From the IMG/VR virus record IMGVR_UViG_3300013103_000026, positions 1 to 38,317 of that record: a stretch of DNA of 38,317 nt; one strand, 5' to 3'. A program made the translations under genes and the position numbers. Below the pieces are notes generated by a model that saw only the letters and a program-made list of their open reading frames with translations, was not told the origin of the DNA and ran no database searches. Shown here in pieces: positions 1 to 38,317 of the stretch. Positions within the stretch are counted from its first letter, which is position 1. Each line of letters opens with the position of its first letter. This DNA comes from a virus.

Positions 1-308
1 TCCCGTCTTAAAAAATCAATTTCATCGTGTGTTAATTTATTCAATAATGAATCACGTAAACGATCATCTGCACTTTCAGTACCGTCAATTTCAACTTCAA
101 AAGATGCTTGATTATTGGTTAAAAATTTACAATTTTTATTATCTTCAAAAATTGTCCTTATAACATTCAATTTGAATTCAGAATCATGAAGGTTAGAACC
201 AAAAACTAATAATTGTTCACCAATCTTCATACCACGTTCCCGACCTTCACGATAAACATTTGAACTGTCGGGATTTTTTAATGAATATGCTTTAAATTTA
301 AGTTTCAT
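1..308 (-). CDS. Unknown small protein, 3' end beyond the window
   Basis: An open frame starts at ATG 308 and runs off the left edge; 102 residues are visible. I do not recognise a family. The last visible part (LLNKLTHDEIDFLRR) resembles the C-terminus of the upstream neighbour (IMNKLSKEEIAFIKSDF), so the two may be paralogues or share a terminal module. The start overlaps the neighbour's stop by 11 bases, and GAGTG about eight bases upstream could serve as ribosome binding site. The overlap indicates translational coupling. Confidence 0.7.
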   Translation of the reverse strand, partial: MKLKFKAYSLKNPDSSNVYREGRERGMKIGEQLLVFGSNLHDSEFKLNVIRTIFEDNKNCKFLTNNQASFEVEIDGTESADDRLRDSLLNKLTHDEIDFLRR

Positions 309-660
309 TGAAATCACTCTTTATAAATGCAATTTCTTCTTTTGATAATTTATTCATTATTGATTTTCGTATAGAAATACCCAACTCAGTAATATTAACA
401 TCTTCAATGATTCTTGTTATTTTAACAATTCTCATTGTATCAAATTTAACTTTATCTGCTTTATAAAACGTTTTCATTGTTTTACTTGTTTCCAATAATT
501 TTACAGCATCCGATGATTCAACAAATACATTACGTGAATCCGGTCTATCACTAAAATATGGATAACCACCGCTACTATCATCAATAGAAATATAACCAAC
601 TGTATTGTATGTTGTATCATAAACAACAGTATAACCAAGTTCTTCTTTAATAGTTCTCAT
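298..660 (-). CDS. Unknown phage protein, 120 aa
   Basis: I do not recognise this protein. It has no membrane segment or signal peptide. The C-terminal stretch IMNKLSKEEIAFIKSDF is echoed in the next gene downstream. The start is well supported: GGAGAG lies about six bases before the ATG, in the context GGAGAGTTTATAATG, which recurs in front of the gene at 935. The gene belongs to a run of short minus-strand genes that begins upstream with the NadM/Nudix gene. Confidence 0.8.
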   Translation of the reverse strand: MRTIKEELGYTVVYDTTYNTVGYISIDDSSGGYPYFSDRPDSRNVFVESSDAVKLLETSKTMKTFYKADKVKFDTMRIVKITRIIEDVNITELGISIRKSIMNKLSKEEIAFIKSDFNET

Positions 661-674
661 TATAAACTCTCCAA

Positions 675-935
675 TTATAATACCATTTTTCCCATTAATT
701 TACTTACAAGTTCTTCTTTATCCATTTTCATTAAAATTCGATAATCATTATTTTCCCATGGGGATTTATAATCAACATCTTCTTCATGAAATACTTGAAC
801 AATTGAACATGAATCATAAGTATCAGTAATATTTTTATAGAATTCATCAACATGTTTTTTTGCAAAATCCAATGTATCATATTCAATTATATTATCTGGA
901 TCTTCATAAAACTTTTCAGTTACACGATATAACAT
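675..935 (-). CDS. Unknown small acidic protein, 86 aa
   Basis: This is a short, soluble, acidic protein of unknown function. Its start (ATG 935) overlaps the stop of the NadM/Nudix gene by one base (TAATG), and GGAGAG sits at a good distance upstream, so the two are translated in tandem. The C-terminus (KEELVSKLMGKMVL) is amphipathic. No family was recognised. Confidence 0.8.
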   Translation of the reverse strand: MLYRVTEKFYEDPDNIIEYDTLDFAKKHVDEFYKNITDTYDSCSIVQVFHEEDVDYKSPWENNDYRILMKMDKEELVSKLMGKMVL

Positions 936-1948
936 TATAAACTCTCCAACATTTTTTCAATTATGTGATAGTGATCAGCATACATTACAGATCTCATATT
1001 ATAAAACTCATGAATAGAAACCCATTTTGCTTCTTTTGCATCATCACTTCCTTTCACTTTGGGTAAATCTAAATTATCATCCAGTTTAAATAAATAAACT
1101 TGTGTGATAATTCTACTGCGTAAATCTCGATCAATTTTATCAAATAGTTTAATTTCTTTAATGCTACCCAATAAAACTTTTTCAGGAACTTTGAGTACAG
1201 TTTCTTGTCTTAATTCACGAATAACACCCTCTACTAAAAGTTCATCAGGTTCAAGAAAACCCCCAGGCATAGCCCATAAATCAATTCCGGATTCTTTACG
1301 TTGTACTAATAGAAGATGTCCTGATTGAACCACAATTGCATCAGTTGATACATTATTACCCGTACCATATTTCTTTTGTGTTTCAATAATACCATTATAT
1401 TCATTTTGTAGATATTTTTTACGTTTACTATCCATCCCCAAAATAACATCAAATACATATGGTGGTACAATAGATTTTATGTGGTGAGTATTACCTTTAA
1501 AGAATTCTGTACGAATATCAGTACCATTGACAATTGTGCCATATTCTCTATAAGCCTTTTGCTCAATAAAATCCCATTGTGGAAAATATTTCAAATAATA
1601 ACTTGTGTGATCTTTATCATAACCTGCAATAGCAATTTTTGAATTAACGATACCAACGGTTTCTTTATCAACCAGTTTATTAACTTCATTGATCCATTTA
1701 TAATCATCATAGGTATAATCTTCAACTCCTGCAATTGTCATATATTGAACATGTACAGAATGTTTGATCATATCAGAGACTTCTTCATAAGTCCACGGAT
1801 TTTTAATGGTAATTGGGTTTGATTTTGATCCAACAATAACCAATGTTTTTTTGGCTAACTGTGAGATATCTTGAATTATTTTGGTGTGTCCATTATGTTG
1901 TGGACGGAAACGCCCAATGTACACAATTACATCATATTGTTTATTCAT
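935..1948 (-). CDS. Bifunctional NMN adenylyltransferase / Nudix hydrolase (NadM-Nudix)
   Basis: The N-terminal half is a nucleotidyltransferase: GRFRPQHNGH at residues 12-21 carries the H-x-G-H nucleotide-binding signature, and NGTDIRTEF (about 141-149) fits the second phosphate-binding motif of NadM enzymes. Residues about 200-337 form a Nudix domain with its box starting at G230: E236, R244, E245 and E249 are present, but the usual EExG part reads Q248-E249-T250-V251. Length (337 aa) and domain order match the two-domain proteins that make NAD from NMN and ATP and hydrolyse ADP-ribose; related proteins occur in large vibriophages. The likely role is rebuilding host NAD during infection. 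The altered box leaves the Nudix activity less certain than the adenylyltransferase. Confidence 0.92.
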   Translation of the reverse strand: MNKQYDVIVYIGRFRPQHNGHTKIIQDISQLAKKTLVIVGSKSNPITIKNPWTYEEVSDMIKHSVHVQYMTIAGVEDYTYDDYKWINEVNKLVDKETVGIVNSKIAIAGYDKDHTSYYLKYFPQWDFIEQKAYREYGTIVNGTDIRTEFFKGNTHHIKSIVPPYVFDVILGMDSKRKKYLQNEYNGIIETQKKYGTGNNVSTDAIVVQSGHLLLVQRKESGIDLWAMPGGFLEPDELLVEGVIRELRQETVLKVPEKVLLGSIKEIKLFDKIDRDLRSRIITQVYLFKLDDNLDLPKVKGSDDAKEAKWVSIHEFYNMRSVMYADHYHIIEKMLESL

Positions 1949-1987
1949 CTTATAAAACTCCTTTATAGATGGTTGTTTTTTTACTGC

Positions 1988-2215
1988 TTATTCTCTTGCA
2001 AGTTGCTGAGTTAATATTTCAACACTTGTATTTTTTAATAATGTATTATCTATCCGGAGCTTTTGAATATCATCAGCATCCCGATAATTAAGTTCATCAT
2101 CATCACTATTTGTTACATCAAATCCGACATTACTCAATGCCTGATTAATCAATTGTGCCACCGCTGATTTACCTTGACCAGTTGCACCAATAACAATAAC
2201 CTTTAATTCACTCAT
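1988..2215 (-). CDS. Mini P-loop NTPase-like protein, 75 aa
   Basis: Residues 9-17 (GATGQGKSA) form a Walker A motif after a beta strand (LKVIVI), as in P-loop kinases and ATPases. The protein ends after 75 residues with no recognisable Walker B, so it is either a minimal NTP-binding protein or a shortened kinase-like fold. It lies just upstream of the NadM/Nudix gene in the same run. The start at 2215 is the only sensible one because the P-loop begins close to it. The substrate cannot be predicted. Confidence 0.75.
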   Translation of the reverse strand: MSELKVIVIGATGQGKSAVAQLINQALSNVGFDVTNSDDDELNYRDADDIQKLRIDNTLLKNTSVEILTQQLARE

Positions 2216-2232
2216 ACAATTTACACCTTTAT

Positions 2233-2592
2233 TTATGATTCAAGTTTTTTCATGATTTCCTGATAATTATCAGATTTTACTTTTAAACTTTCTGCATACT
2301 CTTTCAATTTTAATATAGAGTATTCATGTGCTTCTTTTTCAGTAGCAAAAATATCACATTCTTTTTTATATGACGCTTCATCAAAAGTATCCATAAATGC
2401 AAGCGTATATGTATATTCAACGGTTGTTTGTTTACCATACTCAGAAGATGCTTTCATTTGTAAATCTTCAATTGTACATTGGAATATAGGTTTTGCTGAT
2501 TTATCAACTAAACCTTGTGGATTAAAATAAACCCATACAATATCATCATACTTAAATTTTGGTTCTTTTACTTCATAATTAAATAACTTCAT
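2233..2592 (-). CDS. Unknown protein, 119 aa
   Basis: The frame is open 12 codons further upstream, but ATG 2592 is preferred: it overlaps the TGA of the preceding gene in an ATGA arrangement and has GGAAGG just upstream. The protein is soluble and mixed charged, ending in a Lys-rich helical stretch (LKLKEYAESLKVKSDNYQE). No family was recognised. It is probably translated in tandem with the 63-aa protein before it. Confidence 0.78.
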   Translation of the reverse strand: MKLFNYEVKEPKFKYDDIVWVYFNPQGLVDKSAKPIFQCTIEDLQMKASSEYGKQTTVEYTYTLAFMDTFDEASYKKECDIFATEKEAHEYSILKLKEYAESLKVKSDNYQEIMKKLES

Positions 2593-2780
2593 ATACCTTC
2601 CATTGCTTTCCACCAAAGACGATTCCATAAATATTCATCATCTTTACCTTCTTCTGTAATACATTTTCCATTTTTTACCATAGATACGAATAAAAATTTT
2701 TCACCTTTAACATGGTAATGATTCATTCCACATATTGACCACTCGTTGAATGGTGATTGTTTCCACGGTTGATTCATCAT
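2589..2780 (-). CDS. Unknown Trp-rich small protein, 63 aa
   Basis: This short protein is rich in Trp and Lys (WNRLWWKAMEGI at the end). The start is ATG 2780 or the adjacent ATG 2777, with AAGGAAA upstream. It is the first gene after the structured RNA-like region at 2796-3022, so it may share that transcript. Function unknown. Confidence 0.7.
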   Translation of the reverse strand: MMNQPWKQSPFNEWSICGMNHYHVKGEKFLFVSMVKNGKCITEEGKDDEYLWNRLWWKAMEGI

Positions 2781-2795
2781 TATTCAATTTCCTTA

Positions 2796-3022
2796 AATTT
2801 TATAGTAGCCCTTCTAATGCTGAATCATTGAAGGGTTTCTTAGACTTCTCAATCTCTCAGAGCTTCACGGTCACTTGGTTCGATTAGATGCTATTTTTCG
2901 CCTCTGCTTCCTAGTCCCATCTACTACAATCGAATTGCGTTTGGTCAATATCCAGTTCACATTCCCACCAACGGTCTTTAGGGTGTGAGTTATAATGCAA
3001 CCTTTACAGTTCAGTTGCATCA
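2796..3022 (-). ncRNA. Structured RNA resembling a TnpB omega (guide) RNA / IS200-IS605 right end
   Basis: The gene-free stretch 2781-3180 is less AT-rich than its surroundings and folds well on the minus strand. A 7-bp hairpin pairs 2995-3001 with 3014-3020. A helix pairs 2958-2966 with 2981-2987. A 12-bp helix pairs 2879-2890 with 2918-2922 plus 2928-2934, leaving a 5-base bulge. A terminal hairpin pairs 2809-2819 with 2826-2835 and has one bulged base. Between the last two helices lie ACCGTGAAGC and GAAGTCTAAGAAACCC. From memory of family examples, GTGAAGC followed by AAGTCTAAGAAxCCC and a final hairpin is how the 3' part of TnpB-associated omega RNAs looks. No intact TnpB frame overlaps it, so it is a remnant, a non-autonomous element, or a stand-alone guide RNA. 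Bases from about 2808 downward would be the guide position. Confidence 0.55.
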
Positions 3023-3157
3023 GGATTTAAATTAGTCATGTCATTCACAAATTTCCTTGCTCTTTGGCATATTATTTAAATTAATTAAAGGATAAAGAAG
3101 AAATTATGAAGAACTTCTTAACCAGTGAATACATTCTCTCATAATCGAATATCATTG

Positions 3158-3180
3158 TATATACCTACAATGGGATATAT
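3158..3180. repeat. Intergenic hairpin element, copy 1 (CCTACAATGGG)
   Basis: This imperfect inverted repeat of the form ATATACC(C/T)A-CAA-TGGGATAT starts directly after the stop codon of the gene at 3181. It is the most diverged of five copies of an element with core CCCATTGTGGG (others near 7022, 30171, 33586 and 37617). No T-run follows, so it is not a standard intrinsic terminator. It could be an RNA end or processing signal, or a protein-binding site. Confidence 0.7.
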
Positions 3181-3393
3181 TTACTTTTTAAATGATGTTG
3201 ATGTATTGTAAATCCATTCTGATTGTTTTGGTGTTAATTTACCAGTTGCAATATCGGCTAAAATACCATCTGCCATTGTAAGAATTTCTTTATCATCTGT
3301 TTGTGCTTTAATAGCCTGTATGATTTCTTTAGATTTTTTCAGTCTATCCTTACCTTCTAAGATACTGTCTCGATACTCTTGATATTTACTCAT
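3181..3393 (-). CDS. Small helical protein with CTS-like N-terminus, 70 aa
   Basis: The protein begins MSKYQEYRDSILEGKD, which resembles the capsid-targeting sequences of T4 internal proteins (MKTYQEFIAE), with an I-L-E-G stretch as possible protease site. The rest is charged and helical, ending KLTPKQSEWIYNTS. AAGGAA lies at good distance before ATG 3393. It could be an internal head protein like those at 15.5-24.2 kb, but it sits apart from that cluster and the assignment is weak. A copy of the repeated hairpin follows the stop. Confidence 0.72.
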   Translation of the reverse strand: MSKYQEYRDSILEGKDRLKKSKEIIQAIKAQTDDKEILTMADGILADIATGKLTPKQSEWIYNTSTSFKK

Positions 3394-3423
3394 TTTGATT
3401 CCTTATAATAGTTTTATATATAT

Positions 3424-3888
3424 TTATCGTTTTAATTTCTCAGTTAATAATAATCGCTTATCGTTGTGTTTTGTATTATGATAAAAACGCATACTTACGT
3501 TTTCATTATAGAAAGCACGATTTCCATCTTCATCTAATCTTTCCAATACTTGATAATATATTAAATGTTTCAATTCTGAATAATTTGTTTCAGCACGATC
3601 CAGACATAAATCTAATATTTCAAAAGTAAAAATATCTTCACCAAATTCTTCAATATCTGCTAACACATATTTAGATGAACTATTATATTTTTTCCAATCC
3701 GATTCTTTTTTAACTTTACGTTTACGTTTCTTACCTTTTAATGGTTTCAATGTTCTTAAAGAATAAAAGAATTTCTTACCAATATATTGTTTATTGGTAA
3801 GGGTGTTCGTTATTAAATACACAAATCCATTATAATCACAAATATCATCTGTATTAAATTCTTTCTTGTTATATTTCCATTTACTCAT
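3424..3888 (-). CDS. GIY-YIG family endonuclease
   Basis: The N-terminal part has the GIY-YIG signature in phage form: FVYLITN, then YIGKKFF. It is followed by a basic linker (KGKKRKRKVKKESDWK) and a conserved block (SSSKYVLADIEEFGED.FTFEIL) known from a phage family of putative GIY-YIG nucleases. I chose ATG 3888 because family members begin with a W-x-Y segment shortly before the domain. The frame is open to an ATG at 3966, which would add 26 residues. A TTGACA/TATAAT promoter (3984-4011) serves the long transcript, and a late promoter (3894-3901) ends five bases before ATG 3888. A small inverted repeat (TTGCC/GGCAA, about 3904-3921) lies just upstream. It may be a free-standing mobile or homing nuclease. 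Confidence 0.85.
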   Translation of the reverse strand: MSKWKYNKKEFNTDDICDYNGFVYLITNTLTNKQYIGKKFFYSLRTLKPLKGKKRKRKVKKESDWKKYNSSSKYVLADIEEFGEDIFTFEILDLCLDRAETNYSELKHLIYYQVLERLDEDGNRAFYNENVSMRFYHNTKHNDKRLLLTEKLKR

Positions 3889-3893
3889 AAGGG

Positions 3894-3901
3894 TATTTAT
3901 A
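3894..3901 (-). promoter_or_regulatory. T4-type late promoter (TATAAATA) inside the nuclease leader
   Basis: There is an exact TATAAATA on the minus strand, ending five bases before ATG 3888 (TATAAATACCCTTATG). In T4 this box spans about -13 to -6, so transcription would start at or next to the ATG and the message would have almost no leader. The same spacing occurs at the divergent gene at 4228. Confidence 0.6.
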
Positions 3902-3983
3902 TACTTGCCTACGGCATGGCAAAGCCAATCTTTTCTTCTACATAATATATTATAGATCCCTAACATTCATTATTAACAGTGGA

Positions 3984-4011
3984 ATTATAACACTAGTTGA
4001 AATCTTGTCAA
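3984..4011 (-). promoter_or_regulatory. Sigma70-type promoter for the GIY-YIG gene
   Basis: On the minus strand TTGACA (4011-4006), a 16-base spacer and TATAAT (3989-3984) form a perfect-consensus promoter, with TGT before the -10 box (extended -10). A second TTGACA lies ten bases further upstream. Transcription would start around 3977 and run into the nuclease gene. Confidence 0.8.
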
Positions 4012-4050
4012 GTGCTGTCAAGCATTATTTTTCACTTTTCTGATATTTAC

Positions 4051-4064
4051 TTGACATATGTCAA
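4051..4064. promoter_or_regulatory. Perfect palindrome TTGACATATGTCAA between divergent genes
   Basis: This 14-base perfect palindrome contains TTGACA on both strands. It sits between the minus-strand nuclease promoter and the plus-strand gene at 4228. It could be a repressor operator overlapping a -35 box; on the plus strand a weak TATTTG lies 17 bases downstream. The rest of the 260-base interval (about 4080-4190) holds no gene that I can support. Confidence 0.5.
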
Positions 4065-4214
4065 TACTTTTATTATTTGATGTTTAAATGGTGTTTTAAG
4101 ATAGACCATGTAGGGGTACTAAGGGTAGGTTGAGATCACCTTTGTATGAAACTTGTACGAATGATTAGACGTATAAATTATATGGAGTGTGGAAAATGTA
4201 AGTAAATTGATAAT

Positions 4215-4222
4215 TATAAATA
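4215..4222 (+). promoter_or_regulatory. T4-type late promoter (TATAAATA), plus strand
   Basis: There is an exact TATAAATA five bases before ATG 4228 (TATAAATACTATTATG). It would give a near-leaderless late message for the only plus-strand gene. No Shine-Dalgarno sequence is seen before this ATG, which fits a leaderless start. Confidence 0.65.
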
Positions 4223-4227
4223 CTATT

Positions 4228-4503
4228 ATGAAATCATTTAAACAATACCAAAAACCACTTGAAGAAAGAGCATTACATATGATGTTTAAGAAAATTGACA
4301 TCAAAATTGCTAAATCTACCCATAAAGATTTAAAAGATGAACAGATTATTGATAAACGTCATAAATTTGGTGATATTATAACAAAAAAAGATATTAATAC
4401 TTATTATTCACATATGAGTGAATTTAATCATAATTATAGGGAAGAAATAGAATCTTACAATAAAATTGTAAGTAGGGATGAAAAGGAAATAAGGGGAAAT
4501 TAA
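4228..4503 (+). CDS. CTS-bearing small protein, only plus-strand gene (91 aa)
   Basis: The frame can be read from a GTG at 4189, but ATG 4228 is preferred because the protein then begins MKSFKQYQKPLEE. That matches the capsid-targeting N-termini common in this window, with P-L-E-E as possible maturation site. The remainder is charged and helical without a known domain. The late promoter at 4215 fits a head protein made late. The stop meets the stop of the minus-strand gene at 4500 in a shared TTAA, so the two genes converge end to end. Confidence 0.78.
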   Translation: MKSFKQYQKPLEERALHMMFKKIDIKIAKSTHKDLKDEQIIDKRHKFGDIITKKDINTYYSHMSEFNHNYREEIESYNKIVSRDEKEIRGN

Positions 4504-5204
4504 CCCCCTACTATATCAACATTTTTCAATAATGCATTTTGTTGTTTCTTCAATTCACGTTTAGCTTTTGCTTTATTCCTATTCACTTCACGTTTCTTTG
4601 CTAATTCTATTTGCAAAAATTCATCCATTTTGGCATATTCTGTATTAATTCCATTTTTAGCATTAATATTATCAGCTTCTTCATGAGTTAAAATTTTAAC
4701 AACTTTAATTGCACCGGATATACGCCAATCCATGACAGTACCCTTGGCTTTATTTGTATTGAAATAATAAAATCCCCCATATGGGACATGATCATCTAAT
4801 TGAGTTACATTCTCTTTTTTCAAGACAGCGTTCCAATTATAATCATTCGGAGCTTCACATAACGCCCAAACTCTATTTTCTTGCATTGTCTGTCTATCTT
4901 TTTTCATTAGATGTGGAGCATATGGTGAACCACCACTATGCCACCCAGGACGTTTTTTGAACCCCTTAGTTTCAATATTTTCTGCAACTTGCCATTTATT
5001 AATAGCAGTTGGTTTCATTGATCCAATAAAAAGAGGAAATATCTTATTTGGTGATTTTTTCTTTTGTTTGAATAATTTATACACTTTAATAGTTTTTGTT
5101 GGAGGATATTTTGTTGTTTTTTTAGCTTCTTCAAAATATTTTTTTGTATCTTCAAAACTTAATATTTTTTTATTTTCTATCAAGAATTGTTTAAAATTTA
5201 ACAT
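4500..5204 (-). CDS. Putative internal head protein with CTS and a polyvalent-protein-like domain, 234 aa
   Basis: The N-terminus MLNFKQFLIEN is a good CTS with an L-I-E cleavage site. After a Lys-rich linker, residues about 40-175 (KVYKLFKQ..., RPGWHSGGSPYAPHL, RVWALCEAP, WRISGAIKVVKIL) resemble, from memory, a domain found in large polyvalent proteins of phages and mobile elements; I cannot name it. The C-terminus is strongly basic and helical (KKREVNRNKAKAKRELKKQQ), suiting DNA or scaffold contact. A TATAAATA late promoter at 5240-5247 and AAAGGAT before ATG 5204 support late expression and this start. Confidence 0.8.
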   Translation of the reverse strand: MLNFKQFLIENKKILSFEDTKKYFEEAKKTTKYPPTKTIKVYKLFKQKKKSPNKIFPLFIGSMKPTAINKWQVAENIETKGFKKRPGWHSGGSPYAPHLMKKDRQTMQENRVWALCEAPNDYNWNAVLKKENVTQLDDHVPYGGFYYFNTNKAKGTVMDWRISGAIKVVKILTHEEADNINAKNGINTEYAKMDEFLQIELAKKREVNRNKAKAKRELKKQQNALLKNVDIVGG

Positions 5205-5239
5205 ATGATTTATCCTTTAAGTGTATAAGTGTATAAGTG

Positions 5240-5247
5240 TATTTATA
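5240..5247 (-). promoter_or_regulatory. T4-type late promoter for the 234-aa head protein
   Basis: There is an exact TATAAATA on the minus strand, 35 bases upstream of ATG 5204. The leader between them is a short tandem repeat (AGTGTATA read on the plus strand, about 5220-5239) followed by the ribosome binding site AAAGGAT. This is the normal leader length for a T4-like late gene. Confidence 0.8.
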
Positions 5248-5259
5248 AAAAGGATATTT

Positions 5260-5484
5260 TTAATAATTGTGTGATTCAAAACCCAATGCTTTAAGTAAAG
5301 AATTGATATTGTTGTCTGCTTCAAGTGGTTCATTGAAATGTAATTCAAAATCATCCAATGTATCTTTATCTTGAAATAGAAAATAAATATCATCTTCATC
5401 CATCAATTCACACTCAGAAATATGATTTAATACATATTCCCATTTTTCCACATCATCTAATTCATTTAATTTAAGTAGTTCCAT
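5260..5484 (-). CDS. Unknown acidic protein, 74 aa
   Basis: This is a very acidic small protein (LMDEDDIYFLFQDKDTLDD) with no recognised family. ATG 5484 has AAGGGAT upstream at good distance. It ends just before the late promoter of the next gene, so it belongs to the upstream transcript with 5519..6520. The acidic character would suit a DNA-mimic or protein-binding role, but that is only a possibility. Confidence 0.75.
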   Translation of the reverse strand: MELLKLNELDDVEKWEYVLNHISECELMDEDDIYFLFQDKDTLDDFELHFNEPLEADNNINSLLKALGFESHNY

Positions 5485-5518
5485 AGTATCCCTTGTTGTT
5501 TAATTTTGACTATTTATG

Positions 5519-5755
5519 TTATTTAATATTATCCACTATATATTTTATTTTTTTATTTGATTCAACTATACCATTCAAAATCTTATCTAACCGATCATTT
5601 AATTTTGAATTTAAACTTGAATTGGTTTGATATAATTCATGTGATAAATTTAATAAAATTTTAGCAATATAATCATTGCCGTGTGCATATTGCTGATCAG
5701 ATAGAAAATCTAAATGTTCAGCAATATTATCTATTTTTTCAAAGTCTTTATCCAT
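5519..5755 (-). CDS. Unknown helical protein, 78 aa
   Basis: The open frame extends upstream inside the neighbouring gene, but that extension is an unlikely Met/Ile-rich string. The start is placed at ATG 5755, which overlaps the end of the upstream gene by eight bases. The protein (MDKDFEKIDNIAEHLDFL...) is predicted helical with a possible coiled coil at the C-terminus (LNDRLDKILNGIVESNKKIK). No family recognised. Confidence 0.7.
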   Translation of the reverse strand: MDKDFEKIDNIAEHLDFLSDQQYAHGNDYIAKILLNLSHELYQTNSSLNSKLNDRLDKILNGIVESNKKIKYIVDNIK

Positions 5756-5996
5756 CAGTTTCACTTTCATTTGAATCTTCATTATAAAAAAATGAACCCC
5801 ATTTACCATTTGCATAATCAAATGCATCTTGGAAATTAGTAAAATAATCACTATACGTCATAGAAACCTTAATTTCAGGAAAATAACATTCTACCCAAAA
5901 AGTATTATCGGTTTCAACAATAAACCAATAAAATTCACATTTTTTAAAAATGGTATCATCCCAATCCAAAGTAATATCAAAATATTCATCACCCAT
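5748..5996 (-). CDS. Unknown acidic, aromatic-rich protein, 82 aa
   Basis: This short protein is rich in Asp, Phe, Tyr and Trp. Its ATG overlaps the stop of the HD-hydrolase gene by one base (TAATG), with GGAGTGA upstream, so it is translated directly after the hydrolase. No domain recognised. It may act with the hydrolase, but only gene order suggests this. Confidence 0.75.
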   Translation of the reverse strand: MGDEYFDITLDWDDTIFKKCEFYWFIVETDNTFWVECYFPEIKVSMTYSDYFTNFQDAFDYANGKWGSFFYNEDSNESETDG

Positions 5997-6520
5997 TATT
6001 TATCACTCCATAACCCTAGTGTCCATTTCGCTTCTGCATAAAGTGCTTCGGAACCATCTTTAACAACTTCAACTACTTTATATGCTTCTGGAATCCAAAT
6101 TTTTGCAAATTTTGGATCTTCTTTAATGATATCCGGAGTATTAAATAATACATCAGCAAGTTTAAGAGCCATACCACGTTTGGTTGCACTTTTTAAATGT
6201 TCAAGATCCATTGTCTTTCTTGCTTTTCTGTTTAATTCAGGATATTGTTTACTTGGGTTTGTTACTTCAAATACAAGATTAGCAACATCAATATTGAATT
6301 CTGCTTCAATTAAGTCAAATTTAATTTTGGTATCTTCGACAACATCATGTAATAAAGATGCAACCAATAGGTTAATATCATCTTTAAATCCAAAATCAAT
6401 CAAAATATTCTTAACTCCAACAGGATGAACAATATAATCCACCCCACTATATTTTCGTATTTGACCAACCGCACCATGAGCAACGGTTGCAAACAATAGC
6501 CCCTTTTGTAGTAAATTCAT
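5996..6520 (-). CDS. RelA/SpoT-type HD hydrolase (small alarmone hydrolase-like)
   Basis: This 174-residue protein has the full HD signature of the SpoT/Mesh1 hydrolase domain: H15 in VAHGAVGQIRK, Y-I-V-H-P with H32, H58-D59 followed by E62-D63 (LLHDVVEDT), and D123/N127 in KLADVLFN. Length and motif spacing match free-standing small alarmone hydrolases, which remove pyrophosphate from (p)ppGpp or related 3'-pyrophosphorylated nucleotides with Mn2+. No synthetase or regulatory domain is attached. In a phage it could blunt the host stringent response or a toxic-alarmone defence; that is inference. AAAGGGGA precedes the start, and a promoter lies at 6565-6592. Confidence 0.88.
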   Translation of the reverse strand: MNLLQKGLLFATVAHGAVGQIRKYSGVDYIVHPVGVKNILIDFGFKDDINLLVASLLHDVVEDTKIKFDLIEAEFNIDVANLVFEVTNPSKQYPELNRKARKTMDLEHLKSATKRGMALKLADVLFNTPDIIKEDPKFAKIWIPEAYKVVEVVKDGSEALYAEAKWTLGLWSDK

Positions 6521-6564
6521 GTTAATGTTCCCCTTTCGTATTTGGGTATTTCATTGTTAATCTC

Positions 6565-6592
6565 TCTTTACATTTTAAGTTAATTTGGTCAA
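6565..6592 (-). promoter_or_regulatory. Probable promoter upstream of the HD hydrolase
   Basis: On the minus strand TTGACC (6592-6587), a 16-base spacer and TAAAGA (6570-6565) form a plausible promoter with a TG just before the -10 box. It resembles the TTGACA/TAAACT promoters at 7278, 14674 and 22547. It would give a leader of about 40 bases before ATG 6520. Confidence 0.5.
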
Positions 6593-6613
6593 AATGGTAA
6601 GTAGTGTTTACAT

Positions 6614-6940
6614 TTAATATAATGTGTATTCTAAACCATCATAAGGCTGAATTATTTTAACACGTTTACCATTTTTCTTTGGGGGTTGTACTGATTTGAA
6701 TTTGGAATAACAATATTCCACGATAGCATTTTTAATTGCATTTTTACGGGTTATATCCCAAGTTTCATGATAATCATTATTAGCATCATTCCATTTTACA
6801 GTAAAACCATCATCGACAACTTTACCATCCCAATTGGAATATCCATTTTTAAATCTTGATTTACATTCATTATTGGCAACAATCAAAAATTCAAATGAAC
6901 CATGAACCGTAGAACCAACAACTTTTTTTGTATATAACAT
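6614..6940 (-). CDS. Unknown protein, 108 aa
   Basis: The start is set at ATG 6940 (MLYTKKVVGSTVHGS), not the upstream in-frame codons, because AAAAGGAAA lies just before it and the upstream region is a recognisable promoter and leader. The protein is mostly beta with a basic tail (PPKKNGKRVKIIQP). No family recognised. It shares its leader design (TTCCAAAAGGAA at the ribosome binding site, TGTGGT near the transcription start) with the zinc-ribbon gene at 36368. Confidence 0.78.
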   Translation of the reverse strand: MLYTKKVVGSTVHGSFEFLIVANNECKSRFKNGYSNWDGKVVDDGFTVKWNDANNDYHETWDITRKNAIKNAIVEYCYSKFKSVQPPKKNGKRVKIIQPYDGLEYTLY

Positions 6941-6946
6941 TTGAAT

Positions 6947-6998
6947 TTCCTTTTGGAATTTTATCTTTTTGGGAAACAATCCCCTCACCACAAGTATA
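6947..6998 (-). promoter_or_regulatory. Promoter -10 box and conserved leader (TGTGGTGAGGGG ... TTCCAAAAGGAA)
   Basis: Minus strand: TATACT (6998-6993) as -10 box, directly followed by TGTGGTGAGGGG, and then TTCCAAAAGGAA (6958-6947), which includes the Shine-Dalgarno bases. TTCC and GGAA can pair around AAAA and hide the ribosome binding site. The same leader blocks recur before the gene at 36368 and in part before those at 33125 and 7098. A -35 box is not clear. Confidence 0.6.
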
Positions 6999-7021
6999 GT
7001 ATCTCATGAATAGGAATAAAT

Positions 7022-7044
7022 GTATATACCCACAATGGGATATA
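7022..7044. repeat. Intergenic hairpin element, copy 2 (CCCACAATGGG)
   Basis: This copy of the repeated inverted element (TATACCCACAATGGGATATA) lies between the 40-aa gene and the promoter of the gene at 6614. It has the same position relative to genes as the other copies: after one stop codon and before the next promoter. Confidence 0.8.
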
Positions 7045-7083
7045 CCCCAATTGTATTATACAGCTTACATATTGGGGGTATAT
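7040..7083. repeat. Second inverted repeat next to hairpin copy 2
   Basis: ATATACCCCAAT (7040-7051) pairs with ATTGGGGGTATAT (7071-7083), leaving one extra G and a 19-base loop. It shares bases with the end of the neighbouring hairpin, so the two folds exclude each other or stack. Such mutually exclusive hairpins could act as a transcription or RNA-stability switch; the sequence alone does not decide. Confidence 0.6.
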
Positions 7084-7097
7084 GCATCATATATGAA

Positions 7098-7220
7098 TCA
7101 AAGAACTTTAACGCCCCAACGTCTGCCAACATCCTGATTTTTACCATTATCGGTCACTTTGTATTTATCAGCTTTTTGAGAAAATGTACGGGCAAGTGTA
7201 CGTGTTGTGAAATAGATCAT
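7098..7220 (-). CDS. Small basic protein, 40 aa
   Basis: ATG 7220 is preceded by GGAGAAAC at ideal distance, and the frame ends at 7098. The protein is basic, with a C-terminal pattern VTDNGKNQDVGRRWGVKVL of the kind seen in small T4-like phage proteins of unknown function. Its own promoter (7278-7306) and a leader hairpin (7248-7273) support a real gene. Confidence 0.75.
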   Translation of the reverse strand: MIYFTTRTLARTFSQKADKYKVTDNGKNQDVGRRWGVKVL

Positions 7221-7247
7221 AATGTTTCTCCATAATAATTAAAAGGT

Positions 7248-7273
7248 TTGTGGTTAAGAATTCCCGACCACAA
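7248..7273 (-). promoter_or_regulatory. Leader hairpin TTGTGGT / ACCACAA
   Basis: On the minus strand TTGTGGT (7273-7267) can pair with ACCACAA (7254-7248) around a 12-base loop, right at the start of the transcript for the 40-aa gene. The 5' arm plus loop reads TTGTGGTCGGGAA, nearly the same as the leader starts before the genes at 6614 and 36368. Confidence 0.6.
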
Positions 7274-7277
7274 GAAC

Positions 7278-7306
7278 AGTTTACATTATTAGAATTATGA
7301 TGTCAA
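7278..7306 (-). promoter_or_regulatory. Promoter TTGACA - 17 - TAAACT
   Basis: Minus strand: TTGACA (7306-7301), a 17-base spacer and TAAACT (7283-7278). The -35 box is perfect, and the -10 box is the same non-consensus TAAACT as in two other promoters in this window. It drives the 40-aa gene. Confidence 0.75.
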
Positions 7307-7313
7307 CACTTTT

Positions 7314-8324
7314 TTAAGAAAATTTCTGTTTATTTAAAATATGTTGAATAATATTAAATGCCAATTTAAATGTAAGTCTTTTTCTCACATAATGCTTAGT
7401 TGAATTTCGGAAATTAGTTAAAAACAACGAATTGTATTTAATCCTATAATATTCAATTATTCTATTAAATGAATTAATAACATATTCAACATTTTCAATT
7501 TTAATATTTGATGTTATTGTTGCAAAACTTCTATCGGAAATTTTACCATAAAAGGGTGTATCTCTATATTCTAATCGTATTCTGTTTTCAGGCAAACCAC
7601 CATCAATAGCATACAAATATAAATTAGTATGATCTTTACCATTTTTAAGTAATCTTCCAATCTTATAATTTGATTTAATTTTATTGTTATATAACTCACC
7701 ACCAACCATCCAATTTTCTGATTTTTTAAATACATGTTTAAATGTAATATTGTTTGGATATGATGTTATTTCAGTTTCGGTTTCAGTTGAACTACCCAAC
7801 ATTTGCAATTCTTTTCTCATAAATTGAATTGCACATACTGGAATATCGGTATCATCAAAAACAGCTTCTTCAAAAATATTAATTTTGATTACATCATATT
7901 TCATAAATAAACGATTACGAATATCAGTATCTTGACTGCATAAAAAATTTAATGGGATTATAAGTATTCCACCGCACACACTACCATCAATCATTGAGAT
8001 CATGAATGCTTTATATAAATCATCGACTTTATATTTATTGTATAAAGATTTATCTTTATTTTTATTTTTTGCCAAATATGGTGGATTTGTAATTACATAC
8101 TTGTCCTTATATTTTGGTGGATTCTTTAACGTATCACGTATGATAGCATTTTTTATTTTGGGATCAATATCATAAACTTCATCAATATCACCCCATTTTG
8201 CCAAATCACCATCCCCCACAAATGGCTCAATTTTAACAACATTTGCAGGTATAACAAAACCCCTTAAAATATACTCTGCGTTTTTTGTGTAAAATTGACC
8301 CAATTGTTTTTTATTACATATCAT
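7314..8324 (-). CDS. N6-adenine DNA methyltransferase (module A)
   Basis: This 336-residue protein has GQFYT at 9-13, the S-adenosylmethionine motif EPFVGDGDL at 33-41, a D-x-D acidic strand end near 52-54 and the catalytic NPPY at 80-83. This motif order is that of gamma-type N6-adenine methyltransferases. The C-terminal 150 residues would hold the target-recognition region. It overlaps by 11 bases the gene upstream, a likely endonuclease, as a restriction-modification pair would. It could mark phage DNA. It is very AT-rich, like its neighbours. Confidence 0.88.
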   Translation of the reverse strand: MICNKKQLGQFYTKNAEYILRGFVIPANVVKIEPFVGDGDLAKWGDIDEVYDIDPKIKNAIIRDTLKNPPKYKDKYVITNPPYLAKNKNKDKSLYNKYKVDDLYKAFMISMIDGSVCGGILIIPLNFLCSQDTDIRNRLFMKYDVIKINIFEEAVFDDTDIPVCAIQFMRKELQMLGSSTETETEITSYPNNITFKHVFKKSENWMVGGELYNNKIKSNYKIGRLLKNGKDHTNLYLYAIDGGLPENRIRLEYRDTPFYGKISDRSFATITSNIKIENVEYVINSFNRIIEYYRIKYNSLFLTNFRNSTKHYVRKRLTFKLAFNIIQHILNKQKFS

Positions 8325-8943
8325 TAAGACGATTTATCATAATTTTATTTTTCCGTTTAAATGTATTTAACACACCAATTCTCTCATTTGTGAAATATTC
8401 ACCATCGACAATTGCCATAAATTTAATATTACTATCAAATAAATCTTCTCGATCAGCATCGAAATATTTATTAGCCTGAACTAAAAAGTATTTAAGATCA
8501 TTGAATTGATTATCTTGAGCACCACCATTTTCATGTATATACTTATGTGCTATAAAAGTAGTTGATCGTTTTTCCAACATTTTAAAATCAAATGATTTGG
8601 TGCTATTTATTGTTGGATTTGAAACTATTCTACCATCAGATAAATATAATGCATGATCACCCACATGATTCATTTTTACCATAGGATAACCCAATTCAGT
8701 TTGTAAATATTTCAATGTTTTTGATTCAAAGAAATTTCGTTTTGCTAATATTGGTACAAAAAAATCAGCAAAACAATCATCACTTAAAATTTTGTTTCTG
8801 ACCATAGTATAGTCTCTTTTAAATTTATTGCAATACTGTTCTATTTTATATTTATTTGGTACACTATCAATACTCTTTCTAAGATTAACCAAATTGTTAT
8901 CATCTTGGTAATATTGATCGTGTTGTTCTTTTAAATTTATCAT
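8314..8943 (-). CDS. Putative restriction endonuclease partner of the methyltransferase (module A)
   Basis: The 209-residue protein has no certain homologue from memory, but it overlaps an adenine methyltransferase gene and contains a PD-(D/E)xK-like arrangement: D103 in LYLSDGRIVSN, then D119-F-K121 in STKSFDFKM, followed by an alpha helix with conserved-looking KYFLVQANKY. The block TKTLKYLQ-type followed by GYPMVKMNHVGDHALYLSDG looks like a nuclease core. A type II restriction enzyme is the best reading; a methylation accessory or specificity protein is the alternative. Confidence 0.55.
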   Translation of the reverse strand: MINLKEQHDQYYQDDNNLVNLRKSIDSVPNKYKIEQYCNKFKRDYTMVRNKILSDDCFADFFVPILAKRNFFESKTLKYLQTELGYPMVKMNHVGDHALYLSDGRIVSNPTINSTKSFDFKMLEKRSTTFIAHKYIHENGGAQDNQFNDLKYFLVQANKYFDADREDLFDSNIKFMAIVDGEYFTNERIGVLNTFKRKNKIMINRLNDM

Positions 8944-8976
8944 AATATAATAATCCTCATTATTTAGTTTTAGTTT

Positions 8977-11900
8977 TTAACCACATTTAGAACTTCCACA
9001 TTCCACACATTTGAAGCAACCTTCTGAAAATTCAATCTTATCAGATCCACAATTCTCACATTTAGCCCCTTCAACTTTTTCCCCATCCTTAACATAAGAA
9101 CTTAAAAATTTCTTAATTTGAAATAAGAATGAACCAACATATACATCTTCAATGGTATCCAATGCAAGTACAATGTTTTTAATTAAAACACCATGTCTTA
9201 ACATCAATGAAATAATACGTGTAATTTTACTGGCATTACTATCTTGATTTATTTTGGATATTGTTGTTTCAATATGTTGTTCCGGAATACCTTTTTTATA
9301 TGCTAATTTTGTTAATACTTCAATAGCATTATTAGCATTAACTGTTTTTTCATTTGAATTTGTTTTAACGAATAATGCAAATGGTTTATCACTATCTGTA
9401 TGATAAACAATCGTTAAATACCATTTTTTACCTTCGGCTTTAATTGTTTTAATTGTAGCTGAGGCACTATCAGGCATTTTAACATCATCAAGAATAATTT
9501 CTTCTTCTTTTATTTGATCATCAACTGAACTCAATACAGTTGTCATTGTACCTGCACGATAAGTAGTTATACCTTTAATATATCCCGTTTTGTAAGTATC
9601 AAGATAAACGTTTTTAAAATCTTCAAAGGAATAATCATTTGGTAAATTAATTGTTTTACTTAACGCACTATCTACCCATCTTGCAAATCCTTTTAAATCA
9701 TTTAAATGATCATCAGCAGTTAATTCAGTTGTAGTTACAATATAATCAGCAGTTGGATCATATTCACCACGGGCTTTTAACCAACGTACACCATAATCTT
9801 CACACAATACTTCTTTTGTTAATCCACGATTTTTGTCAATTTTATACATGATGCCATTCATTTTACCTTTAAGAATTTCTTCATCACCTTCTTTGGTAAA
9901 TGAAAACACATCGGTTTCATTCCATTCACCCTCATACCATTTTGGACAAACATGTGAAATTTCTTCGGGCATACTATTAACGATAACAGTTCTGATATAT
10001 TCTGGCATGAATACAGGCTCAATCCCGCCACTCACAATATTAGCAAAAATAGATGTGTTTCCGGTAGGCTGACATGATAATAATGAACTATTTCTAATAC
10101 CTGTAGTTCTTAATTTATCCATGTAATCTTGTGATAAATGTAGATTTTGAATAAATTTACCATCAGCATGTTTAATTGGATCACAATAAGTAAACATACC
10201 TTTTTCAATAGCCAAATCAATACTATATTCATATGATTTAGTTGCTAATGTTTGCATTATTTTATCACGTAAAGTATTAGCATCCGTACTACCAAAACGA
10301 ATTTTTAACATGAATAACAATGATCCCCACCCTAAAATACCTAAACCAATTCTGCGTTTATTTAACATAGAATCTTTATATTCTGGTAATGGTGAATTTG
10401 ATACAGTATTAACATTATCTAAAAATCTTACACCAACGGAAATATATTTTTCAAATTTCTCAAAATTGAAATAATGTCCACCATTTGAATCTTCTTCAAT
10501 ATACTGAGTTAAGTTATATGATGCTAAATCACATACACCACTCTCAGCAAGAAATTGTTCACCGCATGGATTTGTTGCACGAATTTTTTCAATATAATAA
10601 GCAGGGTTAAATTCATTAGCACGATCACACCACAAAATTCCAGGTTCTGCACGATTATAAGTAGATTCCATTATAATGTTCCACAAGTGCTTAACACTAA
10701 CGGTATCATGTATAATAGTTGGATATCCCTTAGATTCCCATAATTCTAAATCACCATCCCATTCATCACTATATTTTGAATAAGTGGTATCCGGAAATTT
10801 AAGATCCCAAATATCAATTGTATCAAATTCATCACAACCATTATCTTCAATTTCAATTACTCTTGCCATAAATTCATTTGTACAATTTACTGACATATTA
10901 AATTTGGTCAATCTTCCTGCATTTTGTTTTGCTGTAATAAATTCAAAAATATCTGGATGCCAACAGTTATGTACAAATACCCCATTTGCTACAAAATTAT
11001 GATACTCTGGCATAGCAATATCAAACACTTCTTGTTCAATATGCGTTTCAATTTTAACTACTTTATGATTGAAATTTGATGATTTTTTAATACGATCTGC
11101 TAGTTCTTTACCATAATATTCATCCCAACTTTTCCCCTTTCTTTCTTTAGAAATTCTTTTTTGATTTTCTCTTAAAATGTTGTCGTGTAATTTAGCATGA
11201 TCTGATAATGTCATTTTTTCAATATTATCAGGATGATTATTCCATTTACATTCATCTTTATGATGTGCTAATGTCATCCAACCTTTTCTTTTTTTACCTG
11301 TACATGTAGGATATTCACCATATTTCATTTCATAAGTAGCATGATGTTCTGCTATTTTAATTCTATTTCCTGATACACCTAAATATATATATTGTTTATT
11401 ATACATTTTTCGATTTAATACTGATAAACTATCACCAGTTGTTAAATCTTTTGCCATTTTATAAGAACCATTTGATAGCATTATTTCATGTTCTGGTGTA
11501 CATTCTAATGTTTCATGACCATCCATAGTTATTTTAATTGTTTTTCTAATACCTTTTGACCATACTAATTGTGCCTGTCTAACAAATATATTACCATTAC
11601 CATCAGTACAATATAGATATGGATTTTTTCCAACTAAATCTTTAATAGCAATTTTACCATCTATTGTATCAATTAATGTATTTCCTGATAAGCAATCTAA
11701 TACACCCATCATTGCACCTTTACGGATTTTACCTTTAGCTTTTTTATTTTTTGATTTACGACCTGAACCACTTGTAATAACATCAGAAGTTTTGTCAAAT
11801 ATTTCCATATATTTAACTGCTCCTGGAGTTTCTACACCAACACCATGAATAAAACCTCCCCTTGGTCTAATATAAGAGAAATTTTCTCCCCAACCCCCTT

Positions 11901-12318
11901 CGGATTTTAATGTATTGCTTTGATCTTTAACCGTATCTAAGATATTATTAAGACTATCAATATCTTTATTTTTTCTTGGAGCAACATAACAATTTAATAA
12001 ACCTGTCCCCTTTTTAGCCCACTCTGTACCTGCATTTGAATAAATTCTTCCACCAGCCGTGATTTTGAAATCAGTTAAAGCATCATAAAACTTTTGTTGC
12101 CATTCTAATTGTAATTCAAATGATGGTTCAACGCTTGCTACATATGTTGCTACCCGTCTAAATGTATCATCAACGTTTTCATCACTGTGATCTTTATATG
12201 TACTTTGCCATATTTCTTTACTGAATTCATCCTGAAATTTTGTGTTTTCCATTAACTCTTTAATCCTTTTGTGTAATATTTCTGCTTCATGCATTAATCT
12301 AAATGTTTCATCTGTCAT
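8977..12318 (-). CDS. nrdJ: Class II (B12-dependent) ribonucleotide reductase with intein
   Basis: The mature enzyme (about 870 residues after intein removal) reduces ribonucleotides to deoxyribonucleotides using adenosylcobalamin and needs no NrdB partner. Visible landmarks are C110 in GLLNCYVAP and C596 in SGVCDLASYN (the redox pair), NPCGE at 583-587 carrying the thiyl cysteine, MSVNCTNEF, CQPTGNTS, and a C-terminal zinc ribbon with four CxxC-type cysteines ending CGSSKCG, typical of NrdJ. An intein interrupts it at C209-N451. The gene lies between two methyltransferase/nuclease pairs. A possible TAAACT box sits upstream near 12340. The reductase would supply dNTPs with or without oxygen. 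Confidence 0.93.
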   Translation of the reverse strand: MTDETFRLMHEAEILHKRIKELMENTKFQDEFSKEIWQSTYKDHSDENVDDTFRRVATYVASVEPSFELQLEWQQKFYDALTDFKITAGGRIYSNAGTEWAKKGTGLLNCYVAPRKNKDIDSLNNILDTVKDQSNTLKSEGGWGENFSYIRPRGGFIHGVGVETPGAVKYMEIFDKTSDVITSGSGRKSKNKKAKGKIRKGAMMGVLDCLSGNTLIDTIDGKIAIKDLVGKNPYLYCTDGNGNIFVRQAQLVWSKGIRKTIKITMDGHETLECTPEHEIMLSNGSYKMAKDLTTGDSLSVLNRKMYNKQYIYLGVSGNRIKIAEHHATYEMKYGEYPTCTGKKRKGWMTLAHHKDECKWNNHPDNIEKMTLSDHAKLHDNILRENQKRISKERKGKSWDEYYGKELADRIKKSSNFNHKVVKIETHIEQEVFDIAMPEYHNFVANGVFVHNCWHPDIFEFITAKQNAGRLTKFNMSVNCTNEFMARVIEIEDNGCDEFDTIDIWDLKFPDTTYSKYSDEWDGDLELWESKGYPTIIHDTVSVKHLWNIIMESTYNRAEPGILWCDRANEFNPAYYIEKIRATNPCGEQFLAESGVCDLASYNLTQYIEEDSNGGHYFNFEKFEKYISVGVRFLDNVNTVSNSPLPEYKDSMLNKRRIGLGILGWGSLLFMLKIRFGSTDANTLRDKIMQTLATKSYEYSIDLAIEKGMFTYCDPIKHADGKFIQNLHLSQDYMDKLRTTGIRNSSLLSCQPTGNTSIFANIVSGGIEPVFMPEYIRTVIVNSMPEEISHVCPKWYEGEWNETDVFSFTKEGDEEILKGKMNGIMYKIDKNRGLTKEVLCEDYGVRWLKARGEYDPTADYIVTTTELTADDHLNDLKGFARWVDSALSKTINLPNDYSFEDFKNVYLDTYKTGYIKGITTYRAGTMTTVLSSVDDQIKEEEIILDDVKMPDSASATIKTIKAEGKKWYLTIVYHTDSDKPFALFVKTNSNEKTVNANNAIEVLTKLAYKKGIPEQHIETTISKINQDSNASKITRIISLMLRHGVLIKNIVLALDTIEDVYVGSFLFQIKKFLSSYVKDGEKVEGAKCENCGSDKIEFSEGCFKCVECGSSKCG
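10966..11694 (-). mobile_element. Intein in the ribonucleotide reductase, with HNH homing endonuclease
   Basis: Residues 209-451 (243 aa) interrupt GAMMGVLD | CWHPDIFEF. The intein starts with C209 (CLSGNT), has the block B TxxH motif (TPEHE), and ends VHN before extein C452, so it has the standard cysteine chemistry. Its centre holds an HNH-type endonuclease (HHATYEMKYG, LAHHKDECKWNNHPDNIE, LSDHAKLHDN). All splicing residues are present, so splicing should work. The insertion is in the conserved catalytic-domain region, as is usual for reductase inteins. Confidence 0.9.
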
Positions 12319-12329
12319 AATATATTTTC

Positions 12330-13019
12330 TTAAAATAGTTTAGTGTTTATATTATTTTTTATTCTATTATTAATTATATTGTAATAATCTTTATCTATTT
12401 CAAACCCAATATAATTCCTTTTATTGTTAATACATGAAAGTGCAACACTACCCGACCCCATAAACGGATCTAAAACTAAATCATTTTTATTTGATGAATT
12501 ATTAATATATAAATCCATTAATTCTATTGGTTTTTCAGTAGGATGTACTTTATTGCCAGTAATATTTTTTATTTCATGTACTGTATTACTTTGACCAATA
12601 TTATTAATTCTTTTAGCTGAACCTTTATATGCAAATATAGTGTATTCTGCATTTTTCATGTACCAACGATTTGGTGTGACATTGTTCTTTTTCCATACAA
12701 GTAAATTATGTAATTTAAATTTTGCTTTTTGTATTTCTATTAAATATTCCGACAAATTTAAAAAATTCACCATAATATATATATGTGTATTTGGTTTTAA
12801 TACTCTATAACATTCATATATCCATTCTTTGATATGTATATCATTATGTTTAAATATTTTACCATCATTACTTTTTATTACCCCTTGTGGGGATGTTTTA
12901 TCCCCTGGACCACCAGATATGACCGGATATGGTGGATCAGTAACAATTAAATCCACAGAAGAACTTGGTATATTTTTTAATCCTATAGTAGCATCAATAT
13001 TTTTAATTGAATTTTTCAA
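12330..13019 (-). CDS. Beta-class DNA methyltransferase (module B)
   Basis: In this 229-residue protein the catalytic DPPY motif (28-31) comes first and the S-adenosylmethionine motif DPFMGSGS (184-191) last, the order of beta-class N6-adenine or N4-cytosine methyltransferases. NKVHPTEKP at 156-164 is also typical. The length suits a minimal type II methyltransferase. Its ATG overlaps by four bases the stop of a PD-(D/E)xK nuclease gene. It should modify the same site that the nuclease cuts. Confidence 0.9.
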   Translation of the reverse strand: MKNSIKNIDATIGLKNIPSSSVDLIVTDPPYPVISGGPGDKTSPQGVIKSNDGKIFKHNDIHIKEWIYECYRVLKPNTHIYIMVNFLNLSEYLIEIQKAKFKLHNLLVWKKNNVTPNRWYMKNAEYTIFAYKGSAKRINNIGQSNTVHEIKNITGNKVHPTEKPIELMDLYINNSSNKNDLVLDPFMGSGSVALSCINNKRNYIGFEIDKDYYNIINNRIKNNINTKLF

Positions 13020-13651
13020 AATAATACCCTTGGTTCACAATTACATGATTTTGTTTGTTTTTGTTTGGTAAAATCAATATTATTAAAATAATTCTTAAAT
13101 ATTTGTATATTTTCCTGTGTTTTATTATGTATATTTTTTTGAGGGATAGTGTAATCAAATTCATATAAATCGGCAAACATTTGTCCTGTTAAGAATTCAA
13201 TATTTTCTGGTTGTTCGTTTCGTTTTAACTTCATTCCAGAAATAATTGCATCATATGTTATTGCATCCCATGAAACAAAATAACATTTATAATCTAAATG
13301 ATTATAATAATCATATAATTTTGATAATGAACTAAGTTCCCCTTTACTTTTTTTTGTATCAAAATTTACACCATTTTTTATTTCAATTATTCTTTTATTT
13401 GTACAATCAATAATATCAGCTTCTATTGTTGTTTTGTTTATTGTTGTTTTATGATGCCTATAAATTTCATTATTTTTATTTATAATAGAACATATTTGAG
13501 TTTCAAGTTCATAACCTATTTTTATTTTAATAGATTGTACGCTTGCAATCAAATTTCCTAATTCAATATTTCCACCAAATACATCACATAAAGATGAATT
13601 AGTAGTAGTCGATGGTGTTAATTTTAAATCTATCAAATTCCTTTTCTCCAT
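13016..13651 (-). CDS. PD-(D/E)xK restriction endonuclease (module B)
   Basis: The 211-residue protein has a clear nuclease core: E50 in an N-terminal helix, D79 in TIEADIID, then E90-x-K92 in RIIEIKNG, followed by a helix rich in Lys and Ser. This is the PD-(D/E)xK arrangement of type II restriction enzymes. It overlaps the methyltransferase gene in an ATGA junction and the primase gene by 19 bases on the other side, so it is co-translated with replication genes. The target site cannot be read from the sequence. Confidence 0.75.
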   Translation of the reverse strand: MEKRNLIDLKLTPSTTTNSSLCDVFGGNIELGNLIASVQSIKIKIGYELETQICSIINKNNEIYRHHKTTINKTTIEADIIDCTNKRIIEIKNGVNFDTKKSKGELSSLSKLYDYYNHLDYKCYFVSWDAITYDAIISGMKLKRNEQPENIEFLTGQMFADLYEFDYTIPQKNIHNKTQENIQIFKNYFNNIDFTKQKQTKSCNCEPRVLF

Positions 13652-14637
13652 AATGTCATTTTTAATTTCGCTTTCATTCCCTGAAAGGTATTATTGTCAA
13701 TCAATTCCTTTAAGGGAATGAGATCATATCCCCACTTCACATAATCATTAATATCTTTACCGTCTAAATCATTTGGTAAAATAGCAATGGGGAATCCCTT
13801 TTCAATACATTTCATCATAATTTTCACAATTACTGAATTTTTAGGTTCTCGATCCAAAATGATTGTAAAATCATCATATTCGGGTGTAAATGTATTTAGG
13901 CTTGATCCTGCATAAGCAATACAGTTTGGTAAAAATAAACTGTCAATTGGTGCTTCAACAATATATACTTTTTTAGTTGGATCGATTGTTTCTAAACCAA
14001 ATATTTTTGGTTGATCTTTCATCATATCCAATGTAACAAATCTAAATTCTTTTGATTGTGGATCAATATATCGACCTTGAATGTGTGTAGTTCTCCCATC
14101 CATATTGATAAATTCAAATACAATCATATCAGCAACAGGAAATTTATCATCATATCCCAATTGAACACCAATTTTATTTATATTATCCGTGTAATAAATT
14201 CTATGATATTGTTCTTTGGGTATTAATCTACTTTTAACATAACGAACAGCAACATGATCATCATCTAATTTATCTAAAGATTCCATACCTAATACATAAT
14301 CAAGTATCTTTGGTTTATTCTTAAATAATGAATTGTTGAATTTTGGTTTTGGCTTATATTTACTTTTAAATTTCTCAGCTTTCCATTCTTTCCATAATTC
14401 CGGATTAACAGCTTTAATTAAATTTCCAGCAGACATACCAACATTGCAATTATGACATTTATATTGATATTTGTTTTGTTTTTCATAGATATAACCTCTT
14501 GCTTTGAGCTTATCTTTTTCAGAATCACCACATATCGGACACGAAAAATTAATTAAATTATTTTTCTTTTCCTTGTAATTTCTCAATTGTGTTGATAACA
14601 ATCGAATATACTTCATGTCTATGTACGGATCTGCCAT
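13633..14637 (-). CDS. DNA primase, T4 gp61-like
   Basis: This 334-residue protein has a zinc-binding domain (C33, C36, C61, C64 in CPIC and CHNC) followed by a Toprim catalytic core with E228 in VYIVEAPIDSLF and D262 in TIILDREP. Size and order match phage primases that make RNA primers with the gp41-type helicase, which is also encoded here (25298..27667). The start at 14637 is directly served by the promoter at 14674-14702. It heads the transcript containing module B and the reductase. Confidence 0.9.
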   Translation of the reverse strand: MADPYIDMKYIRLLSTQLRNYKEKKNNLINFSCPICGDSEKDKLKARGYIYEKQNKYQYKCHNCNVGMSAGNLIKAVNPELWKEWKAEKFKSKYKPKPKFNNSLFKNKPKILDYVLGMESLDKLDDDHVAVRYVKSRLIPKEQYHRIYYTDNINKIGVQLGYDDKFPVADMIVFEFINMDGRTTHIQGRYIDPQSKEFRFVTLDMMKDQPKIFGLETIDPTKKVYIVEAPIDSLFLPNCIAYAGSSLNTFTPEYDDFTIILDREPKNSVIVKIMMKCIEKGFPIAILPNDLDGKDINDYVKWGYDLIPLKELIDNNTFQGMKAKLKMTLWRKGI

Positions 14638-14673
14638 TAATCGTTCTCATTATGAATTTATTTCATTTGACCC

Positions 14674-14702
14674 AGTTTAGCACAATATATATATTATGTC
14701 AA
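14674..14702 (-). promoter_or_regulatory. Promoter TTGACA - 17 - TAAACT before the primase
   Basis: Minus strand: TTGACA (14702-14697), a 17-base spacer and TAAACT (14679-14674), followed by a leader of about 30 bases. The -35 box overlaps the end of the upstream gene. Box sequence and spacing equal those of the promoter at 7278. Confidence 0.8.
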
Positions 14703-15052
14703 GATATTTCTAATAAATCGGTTAATTTAACATCTTGTTTTATTCTATGTGTAAGATTGCTCTGAATGTATATATTAAGAAATATTAATATAGATTTAAT
14801 GGCAGGATAAAATTTATCTTCCAATTTATAGAATAATATAACATTAGTTGCTTCCACACCAAATACATTATTGAGTGTAATTACATGATTTAAAACAAGT
14901 CTTTCATTAATTTTATTGGATGTTAAGTACCGTGATAACATTTTTTTAATATTGGTTACGGTACTTAAATCTTTTTTAAATTCATCCAGTGAGAAAAAAC
15001 GTGCTTTGTAGTTTTTTATACAATACTGAACAAAATCATCATTATCATTCAT
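14699..15052 (-). CDS. Unknown conserved-looking helical protein, 117 aa
   Basis: This is an all-helical protein (FFSLDEFKKDLSTVTNIKKML, NERLVLNHVITLNNVFGVEA) of a kind I associate with T4-like and cyanophage genomes near replication genes, but I cannot name it. It lies directly before the primase and may act in replication or late transcription. The start at 15052 follows the upstream stop closely. Confidence 0.75.
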   Translation of the reverse strand: MNDNDDFVQYCIKNYKARFFSLDEFKKDLSTVTNIKKMLSRYLTSNKINERLVLNHVITLNNVFGVEATNVILFYKLEDKFYPAIKSILIFLNIYIQSNLTHRIKQDVKLTDLLEIS

Positions 15053-15055
15053 ATT

Positions 15056-15478
15056 TTACTTTTGGTTTTTTATTTGTTCAATTAAACTTTTTTTAGTATC
15101 ATCCATACTCAATTCTAAATCTAAAACATTCTCAGCATAAGCAATGATTTCAGTTTTATTCATGGTACTTAAATTAATTTTTTCTTCGGTTTTTTCTGCC
15201 AATTCAACAGGTTCTTCTTCCAATTCCTTATTCATTTCAACTAATTCTTCCAATTCCTTATTCATTTCAACTAATTCATCATATAAGGTTTCATCTTTTG
15301 TGGTAGTTTCAACGTTTGCTGAAACAACATCATTTAATGAAACACCAGAATTAATTAACTCTAAATCCAAACTTTTATTGGATACCAATAATTCACCAGT
15401 TTCAGGATCTTCCCAACCACGTTTAGTTGCTTTGGCTTTCGGACAATAACTTGGTGCTATGTTTATATTTTTACTCAT
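15056..15478 (-). CDS. Protein with C-terminal HeH/SAP-like motif and acidic repeat, 140 aa
   Basis: The N-terminus (PSYCPKAKATKRGWEDPETGELLV) is a small beta module. The middle is an acidic coiled-coil stretch containing the ten-residue unit ELVEMNKELE twice, encoded by a perfect 30-base tandem repeat. The last 35 residues (NKTEIIAYAENVLDLELS...KKSLIEQI) fit a helix-extended-helix (HeH/LEM, SAP-like) nucleic-acid-binding motif, often found at the C-terminus of phage structural or replication proteins. Confidence 0.78.
   Translation of the reverse strand: MSKNINIAPSYCPKAKATKRGWEDPETGELLVSNKSLDLELINSGVSLNDVVSANVETTTKDETLYDELVEMNKELEELVEMNKELEEEPVELAEKTEEKINLSTMNKTEIIAYAENVLDLELSMDDTKKSLIEQIKNQK
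15215..15274. repeat. Perfect 30-base tandem duplication
   Basis: Bases 15215-15244 and 15245-15274 are identical. The unit encodes ten residues in frame, so the reading frame is kept. This suggests a recent slippage event or selection for a longer acidic coiled coil. Confidence 0.9.
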
Positions 15479-15501
15479 TGTTTAACTTCCTTAATTTGAT
15501 A

Positions 15502-15939
15502 TTATAATTCTAAATCTTCTTCTTCATAATCGTATTCATAATCACTTATATGATCATCATGTTCATGTTCGTGATATGGATGGAATGGTTTTTGATGATG
15601 TGGATCGTCAATGATTTTTAAAACTGCTTCCAAATCACTTTCTTTTTTAAATTCAATATATTTTTCAACAGGATACATAACATAATCTTCTGGTGAAATA
15701 TTTAAATTAACAACTGCTTTTTTCATTGATGTTGAATCTTCATATTGATATTGAACCCAACCATCATCAACATGATCTTCTTTCAATGATTCCTGATATT
15801 CTTTATATTTTTTCATTTTTTTACGCCTTGCTATTTTTGTTTTTTCTTTTTTTCTTTTACCATCAGTTGCTTCATGTGAATCCATTGATCCAGCACTTAC
15901 ACTATTTGTTGGTTCACCATCTTCAAAGAGATTTTTCAT
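15502..15939 (-). CDS. Acidic/His-rich protein with internal CTS-like segment, 145 aa
   Basis: The N-terminal 40 residues contain PTNSVSAGSMDS and a basic run (KRKKEKTKIARRKK). Then comes MKKYKEYQESLKED, which by itself looks like a capsid-targeting sequence with an S-L-K-E site, so an internal start at ATG 15816 is possible (AAGG lies upstream of it). The C-terminus is rich in His and acidic residues (HPYHEHEHDDHISDYEYDYEEEDLEL) and may bind metal. A late promoter lies directly upstream (15956-15963). The full-length start at 15939 has GGAA at a suitable distance. Probably a late virion or head protein. Confidence 0.75.
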   Translation of the reverse strand: MKNLFEDGEPTNSVSAGSMDSHEATDGKRKKEKTKIARRKKMKKYKEYQESLKEDHVDDGWVQYQYEDSTSMKKAVVNLNISPEDYVMYPVEKYIEFKKESDLEAVLKIIDDPHHQKPFHPYHEHEHDDHISDYEYDYEEEDLEL

Positions 15940-15955
15940 ATTAATTCCATGTAAT

Positions 15956-15963
15956 TATTTATA
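15956..15963 (-). promoter_or_regulatory. T4-type late promoter
   Basis: There is an exact TATAAATA on the minus strand about 16 bases before ATG 15939. The short leader carries the GGAA ribosome binding site. It opens the transcript for the genes at 15502 and 15056, downstream of the head-protein cluster. Confidence 0.75.
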
Positions 15964-15968
15964 CAATG

Positions 15969-16235
15969 TTAATTAGCAACATGTACTGATTCACCGGAAC
16001 CACCAGTAACATTAAATGATATTCTTTGATTATCCCAATAAGATTTATTTAACTCACCGGAAGTTTGTACACTTGTTCCAATTTTTCGACAATGTGAGTA
16101 AACTTCATCACCACCAGAATTAACACGAATACCATTAACTTGTTTATTCCACAAATTAGATTGTTTTCCTCCAGGGTCAGGAGGTGCGTTATCGTATTCC
16201 CAATCTGAGTTATTTGGTATATGTGTAAATGCCAT
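15969..16235 (-). CDS. Unknown Gly/Asn-rich protein, 88 aa
   Basis: This small protein (MAFTHIPNNSDWEYDNAPPDPGG...) is rich in Gly, Asn and Ser, with WNKQVNGIRVNSGGDEVY in the middle, and looks like a beta-structured virion protein. It lacks the CTS found in most neighbours. The start at 16235 lies one base after the stop of the ParB-like gene. Function unknown; a decoration or head-completion role is only a guess. Confidence 0.75.
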   Translation of the reverse strand: MAFTHIPNNSDWEYDNAPPDPGGKQSNLWNKQVNGIRVNSGGDEVYSHCRKIGTSVQTSGELNKSYWDNQRISFNVTGGSGESVHVAN

Positions 16236-16236
16236 G

Positions 16237-16950
16237 TTATGCGTTCCTTTTGTTTCCTACTGCATCTGAGTAGGATAATGTTAATGGTAGTAAATCTTTA
16301 ATTGGTAAATCAATAACCAATGAATTAACTTTCATTGTTGGATCTAATAATACAGAAGCTAAAAATCTATGATGTCCATCAATGATGTAATGATCTTTTG
16401 ACATAATGAAAGTAGTATTTTTTCCTGTCATAAATGCTTTTGATTTAACAGCACCATTTTCTGCAATTGGATTAATTGACTTATCAAAATATATTTGTTT
16501 TTGTATTGGATGTAATGACCCAACGGTAACTTGCTCCATCTTAACTTTTACGATATCATCTTTAATACTACCATCATGACGCTTTAATCCATTTTCCAAC
16601 CATTGATGTCCGGTTTGTTGTGTTAGTCCTTTTGGAAAAGGATGTTTAGTATTTTTAGGATGTGGTGATTTAATATCAATATGACCATTTTCTAGTCTAC
16701 GCTGTAAATCCTTAACATCTTTTTCTTCAATTACAGGCATATCTTTACGTTGTGTTTTACCTGACCCTGCTTGTTTTTGAGCAAATAAATAATTCTTATC
16801 AAAATCAGGAATTTGTTCATCTAAATCACGATCATATTTTTGAAAATCTTTTTCAGCATATTCCCTTGCTTTTTTAACGTCTGTTTTTACTAATTCAAGT
16901 TGTCCTGCCCCTTGTCCAGCTTCAATTAAATATTGTTTAAATGTATTCAT
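16237..16950 (-). CDS. CTS-bearing ParB-like protein 1, 237 aa
   Basis: The N-terminus MNTFKQYLIEAG is a strong capsid-targeting sequence with an L-I-E cleavage site. The C-terminal 100 residues carry VGSLHPIQKQIYFDKSI and IIDGHHRFLASVLLDP, the D-G-H-H-R signature of ParB/sulfiredoxin-fold proteins with putative nuclease or NTP-binding activity. It is paralogous to the gene at 21056, sharing the order CTS, KDMPVI block, HPIQKQIY and DGHHR. The start at 16950 overlaps the upstream stop (ATGA). Likely packaged in the head and ejected with the DNA. Confidence 0.82.
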   Translation of the reverse strand: MNTFKQYLIEAGQGAGQLELVKTDVKKAREYAEKDFQKYDRDLDEQIPDFDKNYLFAQKQAGSGKTQRKDMPVIEEKDVKDLQRRLENGHIDIKSPHPKNTKHPFPKGLTQQTGHQWLENGLKRHDGSIKDDIVKVKMEQVTVGSLHPIQKQIYFDKSINPIAENGAVKSKAFMTGKNTTFIMSKDHYIIDGHHRFLASVLLDPTMKVNSLVIDLPIKDLLPLTLSYSDAVGNKRNA

Positions 16951-17279
16951 TCATTTGTCCCTAATGTGTTTAGATTTACTTTTTCAAAGTTTCCGTGTTT
17001 TGTTAATGTTTTATTATAAACTTTTTGGTATGATGTTTTGGCAACACAAATATTACGTTCTTTAAATTTATATTTATCGTGTTTAGCAATAGCCAACTTT
17101 CCACCATAATACCTTTTATTTCTAAAATGAACTTCAACTTGTTCAATATTTGATTTTGCTATATTAACAGCATCTTGCTTATCATCAGCCAATACAAAAA
17201 TAGAATCCAAACTATCTTCATAGTATCGACCACCCCAAAAATTTCCCCGAACTATAACTTGATATATGTCTTGCATCAT
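16947..17279 (-). CDS. Unknown protein, 110 aa, no CTS
   Basis: A mostly beta, basic protein (YQVIVRGNFWGGRYYEDSLDSIFVLADDKQDAVNIAKSNIE is the first part, shown by its ends YQVIVRG and AKSNIE). It lacks the targeting N-terminus of its neighbours. Start 17279 overlaps the preceding stop by one base (TAATG), and its stop overlaps the next start (ATGA), so it is in the same translated run. No family recognised. Confidence 0.75.
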   Translation of the reverse strand: MMQDIYQVIVRGNFWGGRYYEDSLDSIFVLADDKQDAVNIAKSNIEQVEVHFRNKRYYGGKLAIAKHDKYKFKERNICVAKTSYQKVYNKTLTKHGNFEKVNLNTLGTNE

Positions 17280-17791
17280 TATTTATCCTGATCGATTATT
17301 CTAAATTTTAATAATGGTCTATTGTTAATGGTGATATCACCTTTTTCATTTTTACCAATAGATTTAACTTTGATTTTTTTGTTTTTAAATTTACCACCCA
17401 ATACAATATCACCAACTTTTATAGGAATTTTTATATCTTCTATAATAATTTTATTTTTAGTTAATTTTGGTGATTTTGCAATTGGTTCATATTCTGAACC
17501 AACTTGTGATAATTTTAATGCTTTATATAATTTATAAGTATCTGAATTTTTAGATTTTGTAATATAATAAGAATCATTTCCATCTTGTGCTAATGCGATA
17601 TACCATCCATCAAGTTCATAAGGATGTGTTTTCAATTCAACTCTATTAGATAAAATGATATTTTTATTACCAATTGTAATTTTATCACCCTTACCTAATC
17701 TATCAAATGATTTGATGTTATCTGTTTTGGACTTTTTTAGTGATTTAAGTTTAGATAAATTACCCTCATTAAATTGTTTAAATGATTTCAT
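17279..17791 (-). CDS. CTS-bearing protein of unknown cargo, 170 aa
   Basis: ATG 17791 overlaps the upstream stop (ATGA) and gives MKSFKQFNEGNLSKL, a capsid-targeting-like start; a second ATG two codons earlier is less likely. The remainder is basic and beta-rich with repeated short strands (KITIGNKNIILSN, KIPIKVGDIVLGGKFKNKKIKVKSI), which suggests small barrel (SH3/KOW-like) folds able to bind nucleic acid. No family can be named. Confidence 0.78.
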   Translation of the reverse strand: MKSFKQFNEGNLSKLKSLKKSKTDNIKSFDRLGKGDKITIGNKNIILSNRVELKTHPYELDGWYIALAQDGNDSYYITKSKNSDTYKLYKALKLSQVGSEYEPIAKSPKLTKNKIIIEDIKIPIKVGDIVLGGKFKNKKIKVKSIGKNEKGDITINNRPLLKFRIIDQDK

Positions 17792-18234
17792 ATCCATTCT
17801 TTTTTACCTAATGCTAAAAATAATTCTTCTAATGGGGTTTTTAATTCTTTATTAATTTTATTAGAATTTGTATTTAATTCTTTAATCCATTCCTTATCAT
17901 CAGGAAAGGTTTTATAAATTTCAATAATTGTTTCAGATTTATCACCATTAATGAAACGATTTGATAATTTTTCAATTAATATAATGTCTTTGGTATATTT
18001 CTTGATTTGTTTTTCCCAACCATTAAATATCATTTCATTAATGGTTGCACCACCTTTTGAATTACTCAATTTCATGATCGTTGTTAATTGATCAATATAA
18101 TCATTTGGTGAATCTTCAAGTTGTATGATTTTCTTTAAATCTCTAAATGTAAAATTGACAGCATAGACATTCTTTGCCTCCAATACTGGAGCTTTTTTAC
18201 TGTAATCATTTAAGAATTGTTTAAATTTTTTCAT
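17788..18234 (-). CDS. CTS-bearing helical protein, 148 aa
   Basis: It begins MKKFKQFLNDYSKKAPVLEA, a targeting-type N-terminus with a less typical cleavage site (V-L-E-A at 17-20). The body is helical and charged, without a recognised domain. It overlaps both neighbours by four bases (ATGA), so it is co-translated within the head-protein run. Confidence 0.8.
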   Translation of the reverse strand: MKKFKQFLNDYSKKAPVLEAKNVYAVNFTFRDLKKIIQLEDSPNDYIDQLTTIMKLSNSKGGATINEMIFNGWEKQIKKYTKDIILIEKLSNRFINGDKSETIIEIYKTFPDDKEWIKELNTNSNKINKELKTPLEELFLALGKKEWI

Positions 18235-18536
18235 CTAATATACATATTTAACTCAAAAGTGTTTCGTTTTGTTTCACGATTATAAACTTGGAAATGAATA
18301 GCCTTACGTTGCTTTTTACCATCCTTATATAACGACATGGTATATCGGTTAGTTTTTCCACCAGAAGGTTTTTTTGGACCAAACCCTACGGTTTCAGCCA
18401 TTTCTTCATCATCCAACGTATAACCATTTTTAACAACATATGATTCCATTTCTTGAACGGCACTTGTTAATGAATCATGATAAATTTCATATTTACCACT
18501 ATTTGCTTCGTTTAAATATTCTTTATATTTACTCAT
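18231..18536 (-). CDS. CTS-bearing member of a widespread small phage protein family, 101 aa
   Basis: MSKYKEYLNEAN is the targeting N-terminus, with L-N-E as cleavage site. The body (YEIYHDSLTSAVQEMESYVVKNGYTLDDEE, given here by its ends, then GFGPKKPSGGKTNRYTMSLYK and KQRKAIHFQVYNRET) matches a pattern I remember from many T4-like and marine phages, always without assigned function. It is compact, alpha/beta and basic. The start overlaps the previous stop by four bases. Confidence 0.82.
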   Translation of the reverse strand: MSKYKEYLNEANSGKYEIYHDSLTSAVQEMESYVVKNGYTLDDEEMAETVGFGPKKPSGGKTNRYTMSLYKDGKKQRKAIHFQVYNRETKRNTFELNMYIR

Positions 18537-18895
18537 TTGATTTTCCTTTGGATCGAACTTAATTCGTTTATGATTTTTTCTAATTTAGATGTAATGGAAG
18601 AATCCGTTATTCTTGTATTAGTTAATGATAATATATCAATCGCTTCACCAACCATCCCATTTTCTTTAGATGATTCATTTAAATATTTTTCATTCCAAAT
18701 ACTTAATAATGCTTCATCTTTACTTTTAAATATTTCACTAAGATCACCGTTTTCATTTTCATATGACCATATTTCTTTTGTCATATTATGGATCAATTTA
18801 TAATCAACAGGAATTTTATTTTCCTTTACCATTTTTTCGGCAGGATCTTCAATGTTATCTAAAAATTGATCGTATTTGTTATTCTTCTTCGACAT
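18533..18895 (-). CDS. Probable CTS-bearing protein, 120 aa
   Basis: ATG 18895 is chosen over an upstream TTG because GGGGAT lies at a usable distance and the protein then begins MSKKNNKYDQFLDNIED. This is a shifted version of the targeting motif (KYDQFLDNIE). The body is helical and ends in a Ser/Ile-rich stretch (ITDSSITSKLEKIINELSSIQRKIK). It overlaps the gene upstream by 17 bases. Function unknown. Confidence 0.72.
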   Translation of the reverse strand: MSKKNNKYDQFLDNIEDPAEKMVKENKIPVDYKLIHNMTKEIWSYENENGDLSEIFKSKDEALLSIWNEKYLNESSKENGMVGEAIDILSLTNTRITDSSITSKLEKIINELSSIQRKIK

Positions 18896-19151
18896 AACCG
18901 TTAATATCCCCAAATGATTGCAATGATGTAATTAAAGATGAATGATCATTTGCATTACCATTAATGATAACATAATCTCTACCTTTTTCAATTACTTTTA
19001 AACTTTTTCTATGTTTAGTTGAATTTGATATAAAATCAACATTTCCCTTTGATACATATTTAAATCTATATTCACCAACCGGAACTTTACCAGACCTTAA
19101 TTTATTGGCAAATCCTTCTGATAATTTGTTAAATTCTTTATATGATTTCAT
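18879..19151 (-). CDS. CTS-bearing small beta protein, 90 aa
   Basis: The N-terminus MKSYKEFNKLSEGF is targeting-like, with L-S-E-G as cleavage site. The body (VGEYRFKYVSKGNVDFIS, HRKSLKVIEKGRDYVIING) is basic and beta. It starts two bases after the stop of the pyrophosphatase-domain gene. No known family. Confidence 0.78.
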   Translation of the reverse strand: MKSYKEFNKLSEGFANKLRSGKVPVGEYRFKYVSKGNVDFISNSTKHRKSLKVIEKGRDYVIINGNANDHSSLITSLQSFGDINGYVEEE

Positions 19152-19153
19152 TT

Positions 19154-20095
19154 TTACACCTTTAATTTTTGTGTTCTTGTTAGAAAATTCTTTTTTCTCA
19201 TAACCGTTTTTGGTATCAATACCAGTTGTCCGGTAACATTATCAAAGTCTATTAAAAATGGAACATTAATATTATTCATATGATCAAATATAACAGCTTC
19301 ATGACCCTTTGACATATGAGCTATTTTAGCCCCATACTTTTTAAATGTGGCATTAAATAAATGTATCATTTCAGCTTCGGTAATTTCACGACCATTTCTT
19401 GCATCATTCAATCTATCAAAGAAATGACCCCTTAACTTAACATCAATGTTTAATGATGAAAAAATATCATCAGCATGTTGCTCAACTGATTTCATTTGAG
19501 CAAATGACATTTCAGATAACTGTTCTGTTTGGGACATTTTTAAAATTGCACTTTTAGCAAATTTTTTCATTTGAGCTAAACCATTTATCTCGGTATTTTC
19601 TTTAAGTAATAATACAAAACTTTCGGTCATTGGTTTCTTTTGTGATTTAACATCCAACCACTTTTTAAAAGTATCAATATCCATTTCTATAATATCTTTC
19701 TCATAGTTAGACCAACCCTTATCGTATGCAGATAGATAACCTTTTTCTGCATCCTTTTTGTCAGTAAAACCCATCATTACTTTATGTTCATCAAACTTTC
19801 CTTTATCATCAGTTTGATTAATTGTAAAGATACGTTCACTCTTTTTATCGGGACCAACAAACACATCAACAGCATCACCATCAGCACCATTGGTTCTTTT
19901 AATATAACCATAATCAAACGGCATTTTTACAGACCATTCTTTACCATCGGGATCAGTACCAGAACGAACTGACCCTTTACGATTTTCAATTGCTATATCA
20001 CAAGTACAAAATCGCATATGTTTTTTCTTATAATTCCCAGCTTTTATCTGAGCTTCGGATGGTTGTTCTTTTAAAAATGCTTTAAATTTTTTCAT
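19154..20095 (-). CDS. CTS-bearing protein with polyvalent-type inorganic pyrophosphatase domain, 313 aa
   Basis: MKKFKAFLKEQPSE is the targeting N-terminus with an L-K-E site. Residues about 25-150 carry the pattern DPDGKEWSVKMPFDYGYI, GADGDAVDVFVGP, FTINQ and FDEHKVMMGF, which is the inorganic-pyrophosphatase-like (InPase) domain described from phage and plasmid polyvalent proteins. The acidic residues D73, D75, D78 region (GADGDAVDVF) would bind metal. The second half (about 175-313) is a different domain with an AHMSKGHEAVIFDHMNNINVP-type segment. It may hydrolyse pyrophosphate or a related substrate in the newly infected cell. The CTS suggests delivery from the head. Confidence 0.82.
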   Translation of the reverse strand: MKKFKAFLKEQPSEAQIKAGNYKKKHMRFCTCDIAIENRKGSVRSGTDPDGKEWSVKMPFDYGYIKRTNGADGDAVDVFVGPDKKSERIFTINQTDDKGKFDEHKVMMGFTDKKDAEKGYLSAYDKGWSNYEKDIIEMDIDTFKKWLDVKSQKKPMTESFVLLLKENTEINGLAQMKKFAKSAILKMSQTEQLSEMSFAQMKSVEQHADDIFSSLNIDVKLRGHFFDRLNDARNGREITEAEMIHLFNATFKKYGAKIAHMSKGHEAVIFDHMNNINVPFLIDFDNVTGQLVLIPKTVMRKKNFLTRTQKLKV

Positions 20096-20108
20096 ATATC
20101 TATATCAC

Positions 20109-20267
20109 TCATTTTTTATATTCCCTTTCAAGAGCTTCTGATACTGTAATTATACCACTTAAATGACTATCAAGTTGATCTAAATAATTATATTTTGATG
20201 AACTATCATCAACAAAATCCATTTCTTTTGTCAATACATTTTCGTTTAATTCTTTAAAACTTTTCAT
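20109..20267 (-). CDS. CTS-bearing mini-protein, 52 aa
   Basis: ATG 20267 overlaps the stop of the gene upstream by one base (TAATG) and gives MKSFKELNENVLTKEMDF, with L-N-E and L-T-K-E as possible cleavage sites. The remainder is acidic and helical and ends at TGA 20109, 13 bases before the next gene. It fills an otherwise empty gap in the head-protein run, which supports it as a gene. Confidence 0.75.
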   Translation of the reverse strand: MKSFKELNENVLTKEMDFVDDSSSKYNYLDQLDSHLSGIITVSEALEREYKK

Positions 20268-20644
20268 TATAGTTTCTGCTTAATGTTATTTAAATATTCT
20301 TTATATGCTTTATCGGCAGTTTTTTCATCACCAAAACTACGCTCCCAAAATAAATTAAATCCATGAAGTACAAATGGATCATTTCCACGAAAAGCAATAT
20401 TATATTTTGTCATAATCTTTTTCATTTCAGAATAGGCAACAGTTTCAATCGTTTTGATTTCTTCATCAGATAATCCATAAGATTTTAATCGTTTAATCGC
20501 ATCTTTTTTATCCATAAAAAATAAATTATTATTTGTTTTATCGAATTTATTTTGAAATAATTTCTTAATTTTATTCAATATTGGTTCTTTTGTTACTGCA
20601 CGTTGTAATGTTATTTCAGTTAATAGATCTTTAAATTTTTTCAT
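20267..20644 (-). CDS. CTS-bearing helical protein, 125 aa
   Basis: ATG 20644 forms an ATGA overlap with the upstream stop, has GGGAA nearby, and gives MKKFKDLLTEITLQ, a targeting N-terminus with an L-T-E site. The body is basic and helical (AIKRLKSYGLSDEEIKTIETVA) and ends in a Lys-rich tail. No family recognised. Confidence 0.8.
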   Translation of the reverse strand: MKKFKDLLTEITLQRAVTKEPILNKIKKLFQNKFDKTNNNLFFMDKKDAIKRLKSYGLSDEEIKTIETVAYSEMKKIMTKYNIAFRGNDPFVLHGFNLFWERSFGDEKTADKAYKEYLNNIKQKL

Positions 20645-21069
20645 TGTTCCCAATCTCCGGTTGAACGTTTGTTGTAATATCCAATTTTTATATTATTGAA
20701 TAATTTTTTTAAATGTTTGTTGGTTCTAACTTGTTCAGCAACCATTTCACGATGATCACCCCAATATGATTTATTTATAAAATCTGTAATAGTAATTACA
20801 CCAGTATTTCCAGCAAATTCAATATAAGCAGGAATAAATTTATCATTCAATTTTAATGCTTTATGTGCTTGTGCATGAATTGCTTTTGACCATGCATAAA
20901 CATCACCATTATCCATCAATAATACTCTAAAACTATCAAAATCTTGTTTTGCTAATTCCATTATTTCTTTTCTTGATGGATTTTTAAAGATATTTAATGG
21001 ATCTTTTAAACTTGGTATCTTATATGTTTGATACCATTCTTCTTTTAAATATTCTTTAAACTTTTTCAT
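20641..21069 (-). CDS. CTS-bearing protein, 142 aa
   Basis: ATG 21069 is chosen because it gives MKKFKEYLKEEWYQ, a strong targeting N-terminus with an L-K-E site; the upstream in-frame extension has no such feature. The body includes FRVLLMDNGDVYAWSKAIHAQ and FAGNTGVITITDF, a mixed alpha/beta fold without a name known to me. It overlaps the ParB-like gene upstream by 14 bases. Confidence 0.78.
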   Translation of the reverse strand: MKKFKEYLKEEWYQTYKIPSLKDPLNIFKNPSRKEIMELAKQDFDSFRVLLMDNGDVYAWSKAIHAQAHKALKLNDKFIPAYIEFAGNTGVITITDFINKSYWGDHREMVAEQVRTNKHLKKLFNNIKIGYYNKRSTGDWEQ

Positions 21070-21646
21070 ATGATTCGTTTCGTGTATTACTAGTATGATC
21101 ATCTGAAAATTCTAACGCTAGTGGTAATAATTCAATTGCAGGTAAATCAACAATAATGGTATTAAATTTCATTTTAGGATTTATTAATAACCCTGTAAGC
21201 ATCCTATGATGTCCATCAATAAGATAATTATCTCTCGATAATACACTAACAGTTTTAGAATCAGTTAAGAAGTTTTTAGAATCTTGAACACTAAATTTAG
21301 CAATAATATCAATAGATTTATTTAAATAAATTTGTTTTTGAATTGGATGAAATTTACTAACTTCCTGTTTCTTTAATTTAAATTTAACACCTTTTTCTTT
21401 AAGAAATACTTTGAAATCAGCAATATCTTTTCTTGAAATTACAGGCATATCTTTTCTTAATGTTCTACCCGTACTCGCTTTCATTTGAGCTATTTCAAAG
21501 TTCTTATCAAAGTTTGGTATTTCTTCATATAAGTCTTTACCATATTCACGGAATTGACTTTGTGAATATTCAATAGCATCTGATAATGAATACTTTGAAA
21601 TTTCTACATTTCTACCTGATTTATTAAATTGTTTAAATGTTTTCAT
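21056..21646 (-). CDS. CTS-bearing ParB-like protein 2, 196 aa
   Basis: The N-terminus MKTFKQFNKSGRN is targeting-like but lacks a clean L-x-E site. The C-terminal half has VSKFHPIQKQIYLNKSI and LIDGHHRMLTGLLINP, the ParB-like D-G-H-H-R signature. It is a clear paralogue of 16237..16950, with the same KDMPVI and HPIQKQIY blocks, but about 40 residues shorter in the middle. The two copies five kilobases apart indicate duplication within the head-protein locus. Confidence 0.82.
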   Translation of the reverse strand: MKTFKQFNKSGRNVEISKYSLSDAIEYSQSQFREYGKDLYEEIPNFDKNFEIAQMKASTGRTLRKDMPVISRKDIADFKVFLKEKGVKFKLKKQEVSKFHPIQKQIYLNKSIDIIAKFSVQDSKNFLTDSKTVSVLSRDNYLIDGHHRMLTGLLINPKMKFNTIIVDLPAIELLPLALEFSDDHTSNTRNESYEKV

Positions 21647-22152
21647 AAGTTCCTAAGTTGTTGATATTTTGAATATTTGAAATCTTCAACACTTTCAACC
21701 ATAATAGGATTATAACCGGATATGTTATCAGATTCATTCAAATGTTTTTCATAATATAAATCATTAACATCATATGTGCTTACTACTTCACTGTTAGTAA
21801 CAATTTTGACAGGCATAAATTTACCTGCATTTTTTACATCTTTGGCATCACCAGCCCAAACAGATAATGCTTTTTTTAATTTTCGATCATATTTATTAGC
21901 ATTGACTAACCAAAATCTATTTGGAACCAATCTGATACGAACAAATCCATCCTTGATAACTTCCAACATGATTTGTTCACGGGCTTTACCTTCAAGACTC
22001 ATTGGCTCACCAAATTTTTCATAGACATTACGAATATAACGTTCTGTCAATCCAAACGATTTTGGTGATTTAATAATCTGATTAATGTGTGTTCCCATTC
22101 CAATATCAAGGATTTTGCCCCTTGGATTGATCCAGTAAGCATTTTGTTGCAT
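21643..22152 (-). CDS. Phage protein of a recurrent unknown family, 169 aa, no N-terminal CTS
   Basis: The pattern YWINPRGKILDIGMGTHI, FGLTERYIRNVYEKFGE, LEGKAREQIMLEVIKDGFVRIR recalls proteins seen in polyvalent loci and large phages, with no assigned function. It lacks the targeting start but sits inside the run, with an ATGA overlap to the ParB-like gene and AAAGG before its own ATG. The segment KHLNESDNISG contains an L-N-E site. Confidence 0.78.
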   Translation of the reverse strand: MQQNAYWINPRGKILDIGMGTHINQIIKSPKSFGLTERYIRNVYEKFGEPMSLEGKAREQIMLEVIKDGFVRIRLVPNRFWLVNANKYDRKLKKALSVWAGDAKDVKNAGKFMPVKIVTNSEVVSTYDVNDLYYEKHLNESDNISGYNPIMVESVEDFKYSKYQQLRNL

Positions 22153-22157
22153 TTTAC

Positions 22158-22340
22158 TTAACCTTTTTTCATTTTATTGATGAAATTTTGAAATGATTCC
22201 GCTTCCGATACTTCCATTTTGTGTTCCATTTTCTTGAAATGAGCATTTAAAACTTTCATAGCTTCTGATTTAGCCCATTTTTCACTTTCTGTTAGAACTT
22301 CTCTTTGTTCTTCCAAAAACTCTTTATAATTCTTTTTCAT
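22158..22340 (-). CDS. CTS-bearing small helical protein, 60 aa
   Basis: ATG 22340 follows AAGGAAAAAAC and gives MKKNYKEFLEEQREV, a targeting N-terminus with an F-L-E-E stretch. The upstream in-frame extension lies in the preceding gene and is rejected. The remainder is a charged single helix (AMKVLNAHFKKMEHKMEVSEAE). It may be little more than a CTS with a helical tail, as in small T4 internal proteins. Confidence 0.78.
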   Translation of the reverse strand: MKKNYKEFLEEQREVLTESEKWAKSEAMKVLNAHFKKMEHKMEVSEAESFQNFINKMKKG

Positions 22341-22356
22341 TTGTTTTTTCCTTAAT

Positions 22357-22524
22357 TTATAATGGTATTCCGTAAAGAATATAATCACCTGATTTACTTC
22401 GTTGAACATTTAAACCGGAATAATATACCTTTAATTTCTTTTTTTGATTCTTTGCTACATCTTCTGTATGATAAACACCAACAATACCTCTGTTGATATT
22501 AAGATATTCTTCATATGATATCAT
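22357..22524 (-). CDS. Small protein with CTS-like start, 55 aa
   Basis: ATG 22524 has an ideal ribosome binding site (AAGGAGA) and a promoter at 22547-22575. The protein MISYEEYLNINRGIV... has a weak version of the targeting motif. It is basic in the middle (NQKKKLKVYYSGL) and beta-rich at the end. It is the first gene after this promoter and precedes the long run of head-protein genes. Confidence 0.75.
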   Translation of the reverse strand: MISYEEYLNINRGIVGVYHTEDVAKNQKKKLKVYYSGLNVQRSKSGDYILYGIPL

Positions 22525-22546
22525 TAATATTCTCCTTTATCCCCTC

Positions 22547-22575
22547 AGTTTAACATATTTTACATATTAAAGCAA
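22547..22575 (-). promoter_or_regulatory. Promoter TTGCTT - 17 - TAAACT
   Basis: Minus strand: TTGCTT (22575-22570), a 17-base spacer and TAAACT (22552-22547), then GAGGGGATAAAGGAG as a very short leader. The -10 box and spacing match the promoters at 7278 and 14674. It would drive the head-protein run from 22524 leftwards. Confidence 0.7.
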
Positions 22576-22596
22576 TTATTTATTAATTAGTTCCAA

Positions 22597-23226
22597 TTAA
22601 CTGATTTCTGCTTCAAGTTGACTAATACCTTTATTAAATACTGCCACACGGGTTTTATCAACCACATGACCAATATTTTGTTTAATTGTCTGAAAAGCAC
22701 CTTTAATTTTCGCAACGATACCATCCTTACCACGAATAACGTTTTCTAAATTTGCCCCAATATGCCAACCCGTCCAAGCATCGATCATATGAATTGGTCC
22801 GGTAATTAAGTGTTGTGTAGCCATGTCAAGTTTTAATACAAAATCCAAAACATCTTCTTTTTTAACACTTCGAGCAAGTTCTTTAACTGTTTCAGAATCA
22901 CCACGGATACCAGCTAAAACCATTTTACCCACACCTTTACCTGCACTCATTATATAAGAGATAATACCCTTACCCTTATGTGTGTGTAATCCAACCTTTT
23001 TTAAACCCTTACTAAGCAAACCATCGACATTTTTGGCAACGGTACGAACATCCATTTTAAGAACATCCATAATACCTTCATTTAAGATATGATCACAATC
23101 AGCATCAAATGCTTCATATAATTGAGTTTGATCTGCCCCACGAATAGCAATGATTGACATAATATCTTCAATTAATACTTCACTTGGCTTATTTAATTCT
23201 TCTTGTAATGCTTTATAACTTTTCAT
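22597..23226 (-). CDS. Probable internal head protein with long propeptide, 209 aa
   Basis: It starts MKSYKALQEELNK (targeting-like) and has a second L-N-E|G-I site at 48-51 (HILNEGIMDVL), similar to QLNEGILDSL in the gene at 23420. Both may be cut there by the head protease, giving propeptides of 50 and 29 residues. The mature part is Gly- and Lys-rich with amphipathic helices (ISYIMSAGKGVGKMVLAGI), possibly membrane-active during DNA ejection. Its start overlaps the preceding stop by one base. Confidence 0.78.
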   Translation of the reverse strand: MKSYKALQEELNKPSEVLIEDIMSIIAIRGADQTQLYEAFDADCDHILNEGIMDVLKMDVRTVAKNVDGLLSKGLKKVGLHTHKGKGIISYIMSAGKGVGKMVLAGIRGDSETVKELARSVKKEDVLDFVLKLDMATQHLITGPIHMIDAWTGWHIGANLENVIRGKDGIVAKIKGAFQTIKQNIGHVVDKTRVAVFNKGISQLEAEIS

Positions 23227-23423
23227 TAATCTTTTCCCTTTTCATCCCACCAATCAGTTAATGTGATATAGTTTTTTTGTTCTTGTTTAGATAAATTTGA
23301 AGATTGATCTCCACGCTTATCAACTAATCTATTTAATTCTTTTTTCCGACTTTCGTAATCCGGAAATTTTTTGAAAACTTGATTTACGCCTTCAATAAGA
23401 TATTCTCTGTATTTTGTAATCAT
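23226..23423 (-). CDS. CTS-bearing small protein, 65 aa
   Basis: MITKYREYLIEGVNQV is a targeting N-terminus with an L-I-E-G cleavage site. The remainder is highly charged and helical (YESRKKELNRLVDKRGDQ). ATG 23423 overlaps the previous stop (ATGA). Probably a small internal head protein. Confidence 0.8.
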   Translation of the reverse strand: MITKYREYLIEGVNQVFKKFPDYESRKKELNRLVDKRGDQSSNLSKQEQKNYITLTDWWDEKGKD

Positions 23424-24238
23424 AATACTTCCTGTATTTTACTGTATTTATTAAATTGCTTAAATGACATTTTATAATCACATTTTTCTGCTATTTTAAA
23501 AATATGATGTTTTATTTTGTGCATAGTGGATTGATCTTTGAAGTTGGATTTTTTAAGTCCTGTATAGATAATACTCATAGTAAGATTATATGCAGTTACA
23601 GGAAAATAAGCTATAACAGAAATACCGGATAAACCAACCGCTAAAAATGCTATTGTTTTTAAACCAGTAGGGGATGTAAATAGATCGGCTAATGAATAAT
23701 TGCCAGCTAATGCATCTAATAGAGAAGATTGATCAATGTCAAAATCAAGACTTGCTCCCGTAAATGACATATTTAACCATATCCACAATAAAATTCCAGC
23801 AACAGCAATTCCACCTATTTTATTAAGAATGGGATATTTGTTGATAAATTCATCAACAGTCATAACACCACTATGAATTTTTTGTAATATTTTATGATTG
23901 TGGATTTCTTTGAATATTTTATTTAAACCACCATTTAATGCTTTTTGTCCTGCTTTAAGCATCATCAGTAATTTCTTAATACTAAACCCAACTTTCTTCA
24001 ATACTGAAAAAATTTCTCTATTTTTAAATGCTTTAATTATATCACGGGTTTCAAGTTTAGTAGAATCAACAAGTTCACCCATAGTTTTTTTAGCAGTTGA
24101 TATAAATTTACCAACCTTACCAGTTAAACCCGACAATGAATCTAAGATACCCTCATTTAATTGACCATTTTCGTCAAGCAATGCAATTTCATTTAAAGCA
24201 TCCACATATTCATCATATGTGATATTGTTATATTTCAT
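23420..24238 (-). CDS. Internal head protein candidate with two membrane segments, 272 aa
   Basis: The N-terminus (MKYNNITYDEYVDALNE) is a divergent targeting sequence, and QLNE|GILDSL at 26-35 is a likely head-protease site. Residues about 141-159 and 192-213 are hydrophobic enough to be membrane segments, preceded by a long Lys-rich amphipathic region. A protein with membrane helices packed in the head could help DNA cross the host inner membrane; this is inference. A late promoter lies directly upstream (24260-24267), with AGGAT before ATG 24238. Confidence 0.8.
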   Translation of the reverse strand: MKYNNITYDEYVDALNEIALLDENGQLNEGILDSLSGLTGKVGKFISTAKKTMGELVDSTKLETRDIIKAFKNREIFSVLKKVGFSIKKLLMMLKAGQKALNGGLNKIFKEIHNHKILQKIHSGVMTVDEFINKYPILNKIGGIAVAGILLWIWLNMSFTGASLDFDIDQSSLLDALAGNYSLADLFTSPTGLKTIAFLAVGLSGISVIAYFPVTAYNLTMSIIYTGLKKSNFKDQSTMHKIKHHIFKIAEKCDYKMSFKQFNKYSKIQEVL

Positions 24239-24259
24239 TCAAACTATCCTATTTTATAG

Positions 24260-24267
24260 TATTTATA
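24260..24267 (-). promoter_or_regulatory. T4-type late promoter heading the head-protein run
   Basis: There is an exact TATAAATA on the minus strand, 21 bases before ATG 24238, with AGGAT as ribosome binding site in between. It can drive the overlapping genes from 24238 towards 16 kb as one late transcript. Confidence 0.8.
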
Positions 24268-24276
24268 ATTTGAAAA

Positions 24277-25278
24277 TTACCATCCTTTATGAGTATAATT
24301 TACTAAATTTCCTTCCCATGCAGGATAGATTGCATGTTTTGGATCAACATCAAAACATCTATTAATACAATATCGGGCATGTCTTGCCAATCTATTCAAA
24401 GATGAATCTTCATCTTCTGCTTCGGCTAAATCACATTCTTCTTGATTACATTTTTTAATCATTGTCCAAGATGTGTACATGGTATCACTATCATTAATGG
24501 AAATCATATTATTTTTAAATTTCATAACAAAAAAACGACATTGATCATTCCATCTTGGTACACACCATTTAAAACTATTTTCCACTTTTGGAATATTTTT
24601 ATCTTTTTCGGGATCACCTGTAATTTGACTTTCATATTTTGGACAGAAATTACCCTGTTGTTTCAAGGGATCATGAAATGATATTTGTTGTTTACCAGCA
24701 GATTTTGGTGGATTATCTTCCTCCCATGCTTGGATAGCTTGTTGTTCACAATCCCATATTGGTTCTTTTGTTGTTGGTTGTCTCCAAAATCTTTGAGATT
24801 TAACATCAAAAATCATATACCAATATTGCCACTTAGTACAATTACCATCATATTCAAAATTTACACAAGGATTACATGGATTACAAATTTCACGTTCATC
24901 AATTAGTTTACCCTGTTTATCTTTTTCACAATGGAAACATTCTGTATATGGATCAAGACCATACATTTCAATATATTCTTCTGTTGAAGGATATTGTTTC
25001 CAACAATTAATCCATGCCTTAGCAACTATATCAGAAAATCTATTATCTTCAATATGTTCCCCACTTTTAATACACAAATGTTGAATTTTACTATAATAAA
25101 GAATATCTTGCTGAATACGCATACACTCTAAACGTTTTTCATTATATTCTTCTATTACTTCTGGTGGATGTTGGGCAGGGGGTTCTAATGGTGGTGGTGC
25201 AATATGCTTACACTTTTCATATGCAATTTTCTTATCTTCATCAGATATATCTTTATCCCAAAAATCAAAGAATCCCAT
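24277..25278 (-). CDS. Unknown Cys- and Trp-rich protein, 333 aa
   Basis: This protein has about 20 Cys in pairs and clusters (CFHCEKD, CNPCNPCVNF) and many Trp and Pro, which suggests metal-binding or disulfide-linked repeats. The N-terminus MGFFDFWDKDISDEDKK has no signal peptide or CTS. It lies between the late head-protein run and the helicase. It could be a virion protein, but nothing in it is diagnostic. The ribosome binding site before ATG 25278 is weak (GAGACT). Confidence 0.72.
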   Translation of the reverse strand: MGFFDFWDKDISDEDKKIAYEKCKHIAPPPLEPPAQHPPEVIEEYNEKRLECMRIQQDILYYSKIQHLCIKSGEHIEDNRFSDIVAKAWINCWKQYPSTEEYIEMYGLDPYTECFHCEKDKQGKLIDEREICNPCNPCVNFEYDGNCTKWQYWYMIFDVKSQRFWRQPTTKEPIWDCEQQAIQAWEEDNPPKSAGKQQISFHDPLKQQGNFCPKYESQITGDPEKDKNIPKVENSFKWCVPRWNDQCRFFVMKFKNNMISINDSDTMYTSWTMIKKCNQEECDLAEAEDEDSSLNRLARHARYCINRCFDVDPKHAIYPAWEGNLVNYTHKGW

Positions 25279-25297
25279 TTAAATAGTCTCAGTTGAA

Positions 25298-27667
25298 TTA
25301 AATTTTAAAATCATCGAATTTCCCCTTATGTTTTTGCTTTGTATCTTCTTTAATAACATCATCAAATTGAGCAGTATCATCAACATCATACCAACTCATT
25401 GTATTAATGTTAGAACCAATTACAAATTTCTCATAATAGCCCTTATTGCCATATCTTGATTTTAATTGTTTGATCATTAATTGACCCAAAGCATCCAATT
25501 CTTCTGTTCTGATTAATGCCAACATAAAATCAGCAGTTGCAGGTAAACCAAATGATTCACTCGTATCAGTTAAATCAACATCTGGATTATTAGCACCGCC
25601 TCGATTTGATTGAGTAGCAGTCCATAAAACTGTATTTGTTTCTACTGCCAATGCTCTAAATTCTTCGGCAATGGCTTTAATGTAAAAATATGATCCGGTA
25701 TTAGCTAACTTGACCCTACTACTTGCCATAATATTTATATAATCTATCATTATAATATCTGGCGTGAAATTCATCTTCAATTGCCATTCTTGTAATAATG
25801 TCTTAATATGACCTGTATGAGCTGTACTTGTAGGATATTCGTGTATTTTTAATCGACCCTTTGTTTTATTCTTAATGGCATTAATTTTATTCATGAAGAT
25901 ATCGAAATCCATATCTTCTACATCATTCACATTAACTTGAAATTCATTAGCATCAACACGATTACCAATTGCTTCTTCACTCATTTCCGCTGTGATATAT
26001 GCAACATTATAACCAAGATTCATATATGCAGTTGCCATATGTACTAATCCCAATGTATTATGAGTAACAATAAAATCCTTTGTTAAATATAAATGATCTT
26101 TTGCTTCAACTTTAATACACATACATTCTTCTTTGTGTATTTTCTTTATTGATTCAATTTTTAGTTTTGGAATTTTTATTCTATTATTAAATATTTCCAC
26201 ATTCTTTTTATTTGGACTAATATTTAATCCATTTTCAGGATTAATTTTAATCATTATATCATAAGATGGTAATCCTTTTTTTCCATTACAATATGTTTGT
26301 TTATCTTTACTTGTGGCAATCCCACCTAAACTTCTTACAAGATCAATTACATCATTTTTAAGTTGTTCACTTGTAGTATAATATTGTAATGTTCCATGTT
26401 TACCACAATATCCATCAGAATCAATCAATCCTGTCAATAAATCCCATCTGTTTTGAATTGTAGAATTCATCATTTCTTTTGGAATAAACTTTTTATCTGA
26501 TTTCACTTTAAATAAATTATATTGTTTTAACTCTGTTAAATATTCATTTTCACCAGTGAACCTAGACTTAATTATATAATCGTATTTTGATTTATATTTG
26601 ATATCCATATCATCAATATCAATGATATTTTTTATTTTTTCAATAATATGGTTATCATTAGATGATATTCCAATAGATTCAGCCATTGTAGTACCATCAC
26701 CCAAATAAACACCCATTAAATATGGATCTATATTAAAATTATATTCTTTATTGAAATTAATTGGTTTAGATAATGGTATCCATAATCTTTTACTGTAATA
26801 TTTTAAATCCATCAACCTAAATATTTCATTAGAATCAATTGTAATTTGTTCTTTATTATCGCCTTTATATACATTCCAAAGATGTTCATATGAACATTGT
26901 GTTGATCTACCATCTTTGAATGTTATTTCATATAATGGTAATTCTCCCTGGGGATATGTATTGATAATTTTAGTTGGATTTCCATCACTACCATAAACAT
27001 AATCATTAACTTTTAAATCACCAAACATTTTAATTCCAGTTGGAGTTAATAATTTAGTAAAAATACTTTCAGCTTTACCTACATTAGTGGTTCCTAATAG
27101 AACATTTAAAGTTTTTCTTGGACAACCACCATTGGTAATTTTATTCAACATTTCAATGTCAAATTCGATTCTTGGATGATCTAAATTATAAAATTCAAAA
27201 CGCTTTTCAGCATCTTCTAAATAATCATGACCTAACTTAACATCAAATGAAATTGATAAGGCTTTTTTAAGAATATCGGGAATAGCGTGTTTAGTGTGTT
27301 TTTCATCAACACCATCAATAATGTCAATTGAATTTTGAATAGCATTATAAATAGCACGTTCTTGACAAAAACCCTCGGTTGTATTTACTAACCATTCAAT
27401 ATTGGGTTCTTCATCCTGTTCAAGATCACCCAAACTTTCCAATGTGTTTTCAAGGGTATCATCACGAATTTCTTCTATTTCTGCTATTTCGTGAGCAAGA
27501 GTTTCAGCCGTTGGTTTTGTATTATACTTTGCGTAGTATCTGACATATTGCTCAAAGATTAATTTATTTTCTTCATATTGAAAATATGATAATTTTAGGA
27601 AGGGTAATGCTCTTTTTATAAATTCATCATTATGTATTAAATTGGTAAGTATTAGTTCTTCTGACAT
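25298..27667 (-). CDS. Replicative DNA helicase, DnaB/T4 gp41-like, with intein
   Basis: The mature protein is about 450 residues: a small N-terminal domain, then a RecA-like core with Walker A GTTNVGK-T (192-198 plus T538), Walker B at IIMIDYINIM, and TQSNRGG and a Lys/Arg-rich region (QLKSRYGNKGYYEK) typical of the family. It forms a hexamer, unwinds DNA at the fork and works with the gp61-type primase (13633..14637). A 339-residue intein splits the Walker A motif, so the enzyme is inactive until splicing. The start at 27667 has GAGAG upstream and a hairpin-like leader (TATAGGGGATTACTATACCC). Confidence 0.92.
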   Translation of the reverse strand: MSEELILTNLIHNDEFIKRALPFLKLSYFQYEENKLIFEQYVRYYAKYNTKPTAETLAHEIAEIEEIRDDTLENTLESLGDLEQDEEPNIEWLVNTTEGFCQERAIYNAIQNSIDIIDGVDEKHTKHAIPDILKKALSISFDVKLGHDYLEDAEKRFEFYNLDHPRIEFDIEMLNKITNGGCPRKTLNVLLGTTNVGKAESIFTKLLTPTGIKMFGDLKVNDYVYGSDGNPTKIINTYPQGELPLYEITFKDGRSTQCSYEHLWNVYKGDNKEQITIDSNEIFRLMDLKYYSKRLWIPLSKPINFNKEYNFNIDPYLMGVYLGDGTTMAESIGISSNDNHIIEKIKNIIDIDDMDIKYKSKYDYIIKSRFTGENEYLTELKQYNLFKVKSDKKFIPKEMMNSTIQNRWDLLTGLIDSDGYCGKHGTLQYYTTSEQLKNDVIDLVRSLGGIATSKDKQTYCNGKKGLPSYDIMIKINPENGLNISPNKKNVEIFNNRIKIPKLKIESIKKIHKEECMCIKVEAKDHLYLTKDFIVTHNTLGLVHMATAYMNLGYNVAYITAEMSEEAIGNRVDANEFQVNVNDVEDMDFDIFMNKINAIKNKTKGRLKIHEYPTSTAHTGHIKTLLQEWQLKMNFTPDIIMIDYINIMASSRVKLANTGSYFYIKAIAEEFRALAVETNTVLWTATQSNRGGANNPDVDLTDTSESFGLPATADFMLALIRTEELDALGQLMIKQLKSRYGNKGYYEKFVIGSNINTMSWYDVDDTAQFDDVIKEDTKQKHKGKFDDFKI
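26057..27073 (-). mobile_element. Class 3-like LAGLIDADG intein in the helicase Walker A motif
   Basis: Residues 199-537 interrupt GTTNVGK | TLGLVHM. The first residue is Ala199, not Cys or Ser. The other residues fit the W-C-T set of class 3 inteins: Trp264 in the block B segment CSYEHLW, Cys517 in block F (MCIKVEAKDHLYL), and the +1 extein Thr538 after the terminal His-Asn. Two LAGLIDADG-type motifs are present (LMGVYLGDGT near 317 and LLTGLIDSDGY near 410), so the homing endonuclease looks intact. Class 3 chemistry starts from the internal Cys. Confidence 0.85.
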
Positions 27668-27744
27668 CCATATCTCTCATTATTTCGGGTATAGTAATCC
27701 CCTATACATTATTATGTAAATCGGTTGATAAATTTAATTAATTG

Positions 27745-27915
27745 TTAAAACAGTTGAGTAATTAGTATCGGTCTATATGTCTTATAATCATATACATTTT
27801 TCATTTCAGGTAAATTATCACCAAATGATATGTTTATTTTACCCAAATTCCATATGTTTGTACTTAAAACAGCCATACCGCTTACTTTTTTCATTTTAAT
27901 CTTAGTGGTTTTCAT
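27745..27915 (-). CDS. Unknown small protein, 56 aa
   Basis: The 324-base gap between helicase and phosphoesterase holds this frame: MKTTKIKMKKVSGMAVLSTN..., starting at ATG 27915 (GGA upstream, weak) and ending at TAA 27745. A good promoter lies at 27953-27981. It is basic at the N-terminus and beta-like after. The rest of the gap (27668-27744) is the helicase leader. Confidence 0.65.
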   Translation of the reverse strand: MKTTKIKMKKVSGMAVLSTNIWNLGKINISFGDNLPEMKNVYDYKTYRPILITQLF

Positions 27916-27952
27916 ATTAGTCCATATATGATTACAACATTAATTAGATAGC

Positions 27953-27981
27953 ATTGTAGCATACTATCCATTTTTTTACAA
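27953..27981 (-). promoter_or_regulatory. Promoter TTGTAA - 17 - TACAAT overlapped by an inverted repeat
   Basis: Minus strand: TTGTAA (27981-27976), a 17-base spacer and TACAAT (27958-27953) with an extended TGC before it. GATAG (27947-27951) and CTATC (27964-27968) form an inverted repeat around the -10 box, possibly an operator. Confidence 0.65.
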
Positions 27982-27991
27982 GCACTATTAA

Positions 27992-28699
27992 TTAAATTTC
28001 GTATATTAACCCATCATTATATTCCTTATTTTCATCGTTATATCCTTTTGGATTGCAAATTACATCACATTCACCAATTTTATATTGACATGAATCGTGT
28101 CCATGTCCATGTACCCACAATTTCAACTTTTTTCCAGCATCTAAAATTAAATTGTCAAGGTGGTTCATGAAGTATTTATTCATTGGAGAATTTTCAAATC
28201 TTGGAGCACATGACTTATAACTTGGTGCATGGTGAGTAATAACCACATCAAATTGGTCAATCATTTTCGATAAATGATTGACTTGGCAATTATGTTCTTC
28301 AATATAAAAATCATCAGGAAAATCAACAACATTGAAATCATTTAACCAATATACGGGATCTTTATAAGCACTTGTCCATAATGTACCACCATAGATAGTA
28401 ACTCCATCATAATTAATTGCCACATCATCTAATAATTGAACATTACTATAATCTGTACACAATTCAAACAACTCGTTTTTACGGGCTTCAACGTTATGAC
28501 CATAGTATTCGTGGTTCCCATAGATAATAATAATCTGTTTGAATCTGTACACAACGTCAAGTAGGAATTCATCAAATAGGTCGATGTTTGATGCAATATC
28601 ACCAGCTAATATAAGAACTTGTTTATCTTCATCCGGTAATATTGACAATTCTTTATATTCAATATCTAAATGTAAATCACTCACTATTCTTAATAACAT
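27992..28699 (-). CDS. Calcineurin-like metallophosphoesterase 1, 235 aa
   Basis: All family motifs are present in order: SDLHLD (7-12), GDIASN, GNHEYYG (about 61-67), THHAPS and HGHGHD, which bind a two-metal centre. The length fits small bacterial and phage phosphoesterases that cut phosphomonoesters or phosphodiesters; the substrate is not readable. Its start meets the stop of the 90-aa gene upstream. With the RNA ligase and a second phosphoesterase nearby it might act in RNA end processing. Confidence 0.9.
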   Translation of the reverse strand: MLLRIVSDLHLDIEYKELSILPDEDKQVLILAGDIASNIDLFDEFLLDVVYRFKQIIIIYGNHEYYGHNVEARKNELFELCTDYSNVQLLDDVAINYDGVTIYGGTLWTSAYKDPVYWLNDFNVVDFPDDFYIEEHNCQVNHLSKMIDQFDVVITHHAPSYKSCAPRFENSPMNKYFMNHLDNLILDAGKKLKLWVHGHGHDSCQYKIGECDVICNPKGYNDENKEYNDGLIYEI

Positions 28700-28971
28700 T
28701 ATTTTATTTTATCCATATATAATTTAACTTTTGCCTGAACAACTTCAAAAATTTCATTATAAATTAATTTAACTGGAGCATTATAAGAGTTTTCTATGAT
28801 AAGTGGTAAATAATCATGTTTATATTGACCATCTACAATTGAAATCACCAGATCCAATAGGGTAAAAGTTACACCTTCATTTTCACCTGCATGAATAACA
28901 TAAAATATTTCATCATCTTCACGATAAATCATATCACATGTTTCAGTTAAATGTATTACTTTCAGATTCAT
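28699..28971 (-). CDS. Unknown protein, 90 aa
   Basis: ATG 28971 gives an ATGA overlap with the upstream stop and has AAGGTG at good distance; an upstream GTG is less likely. The protein is acidic with a hydrophobic middle (VTFTLLDLVISIVDG) that is probably a core helix and not a membrane segment. No family recognised. Confidence 0.75.
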   Translation of the reverse strand: MNLKVIHLTETCDMIYREDDEIFYVIHAGENEGVTFTLLDLVISIVDGQYKHDYLPLIIENSYNAPVKLIYNEIFEVVQAKVKLYMDKIK

Positions 28972-29174
28972 TGTAAACACACCTTGATTTTATCCTTTTT
29001 AATTGGATCAGCCCACACAACATCAACAATTAAAAATGTATATGCTCCCCACATTACCGTTGGTATGCCACGATCATTTTTATATGATTCGAAAACTTCT
29101 TCTGGTGTATAATCTGTATCAATAAATCCTGTATCACCACAAAGATGATCACCATCCCAATGTTCAACTTTCAT
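28968..29174 (-). CDS. Unknown protein, 68 aa
   Basis: ATG 29174 is chosen for its ribosome binding site (GGGAGAG). The protein (MKVEHWDGDHLCGDTGFIDTD...) is acidic and ends VWADPIKKDKIKVCLQ. It overlaps the second phosphoesterase gene by 11 bases and the next gene by four. Function unknown. Confidence 0.75.
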   Translation of the reverse strand: MKVEHWDGDHLCGDTGFIDTDYTPEEVFESYKNDRGIPTVMWGAYTFLIVDVVWADPIKKDKIKVCLQ

Positions 29175-29715
29175 TGTTATCTCTCCCAATAGATTCTAAA
29201 TTTTCAATTGCTTCTGCCAATGACCACGGATATAAATTATGGTTATCAACACCAACATTAAATCGACCAACTTCATCATATTCATTAGAATGAGTATGTC
29301 CAAAGAAATGAAATGAACCATAGCTCTTTCTATTCCAACGTTCCATAGGATAATGAAATAATGTAATTGGAGGAATTTTAAAGCCATATTGCTTTACTTT
29401 AAGTTCATGATACTGAAACATCCAATCAAAATATTCTTTGACAGAATCATGTCTCATTTGTCGATCATGATTACCAAAAACAAAATGCTTTCTACCATTT
29501 AATCTTTTTAAAATTTCAATAATATTATTATTTCCGGTCATAGCAAAATCACCAAGATAATAAATATCATCTTTATCTTTAACAACTTCATTATGTCGTT
29601 CAATAATAACTTCATTCATTTCCAAAACATCATCAAATGGTCTTTCTTCCTTTTGATATTTTAAAATGTTTTTATGATAAAAATGATTATCACTTGTAAT
29701 ATATGCTTCTCTCAT
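29164..29715 (-). CDS. Calcineurin-like metallophosphoesterase 2, 183 aa
   Basis: Motifs: SDNHFYHKNI at the N-terminus, YLGDFA, FGNHDRQ, LFHYPMERW and FFGHTHSN. This is the short phage/bacterial type of phosphoesterase that begins with D-x-H-F-x-H. It is a separate lineage from the gene at 27992. The start overlaps the previous stop (TAATG). Substrate unknown; nucleic acid or nucleotide phosphates are the usual candidates. Confidence 0.9.
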   Translation of the reverse strand: MREAYITSDNHFYHKNILKYQKEERPFDDVLEMNEVIIERHNEVVKDKDDIYYLGDFAMTGNNNIIEILKRLNGRKHFVFGNHDRQMRHDSVKEYFDWMFQYHELKVKQYGFKIPPITLFHYPMERWNRKSYGSFHFFGHTHSNEYDEVGRFNVGVDNHNLYPWSLAEAIENLESIGRDNNES

Positions 29716-30116
29716 TATTCTTTATCTATCCAACGTCTGATTGTTGCCCTTGCATAATCAACCCCATCTTTACGGAAAAATGATGTTTGTGAACCAAAAT
29801 AATTATCACATGTCCAACCTTCCGGAGTATATTCTTTTACTTTTTCAATTGCTAATTCATTTCTCTCATTTGAATATGTTTTATCAAATGGAAATTCAAT
29901 TGTATCATTTTCCCGTTTTTTACCAACACGTTCTAAATTTTTTACATTTAATTCACAATCAATTTCCGATTGACCCGTAATTAACTTAGTAAAAGATTTG
30001 TAATCTATATTAACTTCACAAAATCTTTCACCTGAATCACGATCTCTGATTGAAATTACAATATTTTCCCTACCATCACCATAACTCGGTCTGGAAATTG
30101 TTATATTACCTTTCAT
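29715..30116 (-). CDS. Small phage protein of unknown function, 133 aa
   Basis: The N-terminal half (KGNITISRPSYGDGRENIVISIRD) is a beta-rich module that I have seen in enterobacterial phage genomes without a function, and the C-terminal half contains TPEGWTCDNYFGSQTSF. Its start at 30116 has AAAGGAT upstream. It is the first gene after hairpin copy 3. Confidence 0.78.
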   Translation of the reverse strand: MKGNITISRPSYGDGRENIVISIRDRDSGERFCEVNIDYKSFTKLITGQSEIDCELNVKNLERVGKKRENDTIEFPFDKTYSNERNELAIEKVKEYTPEGWTCDNYFGSQTSFFRKDGVDYARATIRRWIDKE

Positions 30117-30170
30117 TCTTCTATCCTTTAAAATTTATAATCATAGTATATCATATACAATGATAATTAA

Positions 30171-30189
30171 TATATCCCATTGTGGATAC
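30171..30189. repeat. Intergenic hairpin element, copy 3 (CCCATTGTGG)
   Basis: TATATCCCATTGTGGATA lies immediately after the stop codon of the gene at 30190 and about 55 bases before the next start. The core is identical to the other copies except that the last G of the right arm is missing. Confidence 0.75.
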
Positions 30190-30501
30190 TTATGTATAAA
30201 AATATATATCTGGTCTTGGAATATACCGTATTTTATTTTCCGGTTTTTTCCAATACTTTGTAAAATCCCAACCCAATTGATTATCTTTCCATTCTTCTTT
30301 TACACCATCTGCACCACTGATCCAAAATACATCTAATATACTAACCAAGAACATTATATATGAAAGTGGATGATATTTATTAAAAATAAATGAAACCCCA
30401 TCACCATCACGGAAAACTTCAATAATATATAATCGCCACACCCATTCCCCAAATGAACTCATTCTATTAATAAAATAACTATCATCTTTTTCTTTTCTCA
30501 T
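30190..30501 (-). CDS. Unknown aromatic-rich protein, 103 aa
   Basis: This protein is rich in Trp, Tyr and Phe, with one hydrophobic stretch (YIMFLVSILDVFWI, about residues 48-61) that might touch a membrane. ATG 30501 overlaps the stop of the RNA ligase gene (ATGA). No family recognised. Confidence 0.75.
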   Translation of the reverse strand: MRKEKDDSYFINRMSSFGEWVWRLYIIEVFRDGDGVSFIFNKYHPLSYIMFLVSILDVFWISGADGVKEEWKDNQLGWDFTKYWKKPENKIRYIPRPDIYFYT

Positions 30502-31439
30502 GTTTCTTCTCCATCGAAGTATGCCTGAACATACATTGCTTTATCGAAATTATCCAACGTTTTAAAATGATCTAAATTTTCATTTAAATAATCCACAATT
30601 GGATAAAATTCTTCATCAATTCGTGCTTTACATTTTTGTGGATTTGATAACAATAATTCAACATTATCATTATTCAATTTAGCCAAAAATTTTGATGTTA
30701 AATAATATGGGGATTTCATTTTAACTTGTCGGGTTCTATCCAAACTTGTCACAACAAAACCTTCACGCTTATATGTTTTCAAAATTGATTCAAGTTCACC
30801 AAACTTATACATCCAATGTTTAGGTAATTTAAAGCTATCATTGAAATTATCTTCATTACGATATTGTGTTGTCAATCTCAAACAAGCTATTTCACTTGAC
30901 CCCAAACCAATATTAGGTGTATCCCATTTTTTCAGTCTAACATCCAATAAATAAACACCCAAATCTTCTTCAATGATATGTCTATCTTCTTTTGTACAAA
31001 CTTCAAAGATGAAAGTATAATCTGAATGGTCTTTAAATAGAGTTTCATTCGTGACCTTCATTACTTCTTCTCTTGCAACCTTTGCAAAATCTGAATCAGT
31101 TGTACCAGTTGTGGAAACCAAAACCATATCATTGTGCCAAGTAACCGCACACATAAAGCCATTGATTTTATCAGCAACTAAAACAATTTCATCATCATCA
31201 AATTTTGGTGCAAACTTTTCATTATGATTGAAGATTTTTGTATATGGTCTTGATACGATGTTTAAATCTTTATCGACCAAAGTTCCACGACATTCAATTA
31301 ACGAATCATCTTTATCCCACCAATAATTATAAAATACTTTTGGAGTATATTTCAACACAAATACATTATCATATGGTGTTGGCTTCAATTTCACCATCTT
31401 TCTATTATTTTCAATAAATTCCTTTGTTGGAATTTTCAT
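30498..31439 (-). CDS. RNA ligase, T4 Rnl1-like
   Basis: ATG 31439 is chosen (AGGAT upstream), giving 313 residues. The nucleotidyltransferase motifs are visible: K91-I-N-G as the adenylated lysine motif, ECRGTLVD upstream of it, FIFEVCT as motif III-like, REGFVV as motif IV and VKMKSPYYL as motif V. The pattern fits phage RNA ligases that seal tRNA breaks made by host anticodon nucleases. No kinase partner is in this window. It has its own promoter (31525-31553). Confidence 0.85.
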   Translation of the reverse strand: MKIPTKEFIENNRKMVKLKPTPYDNVFVLKYTPKVFYNYWWDKDDSLIECRGTLVDKDLNIVSRPYTKIFNHNEKFAPKFDDDEIVLVADKINGFMCAVTWHNDMVLVSTTGTTDSDFAKVAREEVMKVTNETLFKDHSDYTFIFEVCTKEDRHIIEEDLGVYLLDVRLKKWDTPNIGLGSSEIACLRLTTQYRNEDNFNDSFKLPKHWMYKFGELESILKTYKREGFVVTSLDRTRQVKMKSPYYLTSKFLAKLNNDNVELLLSNPQKCKARIDEEFYPIVDYLNENLDHFKTLDNFDKAMYVQAYFDGEET

Positions 31440-31524
31440 AAGTTTAAATCCTAATGTAATATAAATAACTGCATGGAAACACCACAATTTATTTATGTTT
31501 TTAATAAATATTATTTATTGTATT

Positions 31525-31553
31525 ATAATATAAGAAATTAGATACCATGTCAA
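31525..31553 (-). promoter_or_regulatory. Promoter TTGACA - 17 - TATTAT before the RNA ligase
   Basis: Minus strand: TTGACA (31553-31548), a 17-base spacer and TATTAT (31530-31525). A TATAAT also sits three bases further on. The leader to ATG 31439 is about 80 bases. Confidence 0.7.
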
Positions 31554-31558
31554 GTATA

Positions 31559-32215
31559 TTAGTTAATATTAATTCTTTTCTGTTCATTTCCAATCTCACT
31601 TTTATGTCGTTTACATGAATCACATTTTTTACATGCTTTACCATCAACCGGAGTTTCACAATAAAACGTTAATTTTTCTATTTTTTTAATATATTTGGAT
31701 ACATTTTTATTGTAAAAATTTTCCGTATCATACCATTTTAAAACATCTTTTTTAGTACACCACTCAAAAGGATATACCAATTTTGATGTGTTTTTATGTA
31801 CAGTTAATTTTACGGATGAATTATATAACTCAATAAATTCATTTTTAAAATGCCAAAAATCATCATATTTCACATAACCAAAAACAACTCGATCATATTT
31901 ACTTAAATCAACTTTCAATATTAAAAATTGTATCCATAGGTATGCTTGTTGAAGATGTAAATATACCCGATTATCAAATTTAGTATATAAATTATAAACA
32001 ACATCATTTCCCAAAGTTCCTGACATTTCAGGATCTTTTGTTATTTTGGATACATACTTTAAAATCTTTTTACGATTTTTCAATTCAATTGATTGAGCAC
32101 CTGTATTATTTGGCAATTCAAAATAACAAGTATCAACATGATAACCATTCTGTAACTCATTCAATAATAAAGCAGTTGAATCAAATCCACCACTATAACA
32201 AATTAAGGTTTTCAT
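31559..32215 (-). CDS. QueC-like PP-loop ATPase (7-cyano-7-deazaguanine synthase-like)
   Basis: YSGGFDST at residues 7-14 is the PP-loop ATP pyrophosphatase motif, and the C-terminal CETP...GKACKKCDSCKRHK supplies the four zinc cysteines of QueC. The length (218 aa) fits. QueC converts carboxy-deazaguanine to preQ0, used for queuosine tRNA or, in some phages, for deazaguanine DNA modification. No other pathway gene (QueD, QueE, FolE, transglycosylase) is in this window, so the end product is open. Confidence 0.83.
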   Translation of the reverse strand: MKTLICYSGGFDSTALLLNELQNGYHVDTCYFELPNNTGAQSIELKNRKKILKYVSKITKDPEMSGTLGNDVVYNLYTKFDNRVYLHLQQAYLWIQFLILKVDLSKYDRVVFGYVKYDDFWHFKNEFIELYNSSVKLTVHKNTSKLVYPFEWCTKKDVLKWYDTENFYNKNVSKYIKKIEKLTFYCETPVDGKACKKCDSCKRHKSEIGNEQKRININ

Positions 32216-32898
32216 TATCTATCCATTTTAAGTTTCAATAAACGTTTAAATTCTTTTCGCAACATTTCCAAATCATCCATAGATGTATTATAACATCTTT
32301 CGAGAGTTTCAACATTCCATCTAAATGAAATAATTGATTTATATTCTTCAATGAAAGTTTTATTTATTTTCACATAAGCAAAAAATGATACATATGCAGA
32401 CGTAACCGCTATTGCAACATCCAATAATAATGGTTCTGTATTTTCATTAATTTGTTGCAATTTAAAATAACCATCAGATAATGACAAATATGGATAAAAA
32501 TTACCCTTTTCATCTAATAATTTATTTAACCAAAAATGACTATTTGTGATTTCATTATCACTCAATTCATAAATATCATCCAATTCAGCAAGAGCATCCT
32601 TATATATATTGCTATAAGAATCCATACCACGAATCATTTTTTGAGTTTCTTGAACTTTGCGTTCAAGTTTATAATCAACAAAATAATCTTTAATATCATC
32701 TAATGTGGTTTCTTCTTTATAATATTCTATCCAAGGGATAGTCCGTCCATAATTAACGACTTCAACTGGATTACCATTACTAATCTCAATACCATTGCCA
32801 TTAGTAAAAAATAATTGTCTGAAAAAATCAATTGGATGTTGATTAATCAAAGCATATTCAACACAACTTTCATTTCTTTTTTGTAATAGATATGACAT
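32215..32898 (-). CDS. Unknown protein, 227 aa
   Basis: This is a mostly helical protein with no recognised domain; one stretch (LLLDVAIAVTSAYVSFFAYV) is moderately hydrophobic. Its stop overlaps the QueC-like start by one base, so the two are translated together and may work together. The C-terminus is basic (LRKEFKRLLKLKMDR). Confidence 0.75.
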   Translation of the reverse strand: MSYLLQKRNESCVEYALINQHPIDFFRQLFFTNGNGIEISNGNPVEVVNYGRTIPWIEYYKEETTLDDIKDYFVDYKLERKVQETQKMIRGMDSYSNIYKDALAELDDIYELSDNEITNSHFWLNKLLDEKGNFYPYLSLSDGYFKLQQINENTEPLLLDVAIAVTSAYVSFFAYVKINKTFIEEYKSIISFRWNVETLERCYNTSMDDLEMLRKEFKRLLKLKMDR

Positions 32899-32900
32899 TT

Positions 32901-33128
32901 TTATGGCTCCAATATTTGTTTGATTATTTGTTCAATTTCATCATGTGTTAAAGAATCTTTAACATCAACATTATTTACATAATAATGTTGATAATTAGTT
33001 TCATATAAATCATTTAATTTTTTGGCAACAGATTCAAGTTGTTTTTTGTTTTTTGAAGTGCTTATAATATAAGTAAAAGTACCACAACCTTCATCAAAAT
33101 TTTCACTTGTTAGTTGATATATTTTCAT
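32901..33128 (-). CDS. Unknown small protein, 75 aa
   Basis: This small alpha/beta protein (MKIYQLTSENFDEGCGTFTYIIS...) overlaps the upstream stop in an ATGA junction. It resembles many small T4-like proteins of unknown role. Nothing more can be said. Confidence 0.75.
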   Translation of the reverse strand: MKIYQLTSENFDEGCGTFTYIISTSKNKKQLESVAKKLNDLYETNYQHYYVNNVDVKDSLTHDEIEQIIKQILEP

Positions 33129-33541
33129 GATGCATACTCATACATAGATTCACCATTGCTGAATGTTGCAACTTTATTTAAAGAATTAAAATGTTTATCA
33201 ATTAATTTTTTGAAGTTATCAGATACCAAATTACACCATGCATTAGCAATATTTTGTAAACTCGAATCTTCACCATAACCATCAAATTCAATTGGAGCAA
33301 GAGAAACGCTTGCTAATCCACAATATTCAGATACCACAATTTGAGCATGTTGGTTTGATAAAACAGAAGTTAATTCCCGACCAATATAATGATCATCATC
33401 TTCAAAAGATTTATATTTTGTTAAAATAACATATTTTAATGAATCCATGAAATCATTCCATTCATCGGAATCTTCCATATAACTCACATCAATATAACAG
33501 ACAACACTAGCATTATTAGGATAACTGACAGAACGACTCAT
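33125..33541 (-). CDS. Unknown protein, 138 aa
   Basis: This acidic alpha/beta protein begins MSRSVSYPNNASVVCYIDVSY, with a CGLASVSLAP segment in the middle. No family recognised. The start at 33541 is fixed by the leader TTCCAAAAGGAAAATATTATG, shared in part with genes at 6614 and 36368. Confidence 0.78.
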   Translation of the reverse strand: MSRSVSYPNNASVVCYIDVSYMEDSDEWNDFMDSLKYVILTKYKSFEDDDHYIGRELTSVLSNQHAQIVVSEYCGLASVSLAPIEFDGYGEDSSLQNIANAWCNLVSDNFKKLIDKHFNSLNKVATFSNGESMYEYAS

Positions 33542-33547
33542 AATATT

Positions 33548-33559
33548 TTCCTTTTGGAA
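33548..33559 (-). promoter_or_regulatory. Leader element TTCCAAAAGGAA at the ribosome binding site
   Basis: This is the same 12-base palindrome as at 6947 and 37544, placed so that GGAA is the Shine-Dalgarno sequence. A TAATAT box lies about 20 bases upstream on the same strand. It may control translation by pairing or protein binding. Confidence 0.6.
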
Positions 33560-33585
33560 TGTTTTCTACAATACAGATATTATCA

Positions 33586-33619
33586 CACAATGGGATACAT
33601 TGGTATATATCCCATTGTG
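33586..33619. repeat. Intergenic hairpin element, copy 4, with perfect 12-bp arms
   Basis: CACAATGGGATA (33586-33597) and TATCCCATTGTG (33608-33619) are perfect inverted repeats around a 10-base spacer. It is the most symmetrical copy, made of two half-elements facing each other. It follows the stop of the membrane-protein gene at 33627. Confidence 0.85.
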
Positions 33620-33626
33620 GATATAT

Positions 33627-33848
33627 TTACAATCTTGGATGTTTATGATTACTTTCATTAACAACGGTTTTCTTTTTCATAGTCTTATTAATAACAATAG
33701 CAAGAATAATTGGCACAAATACACCGGTCCACCACCATTGGAAATCCTGACCAAAATACCAAGGAATTTCAGGTTGTCCATGTTGTAATATTATTTGCTC
33801 TTGTTGGTGCTGTTCTTTTCCATAATAGGTTTCTTCTGGTTCATACAT
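33627..33848 (-). CDS. Small single-span membrane protein, 73 aa
   Basis: A hydrophilic Gln-rich N-terminus (YYGKEQHQQEQIILQHGQ) is followed by one hydrophobic span (WTGVFVPIILAIVIN, about 40-54) and a basic tail (KTMKKKTVVN). The positive tail after the span suggests N-out/C-in topology. It could be an accessory lysis or inner-membrane protein; no family is recognised. Confidence 0.75.
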   Translation of the reverse strand: MYEPEETYYGKEQHQQEQIILQHGQPEIPWYFGQDFQWWWTGVFVPIILAIVINKTMKKKTVVNESNHKHPRL

Positions 33849-33868
33849 ATTATTTTATCTCATATTAA

Positions 33869-34093
33869 TTAATATTGCCTTTGGGCTTGTTTAAGTACTT
33901 GACTTCTTGGATGATCTCGTTTCATTTGAAGCATTTGATTGTGAATCATTTGATTAACTTGATGATCATTAATTTTAGTTGGATCGAATGATACTGAGAA
34001 TGAACAATCATAGTATTTATGTCGTGAAACATCAATTCCATTTTTCCAACCCTGAACCACCGGAGCAACTGCCGTAAATTTTATTTCAATCAT
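33869..34093 (-). CDS. Unknown small protein, 74 aa
   Basis: The first half is beta (MIEIKFTAVAPVVQGWKNG), the second a His- and Gln-rich helix (HQVNQMIHNQMLQMKRDHPRS is the region's core). No recognised family. It is separated from its neighbours by about 20 bases on each side. Confidence 0.72.
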   Translation of the reverse strand: MIEIKFTAVAPVVQGWKNGIDVSRHKYYDCSFSVSFDPTKINDHQVNQMIHNQMLQMKRDHPRSQVLKQAQRQY

Positions 34094-34113
34094 TTTATCC
34101 TTAAACCTATTTA

Positions 34114-34341
34114 TTAATTAATAATTTGCTTATTCCATGAAGCAACAGTATTTTCAACAATCTTATATCTGTCTTGATCATTGAATTTAATTTCATCACG
34201 CCATTGGTTATTTGTCCATGCTGATTTAGCATGATTTATTTTAAACCAAACACCCTTGTTTTGATTTGTATGCCAATTTTCATTAGATTTTGTATCCAAA
34301 ATTGTATATAAGGTAAGTGGTAATTCTACTAATCGCTTCAT
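34114..34341 (-). CDS. Unknown small protein, 75 aa
   Basis: ATG 34341 forms an ATGA overlap with the upstream stop and has GGGACAA nearby, so the upstream GTG is not used. The protein is Trp- and Asn-rich (SAWTNNQWRDEIKFNDQDRY). Function unknown. Confidence 0.75.
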   Translation of the reverse strand: MKRLVELPLTLYTILDTKSNENWHTNQNKGVWFKINHAKSAWTNNQWRDEIKFNDQDRYKIVENTVASWNKQIIN

Positions 34342-34838
34342 TTGTCCCACTCTAATCTAATTTTATCGTTTATATAAGGTATAGTAAATCCAGTTTCGGC
34401 TGGACTCCATGAACCATCACCGAATACTTCATTCCAATCTTTTTCACGCTGTTCATATTGGATTATTGCACTTTCATATTCTTCTTTGGTAATTTTATCA
34501 TCATCATAATCATCAATATACCAAGGATCTGACTGATCTTGATAATGATAATCTTCAATTTTATTGAAATTGAGCATCAAATTGAATGTAGGTAAATTTA
34601 CACTATATCTCAATCTATAACGCCACTCTTGAAATAAAATATCACCATTTTGCAACGGATAAATTACAATAGAATCATCTTCATAAAATTCAATGCATTT
34701 TTTTCTAAAATTAAATGGTATATCTAAAATCGTTTTTTGTACTTCTTCTGTATATTCTTTTCTTAATTCTTTAATAATAAGACTAAGATACGGCATCCCC
34801 ATTTTACAGATATAAGCATTGTATATTTTTGTACTCAT
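34338..34838 (-). CDS. Unknown protein, 166 aa
   Basis: ATG 34838 (MSTKIYNAYICK) overlaps the stop of the Nudix gene (ATGA); GGAG lies further upstream than usual. The protein is alpha/beta with an acidic low-complexity stretch (YIDDYDDDKITKEEYESA). It follows the Nudix enzyme directly. No family recognised. Confidence 0.75.
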   Translation of the reverse strand: MSTKIYNAYICKMGMPYLSLIIKELRKEYTEEVQKTILDIPFNFRKKCIEFYEDDSIVIYPLQNGDILFQEWRYRLRYSVNLPTFNLMLNFNKIEDYHYQDQSDPWYIDDYDDDKITKEEYESAIIQYEQREKDWNEVFGDGSWSPAETGFTIPYINDKIRLEWDK

Positions 34839-35251
34839 TTTATATATTTTCTCCATTGTTTAAAACATTCTTTCATTGATGCACAAAATAATACTTCTAC
34901 ATTTTTTAATTCAAAAACAATAAAAGTATCAATTTCTGGTTTCTTACCCTGCCCGATATCAAAATATGATGTACATTCACAGTGTTTTGCGTTTGGCATT
35001 GATGATACGTTTGCCAAAAATAAATGTAAATTCTTAGATTTTGAATATTTAAATTCACCAATATCAACTAATGTATGATCTGAAAAATCTAATCCAAATT
35101 CTTCATGAGTTTCACGGATAGCAGTATCGTATGGATTTTCACCATCTTCAACCATCCCCTTTGGAATATCCCAAAAATTATTACCAGTTGAATGACCTAA
35201 TAAAATTTCTTTACCATCTGTTATGATGATCCCAGCACTTACTTTTTTCAT
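34835..35251 (-). CDS. Nudix hydrolase, 138 aa
   Basis: The Nudix box is canonical: G-x5-E-x7-R-E-x2-E-E-x-G-L, spanning GMVEDGE to REThEEFGL. The start is ATG 35251 (MKKVSAGIIITDG) because it forms an ATGA overlap with the small gene upstream and the Nudix fold begins there. It would hydrolyse a nucleoside diphosphate linked to another group (damaged NTP, dinucleoside polyphosphate, NAD cap or similar). The substrate is not readable. Confidence 0.92.
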   Translation of the reverse strand: MKKVSAGIIITDGKEILLGHSTGNNFWDIPKGMVEDGENPYDTAIRETHEEFGLDFSDHTLVDIGEFKYSKSKNLHLFLANVSSMPNAKHCECTSYFDIGQGKKPEIDTFIVFELKNVEVLFCASMKECFKQWRKYIK

Positions 35252-35391
35252 ATAAAAATCCACACAATGATCAAAGTTCCAATAACACCCAATAAAACCA
35301 CATACTTAAATTCTTGCCTAAGCATATTACGAATTTTATTTTTTTCCCATCCACCAAAATTGGTCAATTCATTTTCAATATTAATACTCAT
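35248..35391 (-). CDS. Small tail-anchored-like membrane protein, 47 aa
   Basis: It begins MSINIENELTNFGGWEKNKI, with a basic middle, and ends in an 18-residue hydrophobic helix (VVLLGVIGTLIIVWIFI). ATG 35391 overlaps the preceding stop (TAATG) with GGTGA upstream, and its stop overlaps the Nudix start. Perfect gene packing on both sides supports it. Function unknown. Confidence 0.78.
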   Translation of the reverse strand: MSINIENELTNFGGWEKNKIRNMLRQEFKYVVLLGVIGTLIIVWIFI

Positions 35392-35492
35392 TATTTATCA
35401 CCCGATTTTTTGACTTTAAATATAACTTGTATAAGATTATTATCTTTACCTATAAAGATCTCATATAAATTTATAATAAAAAATACATACAT
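35391..35492 (-). CDS. Possible small protein, 33 aa
   Basis: A short frame from ATG 35492 to TAA at 35391 encodes a hydrophobic start (MYVFFIINLYEIF) and a basic end (IFKVKKSGDK). Its stop is joined to the next start (TAATG), as in its neighbours. No clear ribosome binding site, so this is tentative. Confidence 0.45.
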   Translation of the reverse strand: MYVFFIINLYEIFIGKDNNLIQVIFKVKKSGDK

Positions 35493-35663
35493 CTTGTAAA
35501 TTTTCCAACAAAAAATCAAGTGAATTGTTTAATTCTGATTTATAACCTTTACCTAAATGTTTATAGTAATGTTATCATCTGTAATTGCTATATCTTTAAC
35601 ACCAGCACTACCCAACCAAAATAAAACATTATTTGATAGGTTTACATAATCAATCGTTTTCAT
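35461..35663 (-). pseudogene. Frameshifted small gene (about 65 aa if repaired)
   Basis: ATG 35663 has a good ribosome binding site (AGGTGAAAC) and reads MKTIDYVNLSNNVLFW... to a TAG at 35553 after 36 residues. Another frame then continues without a start codon, reading YYKHLGKGYKSELNNSLDFL..., to TGA 35461. Adding one base near 35560-35570 joins the two into one protein. It is a frameshift mutation, a sequencing error or a programmed shift; no classical slippery heptamer is seen. Confidence 0.6.
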
Positions 35664-36138
35664 TTGTTTCACCTATTGGGTTATTAATAATCCAATTATT
35701 ATAAAATCGTTCATTGCCTGTAACTTCTTTGCCAATAAAATTAGGCAAATCAAGAAATTCATCTTCTGAATCTAATTCAACTTCACAAAATATCAAACCC
35801 TTATTGTCTCCAAGAAATTCATCAATTTCCCAAATTTTACCACAAATAAAAACAGAATATCTTGTTTTCCACAATTCACGATCACACAATGTTAATAACA
35901 TATTGATAGCATCTACATATGGAATAGTATATTCATATTCATCAACACCCAATTCACCATCAGTAGGATTCCCCTTGATGGTGAGTTTACCGATATTATT
36001 GAATGTTCTAACACGAACAACAGGATCAGATAATTTCAAATATCCTTGTCGAATTAGATTTTTATCAACCGCATATTTTTTAATTCGATCTTTCCAATCA
36101 TTTGTTAATAAAAATTTTCTTTCAATTTCCCTTTGCAT
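35650..36138 (-). CDS. CYTH-domain protein (triphosphate tunnel metalloenzyme-like), 162 aa
   Basis: MQREIERKFLL at the N-terminus carries the E-x-E-x-K signature of CYTH enzymes (E4, E6, K8). Later strands with charged residues facing a tunnel follow: VVRVRTF, GKLTIKG, WEIDEFL and IFCEVELDSEDE. These fit the eight-stranded tunnel fold that binds triphosphates with Mg2+ or Mn2+. Known activities are triphosphatase, thiamine triphosphatase and class IV adenylate cyclase. ATG 36138 is chosen over 36150 because GGGG lies six bases upstream. It overlaps both neighbours. Confidence 0.87.
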   Translation of the reverse strand: MQREIERKFLLTNDWKDRIKKYAVDKNLIRQGYLKLSDPVVRVRTFNNIGKLTIKGNPTDGELGVDEYEYTIPYVDAINMLLTLCDRELWKTRYSVFICGKIWEIDEFLGDNKGLIFCEVELDSEDEFLDLPNFIGKEVTGNERFYNNWIINNPIGETNEND

Positions 36139-36364
36139 TATTTGCCCCATTAATTATCTTGTTAATTTGAAGTTTAACCATATAAGCACATGCATCAAAT
36201 CCATCATCAAATTGATCACACATACAATCATCATCATTGACAGATTCAATTAATTCATCAATAAACGCTAATATCTGTTTATTGATTTCATTTTCGTTTC
36301 TCCAACGATTTACAGCACTAAGGAATTGCTTATCACTTTCAGTAATACTAAATTTATTAGTCAT
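36122..36364 (-). CDS. Unknown small acidic protein, 80 aa
   Basis: This protein is helical, with a Cys/Asp-rich segment (NDDDCMCDQFDDGFDACAY) in the middle that might bind metal. It lies three bases after the stop of the zinc-ribbon gene and overlaps the CYTH gene by 17 bases. No family recognised. Confidence 0.75.
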   Translation of the reverse strand: MTNKFSITESDKQFLSAVNRWRNENEINKQILAFIDELIESVNDDDCMCDQFDDGFDACAYMVKLQINKIINGANNAKGN

Positions 36365-36367
36365 AAT

Positions 36368-37537
36368 TCAATCCTTAACTCTAACAACAATTGTTTGTTT
36401 CCAACCATTATATTCATCAAACTTTTTAACGGTTGCTTTGATGGTGAATTCATCACCAATTTCACGATCTAATGAAGTACCATTTGCAAACCAAACGATT
36501 GTTTCACCTGTATCTTTACGGAATTTATGAACATAAATTGTTCCATAAAAACCGGAAGTAGTAATCAGTGATTCCAAAGTAACATTGAAATCTTGACGCT
36601 TTTTAACTTCACCAACGGTAGCATTAACACGCTTAATTTTTTCATCGACTGCTTTCTTAGCTTCACGGTCAAGATGCTTTAAATAGCCTGATACTGCCCC
36701 TGCAATGTATGAAAAGAACTTAGCTCGAACTTTACCAAGTTCTAACAGTTGCTTGATAGTGATAACAAAATTATTATCGCCTGACTGTTCATTGAAATAT
36801 TCAATCATGCCTTTGGCAATAGCTTTATTTTCATCAGTAATTTTCCAATAACCTAACCAATCATTATCACGTTTACCAAAAAAGAAATCATTGACATCTG
36901 AAACGGTAGGTGTTTTGTCATAATCATAACCACCCGAACCAACGAAACCATTTAATTCAATTGACAATGCAGAAGCAGAAGCAATTTTTTCAATGTCATA
37001 ATAAAATTCAGAACCACCACCAATTGAAAATTCATCTTTCAGTTGTTCATCTAAGGTACGAATCCAAGTAAGCATTTGAAGCATCCATTTAGGATCACCC
37101 TTGATATAATCTTTAATACAAGATTTACCAATTTGTAAAATTTCACCCGACTCAATATTTTGAATCAAATAAGATTGAACCTTGATTTTGTTATGACCAC
37201 AATGATCACATGTTGGTTTACGATCACGATATTTTGAAACATCAATTTCATCATAAATGGCAACGATATTAACACCATCACGATGATCAATTTTAGCAAT
37301 ACATTTCCAACCATTAATTGCAGGATATTCACCTGCAATTGAAACCGGATAAGATTTGGTATATGAAACATTACCAAAATGGTCTTTTTGTTTAGTTTCG
37401 ATAACATCACCAATAGTTAAAACCATTGGAACCAAACCATTTTTTACCGCTTTTTTGTTGACTTGATCCACTTTCTTTTTGAGAATATCAATATTTTCAG
37501 AAGGTATTTCAATCACATCAGTATTAAAATCGGTCAT
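36368..37537 (-). CDS. Zinc-ribbon / OB-fold-like phage protein, 389 aa
   Basis: A Cys4-type zinc site is visible around residues 109-145: CDHCGH followed by GEILQIGKSCIKDYI. From memory this block (SGE.xQ.GKSC.KD) recurs in a family of phage and plasmid proteins of unknown function. The C-terminal 70 residues (GTIYVHKFRKDTGETIVWFANG and TVKKFDEYNGWKQTIVVRV) look like an OB fold able to bind single-stranded nucleic acid. It heads its transcript with a conserved leader (37544-37592). Confidence 0.78.
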   Translation of the reverse strand: MTDFNTDVIEIPSENIDILKKKVDQVNKKAVKNGLVPMVLTIGDVIETKQKDHFGNVSYTKSYPVSIAGEYPAINGWKCIAKIDHRDGVNIVAIYDEIDVSKYRDRKPTCDHCGHNKIKVQSYLIQNIESGEILQIGKSCIKDYIKGDPKWMLQMLTWIRTLDEQLKDEFSIGGGSEFYYDIEKIASASALSIELNGFVGSGGYDYDKTPTVSDVNDFFFGKRDNDWLGYWKITDENKAIAKGMIEYFNEQSGDNNFVITIKQLLELGKVRAKFFSYIAGAVSGYLKHLDREAKKAVDEKIKRVNATVGEVKKRQDFNVTLESLITTSGFYGTIYVHKFRKDTGETIVWFANGTSLDREIGDEFTIKATVKKFDEYNGWKQTIVVRVKD

Positions 37538-37543
37538 TTTCTT

Positions 37544-37592
37544 TTCCTTTTGGAAGTTTTTCTAAATGGGGATTTCCCCGACCACATGTATA
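37544..37592 (-). promoter_or_regulatory. Promoter -10 region and conserved leader (TGTGGTCGGGG ... TTCCAAAAGGAA)
   Basis: Minus strand: AATATAC ending at 37588, then TGTGGTCGGGG (37586-37576), which pairs within itself as GGGGAAATCCCC, and then TTCCAAAAGGAA (37555-37544) at the ribosome binding site. Order and spacing match the leader at 6947-6998. Confidence 0.65.
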
Positions 37593-37616
37593 TTATCCGA
37601 TAATTAGATTAAAATG

Positions 37617-37637
37617 TATATATCCCATTGTGGGTGT
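37617..37637. repeat. Intergenic hairpin element, copy 5 (CCCATTGTGGG)
   Basis: TATATCCCATTGTGGGTGTA lies just after the stop of the gene at 37639 and before the leader of the gene at 36368. It carries the full CCCA-TTG-TGGG core. Confidence 0.8.
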
Positions 37638-37638
37638 A

Positions 37639-38010
37639 TTATTTTCTATCAGGTAAGGATTGTAATACTTTGGATGTTTGTTTTTTACTATTCCCCGTAT
37701 GTTTCTGATAATATGCAATTAAGAATCCCTTTTCAGAATCAAAACTATCGTTATCAGAACATTTAACGATAGTTTTTGTATTATCTTCCCAAAAAACTAT
37801 TGTCGCATTTCCAGAAAAAATTACTTTATTGTGTTTCATTTTAGTCTCCATTTCGTTTTCAAAATCATCTTTATAATTTTCATAAGCATCATCACAGTGA
37901 TAACCCTCACATAAATTATATTGGTTTGTATTTACCGAACAAGTACCATACTCTGTTTTAGGACAATAATCACATAATGTGTCGTCCAAAGATTCCATCG
38001 TTTCCATCAT
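37639..38010 (-). CDS. Cys-rich phage protein, 123 aa
   Basis: The N-terminal half has several Cys (LCDYCPKTEYGTCSVN, LCEGYHCDD), suggesting a zinc-binding module. The C-terminal half (KVIFSGNATIVFWEDNTKTI, GFLIAYYQKHTGN) follows a pattern I recall from many small phage proteins with no assigned function. ATG 38010 overlaps the stop of the gene at the right edge (ATGA). Confidence 0.78.
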   Translation of the reverse strand: MMETMESLDDTLCDYCPKTEYGTCSVNTNQYNLCEGYHCDDAYENYKDDFENEMETKMKHNKVIFSGNATIVFWEDNTKTIVKCSDNDSFDSEKGFLIAYYQKHTGNSKKQTSKVLQSLPDRK

Positions 38011-38317
38011 ATATCATCTGCATTTGCACTATAACAAGCACTACACCAATAAACATAATTGGATTTATTGTCAATTTCATAATCATATGGTATTACACCT
38101 AATTGTTTAGAAACACCAACACATTTACATGTACGAAAATACTTACTCACATGTTGCTTCTTTTTACCCTGAATATAATCAGCAATCATTTTAGGATGAA
38201 CAATTAATTCATTATGTTTGCTCTTAAATCCAATTTCGGATTTTTCAATAAGTTGTTTTGGTGCAAGTTCTTCTCGAATTTCAACAAATTTCTTACCAAT
38301 GTTATATTGATATTCAA
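38007..38317 (-). CDS. Unknown protein, 5' end beyond the window (at least 102 aa)
   Basis: The frame is open from the right edge to TGA 38007, so the true start lies outside. The visible part ends in a short zinc-finger-like module with Cys spacing C-x-C near KYFRTCKCVG and C-x2-C in VYWCSACYSANADD. It may bind nucleic acid. Its stop is joined to the next start by ATGA. Confidence 0.72.
   Translation of the reverse strand, partial: EYQYNIGKKFVEIREELAPKQLIEKSEIGFKSKHNELIVHPKMIADYIQGKKKQHVSKYFRTCKCVGVSKQLGVIPYDYEIDNKSNYVYWCSACYSANADDI

Follow-up and report, generated by a model that had tools for sequence, protein, structure and literature searches.

One locus of a T4-like bacterial virus encodes 13 or more small, mostly unrelated proteins that share the label by which T4 loads proteins into its head; an unusually large and varied set of proteins is therefore probably injected by this virus along with its DNA. 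The locus was found in a window of 38,317 nucleotides (the whole stretch of DNA analysed, IMG/VR record IMGVR_UViG_3300013103_000026), between the genes for the gp41 helicase and the gp61 primase (Table 1). It is likely to represent an expanded T4-type internal-protein cargo operon of a lytic T4-like phage.

N-terminal tags within the operon

Among the 20 minus-strand genes in 15502-24238, 13 started with a clear tag of the form M-x-x-[FY]-K-x-[FY/L], in each case at the ATG given by the upper coordinate in Table 1. Three to four further genes carried weaker tags (starts 24238, 22524 and 18895, the last with NNKYDQFLD, and the internal ATG at 15816), and the tag was absent from the operon genes starting at 22152, 17279 and 16235. 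The first-pass annotation had reported about 17 tagged genes, which is an overcount, but the run of tagged genes is real and far above chance. Most of the clear-tag ATGs were preceded by a purine-rich stretch resembling a ribosome site.

Table 1. Tagged genes, promoter elements and bordering genes in the window
Feature	Positions	Strand	Remarks
gp41 helicase with intein, locus border	25298..27667	-	
T4-type late promoter core, operon head	24260..24267	-	TATAAATA, exact match, 29 bp upstream of 24238 start
First operon gene	23420..24238	-	272 aa, weak tag ITYDEYVDALNE, hydrophobic segment, C-terminal end tag-like KMSFKQFNKYSKIQEVL
Tagged protein	23226..23423	-	65 aa, MITKYREYLIE
Tagged protein	22597..23226	-	209 aa, MKSYKALQEE
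Possible small ORF, doubtful	22357..22524	-	55 aa, weak tag MISYEEYLN
Tagged protein	22158..22340	-	60 aa, MKKNYKEFLEE
Untagged protein within operon	21643..22152	-	169 aa
Tagged ParB-like protein	21056..21646	-	196 aa, MKTFKQFNKSG, no LxE site, DGHHR motif
Tagged protein	20641..21069	-	142 aa, MKKFKEYLKEE
Tagged protein	20267..20644	-	125 aa, MKKFKDLLTE
Tagged protein, acidic	20109..20267	-	52 aa, MKSFKELNE
Tagged InPase protein	19154..20095	-	313 aa, MKKFKAFLKE
Tagged protein	18879..19151	-	90 aa, MKSYKEFNKLSE
Weakly tagged protein, acidic	18533..18895	-	120 aa, MSKKNNKYDQFLD
Tagged protein	18231..18536	-	101 aa, MSKYKEYLNE
Tagged protein	17788..18234	-	148 aa, MKKFKQFLND, Asp at cleavage position
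Tagged protein	17279..17791	-	170 aa, MKSFKQFNE, no LxE; alternative ATG 17797
Untagged protein within operon	16947..17279	-	110 aa
Tagged ParB-like protein	16237..16950	-	237 aa, MNTFKQYLIE
Untagged protein, last before second late promoter	15969..16235	-	88 aa
Second T4-type late promoter core	15956..15963	-	TATAAATA, 24 bp upstream of 15939 start
Gene past second promoter	15502..15939	-	145 aa; second in-frame tagged ATG 15816 MKKYKEYQESLKE
DUF7207 protein, conserved locus flank	14699..15052	-	PF23837, E 4.6e-26
gp61 primase, other locus border	13633..14637	-	
Tagged protein outside operon	4500..5204	-	234 aa, MLNFKQFLIE; late promoter core 5240-5247
Tagged ORF outside operon, gene status doubtful	4228..4503	+	91 aa, MKSFKQYQKPLEE; TATAAATA at 4215-4222
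Tagged protein outside operon	3181..3393	-	70 aa, MSKYQEYRDSILE

The rest of the phage genome was recovered from two overlapping contigs (G003 overlaps G001 at 99.9%). Across the 301 predicted ORFs of this reconstructed genome, 23 fitted the tag pattern, against 4.3 ± 2.0 on residue shuffling (maximum 10 in 500), using an expression tuned to the present tags. A stricter pattern, MKx[FY]Kx[FY], matched eight times and its reversed control not at all. In T4, taken as a positive control, the search recovered two MKTYQEFIAE proteins (of IPII and IPIII sizes) and gene 61.1.

Throughout the 23 proteins, residue 4 is F/Y and residue 7 is F/Y/L, in the same register as in T4, where mutational data assign targeting to residues 4 and 7 and the cleavage requirement to residues 8 and 10 (PMC9026906). 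The motif (L/I)xE fell within the first 22 residues of 18 of the 23 tagged proteins, compared with 58 of 278 other proteins; shuffling led to an expectation of 7.4. Within the operon, 10 of the 13 clear tags contained it, seven of them as a canonical L-x-E immediately behind the second aromatic residue, in agreement with the earlier statement that most tags hold a gp21-type site; those starting at 21646, 18234 and 17791 had none. The LND of the tag at 18234 resembles the T4 change to Asp-10, which allows targeting and blocks cleavage.

As for genes outside the operon, the three examples named in the first-pass annotation all bear tags (starts +4228, 5204 and 3393). The ORF at 4228 lies on the strand opposite to the other tagged genes and has no obvious ribosome site.

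Promoters and head-assembly genes

In the same phage, the late promoter core TATAAATA also precedes gp20, gp22 and gp23, at a distance of 37-54 bp. Genome-wide it was not over-represented (41 observed, 52 expected), nor was its association with tagged genes significant alone (2/9 leading tagged genes vs 6/106, p = 0.12).

The gp21-like protease and scaffold genes that the annotation had proposed to look for elsewhere in the genome were located on contig G003. The phage encodes a gp21-type protease (PF03420, E 1e-44), a gp22 scaffold (PF25623, E 8.5e-55) and a gp23 capsid protein (PF07068, E 4e-133). PF03420 was not found in the window or in the 144-kb contig of the phage, because the head genes sit on another contig. 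A core-like protein encoded between gp20 and gp21, at the gp67/68 position, is itself tagged (MISYKEFNEDL). Past the second promoter, the product of 15502..15939 starts with MKNLFE-DGEPTNSVSAG, matching the junction LNE-AGEPINSVGAG of the phage's own gp23.

Bodies of the proposed cargo proteins

Clear homology among the bodies was restricted to one pair of ParB-like paralogues; as the bodies are otherwise mostly unrelated to each other, the tag is portable. After removal of the first 14 residues, their median pI was 9.1, compared with 5.2 for other genes (p = 2e-6); in other phages this basic bias was weak (40% vs 25% above pI 8.5). Predicted mature masses of the clear members were about 5-35 kDa, and one clear member was acidic.

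On the basis of domain searches, the product of 19154..20095 is firmly predicted to be an InPase (residues 14-147, PF18823, E 6.4e-52); in Melnitz and L072, its C-terminal domain forms a tagged protein by itself. The paralogues 21056..21646 and 16237..16950 were 46% identical in alignment (blastp E about 5e-49, bodies only). Their ParB-like assignment, of moderate strength and not implying the DdrB subtype, is suggested by the DGHHR motif and by the match of 16237..16950 to phrog_2859 (E 2.6e-15); this second paralogue also matched PF08857 weakly (18.1 bits, below cut-off). Two structure models were of low confidence (mean pLDDT 49 and 44). A PDB search was run with the ParB model only, and its top matches, to ParB/sulfiredoxin, lend weak support, none of them being significant.

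The first operon product has a homologue in phage NCTB (33% identity, E 3e-25). For 18231..18536, the best PHROG match was 'internal head protein' phrog_2667 (residues 1-45), which was not significant (E 0.14). Annotated phage records held no relatives of 22597-23226 or 21643-22152, and marginal Pfam/NCBIfam matches (SEO_C, L27e, MOR2, HTH_Cbp1, Zeta_toxin, DUF4106) were dropped as below cut-off.

The gp41-gp61 interval in T4-like phages

Tagged genes between gp41 and gp61 also occurred in T4 (61.1), cyanophages, Melnitz, HTVC008M and metagenomic phages, and the DUF7207 neighbourhood was shared by P-SSM4, S-BM1, S-SKS1, Melnitz, HTVC008M and L150. In KVP40, none of the nine genes of the interval was tagged. 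Tagged genes were enriched within the interval both in the present phage (12/24 vs 13/290, p = 5e-9) and in five other T4-like phages pooled (11/74 vs 32/1263, p = 1e-5). The cytidylyltransferase T4-GC190 of cyanophage S-SM1, encoded in this interval, starts with MKKFSAFLNEA and has been detected by mass spectrometry in purified virions (PMC3037559). The cyanophage intervals share position and tagged proteins with our locus, the virion detection being that of S-SM1, but hold only one to four tagged genes, interspersed with untagged ones.

An expectation that all strict-tag matches in IMG/VR would lie near gp41-gp61 failed, gp41/gp61 markers being present at some loci only; many of these matches belonged to two widespread families of about 190-210 aa and about 105 aa. 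Single-protein scans of IMG/VR with InPase and gp61 returned only the phage's own 144-kb contig and one unrelated phage.

Relation to known internal proteins

T4 IPI, IPII and IPIII resemble the present proteins in their N-terminal tag of about 10 residues (aromatic residues at 4 and 7, L/I at 8, E at 10), their small basic bodies without mutual homology and the accompanying gp21/gp22 machinery. They differ in being encoded by three genes in two loci, compared with 13 or more in one operon between gp41 and gp61 here, and in having Q after the first aromatic residue (MKTYQEFIAE), where the present tags have K; in the searches run, their bodies were unrelated to the present ones. Closer in position is T4 gene 61.1, located between gp61 and gp41. 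Its product has the tag MKTFKEFIKED followed by NPENISIG..SGAV and a lysine-rich stretch, like 15502-15939, but it is a single 54-aa gene without description as an internal protein in the cited literature.

The contrast drawn earlier between few such proteins in T4 and many here holds in that the three T4 IPs are exceeded. T4 is nevertheless a low yardstick: taken together, T-even relatives possess no fewer than 10 internal proteins (PMC12373910), and two metagenomic contigs, G011 (L125) and G005 (L042), carry comparable clusters, with runs of seven tagged genes within about 5 kb, although with other bodies (DUF6267, HAD-like, nucleotidase-like). Polyvalent (DarB/DdrB-like) proteins, predicted to be injected, likewise contain InPase and ParB-like domains, both assigned to injected phage proteins in a study of that group (PMC5512222). 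There the domains are joined in one giant polypeptide, whereas here they reside in separate small proteins, each with its own tag. No member combined several unlike enzymatic domains, the longest, with InPase, having 313 aa and one further domain.

Alternative explanations and proposed model

The interpretation of the N-termini as capsid-targeting-like tags was borne out by the register match with T4, the gp21, gp22 and gp23 genes of the same phage, the portability of the tag, the basic bodies, the late-type promoter heading the operon, the tagged orthologues of other T4-like phages and virion mass spectrometry of one tagged cyanophage family. The tags could, however, dock proteins on the prohead core merely as assembly or core components (gp67/gp68-like), or as proteins to be degraded, rather than as injected effectors. 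The tag on the phage's own gp67/68-position protein and the influence of T4 IPIII on head assembly (PMC9026906) would fit this; we regard it as improbable, as the bodies, over a dozen in number, mostly unrelated and changing fast, are unlike scaffold parts, core proteins being usually conserved, and some bodies are enzyme-like (InPase here, HAD and cytidylyltransferase in relatives).

It is very improbable that the shared N-terminus reflects only translation-friendly, A-rich early codons or recent recombination at gene starts. The genome has 28% GC, MKK starts are common and the tag codons are A-rich; yet shuffling that kept residue composition yielded four matches, not 23, both the spacing of the aromatic residues and L-x-E are features of the protein, and phages of 35-47% GC carry the motif at gene starts as well. 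From the position of the operon between replication genes and the hydrophobic segment of one member, one might suspect a signal that sorts the proteins elsewhere in the infected cell (to the membrane, the replication compartment or the tail). We give this very little credence, since the residues match the T4 targeting sequence in register and are followed by a gp21-type site, and since virions contain a tagged cyanophage protein.

Under the preferred reading of an expanded internal-protein operon, a late-type promoter would drive one tightly packed operon, the first ten or so residues of each product serving as capsid targeting sequence. Aromatic residues 4 and 7 would dock the protein on the scaffold core during prohead building, and gp21 would then cut most tags after (L/I)-x-E. 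The small basic protein freed in this way would be packaged among the DNA and enter the cell with it. Judged by homologous virion proteomics, packaging into the head seems well supported; cleavage, injection and roles in anti-defence or takeover are presumed. Injected cargo would act at the very onset of infection, most likely by countering restriction or other DNA-sensing defences of the host and by preparing nucleotide and DNA metabolism through the pyrophosphatase and ParB-like enzymes. As most cargo proteins have no recognisable function, an anti-defence role is proposed by analogy only; T4 IP1-3 block GmrSD restriction enzymes, a different one each (PMC12373910).

We suggest tentatively, rating the chance at somewhat under even, that the gp41-gp61 interval serves many T4-like phages as a conserved cargo island, where gain of the 10-residue capsid tag would turn any gene into an injected effector. 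Such an island would be a modular, one-tag-per-enzyme counterpart of the giant polyvalent proteins, and from its tags one could read which proteins uncultured T4-like phages of marine and freshwater habitats inject. The tag would explain why proteins encoded next to the replication module, for example the cyanophage cytidylyltransferase, are present in virions. The phage proteins that host defences encounter first are the injected ones, and a readable cargo tag would make many 'hypothetical proteins' of T4-like phages testable candidates for anti-defence or takeover functions.

The tagged run and its significance

Twenty plausible genes, most of them overlapping or a few bases apart, form a single run at 15502-24238, and 13 of them clearly encode an N-terminal tag resembling the capsid targeting sequence of T4 (MKTYQEFIAE), with three to four more doing so weakly. 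The first-pass annotation had counted about 17; the tags themselves were confirmed, the count was not. The three tagged examples that it listed outside the run were all found, and others lie beyond the window (see table). A SegE-like GIY-YIG homing endonuclease (3424-3966) also sits among tagged genes.

The expression M-x(1-4)-[FY]-[KRQE]-x-[FYL] occurred in 23 of 301 predicted ORFs, against 4.3 +/- 2.0 after shuffling of residues 2-25; as it was tuned after the tags had been seen, the stricter MKx[FY]Kx[FY] was added. Searched as a DNA pattern, this matched eight times in this genome, where its reversal had no match; in a reference set of 12 T4-like and related phages the matches numbered 0-2. 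In IMG/VR, MKx[FY]K[EQ][FY]LxE occurred in at least 120 stretches, and among the matches listed 106 have such a tag where an open frame begins. The motif is therefore a genuine and widespread N-terminal signal. Two tagged families recur in many T4-like contigs (loci L018-L137) and are good targets for proteomics.

Features of the tagged run and associated loci
Feature	Location	Strand	Details
gp41 helicase with intein	25298-27667	minus	homing endonuclease domains
InPase domain protein	19154-20095	minus	PF18823, 6.4e-52; DGDAVD signature; C-terminal domain
gp61 primase	13633-14637	minus	
NrdA with intein	8977-12318		PF14890
Weakly tagged run members	24238, 22524, 18895, internal ATG 15816		
Untagged run members	22152, 17279, 16235		
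Tag outside window, same phage	L015:713		MLKFKQFLVE
Tagged protein outside window	L007:12480-13418		MLKFKNYLVEQ; late promoter core; weak P-loop (Zeta-toxin-like) match, below cut-off
Tagged core-like protein outside window	L015:11175		MISYKEFNEDL
gp21	G003		PF03420, 1e-44
gp22	G003		PF25623, 8.5e-55
gp23	G003		PF07068, 4e-133
Lysine-rich tagged protein (the core-like protein at L015:11175)	G003, gp67/68 position		
Widespread tagged family 1			about 190-210 aa, MKTFKEYLTESKKTY..
Widespread tagged family 2			about 105 aa, MKSFKQFLSESITING, phrog_1742

Tag register and predicted cargo

The tag columns (F/Y, K, E/Q, F/Y/L, L or N, x, E) fall exactly on positions 4-5-6-7-8-9-10 of T4 IPIII, in which residues 4 and 7 chiefly govern targeting and 8 and 10 processing, Asp at position 10 blocking processing while targeting is kept (PMC9026906). 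As had been proposed, most clear tags contain (L/I)xE (10 of 13; canonical L-x-E in seven, slightly shifted in three), and it is absent from three, one of which reads LND (18234). Cleavable and apparently non-cleavable subtypes adjoin in the run, and the two ParB-like paralogues differ in subtype (MNTFKQYLIE versus MKTFKQFNKSG); a more distant ParB-like protein in locus L150 is tagged as well (MNTFKQYLAE).

Tagged proteins stripped of their first 14 residues have a median pI of 9.1 and other genes one of 5.2 (p = 2e-6); the former are thus basic, like the T4 internal proteins. Clear kinship among bodies was restricted to 16950 and 21646, which makes the tag a portable module. The C-terminal domain of the InPase protein is a stand-alone tagged protein in metagenomic locus L072 (MKKFKEYLAE) and in Melnitz (gene 31, MKTFLQFE), and MKKFA at the domain junction lines up with the tag of L072, as might be expected from a fusion of two tagged proteins. 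The 23420-24238 protein ends in a tag-like KMSFKQFNKYSKIQEVL, which the phage NCTB homologue lacks; T4 Alt is cut at both ends (PMC9026906).

The gp41-gp61 interval in other phages

The run is bordered by gp41 on one side and gp61-DUF7207 on the other. Tags occur in the same interval in T4 (61.1), P-SSM4 (cytidylyltransferase MKKFSAFLKEA and two more genes), HTVC008M, Melnitz, L150 and several metagenomic loci; the KVP40 interval is without tags. Pooling T4, P-SSM4, KVP40, Melnitz and HTVC008M, 11 of 74 ORFs inside the interval were tagged versus 32 of 1263 outside (p = 1e-5, somewhat flattering since the idea came from T4 and P-SSM4); HTVC008M alone gave p = 0.003. The S-SM1 interval encodes T4-GC190 (MKKFSAFLNEA), which was found in purified virions (PMC3037559), the closest thing to direct evidence outside T4 that the tag means virion residence.

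Head genes, expression and genome context

The window (38,317 bases, GC 28%) is a T4-like phage fragment whose genes are almost all minus-strand. DNA-level comparison with annotated phages gave no close relative; the nearest gp61 proteins, from Melnitz and cyanophages, are about 37% identical. The window lies in full within IMG/VR contig G001 (144,243 bases; 99.9% identity), and the start of G001 is overlapped at up to 99.9% by contig G003 (27,329 bases), which encodes gp17, gp18, gp19, gp20, gp21, gp22 and gp23. The gp21-like protease and scaffold anticipated elsewhere in the genome are thus present.

The 15502-15939 product begins MKN-LFE-DGEPTNSVSAG, comparable to LNE-AGEPINSVGAG near the gp23 N-terminus, and may represent a head protein with another type of gp21 junction. 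A motif scan of this genome for such stretches gave no further protein, using an expression that also missed gp23, whose junction was read directly from the sequence. With in-frame starts at both 15939 and 15816, the gene could yield a product bearing the gp23-like junction and another bearing the capsid tag.

The T4-type late promoter core TATAAATA lies 29 bp upstream of the first run gene, 24 bp upstream of 15939 and 35 bp upstream of 5204, with spacings comparable to those at gp20, gp22 and gp23. It is not over-represented genome-wide and its association with tagged genes is not significant by itself, so late expression of the run is likely yet unproven.

Elsewhere, a QueC-like gene (31559-32215) suggests 7-deazaguanine metabolism or DNA modification, and two DNA methylases are encoded (12330-13019 and 7314-8324). 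A cytidylyltransferase-like and NUDIX protein beside a nicotinamide phosphoribosyltransferase (935-1948 and L009:19155-20000) resembles a pair for NAD+ salvage, with a possible role in counter-defence. An element of about 120 bp, about 92% identical, has several copies (3906-4022, L004:4248-4366, L007:7427-7556). An intergenic repeat at 6932-7044, with copies in L005, L006, L007, L009 and L010, is followed in inspected copies by the palindrome ATATACCCACAATGGGATATA and is probably an early promoter/operator.

Implications

To judge from its sequence, the locus works like a T4 internal-protein locus, sharing defining features that sequence can address (tag register, (L/I)xE sites in most clear tags, gp21 and gp22 genes, basic bodies). 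Packaging of the tagged products is likely, as is cleavage of about ten of them, and their injection is probable. That tagged genes recur between gp41 and gp61 was not described in the searchable literature, which is weak evidence of absence; this recurrence appears new, as do the size of the run and the distribution of polyvalent-type domains over separate proteins, each with its own tag. T4 IP1-3 act in anti-restriction (PMC12373910), and by analogy the predicted cargo may do so too; its InPase and ParB-like domains would point to nucleotide and DNA metabolism.
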